Positions 1 through 48,081 of a DNA stretch of 48,081 nt are shown one piece after another. Where the stretch lies: positions 1-48,081 of the forward strand of contig CACONQ010000004.1 in NCBI GenBank assembly GCA_902628635.1. The letters run 5' to 3'. This DNA is from an uncultured Pelagibacteraceae bacterium (GTDB lineage: Bacteria > Pseudomonadota > Alphaproteobacteria > Pelagibacterales > Pelagibacteraceae). How positions within the stretch are numbered: position 1 is the stretch's first letter; each line of letters begins with the position of its first letter. The notes beneath the pieces were generated by a model. It saw only the letters and a list, made by a program, of their open reading frames with translations, had not been told where the DNA came from and did not search any database. A program made the position numbers and the translations under genes.

Positions 1-1
1 T

Positions 2-286
2 GCAAATCCAATAACTGTTAAATCGAATGGTGATAAAACAACAGTTTCACTAAGGCCAGAAAGAGCTTTGATTAATACAAAAGAAAAGATGGATAATAAC
101 TTTAAAGGAAAGATCGAGGAAGTTATATATCATGGAGACCATACACGTGTAAGATTAAATCTTTTAGGAAATAAAGAGTTTATTTTAAAAGTTCCAAATA
201 GCTCCGCTAATATGGATATTAAACTAGGTAACCAAATAAATGTTAGCTGGAATAGCCATGACGCTAGGGCACTTGACCCAAAATAA
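2..286 (+). CDS. potA: Polyamine-type ABC transporter ATP-binding protein, C-terminal part (PotA-like)
   Basis: Only the last 94 codons are inside the window; the frame is open from base 2 and its beginning lies upstream. The visible part is a TOBE_2 regulatory domain: it starts with a strand ending in the VSLRPERALI element typical of PotA/UgpC-family ATPases, followed by a small beta-barrel with GKIEEVIYHGDHTRVRL. Nucleotide-binding motifs are not in view. The protein would power the importer formed by the binding protein and two permeases immediately downstream. The gap of 126 bases to the binding-protein gene carries a good promoter, so that gene is probably also expressed on its own. The family assignment rests on the TOBE domain plus operon context; the substrate cannot be read from this fragment. 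Confidence 0.8.
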   Translation, partial: ANPITVKSNGDKTTVSLRPERALINTKEKMDNNFKGKIEEVIYHGDHTRVRLNLLGNKEFILKVPNSSANMDIKLGNQINVSWNSHDARALDPK

Positions 287-347
287 TTATCAAGTTTAAA
301 ATCATTCTATATAATGAAAATATGACCCTTTTTTACAAAATGGGCTG

Positions 348-376
348 TTGACTCACTCTTTATATCTTGCTGTAAT
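348..376 (+). promoter_or_regulatory. Sigma-70-type promoter for the binding-protein gene
   Basis: TTGACT (348-353), a 17-base spacer, then TGTAAT (371-376) preceded by an extended -10 TG (368-369). It lies 36 bases before the start codon at 413, which also has a clear ribosome-binding site (GGAGG, within 403-410). This is the best promoter in the first part of the window. It fits separate, strong expression of the periplasmic binding protein. Confidence 0.65.
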
Positions 377-412
377 CTGTTTTTTATAAAAAAACGTTTA
401 AACGGAGGATAA

Positions 413-1528
413 ATGAGAAAATTAAGTAAACTATTACTAGTTCTATCTTTTGCTCTTTCAATAACTTCATCAGCATTTGCAGTAACTGTTGCATCATGGG
501 GTGGAGCTTACACAGAGTCTCAAAAGTTAGGATATGGTGATCCTACTGCTAAGAAACTTGGAATATCTATCAATTGGGTTGATTATTCTGGTGGACTATC
601 AGAAATTAAAGCACAAAAAGAGGCAGGCAAAATTACGTGGGATATAATCGACGTATTTGCAATGGATACTATTACTGGATGCGATGAAGGTTTATTTGTT
701 GAATTTGATTTTGACAAAGACTTCCCAGCAGCACCGGATGGAACTCCTGCGAGTAAAGACTTCTTTGCTCCAATGCCAAGTAAATGTGCTGTAGGAAATA
801 TTTTATACTCTTGGAACTATGCTTATAACACGCAAAATGTTAAAGGTACTCCAAAGACTATCAAAGATTTCTTTAACACAAAAAAATTCCCTGGGAAAAG
901 AGCTATCTACAAAAGCGCTCTAACAAATTTAGAGATTGCTTTGGCAGCAGATGGTATTAAGCCAGGAAAAGGTGGAGCAAAAATCTACAAAGCTTTAGAA
1001 ACTGAAGCAGGTGTAGAAAGAGCAATGAATAAGATCAAAGAACTTTGCACTGATCCAAACGGAGGATGTGTATTCTGGTCTGCAGGTGCTCAACCGCCAG
1101 AACTATTAGTTTCAGGTGAAGTTGTAATGGCAACTGGTTGGAACGGAAGATTCTTCAATGCTGAAATCGGAGAAGGAGCTCCAATCAAACAAGTTTGGGA
1201 TGGTCAAGGTCTTGACTATGAATATTTTGTTCTAGTTAAAGGTGGACCAAACGAAGCTGATGCAAAGAAAGCTTTAGCAGAAATGACAAGTACAGAAGGT
1301 TTAGCAGGAAGTGCTAAGTATATTGCTTACGCTCCTTGGAGAAAATCTTCACTAAAAGTTATGGCTAAAGGTGAGCCTTGGTATAAAGATGGTAAGACGA
1401 ACATGGTACCACAAATGCCAACAGCAAAAGCGAATACTAAAAACTACTTCTTAGTAGACCCTATTTTCTGGGCTGATAACGGTACAGAGCTTGGAGAAAA
1501 ATGGGAAGCTATGAAAGCAGGACTATAA
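413..1528 (+). CDS. potD: Extracellular solute-binding protein of a polyamine/opine-type ABC importer (PotD-like)
   Basis: This 371-aa periplasmic binding protein has a clear signal peptide (basic MRKLSK, hydrophobic core, AFA cleavage site near residue 23). The mature protein begins with VASWGGAYTESQ, characteristic of the PotD/SBP_bac_8 family. It would capture a small cationic nitrogen compound in the periplasm and deliver it to the two permeases downstream. Family members bind putrescine, spermidine, opines or related compounds; the substrate cannot be fixed from sequence. An agmatinase-like gene and an aldehyde dehydrogenase a few kilobases downstream make a polyamine plausible. The start is set by a strong GGAGG ribosome-binding site. 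The gene has its own promoter and is closed by a strong hairpin terminator that sits directly in front of the permease genes. Confidence 0.85.
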   Translation: MRKLSKLLLVLSFALSITSSAFAVTVASWGGAYTESQKLGYGDPTAKKLGISINWVDYSGGLSEIKAQKEAGKITWDIIDVFAMDTITGCDEGLFVEFDFDKDFPAAPDGTPASKDFFAPMPSKCAVGNILYSWNYAYNTQNVKGTPKTIKDFFNTKKFPGKRAIYKSALTNLEIALAADGIKPGKGGAKIYKALETEAGVERAMNKIKELCTDPNGGCVFWSAGAQPPELLVSGEVVMATGWNGRFFNAEIGEGAPIKQVWDGQGLDYEYFVLVKGGPNEADAKKALAEMTSTEGLAGSAKYIAYAPWRKSSLKVMAKGEPWYKDGKTNMVPQMPTAKANTKNYFLVDPIFWADNGTELGEKWEAMKAGL

Positions 1529-1566
1529 TTTTAAGTTTTAAAGACTAAAATTATATACTATATTTA

Positions 1567-1595
1567 GGGCGGTTATTTTATAACCGCCCTTTTTT
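1567..1595 (+). terminator. Intrinsic terminator after the binding-protein gene
   Basis: A perfect 10-bp stem, GGGCGGTTAT (1567-1576) against ATAACCGCCC (1580-1589), with a TTT loop, is followed by a six-T tract. The T tract ends only four bases before the ATG of the permease gene at 1600. Any permease transcript from upstream must therefore read through it, which would make binding protein more abundant than permease. Confidence 0.9.
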
Positions 1596-1599
1596 ATTT

Positions 1600-2853
1600 A
1601 TGAGCAGTGAAACCAGACAAATTTTAACTACAGATGGTATACCTTTAGAGGTAAGTTTAAAAAAAGCTGAAAGAAAAAATAAAATTAAGGCATTCCTTTT
1701 AGTTGCACCTTTATTATTGTTCCTACTTATTACTTATATTTTTCCAATTGGAGATATGTTGTTGAGAAGTGTGGATGATAAAATGGTTACTGAAATGTTA
1801 CCAAAAACATTTAAATCAATGGAAGATTGGGATGGAAATGAAATGCCTCCAGAAGAGGTGTTTGAAGCTTTTTATTTAGATTTTCAAAAACTAGTAGAGG
1901 AAAAACGTGATGGAAAATTATCCACTCAACTAAATTATACCAAGAATGGTTTCAAAAGTATTTTAAAAAAATTACGAAGAAAAGCAAAAAATTTTGAAGA
2001 GGGAAATTATAAAGAACAAATAATGGCAGTACATAAAAGATGGGCAGACGTTGAGTACTGGCGAGCGATAAAAAGACGTGCACCAGCATTTACAAGTTCT
2101 AAATATCTTAAAGGAATGGATATGTATAAAAATGAAGAAGGTAAAATTGTAAGTGTTAAGGAAGATCGTAGAATTCATAGAGTTTTATGGCTGAGAACTT
2201 TAGAGATAGCTTTTTTTGTAACTTTATTATGTTTCCTAATGGCATATCCAATTGCACACTTGCTTGCAACATTGCCAATGAAATATAGCAACCTCTTGAT
2301 GATTTGTGTGCTTCTTCCTTTCTGGACTTCCTTGTTGGTAAGAACAGCCAGCTGGATGATACTTTTACAACAACAAGGTGTTGTTAACGATTTCTTTGTT
2401 ATGATTGGTTTAGTGGCTGACGATAATAGGCCAGAGATGATGTACAATAAAACTGGGACTTATGTTGCAATGACACAAATTTTATTACCTTTTATGGTTT
2501 TACCTTTATATAGTGTGATGAAAACAATATCTCCAAGCTTGATGAGAGCAGGAAAATCGTTGGGAGGAACACCATTCGTAACATTTTGGAAGGTTTACTT
2601 TCCATTAACTATTCCTGGAATTGGAGCAGGCTGTTTATTAGTTTTTATACTTGCTATTGGTTATTATATTACTCCAGCTCTAGTAGGCGGAGCGTCAGGA
2701 ACTCTTATTAGTAACCAAATCGCATTCCATATGAAGAGCACTCTTGATTGGAGCTTTGCATCAGCGATGGGGTTAATGTTACTTGCTGGAGTATTAGCAA
2801 TATATTGGATTTATAACAAATTGGTTGGAATTGATAATATTAAGTTAGGATAA
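1600..2853 (+). CDS. potB: ABC transporter permease, PotB-like, with a large insert after the first membrane helix
   Basis: Inner-membrane permease of the BPD_transp_1 family, 417 aa. The first membrane helix (about residues 30-50) is followed by a hydrophilic stretch at about 55-198, rich in Lys and Glu, before the remaining helices. The conserved ATPase-contact (EAA) loop is visible as AGKSLGGTPFVTFWKVYFPL. Usual PotB proteins are near 280-300 aa, so the extra length is the insert. It has no frameshift signs, and similar long PotB relatives occur in alphaproteobacteria (from memory). The start ATG directly follows the T tract of a terminator and has no obvious ribosome-binding site. The second permease starts two bases after the stop, so the pair is cotranscribed. 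It should form the channel with the next gene product. Confidence 0.85.
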   Translation: MSSETRQILTTDGIPLEVSLKKAERKNKIKAFLLVAPLLLFLLITYIFPIGDMLLRSVDDKMVTEMLPKTFKSMEDWDGNEMPPEEVFEAFYLDFQKLVEEKRDGKLSTQLNYTKNGFKSILKKLRRKAKNFEEGNYKEQIMAVHKRWADVEYWRAIKRRAPAFTSSKYLKGMDMYKNEEGKIVSVKEDRRIHRVLWLRTLEIAFFVTLLCFLMAYPIAHLLATLPMKYSNLLMICVLLPFWTSLLVRTASWMILLQQQGVVNDFFVMIGLVADDNRPEMMYNKTGTYVAMTQILLPFMVLPLYSVMKTISPSLMRAGKSLGGTPFVTFWKVYFPLTIPGIGAGCLLVFILAIGYYITPALVGGASGTLISNQIAFHMKSTLDWSFASAMGLMLLAGVLAIYWIYNKLVGIDNIKLG

Positions 2854-2855
2854 TT

Positions 2856-3710
2856 ATGGCATTACCAAAATATACCGAACCACATTATAGAATTTGGCAT
2901 TATACGTACATTTTCATTTGTACATGTGTTTTTTTCTTTTTGATCGCACCATTATTTGTAATTTTCCCTTTATCATTTAATGCTGAAGAATTTTTAAGTT
3001 TCTCTGAAGGAATGAAAAATCTTGATCCAGATGCATTTTCTTTAAGATGGTATAAGGATATGATTTATGGAACCAAAAATCCATGGGGGCTTGCAGCTAA
3101 AAATAGTTTTATAATTGCTATATTTGCCACATTGGGCTCTGTGCTTCTAGGAACAGTAGCTGCATTAGGATTAAGCAGCAGACATATGCCTTACAAAGGA
3201 TTAATTATGGCAACTCTAATTTCACCAATGATTGTTCCTTTGATTATTTCAGGAGTTGCAATTTTCTTTTTTATGGCCAAGGCAGGACTTGCAGCAACTC
3301 ATACAGGAATAATTTTAGCACATATTATTTTAGGTACTCCATTCGTAGTAATTACTGTAACAGCAACATTGTCTGGCTTTGATCATAGTGTTACAAGAGC
3401 AGCCTCAAGTTTAGGTAGCGATCCTGTTAATACTTTTATGAAAATTACATTGCCACTAATTCTTCCAGGAGTAATATCGGGCGGATTATTTGCTTTTGTG
3501 ACTTCTTTTGATGAAGTTGTTGTTGTATTATTTTTAGCTGGACTAGAAAATACTACAATACCAATTCAAATGTGGACCGGATTAAGAGAGCAATTAAGTC
3601 CAACAATATTAGCTGTTGCGACATGTTTAATAATTTTATCTACTTTAATTCTTGTTACAGCTGAACTGTTAAGACGAAGATCTGAAAGGCTCAGAGGAAT
3701 AAATAGATAA
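2856..3710 (+). CDS. potC: ABC transporter permease, PotC-like
   Basis: Second inner-membrane permease of the importer, 284 aa, of normal family length. It has an N-terminal helix (about residues 17-40), several further helices and an EAA loop reading AASSLGSDPVNTFMKITLPL. It would pair with the preceding PotB-like protein as a heterodimeric channel. The neighbouring stop and start are two bases apart upstream. Three bases downstream begins a fatty-acid-type oxidation enzyme that is probably cotranscribed, an unusual partner for a polyamine importer. Confidence 0.88.
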   Translation: MALPKYTEPHYRIWHYTYIFICTCVFFFLIAPLFVIFPLSFNAEEFLSFSEGMKNLDPDAFSLRWYKDMIYGTKNPWGLAAKNSFIIAIFATLGSVLLGTVAALGLSSRHMPYKGLIMATLISPMIVPLIISGVAIFFFMAKAGLAATHTGIILAHIILGTPFVVITVTATLSGFDHSVTRAASSLGSDPVNTFMKITLPLILPGVISGGLFAFVTSFDEVVVVLFLAGLENTTIPIQMWTGLREQLSPTILAVATCLIILSTLILVTAELLRRRSERLRGINR

Positions 3711-3713
3711 GAA

Positions 3714-5936
3714 ATGGATATCAAAAAAGTTGTAGTAATAGGCTCTGGAACTATGGGGAGTGGTATTGCAGCTCATTTATGTAATGCAAATATACCAGTA
3801 ACACTTCTAGATTTAACAACTGAGATAAGTGAAAAAGCAAGAGATAGAATCCATAAATCAAGCCCTCCTTTATTAATAGATAAAAAAAAAATTAATAATA
3901 TTAATGTAGGCAATATCAATGATGATTTTGATATTGTAAAAGAAGCTGATTGGATAGTAGAGGCCGTTGTTGAAAGGATTGATATCAAACATAATATTTA
4001 TGAAAAAATTTTTAAAAATAGAAAATCAGGAGCGATAGTATCATCAAATACTTCCTCAATACCAATTAAAGTTTTGTCAGAAAAGATGAACAGTGAGGAA
4101 AAAAAAGATTTTTGTATCACACATTTTTTTAACCCTGTTAGATATATGGGATTACTTGAAATAGTTAAAAATGAAAATAACGATATCAATAAAATAAACT
4201 CCCTAAAAAAATTTTGTGAAAAAGAGCTAGGTAAGGGAGCAATAGTTTGTAACGATACGCCAGGCTTTCTTGGAAATAGAATTGGTGTTTATGCAATGCA
4301 GGTTGCAATGACTGAGGCATTTAAAATGAAATTAACTATAGAGGAAGCCGATGCAGTATTTGGAAGACCAATGGGCATACCAAAAACTGGTGTATTTGGT
4401 TTGTATGACTTAATCGGAATAGACTTAATGGCTGATGTATTAAAAAGTTTTGTTAAAGAATTATCAAAAAATGATGAATTTCAAATTGTAGCACAAGAGA
4501 TTCCATTAATTACTAAACTTATAAAACAGGGTTATACAGGTAGAAAAGGAAAGGGTGGATTTTATAGAATTAATAAAGATAATAATCAAAAAATTTTAGA
4601 AGCAATTAATTTAGAAACAGAAAAATATTCTACATCAAAAAAAATAGATCTAGGAATCGAGACTGTTAACTTAAATAGCTTAATAAATAGGGATGATAAA
4701 TATGGAAAGTATGCATGGTCTGTTATTTCAAAAATAATTAAGTATGCATCCTCATTAGTACCAGGAATTACTGACAAGTTTAATGATATAGATGAAGCAA
4801 TGCGTTTAGGTTTTAATTGGGCAATGGGACCTTTTGAGATGCTCAAATCTATTGGTGTGAAAAACTTTTTTGAGAGAATAGAAGATTTTAAGGGCAATAA
4901 ATTCCTTGAAAATTTAGCAAAAAATATGGACGAAAATTTTTATGGTCAAAGGCAAATTTATACCGAAATACAAACTTTAGCAAAAGTACGTCCTACAGCA
5001 CTAAAGCTTGATAAGAATAATTCTGCTGAGATACATAGATTTAAAGATTTCAACATTGTTGAATTTACCACTAAAGCTTGTGCGTTAGATTACGATTCTA
5101 TGGATGCATTAAAAAATGCAACAGATAAACCTCTGATAATTATTAACGAAAGTATGCAATTTTCAGCAGGAGTAAACTTAAGTTATACTATGAATTTTGC
5201 TGAAAAAAATGATTATAAATCTATCGATAAATTCATTAAATATTTTCAAGAAACTTGTAAGACTTTAAAATATTCGAAGCACCCTGTCGTTTCAGCGCCG
5301 TCAGGGTTAACTCTTGGTGGGGGATTTGAAGTATTGGTTCAAAGTAATTTTGTAGCCTCTCACACAAATATAGTAATTGGTTTAGTCGAAACAATGGTCG
5401 GTTTGGTTCCTGCAGGAGGGGGGTGTAAAGAAATGTTATGGAGGTGGTTTCAAACTGAAGAGGCAAAAAAAGATCCTGATTTTGCGCCATTAAAAGTTTT
5501 TGATATTATTGGTTATGGAAAAACTGCAACCTCACCTATTGAAGCAGTTCCACTTAAATATTTAAATCCAAATGATAAAACAATAATGAATAGGAACGGT
5601 TTGTTTTCAGTCTCAAAAAAAATTATTGAAGATAATAAAGATTTTAAACCACCTTCAGAATGTAGTTTCAATTTATCTGGAAAGCCGCTCAAAGAAAAAA
5701 TGATAAAAGTTTTAGAAAAACTATATAACGACAAGATAATACTAGATCATGGAATGGAAGTTGGTAAAGAGCTTGCAAATGTATTGAGTGGGGGCGATAC
5801 ATCTCTAGAAAAGAAACTTACAGAGGACGATTTATATAGATTAGAATTAGAATCATTTATGAGGTTAATTGAAAATAAAAAAACACAAGACAGAATTAAA
5901 CACACCCTTAAAACTGGAAAGCCTCTAGTAAATTAA
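3714..5936 (+). CDS. 3-hydroxyacyl-CoA dehydrogenase / enoyl-CoA hydratase fusion (FadN-like domain order)
   Basis: A 740-aa bifunctional beta-oxidation-type enzyme. Domains in order: an NAD-binding Rossmann fold with GSGTMGSG at residues 10-17; a hydroxyacyl-CoA dehydrogenase catalytic region with the His of ITHFFNPVR (about H137); the C-terminal dehydrogenase domain (about 185-290); a second such domain (about 330-425); and a crotonase domain (about 445-600). Both crotonase glutamates appear present, in GGGFEV (E539) and GLVETMVG (E559). This order, dehydrogenase first and hydratase last, is that of Bacillus FadN, not of E. coli FadB. It begins three bases after the PotC-like stop. It could act on a carboxylic acid derived from the imported compound, but that is inference. 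It converges with the next gene, with two bases between them. Confidence 0.85.
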   Translation: MDIKKVVVIGSGTMGSGIAAHLCNANIPVTLLDLTTEISEKARDRIHKSSPPLLIDKKKINNINVGNINDDFDIVKEADWIVEAVVERIDIKHNIYEKIFKNRKSGAIVSSNTSSIPIKVLSEKMNSEEKKDFCITHFFNPVRYMGLLEIVKNENNDINKINSLKKFCEKELGKGAIVCNDTPGFLGNRIGVYAMQVAMTEAFKMKLTIEEADAVFGRPMGIPKTGVFGLYDLIGIDLMADVLKSFVKELSKNDEFQIVAQEIPLITKLIKQGYTGRKGKGGFYRINKDNNQKILEAINLETEKYSTSKKIDLGIETVNLNSLINRDDKYGKYAWSVISKIIKYASSLVPGITDKFNDIDEAMRLGFNWAMGPFEMLKSIGVKNFFERIEDFKGNKFLENLAKNMDENFYGQRQIYTEIQTLAKVRPTALKLDKNNSAEIHRFKDFNIVEFTTKACALDYDSMDALKNATDKPLIIINESMQFSAGVNLSYTMNFAEKNDYKSIDKFIKYFQETCKTLKYSKHPVVSAPSGLTLGGGFEVLVQSNFVASHTNIVIGLVETMVGLVPAGGGCKEMLWRWFQTEEAKKDPDFAPLKVFDIIGYGKTATSPIEAVPLKYLNPNDKTIMNRNGLFSVSKKIIEDNKDFKPPSECSFNLSGKPLKEKMIKVLEKLYNDKIILDHGMEVGKELANVLSGGDTSLEKKLTEDDLYRLELESFMRLIENKKTQDRIKHTLKTGKPLVN

Positions 5937-5938
5937 AA

Positions 5939-6589
5939 TCAGAGATCTTTTAACATATTAAAATGATTTATAAAATCTGGTCTCAAAACATATTCAGATT
6001 TATTACTATGTTTAATTTTTTCTAAAGCTTTAAGGCCATAAAGTACTTTACCAACTGGAGTGTACTCTCCTTCAAAAAGTGGTGCATCTTTCAATAAAAT
6101 AAAAAATTGACTATCCTCTGTGTTCATTTCACTTTTTCGAGCCATACCAACACTCCCTCTCATAAAACTAAAAGGTTCATTTACTTCAGATTTAATATTT
6201 CCATATTTAGAGGAACCAGTTCCTAAATAGGTATAGTTGATATTATTTCTTTTGCCGTATTTTAAATCTCCAGCTTGAACCAAAAACTTTTTAATAACTC
6301 TGTGAAATGCAACATCATTATATTCACCTGTTTCAATTAACATTTTAAATCTTTTGACAGAATTTGGGGATAGTTTTGGATAAAGTTCAATAATCACATT
6401 ACCACAGGGAACATTCAGAACTGCAATATTTTCTATTTTTTCAAATACTAAATTGCTTGGGTCATAATTTTTTACAAATAAACAATCATTTTTTAAGATA
6501 AACAAAGATCCAAAACTTAAAAATGCTAAAATAATAATAAATAATGTAAGGTATTTTTCTAATCTAGTCTGTTTAATTTTTTTTATCAT
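5939..6589 (-). CDS. Membrane-anchored peptidyl-prolyl cis-trans isomerase, cyclophilin type
   Basis: A 216-aa protein with one N-terminal membrane helix (about residues 13-32) and a cyclophilin domain from about residue 55. Cyclophilin signatures are clear: NVIIELYPKLSPNSVKRF, FHRVIKKFLVQAGD, DSQFFILL and the EYTPVGKV segment near the end. It should catalyse proline isomerisation and help protein folding, probably on the periplasmic face because of the anchor. Its ATG directly follows the TAA of the upstream metalloprotease-like gene (TAAATG), so the two are translated from one message. Confidence 0.88.
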   Translation of the reverse strand: MIKKIKQTRLEKYLTLFIIILAFLSFGSLFILKNDCLFVKNYDPSNLVFEKIENIAVLNVPCGNVIIELYPKLSPNSVKRFKMLIETGEYNDVAFHRVIKKFLVQAGDLKYGKRNNINYTYLGTGSSKYGNIKSEVNEPFSFMRGSVGMARKSEMNTEDSQFFILLKDAPLFEGEYTPVGKVLYGLKALEKIKHSNKSEYVLRPDFINHFNMLKDL

Positions 6590-7324
6590 TTAAAATTGAA
6601 AGTTTTTATAAAGCTTAGATATTTTATTTTTTAAAAAAAAAGCCTTTTTTCTAATTATTTCATCATCTTTAGATCTTTTATTTAATATTTTTTTGTTAGT
6701 TTTCATAAAGGAGTAAACCTCCGCCATATCTTCAAATGGAGTTGACATTGAATAATCTGTTAAAAAACCTTTTTTATCTTCAATGTATTCAAGGCTAACT
6801 TTATTTGAGCATGTTGAACATTCCTTATAAATAAAATCTAAGGTATTCAATTTACCCCAAACTATCTGGTCAAATATGTCTTCTTTATCAAAATGAATGA
6901 AATGAAATACTTCATGATGTAAAACTCTGTTAAAAAACTTATTTTCAGTATTTAGATTAAATATTAGTGTTTTCATTCCTGGGTTTGCGAAACCTAGCGC
7001 TGGAATTTCTGATATTTTTAAATTTTCACATATTACAATATATTTTAATCTTATTTTTTTTAAAAAATCATTTTTATAAATGTTAAGACTTTTACTTATT
7101 TTATTATAATTATCTTCGATTTTATTTTTATCTGCAGTTGAGCAAGAAACATTATTAATCCCAACACCTGCAGAAAAATTATTTTCAGGTACTAAAAACC
7201 TTAATCCATTATGCTCAATTTTATAGAGCTTTAAATTAGGTATCTTAATAATTTCATATAATTGATCAGAATTTACTGGAAAAATTAAAAAAAAGCTTAA
7301 AACTAAATAATAAATAAATTTCAT
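6590..7324 (-). CDS. Exported protein with HExxH motif, putative zinc metallopeptidase
   Basis: I do not recognise a named family. With the ATG at 7324 (a TTG nine bases further upstream is also in frame) the product is about 244 aa. It has a convincing signal peptide, MKFIYYLVLSFFLIFPVNS. A HExxH zinc-protease motif appears as HHEVFHFIHF (H137, E138, H141). Family logic predicts a third zinc ligand further C-terminal; several acidic residues are available, among them those in the PFEDMAEVYSF segment near residue 207. Two cysteine pairs (CSTC, and C61/C99) are consistent with an exported protein. It is translationally coupled to the downstream cyclophilin, suggesting a shared role in envelope protein quality control, which is inference. 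Confidence 0.6.
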   Translation of the reverse strand: MKFIYYLVLSFFLIFPVNSDQLYEIIKIPNLKLYKIEHNGLRFLVPENNFSAGVGINNVSCSTADKNKIEDNYNKISKSLNIYKNDFLKKIRLKYIVICENLKISEIPALGFANPGMKTLIFNLNTENKFFNRVLHHEVFHFIHFDKEDIFDQIVWGKLNTLDFIYKECSTCSNKVSLEYIEDKKGFLTDYSMSTPFEDMAEVYSFMKTNKKILNKRSKDDEIIRKKAFFLKNKISKLYKNFQF

Positions 7325-7377
7325 GAGATACAATTTAGATCATATTAGAAAATTAAATAATATGGTACATTTTAAAT

Positions 7378-7503
7378 ATGAAAAAAAAAGATAAATCAAG
7401 TAATAGAATTTCAGTACGTTTTGCCAGAAAATATATTTTATATTATTATGCATTCTTTTGGGTAGTTTTAGTTTTGATACTTTTATTCAATTTTAATGAC
7501 TAA
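7378..7503 (+). CDS. Small single-span membrane protein (41 aa), overlapping the ureohydrolase start
   Basis: ATG at 7378 opens a 41-codon frame ending TAA at 7501-7503. It encodes a basic N-terminus (MKKKDKSSNRISVRFARK) followed by one strongly hydrophobic helix (residues about 19-37) and a short polar tail. The topology rule (positive side inside) fits. Its last eight bases overlap the start of the next gene in a different frame (ATG at 7496), the kind of coupling seen throughout this genome. No family is recognised and there is no ribosome-binding site worth noting. It fills what would otherwise be an empty 170-base gap. Confidence 0.5.
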   Translation: MKKKDKSSNRISVRFARKYILYYYAFFWVVLVLILLFNFND

Positions 7504-8458
7504 AAAAAATAAAGAGCCAATTCAGCCTGTAAGTGGAACTGTAGTTCCAAGATTTGCTGGACCAAATACTTTTGCAAGATTGCCTGAGCTTAGAGATGTC
7601 GACAAATGTGATATTGCTATAGTTGGTATTCCTTTTGATGCTGGAACAAGCTATAGACCAGGTGCAAGATTTGGACCACAAAGTATTCGACAAGCATCAA
7701 GACATTTAAGAACAAACTACCATCCAAACTATGATGTTGAACCATTTAAAGTTCAGCAAGTAGCCGATGCAGGAGATATTACATGTAATCCATTTAATAT
7801 AAACGAGGCAATCAAACAAATAGAGGATGGTGCACTAAATCTTTTAAAAAAAACGAAAGGCATAATAAGTATGGGGGGCGATCATACAATTGCCTTTCCA
7901 TTATTAAGAGCAATGAATAAATTTAATAATGGACCTGTTTCATTAGTACATTTTGATGCTCACCTTGATACATGGGATACTTATATGGGCGCTCCATATA
8001 CTCATGGTACTCCATTTAGAAGAGCAAGAGAGGAAAATTTATTTTTAGATAATGCATCTATGCATGTTGGTATTAGAGGACCATTGTATAGTAAAGATGA
8101 CTTTAAAAATGACGAAAGTTTTGGTTTTAAAATTATTCACTGCGATGAATTTCAAACTCAAGGAATAGATAAAATTGCAGAAAGAATAAAAAAAAGAGTA
8201 GGTAACAACCCATTATATTTATCAATCGATATAGATGTATTGGATCCTGCATTTGCACCAGGAACAGGCACACCTGAAATTGCAGGTATGACAACTAGGG
8301 AAATGGTAAATGTTCTGAGGGGTTTATCAGGATTAAATTTGATATCAGCAGATGTCGTAGAAGTTGCACCAGCATATGATCATGCTGAAGTTACTTCATT
8401 AGCAGCAGCAACTATCATTTATGAATTGACTAATTTATTTGCAAAAATAGATAGATAG
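7496..8458 (+). CDS. speB: Ureohydrolase of the arginase/agmatinase family (agmatinase or guanidinobutyrase)
   Basis: This 320-aa manganese enzyme hydrolyses a guanidino compound to an amine and urea. All metal ligands of the family are visible: GGDH (H130), FDAHLDTW (D154, H156, D158) and SIDIDVLD (D245, D247). Length and the N-terminal FAGPNTFARLP are typical of bacterial agmatinases and guanidinobutyrases rather than arginases. Agmatine would give putrescine, and guanidinobutyrate would give GABA; sequence alone does not decide. The aldehyde dehydrogenase 14 bases downstream would suit 4-aminobutyraldehyde oxidation, and a Pot-type importer lies upstream. The ATG at 7496 overlaps a small membrane-protein gene by eight bases. 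Confidence 0.85.
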   Translation: MTKKNKEPIQPVSGTVVPRFAGPNTFARLPELRDVDKCDIAIVGIPFDAGTSYRPGARFGPQSIRQASRHLRTNYHPNYDVEPFKVQQVADAGDITCNPFNINEAIKQIEDGALNLLKKTKGIISMGGDHTIAFPLLRAMNKFNNGPVSLVHFDAHLDTWDTYMGAPYTHGTPFRRAREENLFLDNASMHVGIRGPLYSKDDFKNDESFGFKIIHCDEFQTQGIDKIAERIKKRVGNNPLYLSIDIDVLDPAFAPGTGTPEIAGMTTREMVNVLRGLSGLNLISADVVEVAPAYDHAEVTSLAAATIIYELTNLFAKIDR

Positions 8459-8472
8459 GTTAATTTGCCAAA

Positions 8473-9906
8473 ATGATCGATAAAAAAAAATTCTATATCA
8501 ATGGTGAATGGGTTGATCCCATTAATAAACAAAGTCTAGATGTAATTGATCCATCTACAGAAAAAAGTTGTGCAACAATCTCATTAGGTGGAAAAGAAGA
8601 TATTAATAAAGCAGTTAATGCAGCTAAAAAAGCTTATGAGACATGGGGATTTAGCTCAAAGGAGGAAAGGATTAAATTATTAGAAAATCTTTATGTTTTA
8701 TATAAAAAAAGATGGGCTGATATCGCAAATGCAATTACGATGGAAATGGGCGCTCCAAAGGATTTCTCAACTAAATTACAAACAGGAACAGGGGCCAGTC
8801 ATATAAAATCATTTATTAGATATTTGAAAGAATTTAAATTTGAAAAACCATTAGGAGAACATGCTCCAGACCAGAGAATTATATACGAACCTAAAGGAGT
8901 TTGTGCACTAATTACACCTTGGAATTGGCCAATGAATCAGGTTTGCTTAAAAGTAATTCCGGCTTTATCAGCTGGTTGTACAATGGTTTTAAAGCCCTCT
9001 GAACTAGCTCCGCTTTCATCGATGATTTTAGCTGAAATAATTCATGAAGCAAAATTTCCATCAGGTGTTTTCAATTTAGTAAATGGAGATGGAGCGACTA
9101 CTGGTGATGCCCTAACAAGTCATCCAGAAGTTAATATGATTTCCTTTACAGGATCTACTAGAGCAGGTGCTTTAATTTCTCAAAATGCTGCAAAAGATTT
9201 TAAAAGAGTTAGCCTTGAATTGGGAGGAAAAGGTGCAAATATTATCTTTAAAGATGCTGATCCTGAAGCAATAGAAAGAGGGGCATTAAGATGTTTTAGA
9301 AATTCAGGCCAATCTTGTAATGCTCCAACGAGGATGTTAGTAGAAAAATCAATGTATGATGAAGCAGTAGAAAGACTTAAAAAATATGCGAATGAGTTTC
9401 AAGTTGACGATCCAAACAAAGAAGGTGAGCACATAGGTCCAGTTATCTCAGAAACACAATTTAATAAAATTCAAACATTAATAAAAAAAGGTATTGATGA
9501 AGGAGCTAAATTAGTTTCAGGCGGTCCTGGAAAACCAAATGGGCTTGACAAAGGGTACTATGTAAAACCTACTGTATTTGCAGATGTAAAAAATGATATG
9601 GAAATAGCTAGAACAGAAATTTTTGGACCAGTTTTATCAGTTATGCCATTTGAAACAGAAGAAGAGGCAATTAAAATAGCCAATGATACCCCTTACGGTT
9701 TAACAAATTACATACAAACCCAAGATCCTGAGAAAGTAAAAAGAGTCGCAAGAAAATTAAGATCTGGAATGGTAGATGTAAATGGTGCTGGTATAGCTGT
9801 TGATGCACCATTTGGAGGATTTAAACATTCAGGAATTGGCAGGGAAGCTGGATCAGAGGGACTGGTAGAGTTTCTTGAGGTAAAATCAGTCGGCGGCTGG
9901 AATTGA
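8473..9906 (+). CDS. NAD(P)-dependent aldehyde dehydrogenase family protein
   Basis: A 477-aa enzyme of the ALDH superfamily at the usual length. It has the cofactor motif TPWNWPMNQ (about 148-156), KPSE, the FTGSTRAG loop, the general base in LELGGKGA (E249) and the nucleophile in GQSCNAP (C282). It would oxidise an aldehyde to a carboxylate. Position directly behind the ureohydrolase suggests an amino- or guanidino-aldehyde from polyamine breakdown, but ALDH substrates cannot be read from sequence. The two genes are 14 bases apart and surely cotranscribed. It converges with argE, with four bases between stops. Confidence 0.87.
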   Translation: MIDKKKFYINGEWVDPINKQSLDVIDPSTEKSCATISLGGKEDINKAVNAAKKAYETWGFSSKEERIKLLENLYVLYKKRWADIANAITMEMGAPKDFSTKLQTGTGASHIKSFIRYLKEFKFEKPLGEHAPDQRIIYEPKGVCALITPWNWPMNQVCLKVIPALSAGCTMVLKPSELAPLSSMILAEIIHEAKFPSGVFNLVNGDGATTGDALTSHPEVNMISFTGSTRAGALISQNAAKDFKRVSLELGGKGANIIFKDADPEAIERGALRCFRNSGQSCNAPTRMLVEKSMYDEAVERLKKYANEFQVDDPNKEGEHIGPVISETQFNKIQTLIKKGIDEGAKLVSGGPGKPNGLDKGYYVKPTVFADVKNDMEIARTEIFGPVLSVMPFETEEEAIKIANDTPYGLTNYIQTQDPEKVKRVARKLRSGMVDVNGAGIAVDAPFGGFKHSGIGREAGSEGLVEFLEVKSVGGWN

Positions 9907-9910
9907 AGAT

Positions 9911-11095
9911 TTAATTTGAAGATTTTTCTTTAACACCTTCTAAAAATTTTAAACATTTTGATATTTCGCTCAATTCAATGAACTCATCAATTTTATGAGC
10001 TTGTTCTATTGAACCTGGCCCACAAACAGCTGTACTTATTCCTATTTCCTGGAATAAACCAGCCTCTGTGCCAAAAGAGACAACTTCTCTTGAATTATCC
10101 CCAGTGATACTAGATACAAACTCACATGCCTCTGACTCCAAGTCTCTATCAAATCCAATAATTTCTCCAATAATCTCTTTCTTTATACTTGAATTAGGAA
10201 ATATTTTTTTCATTTCAGGTAAAAGTTTATTATTTACAAACTTATCTAATTCTGCATTTAAAAAAATTGCATCATCTTTTACAACTGGTCTCGTTTCCCA
10301 TTTTACATGACATTTATCAGCTATTACATTATGAGCAATACCACCAAAAATTCCACCAACAGAAAGGGTAGAATAGGGTGGAGAAAAAATTGAATTTTTT
10401 GGAACTCGTTTTTTTAATTCATCTCTAAGTTCAATTAATTTACTTACATATCTTGCAGCATATTCAACTGCACTCACTCCCTTATGTGGTTGAGAGCTAT
10501 GTCCCGCAAGCCCTTCAAAGTAAGTCGTATATTCATAAGCTCCCTTATGAGCATCGATAATTTTCATATTTGTTGGTTCGCCTACTATGCATATACCTTT
10601 ATTAAAACCTCTTTTTTTTAATTCTTTTATTAAAAGTGGTGCTCCGATACACGCAGTCTCTTCATCAAAAGTAAAAGAAAAATTAATATCCCTATCCAAA
10701 TTACTCTTTGAAAAAATAGGGGCATAAGCTAAAGCACATGCAATAAATCCTTTCATATCACAAGATCCTCTTCCATAAAGTTTATTATTTTTAATTGTTG
10801 CCTTAAAAGGATCTGTTGACCAACCTTTTGAAACAGGTACTACATCTGTATGTCCAGATAGAATTATTGGTTTTTTTCCATTCTGATTCTTAGCTTTTAT
10901 TGTAGCAAAAAGATTTACTCTTTTTTTTTCAGAGTCAAATATTTTAAATGAGGATGCACCATTTTTTTTTAAAACTTCATCACAATAATTTATAAGCGAA
11001 TTGTTGTCCTCACCCGAAATTGTTTTAAAAGCTATTAAATCTGTTAAAATTTTAATAGAATTTTCAAGTAAATTTTTATTATTTTCTGTACTCAT
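9911..11095 (-). CDS. argE: Acetylornithine deacetylase (M20 peptidase family)
   Basis: A zinc amidohydrolase of about 394 aa; family members cleave N-acetylornithine to ornithine and acetate in arginine synthesis. Metal-site motifs are SGHTDVVPVSKGW, GRGSCDMKGF and FTFDEETACIGAP, and a late HKIDEFI carries the last histidine. DapE and other M20 enzymes are related; overall similarity to the alphaproteobacterial ArgE type is the reason for the name. I take the ATG at 11095 (MSTENN) rather than the in-frame TTG at 11107, because a TATAAT box lies between. The start is only 27 bases from the divergent CsaA-like gene. Confidence 0.83.
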   Translation of the reverse strand: MSTENNKNLLENSIKILTDLIAFKTISGEDNNSLINYCDEVLKKNGASSFKIFDSEKKRVNLFATIKAKNQNGKKPIILSGHTDVVPVSKGWSTDPFKATIKNNKLYGRGSCDMKGFIACALAYAPIFSKSNLDRDINFSFTFDEETACIGAPLLIKELKKRGFNKGICIVGEPTNMKIIDAHKGAYEYTTYFEGLAGHSSQPHKGVSAVEYAARYVSKLIELRDELKKRVPKNSIFSPPYSTLSVGGIFGGIAHNVIADKCHVKWETRPVVKDDAIFLNAELDKFVNNKLLPEMKKIFPNSSIKKEIIGEIIGFDRDLESEACEFVSSITGDNSREVVSFGTEAGLFQEIGISTAVCGPGSIEQAHKIDEFIELSEISKCLKFLEGVKEKSSN

Positions 11096-11098
11096 AAA

Positions 11099-11112
11099 TA
11101 TAATCAATTATA
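11099..11112. promoter_or_regulatory. Overlapping divergent -10 boxes in a 27-base gap
   Basis: The gap between divergent start codons holds a perfect TATAAT on the + strand (11099-11104) and a perfect TATAAT on the - strand (11112-11107). Transcripts would start about 12 bases before the csaA ATG and about 5 bases before the argE ATG, so the latter would be nearly leaderless. No good -35 boxes are seen; they would fall inside the two coding regions. Confidence 0.45.
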
Positions 11113-11122
11113 TATTAAAATC

Positions 11123-11464
11123 ATGAAAGAAGAAATAACCTACGATATATTTAATAAAGTTGATATTAGATTAGGGACCGTAATTTCAGTTAAAAAAAAT
11201 GAGAAAGCTAGAAAACCATCATTGGTTGTTGAGGTAGATTTTGGAAATGAGATAGGAGTAAAACAATCCTCTGCTCAAATTACACATTTTTATAATGAGG
11301 AAAATTTAGTGGGAAAGCAAGTTATTGGCGTATGTAATTTTCCTGAAAAAAATATTGCTGGCGTTAAATCACAAGTTTTAATTTTGGGTTCTATCGATAA
11401 AGAAGGAAAAGTAACATTGTTACATCCCTCGCAAAAAGCTGAGAACGGTTTACCGATTGCATAA
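11123..11464 (+). CDS. csaA: CsaA-like tRNA-binding (OB-fold) protein
   Basis: A 113-aa stand-alone tRNA-binding domain, the length of bacterial CsaA. Family hallmarks are VDIRLGTVISV near the start, KPSLVVEVDFG, the VKQSSAQITHFY segment and QVIGVCNFPEKNIAG. Such proteins bind tRNA as dimers, and CsaA has been described as chaperone-like; the precise cellular role is unsettled. It is followed six bases later by a LysE-type exporter gene. Its own promoter is probably the TATAAT at 11099-11104. Confidence 0.85.
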   Translation: MKEEITYDIFNKVDIRLGTVISVKKNEKARKPSLVVEVDFGNEIGVKQSSAQITHFYNEENLVGKQVIGVCNFPEKNIAGVKSQVLILGSIDKEGKVTLLHPSQKAENGLPIA

Positions 11465-11470
11465 TTAAAT

Positions 11471-12061
11471 ATGCACCCAGAAATAATTTCACTTTGTTTA
11501 TTCATGTTTGCAACAAGTTGCTCACCAGGACCGAATAATGTTGTAGCATCTTACTCAGGTTTCAATTTTGGAATAGTAAAAACCATCCCTCATATGCTGG
11601 GTGTAATTTTTGGTTTTACTATTTTAGTAACAATAATGAATTTTGGTCTTATTAATATTTTTCAAAAACTACCCATACTTCAAGAAATATTAAAGTATGC
11701 TGGCTCTATATTTCTTTTATATTTAGCTTATAAAATTTCCTTTTCAAAAAATAACCCAAATAATAAAAATGATAATCCTGTTAAATTTATAGAAACTTTT
11801 TTTTTTCAATTTATAAATCCCAAATCTTATATAGTTGCTGTTATTATGATATCGACATATGTTGAGAGAGGACAAAACTTTATGTTATACTCCCTTTGGG
11901 TAATAGGCGTTGCATTTTTATTTGCAATAATAAGTATTAATTTTTGGACATTAATAGGCAAATTTTTAAGAAGATTCGCGACAAATGAGAAATTTATAAA
12001 AATATTTAATTATGCTATGTCTATACTTTTAGTAGCTTGTATAGCTACATTTTATTTATAA
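11471..12061 (+). CDS. LysE/RhtB family amino-acid exporter
   Basis: A 196-aa inner-membrane protein with about six hydrophobic segments. It has the N-terminal signature TSCSPGPNNVVASYSG that marks the LysE/RhtB superfamily, and FINPKSYIVAVIM in the middle. Members export basic or neutral amino acids or related metabolites; the substrate is not predictable. It sits six bases behind the csaA-like gene and is probably cotranscribed. The next gene, aconitase, follows after 45 bases. Confidence 0.85.
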   Translation: MHPEIISLCLFMFATSCSPGPNNVVASYSGFNFGIVKTIPHMLGVIFGFTILVTIMNFGLINIFQKLPILQEILKYAGSIFLLYLAYKISFSKNNPNNKNDNPVKFIETFFFQFINPKSYIVAVIMISTYVERGQNFMLYSLWVIGVAFLFAIISINFWTLIGKFLRRFATNEKFIKIFNYAMSILLVACIATFYL

Positions 12062-12106
12062 TTTAATTCATAATTTGAACTAAATATTCTATAAGATAGC
12101 AATTTT

Positions 12107-14776
12107 ATGAAACCAGGAAATAAAAATTCATATAACTCATTAGATACTATTGATATAGACAATAAAAGTTTTAATTTTTACTCCTTATCAAAAGCAGAAA
12201 AAAATGGTCTTGATGGCATCTCATACTTACCAAAGTCATTAAAAGTTTTGTTAGAGAATTTATTAAGATATGAAGATGGTGTAAGTGTAAACAAAAAACA
12301 AATTGAAGCAATTCAAAAATGGTTGGTAGATAGAAAGTCTGCTACTGAAATTGCCTATAGACCAGCAAGAGTTTTACTTCAAGATTATACGGGGATACCA
12401 GCGGTAGCAGATTTGGCTGCAATGAGGGAGGCGGTAAAAGAAAAAAATAAAGACCCCAAAAAAATCAATCCATTATCAGCTGTAGATTTGGTAATTGATC
12501 ATTCTGTCCAAGTTGACCAGTCTGCAAAAAAAGACTCATTTGAAAAAAATGTAGATATTGAATTTGAAAGAAACGGAGAAAGATATTCTTTTTTAAAGTG
12601 GGGTCAACAAGCATTTGATAATTTTAGAATTGTTCCACCAGGTACTGGTATTTGTCATCAAGTAAATTTAGAATATTTATCAAAAGTAGTTTGGTCTGAA
12701 AGTTCTGGTGGAAAAACATATTTGTTTCCAGATACTTTGGTTGGCACTGATAGTCATACCACAATGGTAAATGGTTTAGCAGTTTTGGGTTGGGGAGTAG
12801 GAGGTATTGAGGCAGAGGCAGGAATGTTAGGACAGCCAATATCAATGTTAATTCCTGAGGTAATAGGCTTTGAAGTAAAAAATAAATTACCAGAGGGAAC
12901 AACAGCCACTGATCTAGTTCTTACAGTTGTAAAAATGTTAAGAGACAAAGGGGTGGTTGGTAAATTTGTAGAATTTTTTGGAGAAGGTTTAAAAAATTTA
13001 AGTTTAGCTGATAGAGCAACTATAGCAAATATGGCGCCTGAGTATGGAGCAACATGTGGTTTTTTTCCAATTGACGATGAAACGTTAAGATATTTAAGAT
13101 TTTCTGGAAGGGATGAACATACAGTTAAGATTGTAGAAAAATATGCAAAAGAGCAGGGATTATGGTCTAGTGACCATATCAAGTTTACTGATAAAATTTC
13201 TTTAGATATGTCTACAGTAGTTCCAACAATTTCTGGACCTAAAAGACCACAAGATAAAGTGTTACTAACAGATGCAGCGTCGAACTTTAAAAAGGTATAC
13301 AAAGAAACAACAAAAAGAAATAAAAACAATGTTTCAAAAGTTAAGGATACTGATTTTGAAATTAAAGATGGATCAATTCTAATTGCAGCAATTACCTCTT
13401 GCACTAATACTTCTAACCCAAATGTTTTGATAGGAGCCGGTTTGCTTGCAAAAAAAGCAATAGAATTTGGTTTGAAGACTAAACCTTGGGTGAAAACATC
13501 ATTAGCACCTGGTTCTCAGGTAGTAACAGATTATTTAGAAAAAGCTGGGTTAAATAAGTATCTTGATATGCTTGGTTTTAATTTAGTAGGTTATGGTTGC
13601 ACTACATGCATTGGAAATTCTGGTCCTTTAAAAGAAAATATTGTATCAGCAATTGAGAAAGAAAATATCTACGCTGTTTCAGTGTTATCTGGTAATAGAA
13701 ACTTTGAGGGACGAATATCACCACACATTAAAGCAAACTATTTAGCATCGCCACCTTTAGTTGTTGCTTACGCATTAGCAGGTCATATGGAAATTGATTT
13801 ATATAAGGATCCACTTGGAAAAGATAAAAATGGAAAAGATATTTATTTAAAAGATATATGGCCATCAAATAAAGAAATTGAGACCACACTTGCAGACTCT
13901 TTAAATGCAAATATGTTCATTAAAAGATATTCAAATGTATCAGAGGGACCAGTTCAATGGCAAAAAATTAAGACTGAAAAAACTAGTATTTATAATTGGG
14001 ATGAGAGTTCTACTTATGTAAAAAGACCTCCTTTCTTTGATCAATTATCTGACGAGCCAGAGGGTTTTAAAGAGATTAAAGACGCAAGACCACTCCTAAT
14101 TTTAGGAGATATGGTAACTACAGATCATATTTCACCTGCTGGCTCAATCCAAAAAGAAAGCCCAACTGGAGAATATTTTATGAAACATCAGGTACTTCCA
14201 AAAGATTACAATTCTTATGGATCTAGAAGAGGTAATCATGAAGTTATGATGAGAGGGACATTTGCAAATATTAGAATTAGAAATGAGATGGCTCCAGGCA
14301 CAGAGGGAGGTTTTACAAAACTATATCCTGAAGGAAAAATTATGCCAGTTTATGACGCGGTGGTTGAGTATAAAAAAAGAGGTACAGATTTAGTAGTAAT
14401 TGGTGGAAAAGAATATGGGACTGGATCCTCAAGAGATTGGGCTGCAAAAGGAACTAAATTATTAGGAGTTAAAGTAGTTATTGCCGAAAGTTTTGAACGT
14501 ATTCATAGATCAAATTTAATTGGAATGGGAATCTTACCATTGCAATTTATTGAGGGTATGGATAGAAAAAAATTAAAATTTGAGGGCTCTGAGCTAGTGA
14601 CGATATTAAAAATAGAGAAAGGCATAAATCCATCTGATAAAATAGATGTTGAAATAAAATATTTATCTGGGGATATCAAAAGAATAAAGACTTTATGCAG
14701 AATAGATACAAAGAACGAATTGGAATATTATAAGAATGGTGGCATTTTACAATTTGTATTAAGAAACATGATGTAA
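12107..14776 (+). CDS. acnA: Aconitate hydratase A (cytosolic TCA-cycle aconitase)
   Basis: The 889-aa enzyme interconverts citrate and isocitrate in the TCA cycle. The three [4Fe-4S] ligands are in SCTNTSNP (C432) and GYGCTTCIGNSGP (C498, C501). The substrate-binding loop DSHTTMVNGLAVLGWGVGGI and the C-terminal active-site motif GTGSSRDWAAKG are intact. Length and order are those of the AcnA/IRP1 type, not AcnB. A TATAAG hexamer (12090-12095) 11 bases before the ATG may be the -10 box. The next two genes begin within three bases of, or overlapping, their upstream neighbours, so aconitase may head an operon with the envelope genes. Confidence 0.96.
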   Translation: MKPGNKNSYNSLDTIDIDNKSFNFYSLSKAEKNGLDGISYLPKSLKVLLENLLRYEDGVSVNKKQIEAIQKWLVDRKSATEIAYRPARVLLQDYTGIPAVADLAAMREAVKEKNKDPKKINPLSAVDLVIDHSVQVDQSAKKDSFEKNVDIEFERNGERYSFLKWGQQAFDNFRIVPPGTGICHQVNLEYLSKVVWSESSGGKTYLFPDTLVGTDSHTTMVNGLAVLGWGVGGIEAEAGMLGQPISMLIPEVIGFEVKNKLPEGTTATDLVLTVVKMLRDKGVVGKFVEFFGEGLKNLSLADRATIANMAPEYGATCGFFPIDDETLRYLRFSGRDEHTVKIVEKYAKEQGLWSSDHIKFTDKISLDMSTVVPTISGPKRPQDKVLLTDAASNFKKVYKETTKRNKNNVSKVKDTDFEIKDGSILIAAITSCTNTSNPNVLIGAGLLAKKAIEFGLKTKPWVKTSLAPGSQVVTDYLEKAGLNKYLDMLGFNLVGYGCTTCIGNSGPLKENIVSAIEKENIYAVSVLSGNRNFEGRISPHIKANYLASPPLVVAYALAGHMEIDLYKDPLGKDKNGKDIYLKDIWPSNKEIETTLADSLNANMFIKRYSNVSEGPVQWQKIKTEKTSIYNWDESSTYVKRPPFFDQLSDEPEGFKEIKDARPLLILGDMVTTDHISPAGSIQKESPTGEYFMKHQVLPKDYNSYGSRRGNHEVMMRGTFANIRIRNEMAPGTEGGFTKLYPEGKIMPVYDAVVEYKKRGTDLVVIGGKEYGTGSSRDWAAKGTKLLGVKVVIAESFERIHRSNLIGMGILPLQFIEGMDRKKLKFEGSELVTILKIEKGINPSDKIDVEIKYLSGDIKRIKTLCRIDTKNELEYYKNGGILQFVLRNMM

Positions 14777-14778
14777 AC

Positions 14779-15423
14779 ATGGATGAAGAAATACAGTTAA
14801 TTAATCAAAATACAAGAAAAGAGAAATTTAAAAATTTCATTTTGAATAATAAAAAAATTTTGATTGGATTATGTTCAATTACTATATTAGCCACAATATC
14901 AATTTTTATATTTTTAGAATTAAAAGCTAAAAATCAACTAAAAATAGCGAGTAAATATAATGAAATTACACAACTATACGAGAAGAATAATAGTAAAAAA
15001 ATTTCGGAAGAGTTAATAAATATTATAAATGAAAAGGATAAAACCTATTCTCCTTTAGCGCTCAACTTTTTAATTGATAACAAAATTATTAATAACAGGG
15101 ATCAAATCAACGGTTTTTTTGACTTAATTATTAATGAAATAAAATTAGAAAATGAAATAAAAAATTTAATAATTTATAAAAAAGCACTTTATAACTCTGA
15201 TAGCTCAAGCGAAAATAATTTACTGAAAATTTTAAAACCTATATTAAATTCAGAAAGCATTTGGAAGCCTCATTCATTATACTTAATGTCTGAATATTTT
15301 TTATCAAAAAACGAAAAAGAAAAGTCAAAAGAATTTTTAATTCAAATAATAGAATTAGAAAATTCAAATCCAGGTATCAAGGCTGAGGCTCAAAAAATGA
15401 TTAACAGGTACTTTAGTGGATAA
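14779..15423 (+). CDS. YfgM-like membrane-anchored tetratricopeptide protein
   Basis: A 214-aa protein with one N-terminal helix (about residues 29-50) and a largely helical C-terminal domain. This is the layout of YfgM/Anc proteins, which are commonly encoded just before bamB and associate with the Sec machinery and periplasmic chaperones. TPR repeats are degenerate and cannot be counted with certainty by eye. The call therefore leans on size, topology and position: it starts two bases after aconitase and overlaps bamB by eight bases. It is very AT-rich and Lys/Asn-rich, like its neighbours. Confidence 0.6.
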   Translation: MDEEIQLINQNTRKEKFKNFILNNKKILIGLCSITILATISIFIFLELKAKNQLKIASKYNEITQLYEKNNSKKISEELINIINEKDKTYSPLALNFLIDNKIINNRDQINGFFDLIINEIKLENEIKNLIIYKKALYNSDSSSENNLLKILKPILNSESIWKPHSLYLMSEYFLSKNEKEKSKEFLIQIIELENSNPGIKAEAQKMINRYFSG

Positions 15424-16717
15424 AATATTTAAATTAGTCATACTTTTGATTTTAAGTTCTTGCTCCTTAAACCCAAACTCTACTCTTTGGACAAAGAATA
15501 AGAAAATTGAATATGAAAAATCATTGAATATCATAGAGATAGATCCAAAAAAAAATGTTTTAACAAAAGAAATTAATTCAAATATTAAAATTAAAATAGG
15601 TAATGCAACAAAGAAAAACATAAATTATTATAAAATGACAAATAATAATGGGGCTACTAATTACAATGGTAAACTTAAAAAAATTTCAAAATATAATTAT
15701 TCAAAAATTGAATATTTTAATCAATATGAACCAGAGATAAGTTCTTATGATAATAATTTAATATTTTTTGACAACAAAGGAACAATTTTAAATTTTAAAG
15801 AAAACTCTAAATTACAATGGAAAAAAAATTATTATTCAAGATCTGAAAGAAAAAAAAATCCCGTTCTTTTTTTTTCGAATAACAAAAATATACTTATAGT
15901 AGCTGATACATTAGCAAAGTATTATTCAATTGATTTGAAAACAGGTGACAAAATTTGGTCAGGTAATAATAATTCACCTTTTAATTCACAAATTAAAATA
16001 TTAGATGATAAATTTTTTATAGTAGATGATAGTAATATCCTCAGTTGTTTTTCTATAAAAAATGGCAACAAATTGTGGAGCTATAAAACAGAAAAACCTT
16101 TAATCAAATCACAAAAAAAAATGTCAATTATAATACAAGAAAACAAAGTTATTTTTATCAATACTCTTGGTGATGTAACTGCATTGGATACACAAACAGG
16201 AAGATTGTTATGGCAATTACCAACGCAAAGTAAATCTATTTATGAAGAAGCAATGTTTTTAAAAATTTCAGACATGGTTTTAGAAGATAATTCAGTATTT
16301 TTTTCCAATAATATGAATGAGTTTTTTTCATTAGATGTTTCAACAGGAATCCTAAATTGGAAACAAGTTGTTAACTCCAGTCTACGACCATCTATTGTAA
16401 ATGATTTTATTTTTACGGTTAGTGAAGAGGGTTTTTTAATAGTAATAGACTCTAAGAGTGGAAAAATAATCAGAAGCACAGATTTATTTGATAAATTTAA
16501 AATAAAAAAAAGGAAAAAAATTAAACCAACAGGATTTGTTTTAGGTAGTAAAAAATTATATTTGAGCACATCAACAGGACGATTATTAATCGTAGACATT
16601 GAAACTGGAAAGACAAAATCAATAATAAAATTAGATAGTGAAAAAATTTCAAGACCAATTATTCTAAAACAGAGTTTATTTGTGGTAAAAAATAACTCTG
16701 TTATTAAATTAAATTAA
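15416..16717 (+). CDS. bamB: Outer-membrane assembly lipoprotein BamB (PQQ-like beta-propeller)
   Basis: A 433-aa lipoprotein: the signal sequence ends in a lipobox LSSC, giving C16 as the lipidated residue. The rest shows repeated propeller-blade elements such as DLKTGDKIWSG, SIKNGNKLWSY, DTQTGRLLWQLP, DVSTGILNWKQ, DSKSGKI and DIETGKT, about one per 40-50 residues. BamB is an accessory protein of the BAM complex that inserts outer-membrane proteins. The start is a GTG at 15416 inside the last codons of the YfgM-like gene. In many alphaproteobacteria der follows bamB; here a cupin-like gene follows instead. Confidence 0.87.
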   Translation: MDKIFKLVILLILSSCSLNPNSTLWTKNKKIEYEKSLNIIEIDPKKNVLTKEINSNIKIKIGNATKKNINYYKMTNNNGATNYNGKLKKISKYNYSKIEYFNQYEPEISSYDNNLIFFDNKGTILNFKENSKLQWKKNYYSRSERKKNPVLFFSNNKNILIVADTLAKYYSIDLKTGDKIWSGNNNSPFNSQIKILDDKFFIVDDSNILSCFSIKNGNKLWSYKTEKPLIKSQKKMSIIIQENKVIFINTLGDVTALDTQTGRLLWQLPTQSKSIYEEAMFLKISDMVLEDNSVFFSNNMNEFFSLDVSTGILNWKQVVNSSLRPSIVNDFIFTVSEEGFLIVIDSKSGKIIRSTDLFDKFKIKKRKKIKPTGFVLGSKKLYLSTSTGRLLIVDIETGKTKSIIKLDSEKISRPIILKQSLFVVKNNSVIKLN

Positions 16718-16718
16718 T

Positions 16719-17150
16719 ATGTTATTAAGAATTCTGGATAAACTAGGTAGAAAAAAAGTTGTTTTTGATAGAGGGCCATCACATCCTAAGTATAATGAGG
16801 CTAAACCATGGATGAACAGATATTATGTTTTATTTAGGAATAGACCAAGATGGTTTCCTTTTAATATATTAATTCATGAAATGCTCGATGACGATCATGG
16901 AGAGGGTGTTCATAATCATTTATTCCCTTTTATAACTATAATTTTGAAAGATGGATATTGGGAGACACTCAAAAGTGGAAAATATTGGAGATCACCAGGC
17001 TACGTAGGATTTAGATCTGCAAACACTTTTCATAGAGTTGATTTAAAGCCTGGAACCAGACCACTTACTATATTTATATCAGGTCCATTTGGTCTCAGAA
17101 AAGGACCAAGATCAGAGTATGGAATAGATTTTAAGACTAAAAACAAGTGA
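16719..17150 (+). CDS. Cupin-like hypothetical protein
   Basis: A 143-aa protein of no named family that I recognise. It shows a single beta-barrel cupin pattern: DDHGEGVHNHLFPFITIILKDGYWE resembles cupin motif 1 with histidines followed by an acidic residue, and RSANTFHRVDLKPG resembles motif 2 with the late histidine. That is a plausible metal site. It has no signal peptide. It starts one base after the bamB stop and overlaps the next gene by four bases (GTGA), so it is cotranscribed with bamB and yjbQ. Enzymatic or sugar-binding roles are both possible. Confidence 0.55.
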   Translation: MLLRILDKLGRKKVVFDRGPSHPKYNEAKPWMNRYYVLFRNRPRWFPFNILIHEMLDDDHGEGVHNHLFPFITIILKDGYWETLKSGKYWRSPGYVGFRSANTFHRVDLKPGTRPLTIFISGPFGLRKGPRSEYGIDFKTKNK

Positions 17151-17566
17151 TACAAAAATTTCATAATCTCATACTCCAAACAGACGGTCAGAAACTTTAT
17201 GATTTTACAAATAAAACAATTGAATGGATAAAAAAAAATAATTTCAAAAATGGAATAATTAATTTAAGCATCCAACACACAAGTGCTTCATTAATAATAC
17301 AGGAAAATGCTGATCCAGATGTTCAATTAGATTTGTTAAATTTTTTTGATAAAATTGCACCAATGAAAAATAATCTTTATATTCATAACGCTGAGGGAAA
17401 AGACGATATGCCTGCACATATTAAATCTGCAATAACAAACAATCAAATTTCTTTAAGTATTAAGGATCAAAAACTTTTACTAGGGACTTGGCAAGGGATA
17501 TATTTGTTCGAGCATAGATTAAATCCACAATCGAGAACTATAATTCATCATTTTATAGGAGATTAA
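17147..17566 (+). CDS. yjbQ: YjbQ family protein (UPF0047)
   Basis: A 139-aa protein of the highly conserved YjbQ/UPF0047 family. Signatures are NLSIQHTSASLIIQENADP, the AEGKDDMPAHIKSAI segment and LLLGTWQGIYLFEHR. Members form trimers with a conserved His/Glu site; weak thiamine-phosphate-synthase activity has been reported for the family, but the true role is uncertain. The start is GTG at 17147, overlapping the previous stop. Its 3' end overlaps the convergent photolyase by four bases. Confidence 0.9.
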   Translation: MIQKFHNLILQTDGQKLYDFTNKTIEWIKKNNFKNGIINLSIQHTSASLIIQENADPDVQLDLLNFFDKIAPMKNNLYIHNAEGKDDMPAHIKSAITNNQISLSIKDQKLLLGTWQGIYLFEHRLNPQSRTIIHHFIGD

Positions 17567-18987
17567 TTTTTCTTTTTAAGTGACTGGAAAGCCTCTAAGG
17601 CTTCTTTTCTTGCTACCTCGTGGATTACAATGGGCTTTGGATAATCTTTTCCGATAACAGTATTTATTGCTTCTTGATATTTTTTTTCCATTTCCCAAGG
17701 TTTATGAATAAATTTTTGTGGAACTTTTTTTAATTCGGGTACCCATTTTTTTACATATTCTCCCTCTTTATCAAATTTTTCTCCCTGCAAAATTGGATTA
17801 AAAATTCTAAAATATGGAGCTGCATCTGCACCACATCCCGCTACCCACTGCCATTGAGCTACATTGTTTGCCTCGTTAAAATCAAATAAACAGTTTCTAA
17901 AATATTTTTCTCCCTCTTGCCAGTTTATCCTTAAATGTTTTACTAAAAAAGATCCAACAACCATTCTAATTCTATTATGCATCCATCCGGTCTCATATAA
18001 TTCTCTCATTCCTGCATCAACAATTGGATATCCAGTCATTCCTTTTTTCCAAAGACTTAATTTTTTTTTATCATTTATCCATGGAAATTTATCAAATTCT
18101 TTTCTAAGATTTCCTTTAAGCATTTGTGGAAAATAATTAATTAAACTATGTGAAAATTCTCTCCAACCAATTTCATTAATATATTTTCTAACACTTATAT
18201 TTTTTGATTTAATTTTTGAACATTTATTATAGATAGTTTTAACACCAATTTGTCCACTTCTTATATATGGAGATAATTTAGAGGTACCTTTTATAGAAGG
18301 ATAGTCACGTTTTGTACCATAATTATATATATCGTTTTTTATAAAACCATCTAAATATTCATTTGCTTTATTCTCTGAAGGGTACCAATATTTATCAAAT
18401 TTTTTATACCAGTTTTTTTTTGGTAAAATATCTTTAAAAGAAATATTTTTTTTGGTTAAATTTTTACTCAACTTCACTTTTTTTACTTTATGGTCAGTGC
18501 TTGGAATTTTCTCTAAAAAAATTCTTTCAGCATTTTTCCAAAAAGGGCTATAAACTTTAAAGGGTGTTTCGTCACCCTTCTTAACCTCTTGAAACTCATT
18601 TAAAACATTTCCCCTAAAATTTTTAAAATTTATTTTATTGTCCTTAAAATGTTCAATCAGCTCATCATCTTTTTTGATTTCAAAAGGCTCATAAACTTTA
18701 TTCCAGTAAATACTTATACCATCTTTAGCTTTTATTTTTTTTAAATAAGAGACCTGATTATCTTCAACAATTTCAAGATTAATGTTGTATTTAGATAAAT
18801 CCTTTTGAAATTCCTCTAGAGATCTTGATAACCACCATTTTTGGGCCTCTCTTTTTCCATCATAAATTGACTTATCAAATATAAAAACTGTTGAGACAAT
18901 CTCGTGATTATTTGATGCGTAAGACAAAGCAGGATTATCTTTTAATCTAAAATCATCTCTTAACCAAAAAATTGCATTTTTTGTCAT
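17563..18987 (-). CDS. phr: Deoxyribodipyrimidine photolyase (cryptochrome/photolyase family)
   Basis: A 474-aa light-driven DNA repair enzyme for pyrimidine dimers. The N-terminal antenna-binding domain begins NAIFWLRDDFRLKDNPAL. The C-terminal FAD domain has GMTGYPIVDAGMRELYETG, WMHNRIRMVVGSFL and WQWVAGCGADAAPYFRIFNP. These are standard CPD photolyase signatures, although a close cryptochrome relative cannot be fully excluded. Its ATG overlaps the stop of the upstream lyase gene by one base (TAATG). It is thus the last gene of the minus-strand methylamine-type operon, an odd companion that fits a surface-ocean lifestyle. Confidence 0.92.
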   Translation of the reverse strand: MTKNAIFWLRDDFRLKDNPALSYASNNHEIVSTVFIFDKSIYDGKREAQKWWLSRSLEEFQKDLSKYNINLEIVEDNQVSYLKKIKAKDGISIYWNKVYEPFEIKKDDELIEHFKDNKINFKNFRGNVLNEFQEVKKGDETPFKVYSPFWKNAERIFLEKIPSTDHKVKKVKLSKNLTKKNISFKDILPKKNWYKKFDKYWYPSENKANEYLDGFIKNDIYNYGTKRDYPSIKGTSKLSPYIRSGQIGVKTIYNKCSKIKSKNISVRKYINEIGWREFSHSLINYFPQMLKGNLRKEFDKFPWINDKKKLSLWKKGMTGYPIVDAGMRELYETGWMHNRIRMVVGSFLVKHLRINWQEGEKYFRNCLFDFNEANNVAQWQWVAGCGADAAPYFRIFNPILQGEKFDKEGEYVKKWVPELKKVPQKFIHKPWEMEKKYQEAINTVIGKDYPKPIVIHEVARKEALEAFQSLKKKN

Positions 18988-20135
18988 TAATTACCAAGTT
19001 CTTTGTTGCCTTTGTTCAATAATTCTGAATAAAGATTTTTATCTGCGTCTCCTTCGCAACCAATTAGAAGTACATTGGAACTTTTGTTTAATTCCAGTTT
19101 TTCTTTAATATTAGCACTTTCACATGATGCAATTAAACTTATCAATCCTGGAGTAGCGCACTCACCACCTATAATATTTTTATTACAAAAATGTTTATTT
19201 TTAAGCATTGCTACAGTTTTTGCTACGTATTTGTCCGCTACACTAGTACAAAAATTAACAGAATTTTTTAATATTTGCCATGGGACCAATGATACCTCAC
19301 CACATGACATTCCACCCATGATACTCTCTTTTTGAATATTTACTTTTTGTAATGATCCTTTTTCAATACTTTTAAGAACACAATCAGCATTCTCTGGTTC
19401 AACTATGATTATTTTTGGTATTCTTTTAAAATACTTTGCTACACCAGCGATAGCACCTGATGCCATACCTCCTACACCGGCTTGTAAAAAAATATGGGTT
19501 ATATATTGATCTGTTTGTCTTGAAATTTCATCGATCATTACTGAGTATCCAGAAATAGTTAACTTAGGAACATATTCATAATTTTTCCACGCAACGTCCT
19601 GAACTATTTCCCATTTATTAGTTTTTGATTGTTTAATACATTCCTCCAACGATTTCTCATAATTACCTTTTACCCTAATGACATCTGCTCCTAATTTTTT
19701 CATTTCTTGAGATCGTATTTCACTTACAAATTCACTTATGAAAATTTTACACTCTAAGCCCAATTTTTTTGCACCCCATGCAACTGAACGACCATGATTT
19801 CCTGCTGTAGCTGTTGATACAGTTATGTTCTTATTTCCTTTTGTAACTTTTTCAACTGCATATGCTCCACCTAAAGCCTTAAAAGATTTTAAATTAAATC
19901 TCTTTGATTCATCTTTATAAAATATATTATTTAATTTTAATTGATTTGACAATTCATCAAGACTTATCAAAGGTGTAGGTATATAATTTTCCCAATTTGA
20001 AATTACTTTTAATGCATCAACTAAATTTTCTTTTCCACAAATATTAATGATTTCTTCCCTATCAAATTTAAAATTTGAGTTAGAAATGAGGTTTGAAAGT
20101 TTCCAACCGTATTCTTCAGATTGACTCATGGACAA
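18987..20135 (-). CDS. PLP-dependent lyase similar to diaminopropionate ammonia-lyase
   Basis: A 382-aa enzyme of the tryptophan-synthase-beta fold. The PLP lysine is in FNLKSFKALGG (K86 expected), followed by the phosphate-binding STATAGNHGRSVAWGAKKLG. The pattern SKRFNLKSFKALGGAYAV is particularly like diaminopropionate ammonia-lyase, which converts 2,3-diaminopropionate to pyruvate and ammonia. A GGECATPGLISLIA segment resembles the C-terminal part of that family. Threonine/serine dehydratases are the main alternative. It starts directly after the GS-1 stop and overlaps phr by one base. This places it in the amt-mgs-gmaS operon and suggests an ammonia-releasing or amino-acid-recycling job. 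Confidence 0.72.
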   Translation of the reverse strand: MSMSQSEEYGWKLSNLISNSNFKFDREEIINICGKENLVDALKVISNWENYIPTPLISLDELSNQLKLNNIFYKDESKRFNLKSFKALGGAYAVEKVTKGNKNITVSTATAGNHGRSVAWGAKKLGLECKIFISEFVSEIRSQEMKKLGADVIRVKGNYEKSLEECIKQSKTNKWEIVQDVAWKNYEYVPKLTISGYSVMIDEISRQTDQYITHIFLQAGVGGMASGAIAGVAKYFKRIPKIIIVEPENADCVLKSIEKGSLQKVNIQKESIMGGMSCGEVSLVPWQILKNSVNFCTSVADKYVAKTVAMLKNKHFCNKNIIGGECATPGLISLIASCESANIKEKLELNKSSNVLLIGCEGDADKNLYSELLNKGNKELGN

Positions 20136-21461
20136 TCAACAATCCAAAGTATTTCTTTTTTCCCACTCTGTAACTGGCTTTTTTTTATCAAATATCTCTT
20201 CTTTTCCAAAATTTATTATTTCTTGCTTTTTAAGCTTAATATAACTGTCTATTACATTATTTCCAAATGCTTCTCTAATTTCTTTACTATTATCTAATTC
20301 CTCAATTGAGTCTTCTATATCATCTGGTAATTTTTCTAAATTTGGATATTTATCAAAATCCTTATACATATTACACATAAGCGGCTCACCTGGATCTAGT
20401 TTTAAATTTAAACCATTTAATCCAGCGGCTATAATTCCTGCTTGCAATAAATATGGATTAGCAGATCCATCCATTAATCTTAATTCAAATCTTCCCTCAT
20501 CTGGAATTCTTATCATATGAGTTCTATTATTGCCGGTGTAAGAGATGCTTGATGGTGACCAAGTAGCACCTGATTTTGTTGGTGGAGCATTTATTCTTCT
20601 ATAACTATTTATAGATGGATTAAAAAAGGCTGATAAAGGTTTTGCACTTTTCATAATACCACCTAAAAAATTATACGCAGTTTTACTTAGACCAAGCCTA
20701 TCTCCTTTTTCTAAAAATTTATTTATATTACCATTCCACAATGATACGTGAGCGTGACAACCATTACCTGTTAAATCATTAAATGGTTTAGGCATAAAAG
20801 TTGCTCTTAAACCATGTTTTTCAGCAAGTGTTTTTACCATAAACTTAAAGAAGACATGTCTATCAGCAGTAATTAAAGAGTCTGAATAGTCCCAATTCAT
20901 TTCAAATTGACCGTTTGCATCTTCGTGATCATTTTGATAAGGACCCCAACCTAACTCAATCATGCTGTCACAAATATCTTTTATTAAGTCATATCTTCTC
21001 ATAAGTGCAGATTGATCGTAGCAAGGTTTAGATTGTATATCTCTTTTATCTGCTATATCTGAACCGTCCTGATTTATTAAAAAATACTCACACTCCACAC
21101 CTGATTTCATTTGAAAACCCTTTTTGGATAATCTATCGATTTGATTTTTAAGCATCACTCTTGGCGATGCAGCAACTTGTTTACCATTCATCCACAAATC
21201 AGATGCTAACCATCCTACCTCTTTGTTCCATGGCAACTGAATTAAACTATCTGGATCAGGTATGCCAAACATATCTGAGTCAGCGGGAGTCATATCTAAC
21301 CATGTTGCAAAACCAGCAAAACCAGCTCCATCTTTTTGCATACCTGAAATGGCCTCAGCAGGAACAAGCTTTGATCTGAGAACACCAAATAAATCTACAA
21401 AACTTATTAAAAAATATTTTATTTTTTTTGCTTTGGCAATTTTAGATAAGTTTTTTGACAT
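20136..21461 (-). CDS. gmaS: Glutamine-synthetase-like ligase, probable gamma-glutamylmethylamide synthetase (module 1)
   Basis: A 441-aa member of the glutamine synthetase superfamily, matching the GlnT/'type III' group that includes GmaS. The ATP/metal/glutamate-site motifs are intact: VECEYFL, HEDANGQFEMNW, the GNGCHAHVSLW loop (H236, H238) and RIPDEGRFELRLMDGSANPYL. The NLYDLP adenylylation site of GlnA is missing. With an N-methylglutamate-synthase-type gene set just upstream, the likely reaction is methylamine plus glutamate plus ATP giving gamma-glutamylmethylamide. A plain or specialised glutamine synthetase remains possible. It follows the FMN protein after 44 bases and abuts the lyase gene. 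Confidence 0.72.
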   Translation of the reverse strand: MSKNLSKIAKAKKIKYFLISFVDLFGVLRSKLVPAEAISGMQKDGAGFAGFATWLDMTPADSDMFGIPDPDSLIQLPWNKEVGWLASDLWMNGKQVAASPRVMLKNQIDRLSKKGFQMKSGVECEYFLINQDGSDIADKRDIQSKPCYDQSALMRRYDLIKDICDSMIELGWGPYQNDHEDANGQFEMNWDYSDSLITADRHVFFKFMVKTLAEKHGLRATFMPKPFNDLTGNGCHAHVSLWNGNINKFLEKGDRLGLSKTAYNFLGGIMKSAKPLSAFFNPSINSYRRINAPPTKSGATWSPSSISYTGNNRTHMIRIPDEGRFELRLMDGSANPYLLQAGIIAAGLNGLNLKLDPGEPLMCNMYKDFDKYPNLEKLPDDIEDSIEELDNSKEIREAFGNNVIDSYIKLKKQEIINFGKEEIFDKKKPVTEWEKRNTLDC

Positions 21462-21505
21462 ATCTTATTCTAGGTCTTTATATAAACTCTATCAATACCA
21501 AAATA

Positions 21506-22822
21506 CTATTTTTTTCCAGGTATCCAGTTTGTTCCAGCCAAAGGAACTCTTGCCATTGCCGCAGCTTCCACCGTTAAGGCACACAAATCCTCAGGTTCTA
21601 AATTGTGTAAATCATTTTTTCCACATGCCCGAGCTAGAGTTTGGGCTTCCAAAGTCATAACCTTAAGATAATTACAAAGTTTTTTACCTGCCAAGATTGG
21701 ATCTAATCTTTTCATTAACTCAGGGTCCTGAGTTGAAATTCCTGCAGGATCCATTCCCTCATGCCAATCATCATAAGCACCAGCTTTGGAACCTAACTTT
21801 TTATATTCATCGTCCCACTTAGGATCGTTATCACCAATTGCAATCATTGCTGCAGATCCAATTGACACCGCATCAGCTCCTAAGGCCATTGCTTTTGCAA
21901 CATCTGCACCATTTCTAATTCCTCCAGAAATTATTAGTTGTACTTTTCTATGCATATTTAAATCTTGTAATGCATCCACAGCAGGTCTAATACATCCTAA
22001 TGTAGGTTGTCCCACATTTTCAATAAAAACTTCTTGTGTTGCAGCAGTTCCACCTTGCATTCCATCAAGAACAACAACGTCAGCTCCTGCTTTTACCGCT
22101 AAAGCGGTATCATAATAAGGTCTTGAGCCAGCAATTTTAATAAATATTGGAACTTGCCAATTTGTTATTTCTCTTAATTCTAAAATTTTTATTTTTAAGT
22201 CATCTGGCCCTGTCCAATCAGGATGTCTACAAGCTGATCTCTGGTCAACACCTTTAGGGAGGGTTCTCATTTCTGCAACTCTATCATTTATTTTTTGTCC
22301 TAATAGCATTCCACCACCACCTGGTTTTGCACCTTGGCCAATAACAACTTCTATAGCATCTGCTTTTCTAAGATCGTTTGGGTTCATTCCATATCTAGAT
22401 GGGAGTAATTGATAGACTAGATTTTTAGATTGACCTCTTTCTTCTGGTGTCATCCCACCATCGCCAGTTGTTGTTGATGTTCCAGCCTGACTTGCACCTC
22501 TTCCTAAAGCCTCTTTTGCTGGTCCTGATAAAGCTCCAAAACTCATTCCAGCAATTGTAATTGGAATATCTAATTGCAAAGGTTTCTTTGCGTACCTTGT
22601 TCCTAAGGTAACTTTTGTATTACATGTTTCTCGATAACCTTCTAAAGGATATCTAGACATAGATGCACCTAAAAACAACAAATCGTCGAAGTGAGGTAAT
22701 CTTTTTTTGGAACCGCCGCCTCGTATATCATATATCCCAGTTTCTGCAGCTCTTCTAATTTCGGAGTTTGTATATTCATCAAATGTCCAAGATATTCTGG
22801 GTTTTGTTTTATTTTTTGTCAT
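21506..22822 (-). CDS. mgsC: FMN-binding glutamate-synthase-like protein, N-methylglutamate synthase subunit C type (module 1)
   Basis: A 438-aa protein equal to the central FMN/2-oxoglutarate domain of glutamate synthase large subunit. The TIM barrel shows GMSFGALSGPAKEALGRGA, QGAKPGGGGMLLGQKI, the DGMQGGTAATQEV loop and ISGGIRNGADVAKAMALGADAVSIG. At the place where glutamate synthase has its [3Fe-4S] cysteines, this protein reads AYDDWHEGMDPAGI (349-362) with no cysteine at all. It would combine an amine released by the amidotransferase subunit with 2-oxoglutarate, but how it receives reducing power is unclear. It starts two bases after the GXGXG gene stop. Confidence 0.77.
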   Translation of the reverse strand: MTKNKTKPRISWTFDEYTNSEIRRAAETGIYDIRGGGSKKRLPHFDDLLFLGASMSRYPLEGYRETCNTKVTLGTRYAKKPLQLDIPITIAGMSFGALSGPAKEALGRGASQAGTSTTTGDGGMTPEERGQSKNLVYQLLPSRYGMNPNDLRKADAIEVVIGQGAKPGGGGMLLGQKINDRVAEMRTLPKGVDQRSACRHPDWTGPDDLKIKILELREITNWQVPIFIKIAGSRPYYDTALAVKAGADVVVLDGMQGGTAATQEVFIENVGQPTLGCIRPAVDALQDLNMHRKVQLIISGGIRNGADVAKAMALGADAVSIGSAAMIAIGDNDPKWDDEYKKLGSKAGAYDDWHEGMDPAGISTQDPELMKRLDPILAGKKLCNYLKVMTLEAQTLARACGKNDLHNLEPEDLCALTVEAAAMARVPLAGTNWIPGKK

Positions 22823-22824
22823 TT

Positions 22825-23520
22825 TTAATAATTTGATAAGTTGTCTATTTTAAAATTGTATAATTTTCTTGCAGATCCATATCTTTTAAAATCTGAGGGT
22901 TTAAATTTTTTTATACCACTATTTTTTAATAAATTCTCTATTACCATTTCATGCTTTCTTTCTAATTTTTTCTCAATACAATCTGCACCAAGTGATTTGA
23001 CTTTACCCTTAACATAAATTTCAGTTTCATAAATACTATCGCCTAATGCTTCACCGGCATCACCACAAATTAGTATGTTTCCAGCTTGAGCCATAAAAGC
23101 GCACATATGCCCAACAGAACCTTTTACAACTATATCAACACCTTTCATTGATATTCCACATCTTGAACTTGCGTCACCATCTATTATTAACAATCCACCA
23201 TGGGCAGTTGCCCCCGCAGATTGGGAAGCATTACCTTTGACATGCACTTTTCCTGACATCATATTTTCCGCAACACCTGTTCCAACATTACCAGTAATCG
23301 TAACAAATGCATTTTGATTCATACCTGCACAAAAATATCCCGTATGACCTTTTATAGTAACATCTATTTCATCTTTTAAGCCAGCGCATATAGCATGATT
23401 TCCCTCTGGATTGATAACTGTAAAGCTTCTTTGATTTTGTTTTGATCCAATATTTTGAAGTTTTTGGTTAACTTCTCTAAGTTTTAATTTTTTTAAATCA
23501 AGGTTCATTAATTTCCCCAT
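22825..23520 (-). CDS. mgsB: GXGXG beta-helix subunit, N-methylglutamate synthase subunit B type (module 1)
   Basis: A 231-aa protein made of the GXGXG right-handed beta-helix that ends glutamate synthase large subunits. Repeats such as GHTGYFCAGMNQNAFVTI, GNVGTGVAENMMSGKVHV, GLLIIDGDASSRCGI and VGHMCAFMAQAGNILICG are visible. It is structural and links the amidotransferase and FMN subunits. The ATG at 23520 overlaps the upstream gene by 13 bases. An internal ATG at 23508, preceded by GGGGA at good spacing and forming TAATG with the upstream stop, is a real alternative that would shorten it by four residues. Confidence 0.8.
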   Translation of the reverse strand: MGKLMNLDLKKLKLREVNQKLQNIGSKQNQRSFTVINPEGNHAICAGLKDEIDVTIKGHTGYFCAGMNQNAFVTITGNVGTGVAENMMSGKVHVKGNASQSAGATAHGGLLIIDGDASSRCGISMKGVDIVVKGSVGHMCAFMAQAGNILICGDAGEALGDSIYETEIYVKGKVKSLGADCIEKKLERKHEMVIENLLKNSGIKKFKPSDFKRYGSARKLYNFKIDNLSNY

Positions 23521-24392
23521 GTGTAAACAATTCCAGGGTCAGGCTCAAATATCTTTGCATTATTTACATTTGGAAGATGTGCCATTGCTTGAAATTCCGA
23601 TGCAATAGCTACGTAATCATTTGTCTCCGCAATCACTGCTGGCTTACAGGCTATTTCATCTCTTACAATTGCAAAACCTTTTCTTGTTCCTGTTATAAAG
23701 GTATAGAATCCATCAAGATCTTTTAATCCAGATAAAAGTGTGTCCTTTAAAGTATTTTTATTTTTTAAACTATTAGAAATATATCCTGCAGCAACCTCTG
23801 TATCATTTTCCGAATTAAATTTAGATCCTTTTTTCCTCAATTCTCTTCTAAGATTATTATGATTAGACAGAGATCCATTATGAACTAAGCATTCATCTTC
23901 ACCAGTAGAATAAGGATGAGAACCATCTGTTGTGATAGCACTTTCGGTCGCCATTCTTGTATGTCCTATCCCATGTGAGCCTTCAAGTTTTTCTAAATTA
24001 AATTTTTTTACCACTTTTTCGGGGTTGCCAACTTGCTTAAAAATTTCTATAGATTTTCCATAACCTACCAAGGAAATATCTTTTAATTTCTCATTTATAA
24101 TTTTAAGTATTTTTTCAGGTTTTTCATTTGTTTTTATAATTACATGGTCTGAAATTTGTTCAATTTTTGCTTTCTTAATAACTTTAGTAAATTGTTTTTT
24201 AAAAGTTAAAAAATTGATTTTATTAAGGCATATTGAATATTTATATTTATATTTTTTCTCCTCTTTATAAATTGCGAAACCTGCGCTATCAGGACCTCTA
24301 GAGGACATATTTTTAAGCATTCCTGATAAAAATCTACCTAATGATTTCTCAAGCTTTTTATTTTTTAAATAGATTCCTACTATGCCACACAT
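23508..24392 (-). CDS. mgsA: Class II glutamine amidotransferase subunit, N-methylglutamate synthase subunit A type (module 1)
   Basis: A 294-aa Ntn-hydrolase of the GltB/PurF amidotransferase type. It starts MCGIVG, so Cys2 becomes the N-terminal nucleophile after Met removal. Further motifs are SRGPDSAGFAIY, the GIGHTRMATESAITTDGSHPY loop and VHNGSLSNHNNLRREL, then NDTEVAAGYI. It would hydrolyse a gamma-glutamyl amide and pass the amine to the FMN subunit. An insert at about residues 70-125, rich in Lys and Ile, separates the early motifs, as in the module 2 paralogue. It starts 11 bases after the 52-aa membrane-protein gene. Confidence 0.8.
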   Translation of the reverse strand: MCGIVGIYLKNKKLEKSLGRFLSGMLKNMSSRGPDSAGFAIYKEEKKYKYKYSICLNKINFLTFKKQFTKVIKKAKIEQISDHVIIKTNEKPEKILKIINEKLKDISLVGYGKSIEIFKQVGNPEKVVKKFNLEKLEGSHGIGHTRMATESAITTDGSHPYSTGEDECLVHNGSLSNHNNLRRELRKKGSKFNSENDTEVAAGYISNSLKNKNTLKDTLLSGLKDLDGFYTFITGTRKGFAIVRDEIACKPAVIAETNDYVAIASEFQAMAHLPNVNNAKIFEPDPGIVYTWGN

Positions 24393-24403
24393 AAATATTA
24401 AAT

Positions 24404-24562
24404 TTAAAGTAAAGATAATAAAAAATCTTTATAGTAAAGAAGGGTTACTAATACAATGATGATAATTGCGGCAATTGCTCCATACTTTGCTTTTGGCCAC
24501 GCTAGCCTTGCCATTTTGCTAGGCGTTTTATTTACTTGTTCTTGATTGTTATTTTCTTCCAT
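24404..24562 (-). CDS. Small single-span membrane protein (52 aa) between amt and mgsA
   Basis: The ATG at 24562 opens 52 codons ending in TAA at 24406-24404. The N-terminal half is polar (MEENNNQEQVNKTPSKMARL); the second half is one hydrophobic helix (about residues 28-44, GAIAAIIIIVLVTLLYY) with a short tail. It belongs to no family I know. It lies in the same direction as its neighbours, 11 bases before mgsA and 47 bases behind a 73-aa membrane-protein gene, with a strong hairpin in that gap. Position suggests an accessory to Amt or to the synthase complex. Confidence 0.6.
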   Translation of the reverse strand: MEENNNQEQVNKTPSKMARLAWPKAKYGAIAAIIIIVLVTLLYYKDFLLSLL

Positions 24563-24573
24563 TTAATTAAGAA

Positions 24574-24597
24574 GGGCGCATAAAAATTTATGCGCCC
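24574..24597 (-). terminator. Strong intercistronic hairpin between two small membrane-protein genes
   Basis: An 11-bp perfect inverted repeat (GGGCGCATAAA, 24574-24584, and TTTATGCGCCC, 24587-24597) with a two-base loop in the strictest reading. In the transcription direction it is followed only by TTCTTAATT, a weak T tract. It may be a leaky terminator or an mRNA-stabilising stem that keeps amt expression higher than that of the downstream mgs genes. Confidence 0.6.
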
Positions 24598-24609
24598 CAA
24601 TTAAATTAA

Positions 24610-24831
24610 TTACCCATCGGTAATATTACTTTTCCAATCGTTTGGACCACGTCTCTGCCTTGCAAGTTTTTGAAGTTTTTCACTTTCTTGCTTGGCAGTA
24701 ATAACATGCCAACCGATCCAAATGATAAATCCAAGGATTACTAAGATTCCTTCAGATCCAACACCTGGGTATACAGCACCTTGGACTTCAGAGGCGCTTA
24801 AATGATCTATCCAGTTTGTTACTGTTGCCAT
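24610..24831 (-). CDS. Small single-span membrane protein (73 aa) downstream of amt
   Basis: A 73-aa protein with one membrane helix (about residues 28-46, GILVILGFIIWIGWHVITA) and a charged C-terminal tail rich in Lys, Gln and Arg. It starts 12 bases after amt with an excellent ribosome-binding site (GGAGG overlapping the amt stop region), so it is certainly translated along with the transporter. I do not recognise a family. It occupies the place where a PII protein gene often accompanies amt. A role as an Amt-associated subunit or regulator is inference only. Confidence 0.75.
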   Translation of the reverse strand: MATVTNWIDHLSASEVQGAVYPGVGSEGILVILGFIIWIGWHVITAKQESEKLQKLARQRRGPNDWKSNITDG

Positions 24832-24843
24832 AAATTATCCTCC

Positions 24844-26244
24844 TTACCTGGTTGCAGAGGCCACGGATTTTTCGTCATCCTTTGCTGCCTCCATTATTTC
24901 ATAGTCTAGTCCAGCGATTTCAGCTTCTCTTGGAATTCTTAATTTACCCATTCCTTGAAGAACTTTCGCTATGACATATCCCGGAATCATTCCAAGAACA
25001 AAAAACATAATTATTGCTCCTATGAACATTCCTAAAGGATTTATAGATGCATAAGTAGCTCCGTCCCACATAGCTCCAACACTATAACCTGATGAAGGAT
25101 AACCATTTAGAACAAATCCACAAATTACTAGTCCTACGAAACCAGCATAACCATGCACTGCTACTGCACCAACTGCATCGTCGATTTTGAACTTACGTTC
25201 AACAAAGTAATGCAATTTATAAGCAATAACTACTCCGATCATACCAATTATCATTGATTGTATAGGGTGATACAAGTCATTACCTGCTGAAGCACATATG
25301 ATACCTGCTAGTCCAGAAGAATATGTCCAGAATGGATCTCCTTTAGAGATTACGTATCCAGCTAATAATCCTCCCGAAAGTGACATTAAGAAGTTAAAAG
25401 TAATACCACTCAATGTAGTAGGAGTTACATAAATGTTTGTTGCGGTAAAGTATGTGACACCTTCCATTCCATATTCAGGACCTAAGTTGAATATAGGTAT
25501 GTTACATGCAGCATAGAATCCCCAAAAGCCAGTGTAAATTAAAAACAATCCAATTACGACTAGCCAAGGATTTCTTGGTCCAATGTTTCTTGGCTCACCA
25601 CTTGATGTAAACTTACCTAATCTTGGACCTAAAACAACTAAAATACCAAGAGCAAATCCGCCAGCTATTGCGTGAATTACTCCTGACGCATAAGCGTCAT
25701 GATATCCTAAAAGTTTAAGCATCCACCCGTCAAAGTGCCATCCCCATGCAGCATCAATTACCCAAAACACAGAACCAATTGCTACTGCTAATATTCCAAA
25801 TGCAAAAGTTGTAATTCTCTCAATTACTGCACCTGAAACAATTGAAGCAGCTGTCCATGAAAATAATAAAAACGCTGCCCAGAAAACTCCGCTTATGTGA
25901 TCTCCAAGGTTTACTGCCATAAGTTGGCTTGTAGCCTTGTAATAAACAGAGCTAAATGCAGAGTCATCCATTATTAAAGCGTCGCTTCCGTTCATTATTG
26001 ATGGTGCAAGTCCTGGTCCCGTTGGAAAAGCCCAATATATCCACCATCCAAATAAAAACCACGTAACTGTTACCAGAGGTATAAGTATAGTGTTTTTCAT
26101 TAATGTATGTTGATGATGTTTGTATCGGGAAGCTCCAACTTCATACATACAGAAGCCCACGTGAATTAAAAACATGAGCACTACTGTTACCCAGTAGTAA
26201 AATTCTGTAAATATGGTCGTCAATGCACCTAGTTCATTAGTCAT
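24844..26244 (-). CDS. amt: Ammonium/methylammonium channel (Amt family)
   Basis: A 466-aa inner-membrane channel with about eleven hydrophobic helices. The conduction-pore residues are recognisable: an Asp-to-His pair in HDAYASGVIHAIAGG (D183, H191) and the second twin histidine in VAVHGYAGFVG (H364). The family element SIVSGAVIER is also present. Amt proteins carry ammonium and methylammonium. Here it is followed by two small membrane proteins and an N-methylglutamate-synthase-type operon, so methylamine uptake or recapture is a good candidate function. No glnK/glnB gene is adjacent. A GGAGG ribosome-binding site and a perfect palindrome lie just before the start. Confidence 0.93.
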   Translation of the reverse strand: MTNELGALTTIFTEFYYWVTVVLMFLIHVGFCMYEVGASRYKHHQHTLMKNTILIPLVTVTWFLFGWWIYWAFPTGPGLAPSIMNGSDALIMDDSAFSSVYYKATSQLMAVNLGDHISGVFWAAFLLFSWTAASIVSGAVIERITTFAFGILAVAIGSVFWVIDAAWGWHFDGWMLKLLGYHDAYASGVIHAIAGGFALGILVVLGPRLGKFTSSGEPRNIGPRNPWLVVIGLFLIYTGFWGFYAACNIPIFNLGPEYGMEGVTYFTATNIYVTPTTLSGITFNFLMSLSGGLLAGYVISKGDPFWTYSSGLAGIICASAGNDLYHPIQSMIIGMIGVVIAYKLHYFVERKFKIDDAVGAVAVHGYAGFVGLVICGFVLNGYPSSGYSVGAMWDGATYASINPLGMFIGAIIMFFVLGMIPGYVIAKVLQGMGKLRIPREAEIAGLDYEIMEAAKDDEKSVASATR

Positions 26245-26255
26245 ATCAAACCTCC

Positions 26256-26306
26256 ATTTGTTTAAACAAATTACTTTTATTTTAAATAATGAGAAAATTA
26301 GTACAA
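26256..26306 (-). promoter_or_regulatory. amt promoter with a perfect 16-bp palindrome at the transcript start
   Basis: Reading the - strand, TTGTAC (26306-26301), a 16-base spacer and TAAAAT (26284-26279) form a promoter-like pair. The predicted start, near 26272, sits at the edge of the perfect palindrome ATTTGTTTAAACAAAT (26271-26256), which itself abuts the GGAGG ribosome-binding site (26255-26251). The palindrome could be an operator or an mRNA structure next to the ribosome site. Confidence 0.5.
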
Positions 26307-26343
26307 CGTTAAAAAACCTATTCTGAGCGTAAAAATTTAATTT

Positions 26344-26371
26344 AAAAACAACCTAGGGTAGATTGTTTTTT
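26344..26371 (-). terminator. Intrinsic terminator ending module 2
   Basis: On the - strand AAAAACAATCTA pairs with TAGGTTGTTTTT around a CCC loop (11 Watson-Crick pairs plus one G-T), and the T-rich side doubles as the T tract. It lies 10 bases beyond the stop of the 136-aa gene and upstream of the amt promoter. It therefore separates the two module transcripts. Confidence 0.7.
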
Positions 26372-26380
26372 CAGAGATTC

Positions 26381-26791
26381 TTAAAATTTTCTATATGCTT
26401 TTTTAAGATCAACTAACGGATGATTTGGTGACATTTGGAATTTTACTAACAGTTCCCGAGCAATCATATCTCTATCTTGTTGGTTATTTGGGAGTTTAAT
26501 TTTTTTTGGAATTGTAACCCAGCCATTAGCATTTCTATCAAATACCGCAGGTCTATCTTCCTCGTAACCCATATGAACATCCTCAAGCCAATTTAAATCA
26601 TCCCATCCCATTGCCTCAATATATTTTTTAAGAAATGGAGTTAATCGTGAATAGTCAGGCAACAAATTTACATCGTATCTATAACCGATTGTTTGACCAA
26701 TCATTTTTTCTCTGGCAGTCGCCTTTTTTTTTCCAAGCTGACCCTTTACTTCTTTTGGGGTTGTTTTTTTATTTTTCTTTTTTCGTGCCAT
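26381..26791 (-). CDS. Uncharacterised 136-aa protein, last gene of module 2
   Basis: I do not recognise the family. The first 30 residues are Lys-rich (MARKKKNKKTTPKEVKGQLG and onward). Then comes a compact region with YDVNLLPDYSRLTPFLKKY, several Trp and Asp residues (MGWDDLNWLEDVHMG) and a C-terminal helix. There is no signal peptide or membrane helix, so it is probably cytosolic. It starts five bases after the FMN-protein gene and is followed by a terminator. Module 1 has no counterpart. A small extra subunit or assembly factor for the module 2 enzyme is the simplest reading, but nothing in the sequence proves it. Confidence 0.7.
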   Translation of the reverse strand: MARKKKNKKTTPKEVKGQLGKKKATAREKMIGQTIGYRYDVNLLPDYSRLTPFLKKYIEAMGWDDLNWLEDVHMGYEEDRPAVFDRNANGWVTIPKKIKLPNNQQDRDMIARELLVKFQMSPNHPLVDLKKAYRKF

Positions 26792-26796
26792 AAAAA

Positions 26797-28203
26797 TTAG
26801 ATTTTATGAAAGTCGTCTACCCCAACAGTATGATTTGTCCCTGATAAAGGAACTTTAGCTAAAGCAGATGCTTCCATTGTTAATGCAGCCATATCCTCTG
26901 GTTCAAGAGAGTGTATATTTGTTTTACCACATGCTCTTGCAAGAAGTTGAGCTTCAAGCGTCATTGCATGTAAATAATTGTAAACTCTTAGCGCGGCTTC
27001 GTCAGGATTTAATCTTTTTCTAAGTTTTGGATCTTGCGTAGCAACTCCTACAGGGCAACGACCTGTATGACAATGATAACAGTGTCCAGCAGGCACTCCC
27101 ATTTCTTTCTCAAAATTTGACTCAGGTATTTCTTTATTACAATTTAAAGCAACCATTGCTCCAGTACCAATTGCTATAGCGTCGGCTCCTAAAGCAAGTG
27201 CTTTAGCCATATCCGCACCATCTCTTACACCACCAGCATAAATTAAAGTTACTTTTCCTGTCTTACCTACATCGTCTATTGCTCTTCTTGCTTCTCTAAT
27301 AGCAGCAATTCCAGGAATTCCTGTGTTTGCAGCAGCTATGTGAGGTCCAGCTCCTGTTGATCCTTCCATACCATCTAAATAGATAGAATCTGGATCACAT
27401 TTTGCTGCCATCCTAACATCATCATATACTTTTGCTGCTCCTAATTTTAATTGAATTGGAACTTTATTTTTTGTTAATTCTCTTAGCTCTTGAACTTTTA
27501 ATGCTAAATCATCTGGACCTAGCCAGTCGGGATGTCTTGCAGGAGATCTTTGATCTATTCCCGCAGGTAAAGATCTCATTTCAGCTACTTGATCTGTAAC
27601 TTTCTGACCCATTAAGTGTCCTCCCATTCCCACTTTCTGACCTTGTCCTATAAATACCTCTATACCATCAGCAAGTTGTGCATGATGTGGATTAAATCCA
27701 TATCTTGATTGTATGCACTGATAATACCACTTCTCAGAATATCTTCTTTCATCGGGTATCATTCCACCTTCACCTGAACAAGTTGCACTCCCTGCCATAG
27801 TGGCACCTCTTGCCAAAGCGGTTTTAGCTTCATATGAAAGTGCGCCAAAACTCATGCCTGTAATGTATACAGGAATATCTAGTTCTATAGGGTTCTCACA
27901 TCTTGGACCTATTACAGTTTTTGTCTCACATTTTTCTCTATAACCTTCAATTACGAACCTTGTTAAAGTTCCAGGTAAAAATACAAGATCGTCAAAAGTA
28001 GGAATTTTTTTCATCAAAGCCATTCCACGCATTCTGTATCTTCCTAATTGTGCTTTAATATGAATATCGTCGATTACTTCTGGAGTAAAAATAGAGTTAT
28101 AACCTAATAAACTCTTATTTCTTTTTGAAAATTCTGTTTTACCGTTTCCGTTGCCATTTCCGTTTGAATGACCGTTTGATTTACCATTTTTTTTTCTTGC
28201 CAT
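26797..28203 (-). CDS. FMN glutamate-synthase-like protein with [3Fe-4S] cysteines (module 2)
   Basis: A 468-aa homologue of the glutamate-synthase FMN domain, paralogous to the module 1 protein. The barrel has GMSFGALSYEAKTALARGA, QGQKVGMGGHLMGQKV, DGMEGSTGAGPHIAA and YAGGVRDGADMAKALALGADAIAIG. Unlike module 1 it keeps the cluster motif CYHCHTGRCPVGVATQ (C375, C378, C383), so it should bind a [3Fe-4S] cluster and accept electrons from a reductase or ferredoxin. The N-terminus has a Lys/Asn/Gly-rich tail with alternating Asn-Gly (residues 8-22). It shares one base with the GXGXG gene (TAATG). The gene type has been called glxD in other bacteria; the amine it uses is unknown. Confidence 0.82.
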   Translation of the reverse strand: MARKKNGKSNGHSNGNGNGNGKTEFSKRNKSLLGYNSIFTPEVIDDIHIKAQLGRYRMRGMALMKKIPTFDDLVFLPGTLTRFVIEGYREKCETKTVIGPRCENPIELDIPVYITGMSFGALSYEAKTALARGATMAGSATCSGEGGMIPDERRYSEKWYYQCIQSRYGFNPHHAQLADGIEVFIGQGQKVGMGGHLMGQKVTDQVAEMRSLPAGIDQRSPARHPDWLGPDDLALKVQELRELTKNKVPIQLKLGAAKVYDDVRMAAKCDPDSIYLDGMEGSTGAGPHIAAANTGIPGIAAIREARRAIDDVGKTGKVTLIYAGGVRDGADMAKALALGADAIAIGTGAMVALNCNKEIPESNFEKEMGVPAGHCYHCHTGRCPVGVATQDPKLRKRLNPDEAALRVYNYLHAMTLEAQLLARACGKTNIHSLEPEDMAALTMEASALAKVPLSGTNHTVGVDDFHKI

Positions 28204-29057
28204 TATATAGCTCCTTTTTTTTCTGTAGGTTCTAAAGCGTCATAGTTCCAAAGTTTCTTACCTGCAACTACTTTCGTCATTTTAGAGACGTCAAAATTGT
28301 CGCCTATTTCAGCTACTTTAAGCTTTCTTTTTAACCAATCTATATCACTTTTTGTCATAGGGGACTCCACAGCATCACTTCCAAAAGATCCAATTTTCCC
28401 TCCAATAAAAATTGTGCCGTCATACATTGAATCACCTAAGTTTATTCCAACATCTCCCAAAATAATTATTCTTCCTCTTTGCATCATAAAACCAGTAAAA
28501 GCACCAGCGTCCCCACCTATAATAATAGTACCACCTTTTTGGTCAATACCAGTCCTGGCTCCTACGCTACCTTTGCAGATCAAATCTCCACCTCTTATGG
28601 CGGCTCCAAAACATGATCCTGCATTTTTTTCAATCACCACTTTACCAGCCATCATGTTTTCAGCACATGACCAACCAACTCTACCATTTATTCTAACAAT
28701 AGGCCCATCAATTGAACCAACACCAAAATAACCTAAACTTCCCTCAAATATTAAATTTAGTTTATTAAGAATTCCTACTCCAAGACTATGTTTACCCTGT
28801 GGATTTTTTATAACTATCGTACCGTAACCTTGACTCATTAATTCATCAATTTTCCTATTAGCTTCTTTACAATCTAAATTTTGAACATCTAAATCTGTTC
28901 TCTTGTTAAAATCAACGTCATAAGTTCCCCAATAAAAAAAATTTTCTGCCTCATCAGGATTAAAAAATTTCTGCTGAGTTTTACCTGTTAGAACTTCCGT
29001 ATGAAGCCCCATTGATTGTGCTTTTGTTTTTTTATCTGATGTTTTTAAATTTGCCAT
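28203..29057 (-). CDS. GXGXG beta-helix subunit (module 2)
   Basis: A 284-aa GXGXG-repeat protein, the partner of the amidotransferase and FMN subunits. Repeats include GSLGYFGVGSIDGPIVRING, GRVGWSCAENMMAGKVVI, GVGINLGDSMYDGTIFIGG-type turns and GGTIIIGGDAGAFTGFMMQR. It carries an N-terminal extension of about 60 residues compared with the module 1 paralogue, including FNPDEAENFFYWGTYDVDF, which may make an extra contact. It overlaps the amidotransferase gene by 13 bases, exactly as in module 1, and the FMN gene by one base. Its role is structural within a three-part synthase. Confidence 0.8.
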   Translation of the reverse strand: MANLKTSDKKTKAQSMGLHTEVLTGKTQQKFFNPDEAENFFYWGTYDVDFNKRTDLDVQNLDCKEANRKIDELMSQGYGTIVIKNPQGKHSLGVGILNKLNLIFEGSLGYFGVGSIDGPIVRINGRVGWSCAENMMAGKVVIEKNAGSCFGAAIRGGDLICKGSVGARTGIDQKGGTIIIGGDAGAFTGFMMQRGRIIILGDVGINLGDSMYDGTIFIGGKIGSFGSDAVESPMTKSDIDWLKRKLKVAEIGDNFDVSKMTKVVAGKKLWNYDALEPTEKKGAI

Positions 29058-29986
29058 ACTTTTACCATTCCATCAAAAGGATCATACGTGTCAATTTCTT
29101 GTGGAAGAACTGACCTTATAGCTATTTCCTCTGAACCCATTGCAACTAAATCGTCTGACTCGTAAAGCACTAAAGGTTTAGCAGCCATCGTGTCTTTAGC
29201 CATACCTAGAGAATCCTTTGTTGCAACAAAATAAGTAAACACACCGTCTAAACCCGTTAAAGACTCTTTCATTCCCTCTTCTAAAGAAGCGCCACTTCTC
29301 ATTTTTTCTGCAAGATATACAGCTATTAACTCTGAGTCACATTCAGACATAAACCGCATACCCTTATTTTCTAACATTCTACGATTATTCCAATAATTTG
29401 TAAGTTGTCCGTTATGTACTACAGATACATCGCTAAATGGATAACCCCAAAACGGGTGTGCTGACTTAATATCAACTCCCGACTCCGTAGCCATTCTCGC
29501 ATGTCCAATAGCATGAGTTCCAATAAGTTTATCTAAATTATATCTTTCGCAAACAGCTTTTGCGTTACCAAGATCTTTAATTACCTCTAAAGATTTTCCC
29601 ATTGATAAAATTTCAACACCAGGAACACTTTCAATTTTTTTTGAAAATTCCATTAAATCATTATTATACTCAATTTCGTATCTAAGTGAGTAGGGAAGTA
29701 TTCTCTCTTCTTTTACTATTTTTGCACCTAATTCGCTTAAAAAAATATCAACTTGTCTTTTTCTAGAATCATAAACAGAAATATCTTCTTTTACAGAAGA
29801 ACTTCCCTCTGCTACGTTTTCTCCAACTTTAAAACGCATAATAAAATTTTTTCCATCAGTGTCTCCATATAATGCGTATCCTGTTGAATCCTCACCTCTG
29901 TGCTTTAATGCCTGAAGCATTCCTTGTAATTCTTGACCAACATTTGAAGATTTACCTCTATGAATTAAGCCTGCAATACCGCACAT
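29045..29986 (-). CDS. Class II glutamine amidotransferase subunit (module 2)
   Basis: A 313-aa Ntn-type amidotransferase starting MCGIAG (Cys2 nucleophile). It shows KHRGEDSTGYALYG, the AIGHARMATESGVDIKSAHPF loop, VHNGQLTNYWNNRRML and CDSELIAVYLA. It should release ammonia or an amine from a gamma-glutamyl amide for the FMN subunit. As in module 1, a stretch of about 60 residues (about 65-130) interrupts the usual fold between motifs. It starts 20 bases after the GS-2 gene, so here the ligase comes first in the operon, whereas in module 1 it comes last. Confidence 0.82.
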   Translation of the reverse strand: MCGIAGLIHRGKSSNVGQELQGMLQALKHRGEDSTGYALYGDTDGKNFIMRFKVGENVAEGSSSVKEDISVYDSRKRQVDIFLSELGAKIVKEERILPYSLRYEIEYNNDLMEFSKKIESVPGVEILSMGKSLEVIKDLGNAKAVCERYNLDKLIGTHAIGHARMATESGVDIKSAHPFWGYPFSDVSVVHNGQLTNYWNNRRMLENKGMRFMSECDSELIAVYLAEKMRSGASLEEGMKESLTGLDGVFTYFVATKDSLGMAKDTMAAKPLVLYESDDLVAMGSEEIAIRSVLPQEIDTYDPFDGMVKVWQI

Positions 29987-30006
29987 ATTTTTTTCCTATA
30001 TAATTA

Positions 30007-31476
30007 TTACGGCAGACAATCAAGGTAAGTATCAAGATCCCATTGAGTTGTAGCACCCAAAAATCTTTCCCACTCATCATTTTTATACCAATGAAATACT
30101 TTATACATCTCATCTGGCATTGCTGATTTAATTACCTCATCCTCTGCTAATCTATCTAAAGCCTCTCCTAAACTTAAAGGAAGTTTCTTAACATCTTTTC
30201 CAGCTTTTTGAGCTTCATAAATATTTCTAGACTCTGGTGCTGCTGGCTTCATTTTTTTTGAAATTCCCTCATCACAAGCTTTAAGTAAAGCTGCGCCAAG
30301 CAGATATGGATTGTGCATTGAGTCAACAGATCTATACTCAAATCTTCCTGGAGCTGAAACTCTTAAGCCACAAGTTCTATTTTGATAACCCCAATCTGCA
30401 TATACAGGAGCCCAGAAACCCTGATCCCAAAGTCTTCGATAAGAGTTTACAGTTGAAGACCCAAGCGCAGTTAACGCTGGCAAGTGTTCCATAATTCCCG
30501 CAATAGAATGTAACCCAATTTTCCCAGGTAATTGCATATCTTTTGTATCTGGCATGAAAGTATTGGTACCGCCTGAAACGTAACTGAACACTTCTTCAAC
30601 GCCTGGCAGTTTTTTGTGACCTAATTTATTAACTGATATTTTTCCACCTTTCCAGAGAGACATATTAGTATGACACCCGCTAGCAGAAACACCCATAAAA
30701 GGTTTTGTCATAAAACATGCAATCAAACCATGTTCTCTTGCTACTTGTGCACAAATTTGTCTGTAAGTTGATAACCTATCAGCATTTCTTAATACATTAT
30801 CGAAAGTCCAATTTAATTCTAATTGACCAGGGGCATCTTCGTGGTCGCCTTGAATCATGTCTAGTCCCATTGCTTGAGAATACTCAATGACTTTCATAAA
30901 TACTGGTCTTAATGACTCAAATTGGTCTATGTGATAGCAAAAAGGTTTAGAGAAACCCTTTCCTGTTGGAGTGCCATCCTCATTTTTAGTAAGCCACATC
31001 ATCTCCGGCTCTGTTCCAACTCTTAATTCTAGACCATGTTTTTTTTGAAATTCGTCCATAAAAATTCTTAAGTTTCCTCTGCAATCTGATGTTAAATGAC
31101 CACCTGGATTGTTTCTTTCTTCTCTATTTCTAAAACATGTGCAGAATACTCTTCCAACTCTTTTATCCCAAGGTAATTGAACAAATGTTTCTGGATCAGG
31201 TATACCAACAAGTTCCATTGCCTCTGGTCCATAACCAATATAATTATTATGTCTGTCTAAAAATAAATTTGCTGTTGATCCATAAACTAATTGAAAACCT
31301 TTTTCAGCAGTTCTTTCCCAGTGATCTGCGGGTATTCCTTTTCCTACAACTCTTCCAGTAACAGAAATAAATTGAAAATATATATAAGTTATTCCTAACT
31401 CGTTGATTTTTTCTCTAACTTTTTTGACCAGTTTATCTCTACCTGGTTGATTAACGTGTTTTTCTAGATCAGTCAT
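30007..31476 (-). CDS. Divergent glutamine-synthetase-like ligase GS-2 (module 2)
   Basis: A 489-aa glutamine-synthetase-superfamily ligase, clearly distinct from GS-1 and about 50 residues longer. Kept motifs are VGTEPEMMWL, HEDAPGQLELNW, a glutamate/ATP loop and APGRFEYRSVDSMHNPYLLGAALL. In the GxGxHxH-type loop it reads SASGCHTNMSLW: the first His is present (H269) but the second is Asn (N271). There is no NLYDLP adenylylation site. It would glutamylate an amine; methylamine, dimethylamine or ammonia are all possible. It has a strong GGGGG ribosome-binding site. The 66-base gap from the FAD gene carries a T9 run on the coding strand but no hairpin. Confidence 0.75.
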   Translation of the reverse strand: MTDLEKHVNQPGRDKLVKKVREKINELGITYIYFQFISVTGRVVGKGIPADHWERTAEKGFQLVYGSTANLFLDRHNNYIGYGPEAMELVGIPDPETFVQLPWDKRVGRVFCTCFRNREERNNPGGHLTSDCRGNLRIFMDEFQKKHGLELRVGTEPEMMWLTKNEDGTPTGKGFSKPFCYHIDQFESLRPVFMKVIEYSQAMGLDMIQGDHEDAPGQLELNWTFDNVLRNADRLSTYRQICAQVAREHGLIACFMTKPFMGVSASGCHTNMSLWKGGKISVNKLGHKKLPGVEEVFSYVSGGTNTFMPDTKDMQLPGKIGLHSIAGIMEHLPALTALGSSTVNSYRRLWDQGFWAPVYADWGYQNRTCGLRVSAPGRFEYRSVDSMHNPYLLGAALLKACDEGISKKMKPAAPESRNIYEAQKAGKDVKKLPLSLGEALDRLAEDEVIKSAMPDEMYKVFHWYKNDEWERFLGATTQWDLDTYLDCLP

Positions 31477-31542
31477 TTTCCCCCTTAGAATTTATAGATC
31501 AAAAAGGTAACTGAAAAAAAAACGTCTGTCTACTTAGATAAC

Positions 31543-32868
31543 TTAACTCCAAGGAAACGGACTGTTCGAAGTAGGGTGTAGTTCCCCTTTCGCGTATCGG
31601 TTGAATCTAAACGGTTTTAACAATGTACTCTCTTGACCTAAAATTTCTTGTGCAACAAGGTGACCAACTCCCAACATTTTATATCCATGATTAGCATCAG
31701 CTATCATGTAAACGTTTTCTAAAAATCTATCAAAGATTGGAAATGAATCTGGAGTTAAACATCCAAGTCCACCAGATGGTCCCTTTCTATATAAATTTGA
31801 TTTACCTTCAAATCTTTTTTGGCAATGAGCTAGTGCTGAGGACCACATATCTGCAAACTCATCAGTTGTTTGATACTCTGGTGAGTCCAATCCATAAGGA
31901 TCGACATTAACTTTATCAAAATGTTTTTGAACAATGTAAGGCGAAGTTCCACCTTGAACACCTAAACCTTCAATATCAGGTTTATAATATATTCCCCATA
32001 ATTTATCTGTAATTAGTTTTTGATCTTTATCTGAGTAAAGAGGCGCATCTGTATCGACATGAATTACTGGAGGCTGTTTACCCTCATTTGTTCTGAGATA
32101 ATCCGCATCAACCCCAAGAACACCTTCTTGTAAAAACCAATAAGTCCACATATCAACTTGGTGCATTTTACCATCCTTACCTTTTATGTCAGTTGTTTTT
32201 GGTAATTCCAACATATTCCAGAAATCTCTTACCCATGGTCCAGCACCAACAACTACTTGGTCACAATCTATTGTTCCTTGATCTGTGATAACTCCTGTAA
32301 CAGCATTACTATTGCTACCTTTTTTGAAACCTGTAACTTTTACGCCTTTATGAACATTAACTCCATTAGCGTTAGCTTTTTTTTCTAATGCTTTTATTGA
32401 ATCTTTGTTAAAAGCATATCCACCCTTTTTCTCATGAAGAACAGATGTAATTCCTTTTGCCTGCCAGTCGTCAAAAATTCCTTTCATATATTTATCACAA
32501 TCTTTTTCTCCTTCGATAAATTCTGAATCATATCCAATTGCTTTTTGTTGATTGTAAATACTAGCTACGTCTTCATGCATTACTTCTGGTGAAATTTGCA
32601 TATATCCAACTGCATTATATTTAAATGCTTTTGGATCGCTCTCCCAAACCTCAACTGAGTGAGCCATTAATTCTCTCATTGCTGGCTGAAAATAATTATT
32701 TCTTACAACACCACATGCTATTCCACTTGCACCTGCTGCAGTGTCTTTTTTTTCTAATACTACAATGTCATTTGGATTTTTATAGGTCTCTGATAATTTC
32801 CATGCAGTACTTAACCCGTGGATGCCACCACCGATTACAACTACTTTTGCTTTTGTTGGTAAAGCCAT
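31543..32868 (-). CDS. FAD-dependent oxidoreductase of the DAO / sarcosine-dimethylglycine dehydrogenase family
   Basis: A 441-aa flavoprotein with VVVIGGGIHGLSTAWKL at the N-terminus (Rossmann GxGxxG), AAGASGIACGVVRNNYF as the typical second motif, VVGAGPWVRDF in the middle and a C-terminal NHGYKMLGVGHLVAQEI that closes the FAD site. Family members oxidise N-methyl groups or amine carbons of amino acids. It lacks the GcvT-type folate domain of dimethylglycine dehydrogenases, but tdm upstream carries one. It lies between tdm and GS-2, so an N-methylated amino acid such as an N-methylglutamate derivative is a plausible substrate. The sarcosine-oxidase-type multi-subunit dehydrogenase partners are absent. 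A 24-bp palindrome lies 36 bases upstream of its start. Confidence 0.8.
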   Translation of the reverse strand: MALPTKAKVVVIGGGIHGLSTAWKLSETYKNPNDIVVLEKKDTAAGASGIACGVVRNNYFQPAMRELMAHSVEVWESDPKAFKYNAVGYMQISPEVMHEDVASIYNQQKAIGYDSEFIEGEKDCDKYMKGIFDDWQAKGITSVLHEKKGGYAFNKDSIKALEKKANANGVNVHKGVKVTGFKKGSNSNAVTGVITDQGTIDCDQVVVGAGPWVRDFWNMLELPKTTDIKGKDGKMHQVDMWTYWFLQEGVLGVDADYLRTNEGKQPPVIHVDTDAPLYSDKDQKLITDKLWGIYYKPDIEGLGVQGGTSPYIVQKHFDKVNVDPYGLDSPEYQTTDEFADMWSSALAHCQKRFEGKSNLYRKGPSGGLGCLTPDSFPIFDRFLENVYMIADANHGYKMLGVGHLVAQEILGQESTLLKPFRFNRYAKGELHPTSNSPFPWS

Positions 32869-32904
32869 ATGCTAACTTTATTTTTTGTGCGACAGAAGTA
32901 TATA

Positions 32905-32928
32905 ATATTTTTTATATATAAAAAATAT
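32905..32928. repeat. Perfect 24-bp AT palindrome upstream of the FAD oxidoreductase
   Basis: ATATTTTTTATA (32905-32916) is followed directly by its exact reverse complement (32917-32928). It lies in the 97-base gap between the MarR-like gene and the FAD gene. On the - strand a TTGAAT hexamer lies just upstream, so the palindrome covers the likely -10 region of the FAD promoter. It may act as an operator, or simply as promoter DNA that melts easily. Confidence 0.6.
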
Positions 32929-32965
32929 AAGTAAATTGAATTCAACCTTTAGTTTAGCTGAATTT

Positions 32966-33316
32966 TTAAAAACTTAAATTTTTCAAAGTTGCTAAATAAT
33001 CATTAAATTCATTGATAAATGCTTGGCTCGGTTTAATGAATTTTTTTCTTTGATCTTTCAAATTTTTTTCTAAATAAAAAAAACCTTTCTCACAAGCTTC
33101 ATTAATTATCAATGCTGATTTTGGTCTAGAAGTTTTAAAAAGTTTAGTTTTTAACTCTTCGACTGACAAATTTTGCTTTAATTTATAAGCGGTCATTACT
33201 AAAAGCATCATATGGTAATGAGAAGGGGATTTTCTGAAAAAATAATTACTAGATTTATGAGATAATTTCATTTGATCCTCCCAAAACTCCAACAAGTCTT
33301 TTGTAGCTTTGTTCAT
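32966..33316 (-). CDS. Small winged-helix transcriptional regulator, MarR-like
   Basis: A 116-aa protein with a winged-helix layout. Helices at about 29-65 lead into a recognition-helix-like region (TSRPKSALIINEACEKGFFY). A wing follows with the MarR signature Asp-x-Arg in LKDQRKKFIKPSQAFINEF. It is short for MarR and lacks a long N-terminal dimer helix, so a PadR- or phage-type winged helix is possible. It is cotranslated with tdm (TAATG, one-base overlap). It is therefore the best candidate for the local regulator of the TMAO genes, possibly acting on the inverted repeat in the tdm/tmoX promoter region. Confidence 0.65.
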   Translation of the reverse strand: MNKATKDLLEFWEDQMKLSHKSSNYFFRKSPSHYHMMLLVMTAYKLKQNLSVEELKTKLFKTSRPKSALIINEACEKGFFYLEKNLKDQRKKFIKPSQAFINEFNDYLATLKNLSF

Positions 33317-35643
33317 TAAGATCTTACTTTGATTTTCTTAGGATCATAAAATGGGAACGAAATCACTTTAGCTGGTATTCTTTTTTGGTGACCATCAATT
33401 TTCCCTATTTCAACTTCTGTACCTTCTTCAGCATATTTTGCATCAATTCTGCACAAAGCTATATTTTTATTTAAAGTTTTTGACAACATTGCACTAGTAA
33501 CTACACCAACTTGTCCTCTGCCAATATGCACTGAGTTACCATTTGCTGCAGGTTCATGTCCAACCAACTCTAGTCCTACTAATTTTTTTTGTGGATTATT
33601 TTTTCTTTTTATTAATTCTTCTTTTCCAATAAAATCATCTTCTTTCGTTTTCAAAGGAACTGTAAAACCTATCCCAGCCTCGAAAGGATCTGTCTTATCG
33701 TCAAATTCATAACCATAAAAAATTAATCCAGCTTCAATTCTTACCATGTCTAGAGCTTCTAAACCTAATGGAGAAATATTAAATTCTTTTCCAGCTTCCC
33801 AAACTTTATCCCATACAACAGAAGCATCTTTAGGATGACACCAGATTTCAAATCCTAATTCACCTGTATATCCTGTTCGTGAAACAACTATTGGAGTTCC
33901 TGTCACACTATCTATTCTTGCGATAGTCAATCTAAACCATTGTAGGTCATCTATGGAAGGTTGAGTATCAGGAGTCCAAACAAATTTTTTTAAAATTTTT
34001 CTGCTATTAGGACCTTGAACAGCAATATTATGTATTTGATCGGTTGAGGATTTAACCCATACCTTAAAATTTTTCTTTTTAGCTTGTTCTTTCAACCATT
34101 GACCGCCGTATTCTTGACCACCAATCCATCTAAAGTTATCTTGACCAAATTTAAGCAGAGTTCCATCGTCAATCATACAACCATTTTCATAGCACATAGC
34201 AGAATAGACAACTTGTCCTGCGGAAAGTTTTTTAACATTCCTTGTAAGCGTATATTGCATTAAATTTTCTGCATCTGGTCCAAGTATTTCAAATTTTCTT
34301 AAAGGCGAAAGATCCGTTACAATGGCACTTTCTCTACAAGATGTATATTCTTTTACGGCGCCGTAATTTGTGTAATTATTTGCTAACCAATATCCGTTAT
34401 AATTAATAAAATTTTTAGTTAGCTTTGAAGTCTTTTCATGAAAGCCTGTTTCTTTTGTAATTTTTGGTTCTGAATCTGTGCTCACCCTAAAAGCTACCCC
34501 TTTCGAGATCTTTTTATCTTTTGCATATGTTCTAACAAATATATCAGTTGGATTCCATCCATTTGCTGCATCTACATCACATGGACATGCAGAAGATGCA
34601 CATGTAAGATCTTTCAATGCTCTAAAAAGCACATAATCACCAGGTCTTGACCAAGGTTCATCAAAAGTTGCAACGTTATTTGCATCAATTGCAGTATTAA
34701 AAAATAAATTTATCGCTATCCAACCTTTTCTTGGTTTCACTTCATATTTTTCTAATGAATTATTAAAATTTGTTGAACAATTAATGTGACCGAAATAGCC
34801 CATGTCCTCATAATATTTTGATGTACAAGCGTAATTGAAGGTGTCATGCCTTCCAACTGTATCTCTTACAACCTCAATTACAGGTTCATGCTCAGCATCA
34901 AAAAACTTTGAAAATAAACCAGGCATAGGATATGCAGCACCCATAAAAGTCCTTGTTGCTGTTGGGTCTATTATGCTCTCGACTCCTTTATCAAGTTTCC
35001 TTTTATCGAATGCTAAAAAATCTGAACATTGTCTTCCACCTGGATCAATTATTTGAATATATTCTCCAGCTTTAACTTCATAAGTTTCAGACGACATTCG
35101 ATTAACAAATATTTCTGATATTGGATCATAAAGAGGTTCTGGCAGAACATATTGTTCTTCCTTTACGTCAAATTTTGCCCTATGTATAAAAATTGTAAGA
35201 CTTGTCGGCGGATTTTGATTATGAACACTCATTAATTCGCCAGGAGAACCAATCATTACAATACATTTATCTTTTGATTGAAGAGTAACTATCTCTCCCA
35301 TGGGACAATCTTTATTAAAAAGTCTTGAAGCTTTTGATCTTTCTAAATCTAAATTTTTCTTTTTAAAAATATTTGAAATTTTTTGATCCTGACTTATTGA
35401 TTTTTTTAAAAAATCTCCATCAGAATTTGCTTTAAGATTTAAGATTGTTAAATCGTGTTTCCCTTTAGAATTAAAGGCAACAACCTCACAAAATTGTTTT
35501 CCTTCATCGTTTACTATTTCTATTTTATCATCTGAATTAATTTCAAAAACATGGATGCCACCACCTTGAATAACATATCTTTCAACCCCAGGTGGCAAAA
35601 CCCTTAGACCAGGATTTTTTATAAGATTGCTAGAAAGCGACAT
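33316..35643 (-). CDS. tdm: Trimethylamine N-oxide demethylase (Tdm)
   Basis: A 775-aa two-part enzyme. Residues about 10-375 form a duplicated DUF1989 (urea-carboxylase-associated) region; residues about 400-775 are a GcvT-type tetrahydrofolate-binding aminomethyltransferase domain (AGQVVYSAMCYENGCMIDDG, RTGYTGELGFEIWC, GLEALDMVRIEAGL). This is the architecture of Tdm, which converts TMAO to dimethylamine and formaldehyde and hands the one-carbon unit to folate. C289, C353 and C355 (in GHINC and SACPCD) show the 64- and 2-residue spacing I recall for the zinc-site cysteines of Methylocella Tdm, and D208 fits a further reported key residue. Divergent TMAO uptake genes and nearby tmm support the call. 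Confidence 0.88.
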   Translation of the reverse strand: MSLSSNLIKNPGLRVLPPGVERYVIQGGGIHVFEINSDDKIEIVNDEGKQFCEVVAFNSKGKHDLTILNLKANSDGDFLKKSISQDQKISNIFKKKNLDLERSKASRLFNKDCPMGEIVTLQSKDKCIVMIGSPGELMSVHNQNPPTSLTIFIHRAKFDVKEEQYVLPEPLYDPISEIFVNRMSSETYEVKAGEYIQIIDPGGRQCSDFLAFDKRKLDKGVESIIDPTATRTFMGAAYPMPGLFSKFFDAEHEPVIEVVRDTVGRHDTFNYACTSKYYEDMGYFGHINCSTNFNNSLEKYEVKPRKGWIAINLFFNTAIDANNVATFDEPWSRPGDYVLFRALKDLTCASSACPCDVDAANGWNPTDIFVRTYAKDKKISKGVAFRVSTDSEPKITKETGFHEKTSKLTKNFINYNGYWLANNYTNYGAVKEYTSCRESAIVTDLSPLRKFEILGPDAENLMQYTLTRNVKKLSAGQVVYSAMCYENGCMIDDGTLLKFGQDNFRWIGGQEYGGQWLKEQAKKKNFKVWVKSSTDQIHNIAVQGPNSRKILKKFVWTPDTQPSIDDLQWFRLTIARIDSVTGTPIVVSRTGYTGELGFEIWCHPKDASVVWDKVWEAGKEFNISPLGLEALDMVRIEAGLIFYGYEFDDKTDPFEAGIGFTVPLKTKEDDFIGKEELIKRKNNPQKKLVGLELVGHEPAANGNSVHIGRGQVGVVTSAMLSKTLNKNIALCRIDAKYAEEGTEVEIGKIDGHQKRIPAKVISFPFYDPKKIKVRS

Positions 35644-35696
35644 AATATAAAGTGTTATCTCAGTTTTATTAGAAATAATATATTAACCTAAACGAG

Positions 35697-35725
35697 TTGA
35701 CTATACATTTAATTAGTCACATAAT
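35697..35725 (+). promoter_or_regulatory. tmoX promoter with inverted repeat in its spacer
   Basis: TTGACT (35697-35702), 17 bases, then CATAAT (35720-35725), 31 bases before the tmoX ATG, which has an AAAGGGG ribosome-binding site. The spacer is framed by TGACTA (35698-35703) and TAGTCA (35714-35719), a 6-bp inverted repeat with centres 16 bases apart. It overlaps the -35 box, so a dimeric regulator bound there would block RNA polymerase. The site lies between the divergent tdm and tmoX genes. Confidence 0.6.
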
Positions 35726-35756
35726 CAGAGTACTTAATATTAAGAAAGGGGTATAA

Positions 35757-36704
35757 ATGAGAAGAATAATATCATTATTATCTGCAGTTATTATTTCAGT
35801 AGTAAGTTTTGCTGGAATATCAAACGCAGCAGATAGCAAAAAGCCCATCGTAATCCCAACTCATAACTGGTCAAGCCAAATTGTAATGGCTTACGTTATT
35901 GGTGGAATTATGGAAAGTATGGGAAACAATGTTAAATATGTTAATGCTGACTCTCAAGCAGTTTACGAGTCAATTAGAATTGGTGACGTAACTTTATCTC
36001 ACGAAGTATGGGAATCTGCTTTTGGTAAATCATTCACAACTGCTTTGGACAAAGGCGGATTGCTTGACTGGGGTGACCATGAAGCAAGAACACTTGAAGA
36101 TATGGGATATCCAAACTGGGTTGCTGAAAAAGGATTATGCCCAGGTCTACCAGATTGGACTGCTTTAAAAAATCCTGACTGTGCTAAAAACTTTACAACA
36201 CCTGACTCTCCGGATGGAAAAGGAAGAATGTTGGAAGGTCCACAAACTTGGCATGGTGATTTAATTCCACAAAGGGTTGACGCTTTAGGTTTAGGAGATC
36301 TTTGGTGGGTTAAATTTGCTGGAAGTGCTGATGCACTTTGGGCAGAGTTAGCAGCAGCTGAAAAAGAAGGAAGAGGAACAATCATCTTTAACTGGACACC
36401 TAACTTTACAGATGGTGCTGGTTTTACATTTATCGACTTTCCTCCATACACAGCAGGTTGCAGACCTGAAGATGGTGGAGATGGAAAATGTGGTTCGCCT
36501 GATGGTTATTTGAAAAAAGCAGTTAACGCTGATTTTCCAAAAACTCATCCAAAAGCAGCAGCAATGTTTAAAAAACTTTCTTTCACAACAAGTCAAATTG
36601 GTGCAATGGCAGCTTTAGTTGACGTTGACAAAATGACTCACGAAGATGCTGCAAAAGCATGGTTAAAAAAGAACGAGAAAGTTTGGAAAGCTTTTACTAA
36701 ATAA
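35757..36704 (+). CDS. tmoX: TMAO (or betaine-type) ABC transporter substrate-binding protein
   Basis: A 315-aa periplasmic binding protein of the OpuAC family, with a signal peptide ending ISNAA near residue 24. The mature part has the family's aromatic-rich ligand box: THNWSSQIVMAYVIGG, EVWES, GPQTWHGDLIPQRVD and FNWTPNF. Such Trp/Tyr cages bind quaternary ammonium groups or TMAO. Divergent tdm and nearby tmm make TMAO the likely ligand; glycine betaine or choline are the alternatives. It has its own promoter and a strong terminator. The matching ATPase and permease follow only after three small genes. Confidence 0.82.
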   Translation: MRRIISLLSAVIISVVSFAGISNAADSKKPIVIPTHNWSSQIVMAYVIGGIMESMGNNVKYVNADSQAVYESIRIGDVTLSHEVWESAFGKSFTTALDKGGLLDWGDHEARTLEDMGYPNWVAEKGLCPGLPDWTALKNPDCAKNFTTPDSPDGKGRMLEGPQTWHGDLIPQRVDALGLGDLWWVKFAGSADALWAELAAAEKEGRGTIIFNWTPNFTDGAGFTFIDFPPYTAGCRPEDGGDGKCGSPDGYLKKAVNADFPKTHPKAAAMFKKLSFTTSQIGAMAALVDVDKMTHEDAAKAWLKKNEKVWKAFTK

Positions 36705-36726
36705 GGTTAAGAGCTATTAAATCTTT

Positions 36727-36763
36727 AAATCTCTCCCAACAATGTTGGGGGAGATTTTTTTTT
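36727..36763 (+). terminator. Intrinsic terminator after tmoX
   Basis: A 14-bp stem (36727-36740 with 36744-36757, one G-T pair), containing CTCTCCCAAC and GTTGGGGGAG around a three-base AAT loop, runs into an unbroken run of T to 36763. It isolates tmoX from the downstream genes, mirroring the terminator behind the PotD-like gene. Confidence 0.92.
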
Positions 36764-36773
36764 AAAATAAAAC

Positions 36774-37235
36774 ATGAACAAATACTTTTTAAGCACATTA
36801 ATTACTTTATTATTTTTTAGTCAAACTCTAGCAAAAGATGTGAGTATTAATGAAAATATTGATCTTAAGTTTATTTGTGATTTAGAAAAAAAAATAATTA
36901 AAAATTCAGAATATAATTATCAAACTTTTTTAGCAAAAGATTTGAATGAAAAAGGATTGGATAAATTTGAAATTCAATCGAAACAACCAAATACACTTTT
37001 AATTAGAGGGTTATCGTTATTTCTCTCAAATACGGAAAAATTGAATGTTAAGGTTGTTAATAAAGACGTTGTTTTATTTAAATCAATTGATCAAGAAAAA
37101 AATTATTCAGAGTCAGGTATTATTACCAGAAAAACAGGAGAATTAATTCATGAAATTACAAAAAATATAAAAAGTGAAAATGCAGAAAAATATATTTCAA
37201 TATATTCATGCAATAAACTTGACCAAAAAGTCTGA
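36774..37235 (+). CDS. Exported hypothetical protein
   Basis: A 153-aa protein with a signal peptide (MNKYFLSTLITLLFFSQTLA, cleavage before KD). The mature part is about 130 residues, polar and Lys/Asn-rich with two cysteines (about C33 and C148) that could pair in the periplasm. I recognise no family. It begins ten bases after the tmoX terminator, so it needs its own promoter or read-through. A 34-base gap separates it from the MORN-repeat gene. Confidence 0.7.
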   Translation: MNKYFLSTLITLLFFSQTLAKDVSINENIDLKFICDLEKKIIKNSEYNYQTFLAKDLNEKGLDKFEIQSKQPNTLLIRGLSLFLSNTEKLNVKVVNKDVVLFKSIDQEKNYSESGIITRKTGELIHEITKNIKSENAEKYISIYSCNKLDQKV

Positions 37236-37269
37236 TTTTTTTTTAGTAAATTTTGTGTAAAATATTGTT

Positions 37270-37647
37270 ATGAAAAAATATCTCCTAAGCATAATCTTAA
37301 GTTTACTTATTTCATCAGTTGCATTAGCGCGTAGTACCGGTTGTAAAGAAGGAAATTGTGAAAACGGCTTTGGTAAATGGGTTTATACAGATAAAACTAC
37401 TTACGAAGGAGAATGGGTAGGAACTAAAAAAAATGGTCAAGGAGTTGAAACTTGGCCCAACGGATACATCTATAAAGGCGAGTTTAAAAATAGTGAATGG
37501 AGTGGAGTAGGCGTTTTAACTTTTCCTGATGGCTCAACATATGAAGGTGAATGGGCAAAAGGATTTATGAATGGAAAGGGAACTTTTACCTCATCAGATG
37601 GAACACAGAAATCAGGCACATGGAAAAATGGAAAGCTACAAGATTAA
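37270..37647 (+). CDS. Exported MORN-repeat protein
   Basis: A 125-aa protein with a signal peptide (cleavage after SSVALA near residue 20), then about four MORN repeats (consensus YEGEWxxGxxxGxG). They are visible as TTYEGEWVGTKKNGQGVETW, YIYKGEFKNSEWSGVGVLTF, STYEGEWAKGFMNGKGTFTS and a shortened last copy. MORN repeats form beta-hairpin ladders that contact lipids or proteins. A GCKEGNCENGFG segment before the repeats holds two cysteines. The role is unknown. Its stop overlaps the next gene's ATG by one base (TAATG). Confidence 0.8.
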   Translation: MKKYLLSIILSLLISSVALARSTGCKEGNCENGFGKWVYTDKTTYEGEWVGTKKNGQGVETWPNGYIYKGEFKNSEWSGVGVLTFPDGSTYEGEWAKGFMNGKGTFTSSDGTQKSGTWKNGKLQD

Positions 37648-38198
37648 TGTCAAAAGAAAATTATTTTAATAGAATTAAGGATTTGCCAGAAACTGTAAAA
37701 CAATTTGGAGGTTTAGTGTTAATAGTAATTGTTATTTTTTTCTGTTTTTCAATTTTAAATATTATGTTTGGTGGGGGTGATGAGCTGGTAAGGAAAATGA
37801 AATTGGAGGAAGAAAGAATTGCTGAAGAAAAAAAATTAAGTGAATTAATATCCAAATTACCTTCTGGAATATTAGTAACTTTTGACGGCACTGATCATTA
37901 TAAATTAACAGATGAAGTATATGAACAGGTTTGTAAAGCAACAAAACTCATTCCTCAAAGAGCAATTATGGGTGCAAATTTTTTAAATTTTAGAGCACAC
38001 GAAATTTACACAATTAATGGGAATAAAATTGATGAAACTTTTGTTAAATGGGATGAAGAAAAAAATAAATGTTATGCGGGTTTTACAGTAAGTGGCGATA
38101 ATGTTGGAGTTAATGAATCTGTAAGTGTGAGTGGTGAGGCATTAAGTTTTTTAAGTACAGGAATTGATACCAGGGTTTATTACATTAAAAATTTTTAA
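37647..38198 (+). CDS. Membrane-anchored hypothetical protein
   Basis: With the ATG at 37647, which forms TAATG with the MORN gene stop, the product is 183 aa. The open frame extends 96 bases further upstream into the MORN gene, but that longer start is unlikely. It has one helix (about residues 20-41, FGGLVLIVIVIFFCFSILNIMF), a charged coiled-coil-like segment (about 47-70), and a soluble C-terminal domain with two or three cysteines. No family is recognised. The charged linker is rich in Lys and Glu. It is cotranslated with the MORN protein, so both may act at the envelope together. Confidence 0.7.
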   Translation: MSKENYFNRIKDLPETVKQFGGLVLIVIVIFFCFSILNIMFGGGDELVRKMKLEEERIAEEKKLSELISKLPSGILVTFDGTDHYKLTDEVYEQVCKATKLIPQRAIMGANFLNFRAHEIYTINGNKIDETFVKWDEEKNKCYAGFTVSGDNVGVNESVSVSGEALSFLSTGIDTRVYYIKNF

Positions 38199-38263
38199 GG
38201 AGGAAAAACATTAATATTATGGATTTTATTTTATCTTAATTTCATATAACTTAATAAAAATTT

Positions 38264-39292
38264 ATGTCTGAACCAGTAATCAAATGCGAAAATGTTTATA
38301 AAATCTTTGGAGCTAATGCTGAAAAAATGCTCAAAGATTCAAATGGCAATGTTGATGCAAAAACCTTTCAAGAAAACGGATGTATTGTAGGAGTTAATAA
38401 TGCTTCATTTGAAGTTGCAAAAGGAGAGATGTTGGTTGTTATGGGTTTGTCTGGCTCGGGAAAATCAACCTTATTACGATGTATTTCTCGATTAACTGAT
38501 GCAACAGGTGGAAAAATTTTTATAGAAGGCCAAGATTTATTAAAATTAAACAACAAAGACCTCATTGATCTTAGAAGAAATAAAATGGGAATGGTTTTTC
38601 AAAGTTTTGCTTTGCTTCCACACAAAACCGTAGTTGAAAATATCGCTTTTCCACTTCAAATTAAAGGTGTCAAAACTGAGGATAGTATAAGTAAAGCAAT
38701 GGATATGGTTAAGTTAGTTGGACTTGATGGAAGAGAAAATTATTTTCCAAGAGAGCTATCTGGAGGACAACAACAAAGAGTAGGAATAGCGAGATCATTA
38801 GCAGTTGAACCAGATATATGGTTTTTAGATGAACCTTTTTCTGCTTTAGACCCATTAATAAGAAAAGAAATGCAAGATGAGTTTTTAAGACTTCAGGAAA
38901 AATTACAAAAAACAATTATGTTTATTACTCATGATTTTGATGAAGCTTTAAAACTTGCTGATCGTATTGCAATTATGAAGGATGGTATAATTGAACAGCT
39001 GGATACACCTGCTAATATTGTTTTAAATCCAGCTACTGAATATGTAAGAAAGTTTACTGAAGAAGTGCCAAGAGAAAAAGTTTTATTAATTGAAGATATA
39101 ATGGATAAAACTAAAGATAATCTTGGTGATTTAAAAGTTTCAAAAGATGAAATTATAGAGAATGTTGCTGAAAAAATTCTTACTCAAGAAAAATCAGTAG
39201 CTGTGGTAGATAATAATAACAACATTATTGGTTCTATAAACCCAGCTAAAATTATCAACACAGTTTTTGGAGGGAGAAAAAATAATATTTAA
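38264..39292 (+). CDS. tmoV: TMAO/betaine-type ABC transporter ATP-binding protein
   Basis: A 342-aa ATPase of the ProV/OpuAA type. Walker A GLSGSGKST at 61-69, signature LSGGQQQRVGIARSL at about 165, Walker B DIWFLDEP at about 184 and a TMFITHDFDEALKLADR switch region are intact. An N-terminal insert (about 17-40) precedes Walker A, as in ProV, and a CBS-like tail follows from about residue 275. I name it tmoV by analogy with proV; naming of V and W subunits should be checked. It overlaps nothing upstream and has no ribosome-binding site. The permease starts two bases after its stop. Confidence 0.83.
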   Translation: MSEPVIKCENVYKIFGANAEKMLKDSNGNVDAKTFQENGCIVGVNNASFEVAKGEMLVVMGLSGSGKSTLLRCISRLTDATGGKIFIEGQDLLKLNNKDLIDLRRNKMGMVFQSFALLPHKTVVENIAFPLQIKGVKTEDSISKAMDMVKLVGLDGRENYFPRELSGGQQQRVGIARSLAVEPDIWFLDEPFSALDPLIRKEMQDEFLRLQEKLQKTIMFITHDFDEALKLADRIAIMKDGIIEQLDTPANIVLNPATEYVRKFTEEVPREKVLLIEDIMDKTKDNLGDLKVSKDEIIENVAEKILTQEKSVAVVDNNNNIIGSINPAKIINTVFGGRKNNI

Positions 39293-39294
39293 TT

Positions 39295-41448
39295 ATGGAA
39301 TTTTTTAAGAAATACCCAAAAACATTTCAATGGTTATTTTTATTAGTTGTATTTTTTGCATTATGTTTTGCAATTGAGGTTCCCGAAACATATAAATTTA
39401 TTCGAGGTCAAGCAGAATTTGTAAAAGACCCTAATCAGAGTAGCTATGTATTTTTAGGAAAAGAAGTAAGATACTATGCTTTTGATGTCTTTTGGAGGTT
39501 ACCGCCATTACTTGGATGGTTACCTATTTGGATAAATGACTCATTATTTTTCTTAATGAATGAGTGGATGCCAATTGAAGTTTGGAATGAAGATACTCAA
39601 GAATATAAAAGTCGTCCTCTAGTCTTACAGATAAGTAGAAATATAACTGCGTTTATGACTTTTCTAATACAGTTAATAAGAGAGATCTTATTAGGAGGTC
39701 TTGAAACTATTGTAGCTTTTACTAGTTGGGATTGGATAGATAAGAATCCTTGGGCTGAACTACCTGGGTTACCATGGACAATTGTTGCAGCTGGTGCAGC
39801 GCTACTTTCTTATAAACTTAGCGGCAAAGGTTTAGCTTTGTTTGCAGGTTTAACTATGGTTTACATTTCTATATTTGGTCAATGGAAACCGTCTATGCAA
39901 ACTCTTTCATTCATACTAGTTGCAGCTCCATTATCATTTATTTTTGGTTTAGGTTTAGGAATAGCGGCATTTAAAAGTAAACGTGTTGAAAAGGCTTTAT
40001 ATCCAATATTGTTAGTAATGCAGACAATGCCACAATACGCAGTATTGGTTCCTGCGCTAGTTCTTTTTGGAGTTGGTGATCATGCTGCAGTAATTATAAC
40101 TATGGTTGTTGCTGTACCACCAATGATATTATTAACTATATTAGGCTTACGAGCTGTTCCACCAGAAGTTATTGAAGCAGGCAGAATGAGTGGATGTAAC
40201 AATTTTCAACTTATGTTTAAAGTATTAATTCCAACTGCAAGAAGAGACATCTTAATTGGAGTTAACCAAGTTATAATGGTTTGTTTTTCAATGGCAGTTA
40301 TTTCAGCTTTTATTGGTGCTAAAGGTTTAGGATTTAATTTATTATTAGCATTAAATCAGTTGAACATTGGACTAGCACTTGAAGCAGGCTTGTGCATTAG
40401 TTTGATTGCAATATTATTAGATAAGATGTCTTTAGCTTGGGCAAATAAGCAAGAGGATTATTTTGGCAACCTAACATTTTTTGAAAGAAATAAAAATTTA
40501 CTATTTTTTGCAGCGACAGTGGTGATTGGATTAATATTAGCTTACATTGGAACATTTTTATTTAAAGACACATTCAATTACTTATTTGAAATTCCACATA
40601 ATAAAGGAATATCAACTGCTGATTTTTGGAATAAAGGTGTTGATTGGATTTTTGAAACTTTCTTTGTATATATAAAGGCATTTAATACTTGGTTAATTCA
40701 AGAAGTGCTTCAACCAATGAGAGCGCTGTATTTAAGGATGCCTGCAATTGCTACAATTGTTTTGGTTGTTGGGGCAGGGTATTTAATTGGTGGAATTCGT
40801 TCTGCTTTCGTTGTTTGTGGATTAACATTATTTATTGCACTTAGCCCTTGGTGGGACAGAGCTTTAGTAACAACATATATGGCAACTTTTGGAGTGATAG
40901 TATCTTGCACTATAGGATTTACAGTTGGAACTTTATGTTTTCAAAACAAACATTCAGCTAATTTTATGCTAGGTGTTTGCGATATATTTCAAACATTTCC
41001 CTCTTTTGTGTATTTAATTCCTGTAATGATGTTATTTGGTATAACTGACACATCAGTATTAATTGCGGTTATAGTTTATGCAACGATACCTGCAACAAGA
41101 TACACTATTGAAGGACTTAGAAGTGTTCCGGCAGGTTTACATGATGCTGCAACTATGTCAGGCGTGAATAAATTTCAAAGACTAACAAAAATAGAATTTC
41201 CTTTAGCATTTCCACATATGATGCTTGGAATAAACCAAACAATAGTATTTGCATTATTTATGGTTATTATTGGAGCATTCATTGGTACAGAGGATTTAGG
41301 TCAATATATTCTAAAAGCATTATCAGATAAAAAGGGTGCAGGCATTGGATTAACACTTGGTATATGTGTAGCTTTTATTGCTTTGATATTTGATAACTTA
41401 ATCAGAGCTTATGTTCAAAAAAGAAAAAAACACCTAGGAATAGATTAA
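39295..41448 (+). CDS. tmoW: TMAO/betaine-type ABC transporter permease, double-length
   Basis: A 717-aa inner-membrane protein containing two complete permease domains in tandem. The first has an EAA-like loop VIEAGRMSGCNNFQLMFKVL (about residue 294) and the second LHDAATMSGVNKFQRLTKIE (about 613), each preceded by a QT[MF]P element (QTMPQYAVLVPALVLFGVGD; QTFPSFVYLIPVMMLFGITD). Usual ProW permeases have one domain and act as a homodimer; here one chain would form the whole channel. It follows the ATPase by two bases and converges with tmm, with four bases between stops. Confidence 0.83.
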   Translation: MEFFKKYPKTFQWLFLLVVFFALCFAIEVPETYKFIRGQAEFVKDPNQSSYVFLGKEVRYYAFDVFWRLPPLLGWLPIWINDSLFFLMNEWMPIEVWNEDTQEYKSRPLVLQISRNITAFMTFLIQLIREILLGGLETIVAFTSWDWIDKNPWAELPGLPWTIVAAGAALLSYKLSGKGLALFAGLTMVYISIFGQWKPSMQTLSFILVAAPLSFIFGLGLGIAAFKSKRVEKALYPILLVMQTMPQYAVLVPALVLFGVGDHAAVIITMVVAVPPMILLTILGLRAVPPEVIEAGRMSGCNNFQLMFKVLIPTARRDILIGVNQVIMVCFSMAVISAFIGAKGLGFNLLLALNQLNIGLALEAGLCISLIAILLDKMSLAWANKQEDYFGNLTFFERNKNLLFFAATVVIGLILAYIGTFLFKDTFNYLFEIPHNKGISTADFWNKGVDWIFETFFVYIKAFNTWLIQEVLQPMRALYLRMPAIATIVLVVGAGYLIGGIRSAFVVCGLTLFIALSPWWDRALVTTYMATFGVIVSCTIGFTVGTLCFQNKHSANFMLGVCDIFQTFPSFVYLIPVMMLFGITDTSVLIAVIVYATIPATRYTIEGLRSVPAGLHDAATMSGVNKFQRLTKIEFPLAFPHMMLGINQTIVFALFMVIIGAFIGTEDLGQYILKALSDKKGAGIGLTLGICVAFIALIFDNLIRAYVQKRKKHLGID

Positions 41449-41452
41449 TATT

Positions 41453-42784
41453 TTACTTATCCAAAAAAGTTTTTGATGAGTCATCCATTGCAGTTGCCCA
41501 CGGAGTGTGGTGAATTGGAGCAATAGATCCTGTAACAGGAGATGAAAAAGACTTATTTCTGTAAGTAGATATGTCCTCAACTTTATGATGTTCCCATTCT
41601 TTAAAATGCTTTCTTATTAATTCAAAATCAATTTTTGGATAGTCAGACATTTTATAAAGTTCTTTGGTATATTCTGTTTGAAAGTCGATCATTTGATCAG
41701 GATTCTCTAATTTTTCTTCCATCGTTACCCATTTGTTAATATCTTTTTCAATTTCATTATCACTAGGGATTTTAATTTTATTCAAAATTACATCTCTTGC
41801 GTACCATGCTTGGCAATCGAACATGTTAAATGTATGAAACTGATCCTGCATTCCTAAATACATAAGCTTATGATTATCTTGCCATACAATACCCTTGTAT
41901 AATTTTGGTGGATAAAGCCTATTTCTAGTTTTAAGTTGTAAACTTTCTTCCAAAAAAGGAAAATGATGTAAATAACCAGTACATAAAATCACTACATCTG
42001 TCTCTTGTTCAGTACCATCTTTAAAATATGCTTTCTTACCTTCAAGTCTATCAAGATAATGAACCTCTTTCATTCCTTTGGGCCATTTAAATCCCATAGG
42101 ATTATGTCTGTAACCTATAGTTACACTTTTAGCTCCATACTTATTACATTGAAGCGCAATATCTTCTGCTGAATAGCTGCTACCAAGAACAACTATATTT
42201 TTACCTCTAAACTCTTCTGCATCTCTAAAATCATGAGAGTGCATAATTCTTCCAGGAAAAGAACTCATTCCTTTATACTCAGGAATAAAAGGTACTGAAA
42301 AATGCCCTGTTGAAACCACCACATAATCAAAGTTATCTTTTAAAATCTTATTGTTAACTTTGTCTTGGTAGCTAAGCTCAAATTTATCGTTTTTATAAAT
42401 TGTATTAATAACTCTTGTATTAAATTTAATTTTTTTTCTTAGATTACCTTTACTTACTCTTGCAACAATATAATCATATAAAACTTCTCTTGGAGGAAAA
42501 GAAGGTATTGGTTTACCAAAATGTTCATCAAATGAATAATCTGCAAATTCCAAACATTCTTTTGGACCATTAGACCAAAGATACCTATACATACTGTTGT
42601 GAACAGGATCTCCAAATTGATCTGATCCAGTTCTCCAGCTATAATTCCATAAACCACCCCAGTCTTCTTGTTTTTCAAAACAAACAATTTCTGGTATTTT
42701 TTCTCCATTCTTCTCAGCCGATTCAAAAGCTCTCAGCATTGACAGACCACAAGGTCCAGCTCCAATTATTGCAACTTTAGTCAT
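41453..42784 (-). CDS. tmm: Trimethylamine monooxygenase (bacterial flavin-containing monooxygenase)
   Basis: A 443-aa flavin-containing monooxygenase that oxidises trimethylamine to TMAO with NADPH and oxygen. FAD motif GAGPCGLS (8-15), the FMO hallmark FPGRIMHSHDF (176-186), and the NADPH motif GSSYSAED (201-208) are clear. Length and the N-terminal FEKQEDWGGLWNYSWRTG element match bacterial Tmm, first characterised in methylotrophs and also reported from SAR11 strains. Its location next to a TMAO-type importer and tdm supports the substrate. AAGAGGT lies 9 bases before the ATG as a ribosome-binding site. Confidence 0.92.
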   Translation of the reverse strand: MTKVAIIGAGPCGLSMLRAFESAEKNGEKIPEIVCFEKQEDWGGLWNYSWRTGSDQFGDPVHNSMYRYLWSNGPKECLEFADYSFDEHFGKPIPSFPPREVLYDYIVARVSKGNLRKKIKFNTRVINTIYKNDKFELSYQDKVNNKILKDNFDYVVVSTGHFSVPFIPEYKGMSSFPGRIMHSHDFRDAEEFRGKNIVVLGSSYSAEDIALQCNKYGAKSVTIGYRHNPMGFKWPKGMKEVHYLDRLEGKKAYFKDGTEQETDVVILCTGYLHHFPFLEESLQLKTRNRLYPPKLYKGIVWQDNHKLMYLGMQDQFHTFNMFDCQAWYARDVILNKIKIPSDNEIEKDINKWVTMEEKLENPDQMIDFQTEYTKELYKMSDYPKIDFELIRKHFKEWEHHKVEDISTYRNKSFSSPVTGSIAPIHHTPWATAMDDSSKTFLDK

Positions 42785-42851
42785 TAGATAACCTCTTAAA
42801 AATATAAACTTATTTTACTAACAAAATCCTTAAATTTAAAATAAAATAGTT

Positions 42852-42870
42852 AATTATTACGTGAATAATT
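42852..42870. repeat. Inverted repeat in the tmm upstream region
   Basis: AATTATT (42852-42858) and AATAATT (42864-42870) form a 7-bp inverted repeat around ACGTG. It lies 68-86 bases upstream of the tmm start, between divergent tmm and gpsA. It could be a regulator site, although its arms are pure A/T in an AT-rich gap. The rest of this 156-base gap shows only the gpsA promoter. Confidence 0.35.
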
Positions 42871-42900
42871 CATTATCAATTTTTCTCGTATGTGTTGTAT

Positions 42901-42928
42901 TTGTCATAAAATTTTATAAGTTTTTAAT
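42901..42928 (+). promoter_or_regulatory. Probable gpsA promoter
   Basis: TTGTCA (42901-42906), a 16-base spacer and TTTAAT (42923-42928) lie 12 bases before the ATG at 42941. Transcription would begin about six bases before the start codon, so the message would be nearly leaderless, which fits the lack of a ribosome-binding site. Confidence 0.45.
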
Positions 42929-42940
42929 GTTTAAATTGTT

Positions 42941-43900
42941 ATGAAAAAAATTTTAATAATTGGTGGAGGCGCAATGGGTTCAGCCTTCTCAATCCCGTGT
43001 CTAGACAATAATAATAATGTAACAATCACAGAACCACATAGTAAATTATTTATTAAAAAACTGTCTTCAAAAGATAAATTTCACCCAAGTTTAAAAATAA
43101 ATCTTCCAAAAAAACTAAAATATAGGCAATTCTCAGAAAATTTACTTAAAGAAAATTTTGACTTAATTGTAATTGCTTTAAGTCTTTCAGGAATAGATTT
43201 TATTGGACAGGTATTAAAAAAATTAAAAATAAAAACTCCAATTTTAGTTCTTACCAAAGGTCTTAAATATGAAAAGAAAAATAAAAGAATCCTTACAATC
43301 TCTGAACAACTTAATAGAAATTCTGGAAAAATGAATATTTCGGTTTTGAAAGGTCCATGTCTTGCAAAGGAGCTTGCTAGAAAAAATCAAACAAGTGTAA
43401 TTATAGCAAATAAAAATATCAAAGTAGCTAAATGGATTGGAAAGCAAATTTCAACTAAATATTATTTAATTGAATATTCGAAAGATATAATCGGAATTGA
43501 GGTATGTTCAGCAATTAAAAATATATATTCTATGATAATTGGATCCGGACAAAGCTTAAACACATCTTCCAGTTTATTCCATCGGTCATTACTAGAGATG
43601 AAATATCTTACAAAATATTTTAGAGGAAAAGAAAGTACAACTCTAGGTCTTGCTGGTGTAGGTGATCTTTATGTAAGTGCTGCAGGTGGCAGAAACAGTA
43701 AAATGGGAAGTTATCTAGGCCAGGGTTATACTTTTAAGACTGCAAAGAAAAAATTTATGCCAAATGATACTGTAGAGGGTGAACAATTAGTCAGAGAAAT
43801 TGCACCATTTGTATTAAAAAAAATAAATAAAAAGAAAATTCCTTTAATGATCAATTTTATTAATGCAATATTAAAAAATAAAAAAATTAATATAAATTGA
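42941..43900 (+). CDS. gpsA: NAD(P)H-dependent glycerol-3-phosphate dehydrogenase
   Basis: The 319-aa enzyme reduces dihydroxyacetone phosphate to sn-glycerol 3-phosphate for phospholipid synthesis. Motifs: IIGGGAMGSAF for the nucleotide, LKGPCLAKELARKNQTSVII, the catalytic-lysine region EVCSAIKNIYSMIIGSG, and TLGLAGVGDLYVSAAGGRN. It is Lys-rich and slightly diverged from typical GpsA (GGGAMGSAF in place of GxGxWGT), so a relative acting on another substrate is conceivable. It heads a five-gene series; the next gene begins 13 bases after its stop. Confidence 0.8.
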   Translation: MKKILIIGGGAMGSAFSIPCLDNNNNVTITEPHSKLFIKKLSSKDKFHPSLKINLPKKLKYRQFSENLLKENFDLIVIALSLSGIDFIGQVLKKLKIKTPILVLTKGLKYEKKNKRILTISEQLNRNSGKMNISVLKGPCLAKELARKNQTSVIIANKNIKVAKWIGKQISTKYYLIEYSKDIIGIEVCSAIKNIYSMIIGSGQSLNTSSSLFHRSLLEMKYLTKYFRGKESTTLGLAGVGDLYVSAAGGRNSKMGSYLGQGYTFKTAKKKFMPNDTVEGEQLVREIAPFVLKKINKKKIPLMINFINAILKNKKININ

Positions 43901-43913
43901 TACAATTAAAAAT

Positions 43914-45071
43914 ATGAAATCTAATTGGAATTATCCAACAACAATGTGGGTTGGAAAAAATAGAATAAACGATTTATCAATTGCATGCGAAAATTTAAAT
44001 ATAAAAAAACCGCTGTTTGTTACAGATAAGGATCTTATTGAGCTTCAAGTTATTAAGAATGTTTTACAAGAGTTAAAAAAAAATATTAAACAAATCAGGA
44101 TTTTTTGTGACTTTACAGGTAACCCCATTGGTGAAAATGTCGATCAAGGTGTCAAAGAATTCAAAAATAATAATTGCGATGGAGTAATTGCAATAGGTGG
44201 TGGGAGCGCACTAGATGTAGGAAAGGCAATTGCTTTTATGTCATGCCAAACAAGACCAATCTGGGATTTTGAGGATATAGGAGACTATTGGAAAAGAGCA
44301 AATGATAAAAATATTGCTCCAATAATAGGAGTTCCTACAACTGCAGGAACTGGATCGGAGACAGGAAGAGCATCAGCAATTATAAATAAAAAAACAGGAG
44401 TAAAAAAAATAATCTTTCACCCGAAATTTTTACCTGCAATTGTAATATTAGATCCACTTTTAACCTTGGAGCTGCCTCCAAGATTAACAGCAGCAACTGG
44501 AATGGATGCATTAGCACATAACCTAGAAGCCATTTGTGCACCCGGATTTCATCCCATGGCTGATGGCATCGCGCTTGAGGGAATTAGATTAATAAAAGAT
44601 TCATTAGTAACCGCTTTTGAAGATGGTACAAATCTAGAGGCAAGACAAAATTTATTAGCGGCATCTTCAATGGGATCAACAGCATTCCAAAAAGGGCTAG
44701 GTGCGATACACTCTTTAAGTCATCCAATTAACGCAAGATACAATGTTCATCATGGATTATCCAATGCAATTTTTATGCCATACGTTCTCACATTTAATAA
44801 AAAACATATTGAAAAAAAAATTTCCTCTCTAAGCAGCTTTATAGGATTGAAAGAAAATTTTGAAAGTTTTTTAAATTGGATATTAGATTTAAGAAATAAG
44901 TTTAATATTCCACACGCATTATCAGACGTAATACAAATTAAAGACGAAGAAATTAATGAGCTATCACAAATGGCCCTAGAGGATCCATCAACAGCAACAA
45001 ATCCATCTATATTATCAAAAGAAGATTTCAAAAAATTATATGAACATAGTCTTGAAGGTAAATTATTTTGA
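43914..45071 (+). CDS. Iron-containing (type III) alcohol dehydrogenase
   Basis: A 385-aa NAD(P)-dependent alcohol/aldehyde oxidoreductase. The nucleotide motif is GGGSALDVGKAIAF (about 96-109); the metal ligands of the family fit D198, H202, H266 and H280 in GMDALAHNLEA and HSLSHPINARYNVHHG. The substrate is unknown: short alcohols, lactaldehyde, 4-hydroxybutyrate or formaldehyde-related compounds are all seen in the family. Its stop overlaps the next gene's ATG (TGATG), tying it to an amidotransferase and glutathione synthesis. A role in aldehyde handling would fit that setting. Confidence 0.88.
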   Translation: MKSNWNYPTTMWVGKNRINDLSIACENLNIKKPLFVTDKDLIELQVIKNVLQELKKNIKQIRIFCDFTGNPIGENVDQGVKEFKNNNCDGVIAIGGGSALDVGKAIAFMSCQTRPIWDFEDIGDYWKRANDKNIAPIIGVPTTAGTGSETGRASAIINKKTGVKKIIFHPKFLPAIVILDPLLTLELPPRLTAATGMDALAHNLEAICAPGFHPMADGIALEGIRLIKDSLVTAFEDGTNLEARQNLLAASSMGSTAFQKGLGAIHSLSHPINARYNVHHGLSNAIFMPYVLTFNKKHIEKKISSLSSFIGLKENFESFLNWILDLRNKFNIPHALSDVIQIKDEEINELSQMALEDPSTATNPSILSKEDFKKLYEHSLEGKLF

Positions 45072-45868
45072 TGAAAAATCTAAAAATATTAATCGTAGAA
45101 GGAAACTTAGAAAGTGAAAATATAAATTTTAAAAAAGCAGGAATACAAACTCATACCGAAAGTTTAAAAGATAGTATTGCCAATTACCATAAAGAAGTAA
45201 GCTATGAAGTCTTAAATCCATCATCAGCGGAAAACTTTAATGATATTATTAACAAATTAGAAACTTATGACGGAATTGTATGGGGTGGCAGTAGTTTAAA
45301 TATTTATAATGATACGCCTGAAATAAAAAAACAAATTTTTTTTATGAAAGAATGTTTTCATAAAGTTAGAAATATTTTAGCTATTTGCTGGGGTATGCAA
45401 GTCGCAGTAACTGCGGCTGGAGGCGTTGTTAAAAAATCTAAAAAAGGGGCACACATTGGTATAGCAAAAAATATCAATATTAATTCTTATGGATTAAAAC
45501 ACCCAATTTATAAAAATAAAGATCCAATTTTTAATACTCCTGCATTTAACTTTGATGAGGTTGTAACTCCACCAGATGGAGCAAAATTACTTGCATCAAA
45601 TCCAATAAACAAGGTTCAAGGATTAGAATTTCAAATAGGTGTTAGTAATATCTGGGGGATACAATATCACCCAGAGATAACTTATGAAAAGATGATAAAT
45701 TTAATAAACTTTAGACGAGACAGATTAATTAATTTCAGAAAAGTTTTTAAAAATGAAAATGACATTGACACCCATATTAAAAGTATCGAAAACGAAAATA
45801 AAAAAACAAGTGGACGATCAAGAATGCAAGAGCTTGAAAACTGGCTTCATCATATAAATGAAAATTGA
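45071..45868 (+). CDS. Class I glutamine amidotransferase (GMP-synthase-like domain protein)
   Basis: A stand-alone 265-aa protein (start ATG at 45071; a TTG one codon earlier is in frame). The class I amidotransferase triad is visible: nucleophile in LAICWGMQVAVTAAGG (C106) and His/Glu in WGIQYHPEITYE (H200, E202). Proteins of this shape hydrolyse glutamine or other gamma-glutamyl compounds, often supplying ammonia to a partner. It is coupled to the Fe-ADH gene upstream and overlaps gshA by 11 bases downstream. This suggests work on gamma-glutamyl compounds or glutathione, but the substrate is not known. Confidence 0.8.
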   Translation: MKNLKILIVEGNLESENINFKKAGIQTHTESLKDSIANYHKEVSYEVLNPSSAENFNDIINKLETYDGIVWGGSSLNIYNDTPEIKKQIFFMKECFHKVRNILAICWGMQVAVTAAGGVVKKSKKGAHIGIAKNININSYGLKHPIYKNKDPIFNTPAFNFDEVVTPPDGAKLLASNPINKVQGLEFQIGVSNIWGIQYHPEITYEKMINLINFRRDRLINFRKVFKNENDIDTHIKSIENENKKTSGRSRMQELENWLHHINEN

Positions 45869-47099
45869 TACTAAAGAAGACATTATAAATTATTTTCAAA
45901 GTGGTTACAAAAAAAGCTTATTGATAGGTGTTGAAAATGAAAAATTTTTGCTTGAAAAAGATACAAGCGCACGAGCAAATTATGAACAAATTAAAAATAT
46001 CTTAAACTTCTTAAAGAAATTTGGCTGGGAAGAAATTCTTGAAGACAAAAATATTATTGGATTAAATAAAGATGGCCAATCAATAACTCTTGAGCCTGGA
46101 AATCAAATCGAATTAGCTGGAGCATTATGTAATAATATACACGAGGTTTGTTCTGAGTCTTACAATTTTCAAAAACAATTAGATGAGGCTTGTGAAAAAT
46201 TTAATTTGAAAACTTTATCAATTGGTTATGATCCATCAACGGATATCGCTGACGTCCCCAATAATCCAAAAAAAAGATATAAAGTTATGACAAGTGAAAT
46301 GCCAAAAAATGGAGAATTAAGTTTAGAAATGATGTATCAGACTTGTGGAACACAAATTAATTTGGATTATACTTCAGAGCAAGACTTTATAAAAAAATTT
46401 AAAGTAATTTCTTATTTAACGCCATTAACGATAGCTTTATTTTCTAACTCAGCAATTAAAAAATCAAAACCCACAGGCTTCTTATCATATAGATCAAAGG
46501 TTTGGCAAAATACTTCAAGAGGAGGTTTGCCAAAAATTTTTTTAGAAAATATGGATTTTGAAAAGTATGCTGATTTTAGTTTAGATTTTAAATTGTTATT
46601 TTTACACGATAATAATGAATATATTTCGCCAGATGGAAAATCTTTCAGAGATTTAATGAAAGAGGGAAAAGCAAATTACGAAAATTTCCAGCTTCACTTA
46701 TCGACAATTTTTACTGAAGTAAGATTAAAAAAATATATTGAGTTAAGATCGATTGATGCTTGTGAATGGGATTGTCATTGTGCTGGTCCAGCATTTTTTG
46801 TAGGATTATTATACGGAAATCTGAACGAAACCTTTGAGATTATTAAAAATTGGAATAAAGAAGATATATTGAATGCTTATACCTCATCTTATAAAGATGG
46901 ACTGAAAACAATTATAAATAATAAAGATTTATTATTTTGGTCAAAAGAATTTTTAAATATATCTAAAAGAGGACTCGAAAAAAGATCATTCGTTACCACA
47001 AAAAATAATGACGAAAGAATATATTTAAAAAATATAGAAAATATTTTATCAAAAAATCTTACAAAAGCTGAGCAAGTGCTTGCAGATCTACAGAAATGA
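45858..47099 (+). CDS. gshA: Glutamate-cysteine ligase (plant/alphaproteobacterial GCS2-like type)
   Basis: The 413-aa ligase makes gamma-glutamylcysteine, the first step of glutathione synthesis. Recognisable elements are LIGVENEKFLLEK near the start, ITLEPGNQIELAGAL, MMYQTCGTQINLDYTSE and YIELRSIDACEWDCHCAGPAFFVGLLYG. These match the long GCS2-type enzymes of alphaproteobacteria and plants. It is short by about 40 residues relative to many of them but shows all core segments. It overlaps the amidotransferase (11 bases) and gshB (4 bases, ATGA), so the three are translated as one block. Confidence 0.87.
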   Translation: MKIDTKEDIINYFQSGYKKSLLIGVENEKFLLEKDTSARANYEQIKNILNFLKKFGWEEILEDKNIIGLNKDGQSITLEPGNQIELAGALCNNIHEVCSESYNFQKQLDEACEKFNLKTLSIGYDPSTDIADVPNNPKKRYKVMTSEMPKNGELSLEMMYQTCGTQINLDYTSEQDFIKKFKVISYLTPLTIALFSNSAIKKSKPTGFLSYRSKVWQNTSRGGLPKIFLENMDFEKYADFSLDFKLLFLHDNNEYISPDGKSFRDLMKEGKANYENFQLHLSTIFTEVRLKKYIELRSIDACEWDCHCAGPAFFVGLLYGNLNETFEIIKNWNKEDILNAYTSSYKDGLKTIINNKDLLFWSKEFLNISKRGLEKRSFVTTKNNDERIYLKNIENILSKNLTKAEQVLADLQK

Positions 47100-48025
47100 A
47101 AAAAATAATAGCCATTCAATCAAATAAATTAAATGAGATAAATATAGAGACTGACACTACTTTTTTGCTAGCTTTAGAGGCTCAAAAAAAAGGATATCAA
47201 ATTATTTGGTATGAAACAAAAGATCTTAATCTCATTAATTCCAAAATATATATAAATGGAATAAAGGTTAGGTTTTTTGATAGAAAAAAAAATTTCTATA
47301 AAATCTTAAGTTTTGTTAAATTTAATTTAGATGAAGCAAAATTTGTTCTTATAAGACAAAACCCACCCTTTAATATGGACTACATAAACTCAACTCATTT
47401 TTTAAATAATCTTAAATCTACGCGAATTATAAACGACCCAACAGCCGTTAGAAATGTTTCTGAAAAATTCTTTTCCACTCGATTTTTAAAATATATGCCA
47501 GAAACAATTATTACTAAAAATATTAAACAAATTAATTCTTTTAAAAAAAAACATAAAAAAATAGTTATAAAGCCCATTCATGGTTATGCGGGTAAAAATA
47601 TCTTATTTTTTGAAAATAAAGTTAAAGTGAGTTATTTAAAAAAATATATCAAAAAATTTGATCATGTTATGGTTCAAAGATATTTAGAAAAAGTGAAGGA
47701 CGGAGACAAAAGAGTTTTTATCATTAATGGCAAAGTAAAAGGAGCGATAAGAAGATTACCTAAGAAAGGCTCAATTTTATCAAATATCTCACAAGGGGGT
47801 GTTGCTATTAAAACTAAATTAAATTTTAGAGAGCTTAAGATATCAAAATTGGTTGCCAAAAATTTAAAAAAGGAAAATATTTTTTTTGCAGGTATAGACT
47901 TGGTAGGCGGTTACTTAATCGGAGACATAAACGTAACATCTCCAACTGGTTTGCCGCAGTATAAAAATCTAACTAATATAAATCTTGCTCAATTTTTTTG
48001 GAAAGAGTTAGAAAAATTAAAATAA
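47096..48025 (+). CDS. gshB: Glutathione synthetase (ATP-grasp)
   Basis: The 309-aa enzyme adds glycine to gamma-glutamylcysteine. ATP-grasp motifs are KIVIKPIHGYAGKNILFF, the MVQRYLEKVKDGDKRVFIING core, the SNISQGGVAIKT loop, and the late FAGIDLVGGYLIGDINVTSP that carries metal-binding residues. IRQNPPFNMDYI near residue 83 is a GshB signature. Length is normal. It overlaps gshA by four bases and the end of a minus-strand gene by nine bases. Confidence 0.93.
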   Translation: MKKIIAIQSNKLNEINIETDTTFLLALEAQKKGYQIIWYETKDLNLINSKIYINGIKVRFFDRKKNFYKILSFVKFNLDEAKFVLIRQNPPFNMDYINSTHFLNNLKSTRIINDPTAVRNVSEKFFSTRFLKYMPETIITKNIKQINSFKKKHKKIVIKPIHGYAGKNILFFENKVKVSYLKKYIKKFDHVMVQRYLEKVKDGDKRVFIINGKVKGAIRRLPKKGSILSNISQGGVAIKTKLNFRELKISKLVAKNLKKENIFFAGIDLVGGYLIGDINVTSPTGLPQYKNLTNINLAQFFWKELEKLK

Positions 48026-48081
48026 ACCTTCTATCTCACCTTTTTTATTTAGCTTTATAGAATCTGCAGCTGGAACTTTTG
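48017..48081 (-). CDS. 3' end of an unidentified gene entering from the right edge
   Basis: Reading the - strand from the window edge, one frame stays open for 20 codons and ends in TAA (48019-48017), giving a tail KVPAADSIKLNKKGEIEGLF. The other two - strand frames stop at about 48056 and 48047. Its nine-base convergent overlap with gshB is in keeping with the compact style here. The fragment is too short to identify, and it could be chance. Confidence 0.3.
   Translation of the reverse strand, partial: KVPAADSIKLNKKGEIEGLF

Follow-up and report, generated by a model that had tools for sequence, protein, structure and literature searches.

We propose that dimethylamine (DMA) is broken down in SAR11 and many other bacteria by a route without a monooxygenase, which replaces DmmDABC and is formed by the second of two gene modules (module 2) and a flavoprotein in a 48,081-nucleotide stretch of DNA from an uncultured Pelagibacteraceae bacterium (the window); module 1 would be the route for monomethylamine (MMA). 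Based on gene content, conservation, phylogeny, residue conservation and distribution, we give this reading a probability of about 0.63. Judged by the genomes that carry it, module 2 probably breaks down DMA. Chances are slightly better than even that a DMA pathway via gamma-glutamyl-dimethylamide, N,N-dimethylglutamate and stepwise N-demethylation exists in SAR11 and several phyla, and that SAR11 has no 'DMA bottleneck' and is a DMA sink.

Layout and relationship of the two modules

The minus strand carries all genes of both modules and the Amt gene between them, transcribed in the order ligase 2, amidotransferase, GXGXG, FMN, 136-aa, Amt, amidotransferase 1, GXGXG, FMN and ligase 1 (Table 1). 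Both modules are adjoined by tdm, tmoXWV-like genes and tmm. The original prediction placed a ligase, a class II amidotransferase, a GXGXG protein and an FMN protein in each module around one Amt channel. Open reading frames and Pfam domains agree with this (Gln-synt_C, GATase_6/7, GXGXG and Glu_synthase in both modules), and the reading frames reproduce the predicted protein lengths (441/489, 294/313, 231/284 and 438/468 aa) and the differing gene order, with the ligase last in module 1 and first in module 2. The prediction had omitted two proteins that travel with module 2, one of 136 aa and the DAO-family FAD protein. Rfam returned nothing in the window at the gathering threshold, and two sub-threshold matches were taken as chance.

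Table 1. Coordinates of the genes of both modules and of their neighbours in the window
Feature	Position	Strand	Family or remark
gmaS, gamma-glutamylmethylamide synthetase, module 1 ligase, 441 aa	20136..21461	-	TIGR03105, RhGmaS 7cql
mgsC/glxD, FMN subunit of N-methylglutamate synthase, module 1	21506..22822	-	Glu_synthase; 80% to R. etli GlxD
mgsB/glxC, GXGXG subunit, module 1	22825..23520	-	PF01493
mgsA/glxB, class II amidotransferase, module 1	23508..24392	-	PF13522/PF13537
Amt-family channel	24844..26244	-	PF00909 (Ammonium_transp)
136-aa protein, family unassigned	26381..26791	-	last gene of module 2; no Pfam/NCBIfam match
FMN subunit, module 2 synthase	26797..28203	-	Glu_synthase; CxxCHxGxC (GltB-like Fe-S) motif
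GXGXG subunit, module 2	28203..29057	-	PF01493; conserved order
Class II amidotransferase, module 2	29045..29986	-	PF13522/PF13537; conserved order
Module 2 ligase GS2	30007..31476	-	first gene of module 2 in transcription order
DAO-family flavoprotein	31543..32868	-	PF01266
116-aa protein, between DAO and tdm	32966..33316	-	no Pfam match; recurs in several SAR11 loci
tdm, trimethylamine N-oxide demethylase	33316..35643	-	NF053776; DUF1989 + GCV_T
tmoXWV-like TMAO ABC transporter genes	35757-36704, 38264-39292, 39295-41448	+	OpuAC on TmoX-like protein
tmm, trimethylamine monooxygenase	41453..42784	-	NF058570

Between the modules, BLASTP identity was 27% for the ligase, 32% for the amidotransferase, 35% for the GXGXG subunit and 50% for the FMN subunit, so the duplication is not recent. 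In the ligase tree, 9 GmaS-type rows (99/95) stood apart from 20 GS2-type rows (100/99), the latter clade taking in plasmid and paired-GS relatives. The module-1 FMN subunits formed a clade of 11 rows (100/100) in which P. aminophilus MgsC and R. etli GlxD also sit and from which the module-2 rows are absent; the latter grouped with weak support (89/61) and a long Priestia row inside, and the GltB and Priestia outgroups of this tree are too long-branched for rooting. The separate clades and low identities rule out a recent tandem duplication and bear out the prediction of old paralogues, since neither tree groups the copies as recent duplicates. By sequence, the two modules are not equivalent, and module 2 represents a lineage that separated long ago.

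The module 1 ligase scored above the cut-off of TIGR03105 (610.1 bits, cut-off 469.6), a model named type III glutamate-ammonia ligase, and its identity as GmaS rests on the match to RhGmaS 7cql (567 bits). It groups in the GmaS clade with the P. aminophilus and R. etli proteins and matches RhGmaS at 23 of 23 compared catalytic, ATP, glutamate and amine-site residues (sites as given in the sections consulted of PMC7948447). The FMN subunit of module 1 is without the Cys motif. Judged from these features, module 1 is the canonical GmaS-MgsABC monomethylamine set, a member of the GmaS-MgsABC(-MgdABCD) systems of R. pomeroyi, P. aminophilus and Methyloversatilis and the rhizobial glnT-glxBCD, all with the same four protein types; GmaS would make gamma-glutamylmethylamide and MgsABC would convert it to N-methylglutamate, as in the known MMA route.

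Among the neighbouring genes, Tdm and Tmm scored above the cut-offs of NF053776 (1146.1 bits, cut-off 1100) and NF058570 (745 bits, cut-off 675), and we take the second and third tmoXWV-like genes to be such by position. The Amt protein stayed below the cut-offs of TIGR00836 (178 of 343 bits) and TIGR03644 (130 of 514 bits). HTCC1062 carries tmoXWV-tdm-gmaS according to the text available of PMC8918994, and an excerpt of PMC2704228 gives the order SAR11_1309 (hypothetical), SAR11_1310 (amt). From synteny we infer that the Amt of the window is the counterpart of SAR11_1310 and that GS2 is SAR11_1305.

Ligase, synthase and flavoprotein of module 2

GS2 contains PF00120 and falls below the TIGR03105 cut-off (298.8 bits, cut-off 469.6). 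It keeps the amine-site set of GmaS (Lys30', Tyr147, Gln175, Asp177, Glu179, Glu186 and Asn188), and Trp300 replaces the Glu flap of GS. The alkylamine-site signature (Asp177, Asn188, Trp300) was present in all 11 compared GS2 rows at at least 70% identity, two of them cyanobacterial, which supports that GS2 may work like GmaS, not that it belongs to the same family. At the flap, position 50' and the position of RhGmaS Asp177, the GS2 of the window has Trp, Val and Asp, and two GlnA controls have Glu, Asp and His. The flap, Asp50' and His sites rule out that module 2 is an ordinary ammonia-assimilating GS/GOGAT. Ala48', Tyr174, Gly231, His237 and, in some rows, Tyr191 are the only compared sites at which GS2 departs from GmaS, so a preference for DMA is not explained by the sequence itself; pocket residues did not discriminate MMA from DMA, as the compared sites are almost identical. 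RhGmaS accepts DMA weakly (Km 16 mM; PMC7948447, sections consulted). We propose GS2 as a candidate gamma-glutamyl-dimethylamide synthetase.

Module 2 has the amine-site residues in common with the GmaS-MgsABC systems. Unlike in these, its ligases form their own clade, its FMN subunits lie outside the MgsC/GlxD clade, the ligase comes first, a 136-aa protein is added, in many cases joined by a DAO flavoprotein, and the module follows tdm, not gmaS. The order GS2-amidotransferase-GXGXG-FMN subunit-136-aa protein is constant in several phyla, often with the SoxB-like DAO before it. Among loci outside the cyanobacteria that extend far enough, the FMN subunit lies downstream of GS2 in 48 of 51, and the CxxCHxGxC motif is present in all aligned module-2 FMN rows. 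The 136-aa protein occurs in 24/24 and 46/49 such loci (two sets, cyanobacteria excluded); it has no match in Pfam or NCBIfam, and its AlphaFold model (pLDDT 75) matched no fold in the PDB at E≤0.001.

Only 35/61 and 20/30 loci of sufficient length have the DAO as the gene directly upstream. The DAO model is closest to the sarcosine oxidase beta subunit 3ada_B (TM 0.72/0.79), which suggests the same fold as heterotetrameric sarcosine oxidase beta, monomeric sarcosine oxidase and dimethylglycine dehydrogenase. Unlike sarcosine oxidases, it has 19% identity to 3ada_B, lies far under the family cut-offs (TIGR01377, 41.9 of 479.65 bits; TIGR01373, 80.2 of 529.45 bits) and accompanies a ligase and a synthase. 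SAR11_1304 of HTCC1062, called a monomeric sarcosine oxidase in the part consulted of PMC3160333, is likely its counterpart. We propose the DAO as an N,N-dimethylglutamate demethylase. One SAR11 genome (G074) keeps the DAO and module 1, and neither GS2 nor tdm was found in it.

Distribution with TMAO demethylase and DmmA

Among 97 SAR11 genomes, 35 have full-length tdm and 35 have GS2 (two as contig-end fragments), with both in 34 and either in 36; the exceptions are G018 and G030, and the GS2 of G030 lies 1.4 kb from a contig end. gmaS is present in 73 genomes, 39 of them without full-length tdm. As module 2 follows tdm and gmaS does not, we infer that the modules have different substrates, as predicted. 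PF11927 (DmmA), by which alone DmmDABC was scored, matched in 0 of the 97 SAR11 genomes, including the source genome of the window.

A wider sample of 385 alphaproteobacterial genomes contained 34 with tdm: 26 had GS2 only, five had a strong DmmA match only, none had both and three had neither. This alternation (Fisher p = 2e-4) and the association of GS2 with tdm (p = 6e-24; GS2 in 39/385 genomes overall and in 26/34 with tdm) were significant, and PF11927 itself was not associated with tdm in this sample (p = 0.58). In 19 further tdm-positive genomes, 12 of them from one family, GS2 was found in 0/19 and DmmA in 19/19, so that the 53 pooled genomes comprise 26 with GS2, 24 with strong DmmA, none with both and three with neither. 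Weak PF11927 matches (51-59 bits) occurred in 2/26 GS2-positive genomes (G126, G430), DmmA was found in one of 31 GS2-positive genomes hand-picked from 80 named loci, and a GS2-positive cyanobacterium (G827) has a strong PF11927 match. tdm lies within 25 kb of GS2 in 15/26 genomes and of DmmA in 16/24.

The strongest rival, which we still consider unlikely, is that module 2 acts on another amine (ethylamine, ethanolamine or another N-methylated amine) and that the link to tdm reflects a shared methylated-amine lifestyle. Thirteen of the 39 GS2-positive genomes lack tdm, and 11 of these are of the cassette type by identity. GS2-like relatives at 52-63% identity belong to clusters of other kinds, most of which also carry a second GS and polyamine-type ABC genes. 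An OYE-type gene beside the L080 cassette is closer to histamine dehydrogenase (747 bits) than to trimethylamine dehydrogenase (530 bits), and we do not claim it as the latter. However, the alternation with DmmA points to DMA, as do dimethylformamidase-large-subunit-like genes (PF20254) adjoining the cassette in two loci of one alphaproteobacterial genus (L056, L081) whose genomes contain no tdm at E≤1e-100. The L056 protein scored 626 bits to the dimethylformamidase 6lvb and 445 to an acylase, and a similar gene lies within 2 kb of the cassette in a gammaproteobacterial MAG (L096). DMA has the better support as the substrate of module 2. The 140-aa gene after the dimethylformamidase-like gene is not claimed as the small subunit, a PDB search being without match, and no DMA-producing enzyme was recognised among the neighbours of four tdm-less cassettes (L055, L069, L072, L073).

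Plasmids of Paracoccus sp. TOH and Ruegeria sp. SCSIO 43209 carry paired-GS clusters in which one GS shares 53-54% identity with GS2, the second GS has unlike amine-site residues, and no class II amidotransferase, GXGXG or FMN synthase genes were found. These different partners rule out the plasmid relatives (53%) as members of module 2.

It is improbable that module 2 is a second MMA system, differing from module 1 in affinity or regulation only, even with amine-site residues nearly those of GmaS. In 21/32 SAR11 genomes, 5.6 kb rather than 8.5 kb separate GS2 from gmaS, too little to hold the module-1 synthase at that locus; the original picture of two parallel complete modules is hence not a general rule. 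Four short-gap loci that we read (L085, L086, L185, L191) have Amt and gmaS without mgsABC-1 between. With no room for mgsABC-1, GmaS in these SAR11 may rely on the module-2 synthase as well, and this pairing of GmaS with the module-2 synthase only, in most SAR11 loci, would suit a second MMA system. So would the result that no GmaS above 39% identity was found in 5 of 18 GS2- and tdm-positive genomes (81-95% complete), including 3/3 of one genus, which is also expected if MMA is no intermediate. Against it, 38 SAR11 genomes have GmaS and neither full-length tdm nor GS2, every GS2-positive SAR11 genome of the sample already has GmaS, and alternation with DmmA is not expected of an MMA isoenzyme.

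Somewhat less probable again is a purely phylogenetic alternation, in which lineages inherited either cluster without functional equivalence. Along the Tdm tree the choice switches only about three times, the pairs are too few for a paired test to reach significance, and the added genomes are dominated by the one family. Yet nearly all tdm-positive genomes have GS2 or DmmA, and GS2 is far commoner among them than overall. Exceptions are two draft assemblies whose Tdm rows nest within GS2-positive kin (G353, G018), and G428 and G439, which together with G118 fall outside the other Tdm rows.

A predicted route from TMAO to glutamate

Enzymes of the Tdm family convert TMAO to DMA and formaldehyde, which would be the first step. 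GS2 would then use ATP to join DMA and glutamate to gamma-glutamyl-dimethylamide. By analogy with MgsABC, the amidotransferase/GXGXG/FMN complex would free DMA internally and join it to 2-oxoglutarate, giving an iminium whose reduction would yield N,N-dimethylglutamate, with glutamate regenerated. In the least certain step, the DAO would take one methyl group as formaldehyde or methylene-THF to leave N-methylglutamate, from which heterotetrameric N-methylglutamate dehydrogenase, a known family, would free the second methyl group and glutamate. TMAO nitrogen would thus reach glutamate without free MMA. Module 2 is proposed for the same step after Tdm as DmmDABC, but the protein families differ.

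According to the parts consulted of PMC5520151, SAR11 lacks dmmDABC, which was linked to DMA build-up and marine aerosols; together with those of PMC8918994, they describe HTCC1062, which has no dmmDABC, as able to grow when TMAO is its only source of nitrogen, by a DMA enzyme that PMC8918994 leaves unnamed. A DMA role was not proposed in the titles, abstracts and passages searched on SAR11 DMA and SAR11_1304-1310, and titles gave nothing relevant on gamma-glutamyl-dimethylamide or dimethylglutamate, most subscription journals lying outside both searches. Candidate genes can now be named for the missing DMA step of TMAO use in the most abundant ocean heterotrophs, and new labels are suggested for genes that many genomes list as glutamine synthetase, glutamate synthase and sarcosine oxidase. 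If the proposal is true, a step thought absent from SAR11 is present, DMA has a large biological sink that had gone unrecognised, and GS2 is a marker gene for metagenomes.

A different order of steps, in which the DAO demethylates gamma-glutamyl-dimethylamide to gamma-glutamylmethylamide for the usual MgsABC route, would account for loci in which two ligases share a single synthase but is very improbable, given how regularly the FMN subunit follows GS2 and that the known demethylases of the DAO family act on the basic amines of amino acids and not on amides. In favour of the proposed route, genes of the sarcosine-oxidase/NMGDH type share a stretch with GS2 in 9 of the 70 named loci outside the cyanobacteria and adjoin the DAO in the SAR11 genomes G018, G049, G075 and G093.

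Identity of the two modules

The window lies on contig C4 of the SAR11-like draft genome G000. The original prediction described two modules, each with a ligase, an amidotransferase, a GXGXG protein and an FMN subunit, and took them for old paralogues. An ORF check and a domain search recovered all four gene pairs with the coordinates, lengths and domains claimed. The module 1 ligase scored above the TIGR03105 cut-off in a profile search, had Rhodovulum GmaS (RhGmaS) as nearest PDB match (567 bits), and kept 23 of the 23 RhGmaS sites compared. Module 1 shares its mgsABC-gmaS order with Rhizobium etli glxBCD-glnT and with a cluster on Paracoccus aminophilus pAMI6; a passage of PMC4543880 describes pAMI6 as carrying methylamine oxidation via N-methylglutamate. 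GS2, the module 2 ligase, fell under the cut-off, and its top PDB matches were general glutamine synthetases. Great age is borne out by the 27-50% identity of module 2 to module 1 subunits (BLASTP), by separate clades for the two ligases in the ligase tree, and by the FMN-subunit tree, where module 1 rows form a clade of 11 (100/100) with module 2 rows outside; the latter group together at weak support (89/61), this tree being disturbed by two very long outgroup rows. Judged from sequence, the two modules are genuine, of old origin and not equivalent to each other; module 1 is the ordinary GmaS-MgsABC set.

Features of the window
Feature	Start	End	Note
Module 1	20136	24392	gmaS and mgsABC
mgsABC, between Amt and gmaS	21506	24392	
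Module 1 FMN subunit (mgsC)	21506	22822	
Gap, Amt to mgsA	24393	24843	451 bases
Amt	24844	26244	
Gap before Amt	26245	26380	136 bases
GS2	30007	31476	module 2 ligase
DAO	31543	32868	flavoprotein
tdm	33316	35643	
Three-gene stretch	45068	48025	
Presumed GATase class I-like gene	45068		
Presumed glutamate-cysteine-ligase-like gene	45858		
Presumed glutathione-synthetase-like gene	47096		

The window's module 1 FMN subunit had no GltB-like CxxCHxGxC motif, and neither did R. etli GlxD or P. aminophilus MgsC; the motif was kept in the module 1 copies of SAR11 G011 (L084), L051 and L059 and in every module 2 copy aligned. One MgsC subclade has apparently lost an Fe-S site. The two gaps beside Amt matched no Rfam family at gathering score, and the one before Amt contains a short T-rich hairpin-like stretch. 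The three-gene stretch follows the Fe-ADH gene, where the TMA/TMAO cluster ends.

Module 2 as a gene unit

We compared 30 module 2 loci from Alphaproteobacteria, SAR11 among them, and 70 named loci from outside the cyanobacteria, drawn from the best 80 of 570 relatives, counting for each gene the loci long enough to show it. The amidotransferase gene directly followed GS2 in 29/30 alphaproteobacterial and 62/65 named loci, the GXGXG gene came next (30/30 and 57/59), the FMN subunit was third (27/27 and 48/51) and the gene for a 136-aa protein fourth (24/24 and 46/49). DAO lay immediately upstream of GS2 in 20/30 and 35/61. These named loci include records of Gammaproteobacteria, Gemmatimonadota and Latescibacterota and one each from a deltaproteobacterium and an acidobacterium. 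Recurrent neighbours were a GntR-type regulator, Amt, Tdm, Tmm and sarcosine-oxidase/NMGDH-type genes. Cyanobacterial GS2 (70-73% identical) occurred in 10 of the best 80 of 570 loci (L107, L116, L127, L128, L132, L134, L137, L141, L146 and L153), with the other module genes absent from the stretch examined; in L128 it adjoins a Tmm homologue (62%).

Two further amidotransferase-GXGXG-FMN synthase types were seen, with FMN subunits at 39-40% (L101, L125, L147) and 56-58% (L148, L164) to that of module 2; the latter sets adjoin SoxB/SoxA-type genes. A separate system has a GS2-like ligase (52-63%; L054, L068, L070, L076, L077, L078 and plasmids L017 and L018), mostly paired with a second, divergent GS and beside polyamine-type ABC or P450 genes.

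Distribution of GS2, Tdm and DmmA

Part of PMC5520151 reports dmmDABC, for dimethylamine (DMA) monooxygenase, as missing from all SAR11 representatives and terms this a metabolic bottleneck. Passages of PMC8918994 state that TMAO as sole nitrogen source sustains growth of SAR11 strain HTCC1062 and suggest an unknown isoenzyme for its DMA step. In sections of other studies, SAR11_1313-1315 and 1316 are taken as the genes for methylamine and SAR11_1304 is called a monomeric sarcosine oxidase (PMC3160333), SAR11_1305 appears as 'glnT' under sulfur limitation (PMC5069961), and SAR11_1309-1310 as hypothetical-amt (PMC2704228). By synteny, we infer that SAR11_1304, 1305, 1309 and 1310 are the DAO, GS2, 136-aa protein and Amt genes of the window.

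Among 97 genomes of the SAR11 order, full-length tdm and GS2 were each present in 35 and both in 34, and PF11927, the DmmA marker, in 0/97. GmaS was found in 73/97; without full-length tdm, 39 genomes had GmaS and one had GS2. The genome with GS2 and no tdm (G030) has a contig end 1.4 kb past GS2, inside DAO. G018 has tdm and DAO and no GS2, and its genus-mates G049 and G075 hold GS2 only as contig-end pieces. G074 retains DAO and module 1, and neither GS2 nor tdm was found in it.

In a class sample of 385 genomes (tdm at E<=1e-100, GS2 at E<=1e-90), we found tdm in 34, GS2 in 39 and PF11927 in 49 (46 strong matches, 3 at 51-59 bits). Of the 34 tdm+ genomes, 26 held GS2 alone and 5 strong DmmA alone, none had both and 3 had neither gene (Fisher p 2e-4). 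Two genomes, G126 and G430, were GS2+ with a weak PF11927 match. PF11927 itself was not enriched with tdm in this sample (p 0.58). A phylum sample of 369 genomes (GS2 at E<=1e-60) included 25 tdm+ genomes, and the 19 new ones, 12 from one family and only 2 non-alphaproteobacterial, had PF11927 in 19/19 and GS2 in 0/19. With that make-up, the phylum sample is a weaker test than the one intended for Gammaproteobacteria. By family, GS2 was present in 12, DmmA in 9, neither in 2 and both strongly in none. The alternation is consistent, yet it depends on a small number of events: the Tdm tree (61 rows) needs three changes of GS2/DmmA state, and an independent-pairs test cannot reach significance. 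Four rows had neither gene; two of them, G353 and G018, lie inside GS2+ genera, and the other two, G428 and G439, join G118 in a position outside the remaining Tdm rows. Of 31 GS2+ genomes chosen among the named loci (best 80 of 570), one, the cyanobacterium G827, had PF11927. tdm lay within 25 kb of GS2 in 15/26 and of DmmA in 16/24.

Thirteen of the 39 GS2+ genomes of the class sample lacked tdm. In two of these tdm-less genomes, G177 and G460 (L056, L081), a gene of the N,N-dimethylformamidase (DMFase) large-subunit family (786 and 711 aa) adjoins the module 2 gene set, and in L096, from a gammaproteobacterial MAG, such a gene lies <2 kb away. The L056 copy scored 626 bits to DMFase 6lvb versus 445 to a related acylase. 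DMFase releases DMA, and these neighbours may serve as an independent pointer to DMA.

Predicted chemistry and place in SAR11

PMC7948447 assigns the monomethylamine (MMA) site residues of RhGmaS, including Asp177, the proposed amine deprotonator. In a site comparison GS2 retained these residues, Asp177 included, and had Trp at the RhGmaS Trp300 position, where GS has the flap Glu. A secondary amine is chemically possible, because PMC7948447 also gives RhGmaS a Km of 16 mM for DMA versus 27 uM for MMA. The residues compared do not separate DMA from MMA. The nearest structures to the DAO model (pLDDT 86) were sarcosine oxidase beta subunits, whose family removes methyl groups from N-methyl amino acids. 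SoxB/SoxA-type genes lie beside DAO or within ~0.6 kb of it in four SAR11 genomes (G018, G049, G075 and G093), and SoxB of G049 and G093 is 62-63% identical to SoxB from the regions of pAMI6 and R. etli where glx/mgs are also found. GmaS at >39% identity was not found in 5/18 GS2+ tdm+ genomes, which would fit a bypass of free MMA, although those five are 81-95% complete. From gene content and homology, the missing SAR11 DMA step has a strong candidate in module 2, which would then be a novel form of the gamma-glutamylamide/N-methylglutamate type of pathway.

The prediction of two parallel modules holds in the window but not across SAR11: from coordinates, the GS2-gmaS gap is ~5.6 kb, not 8.5 kb, in 21/32 SAR11 genomes, and the four short-gap loci read (L085, L086, L185, L191) all lack the module 1 mgsABC. 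Judging by distance, it is probably absent from the remaining short-gap loci as well. The module 2 synthase may therefore also process gamma-glutamylmethylamide. The mgsABC genes between Amt and gmaS look exchanged or missing, depending on the SAR11 genome. The mgsC product of the window is 80% identical to a rhizobial GlxD and only 75% to the copy in SAR11 G011.
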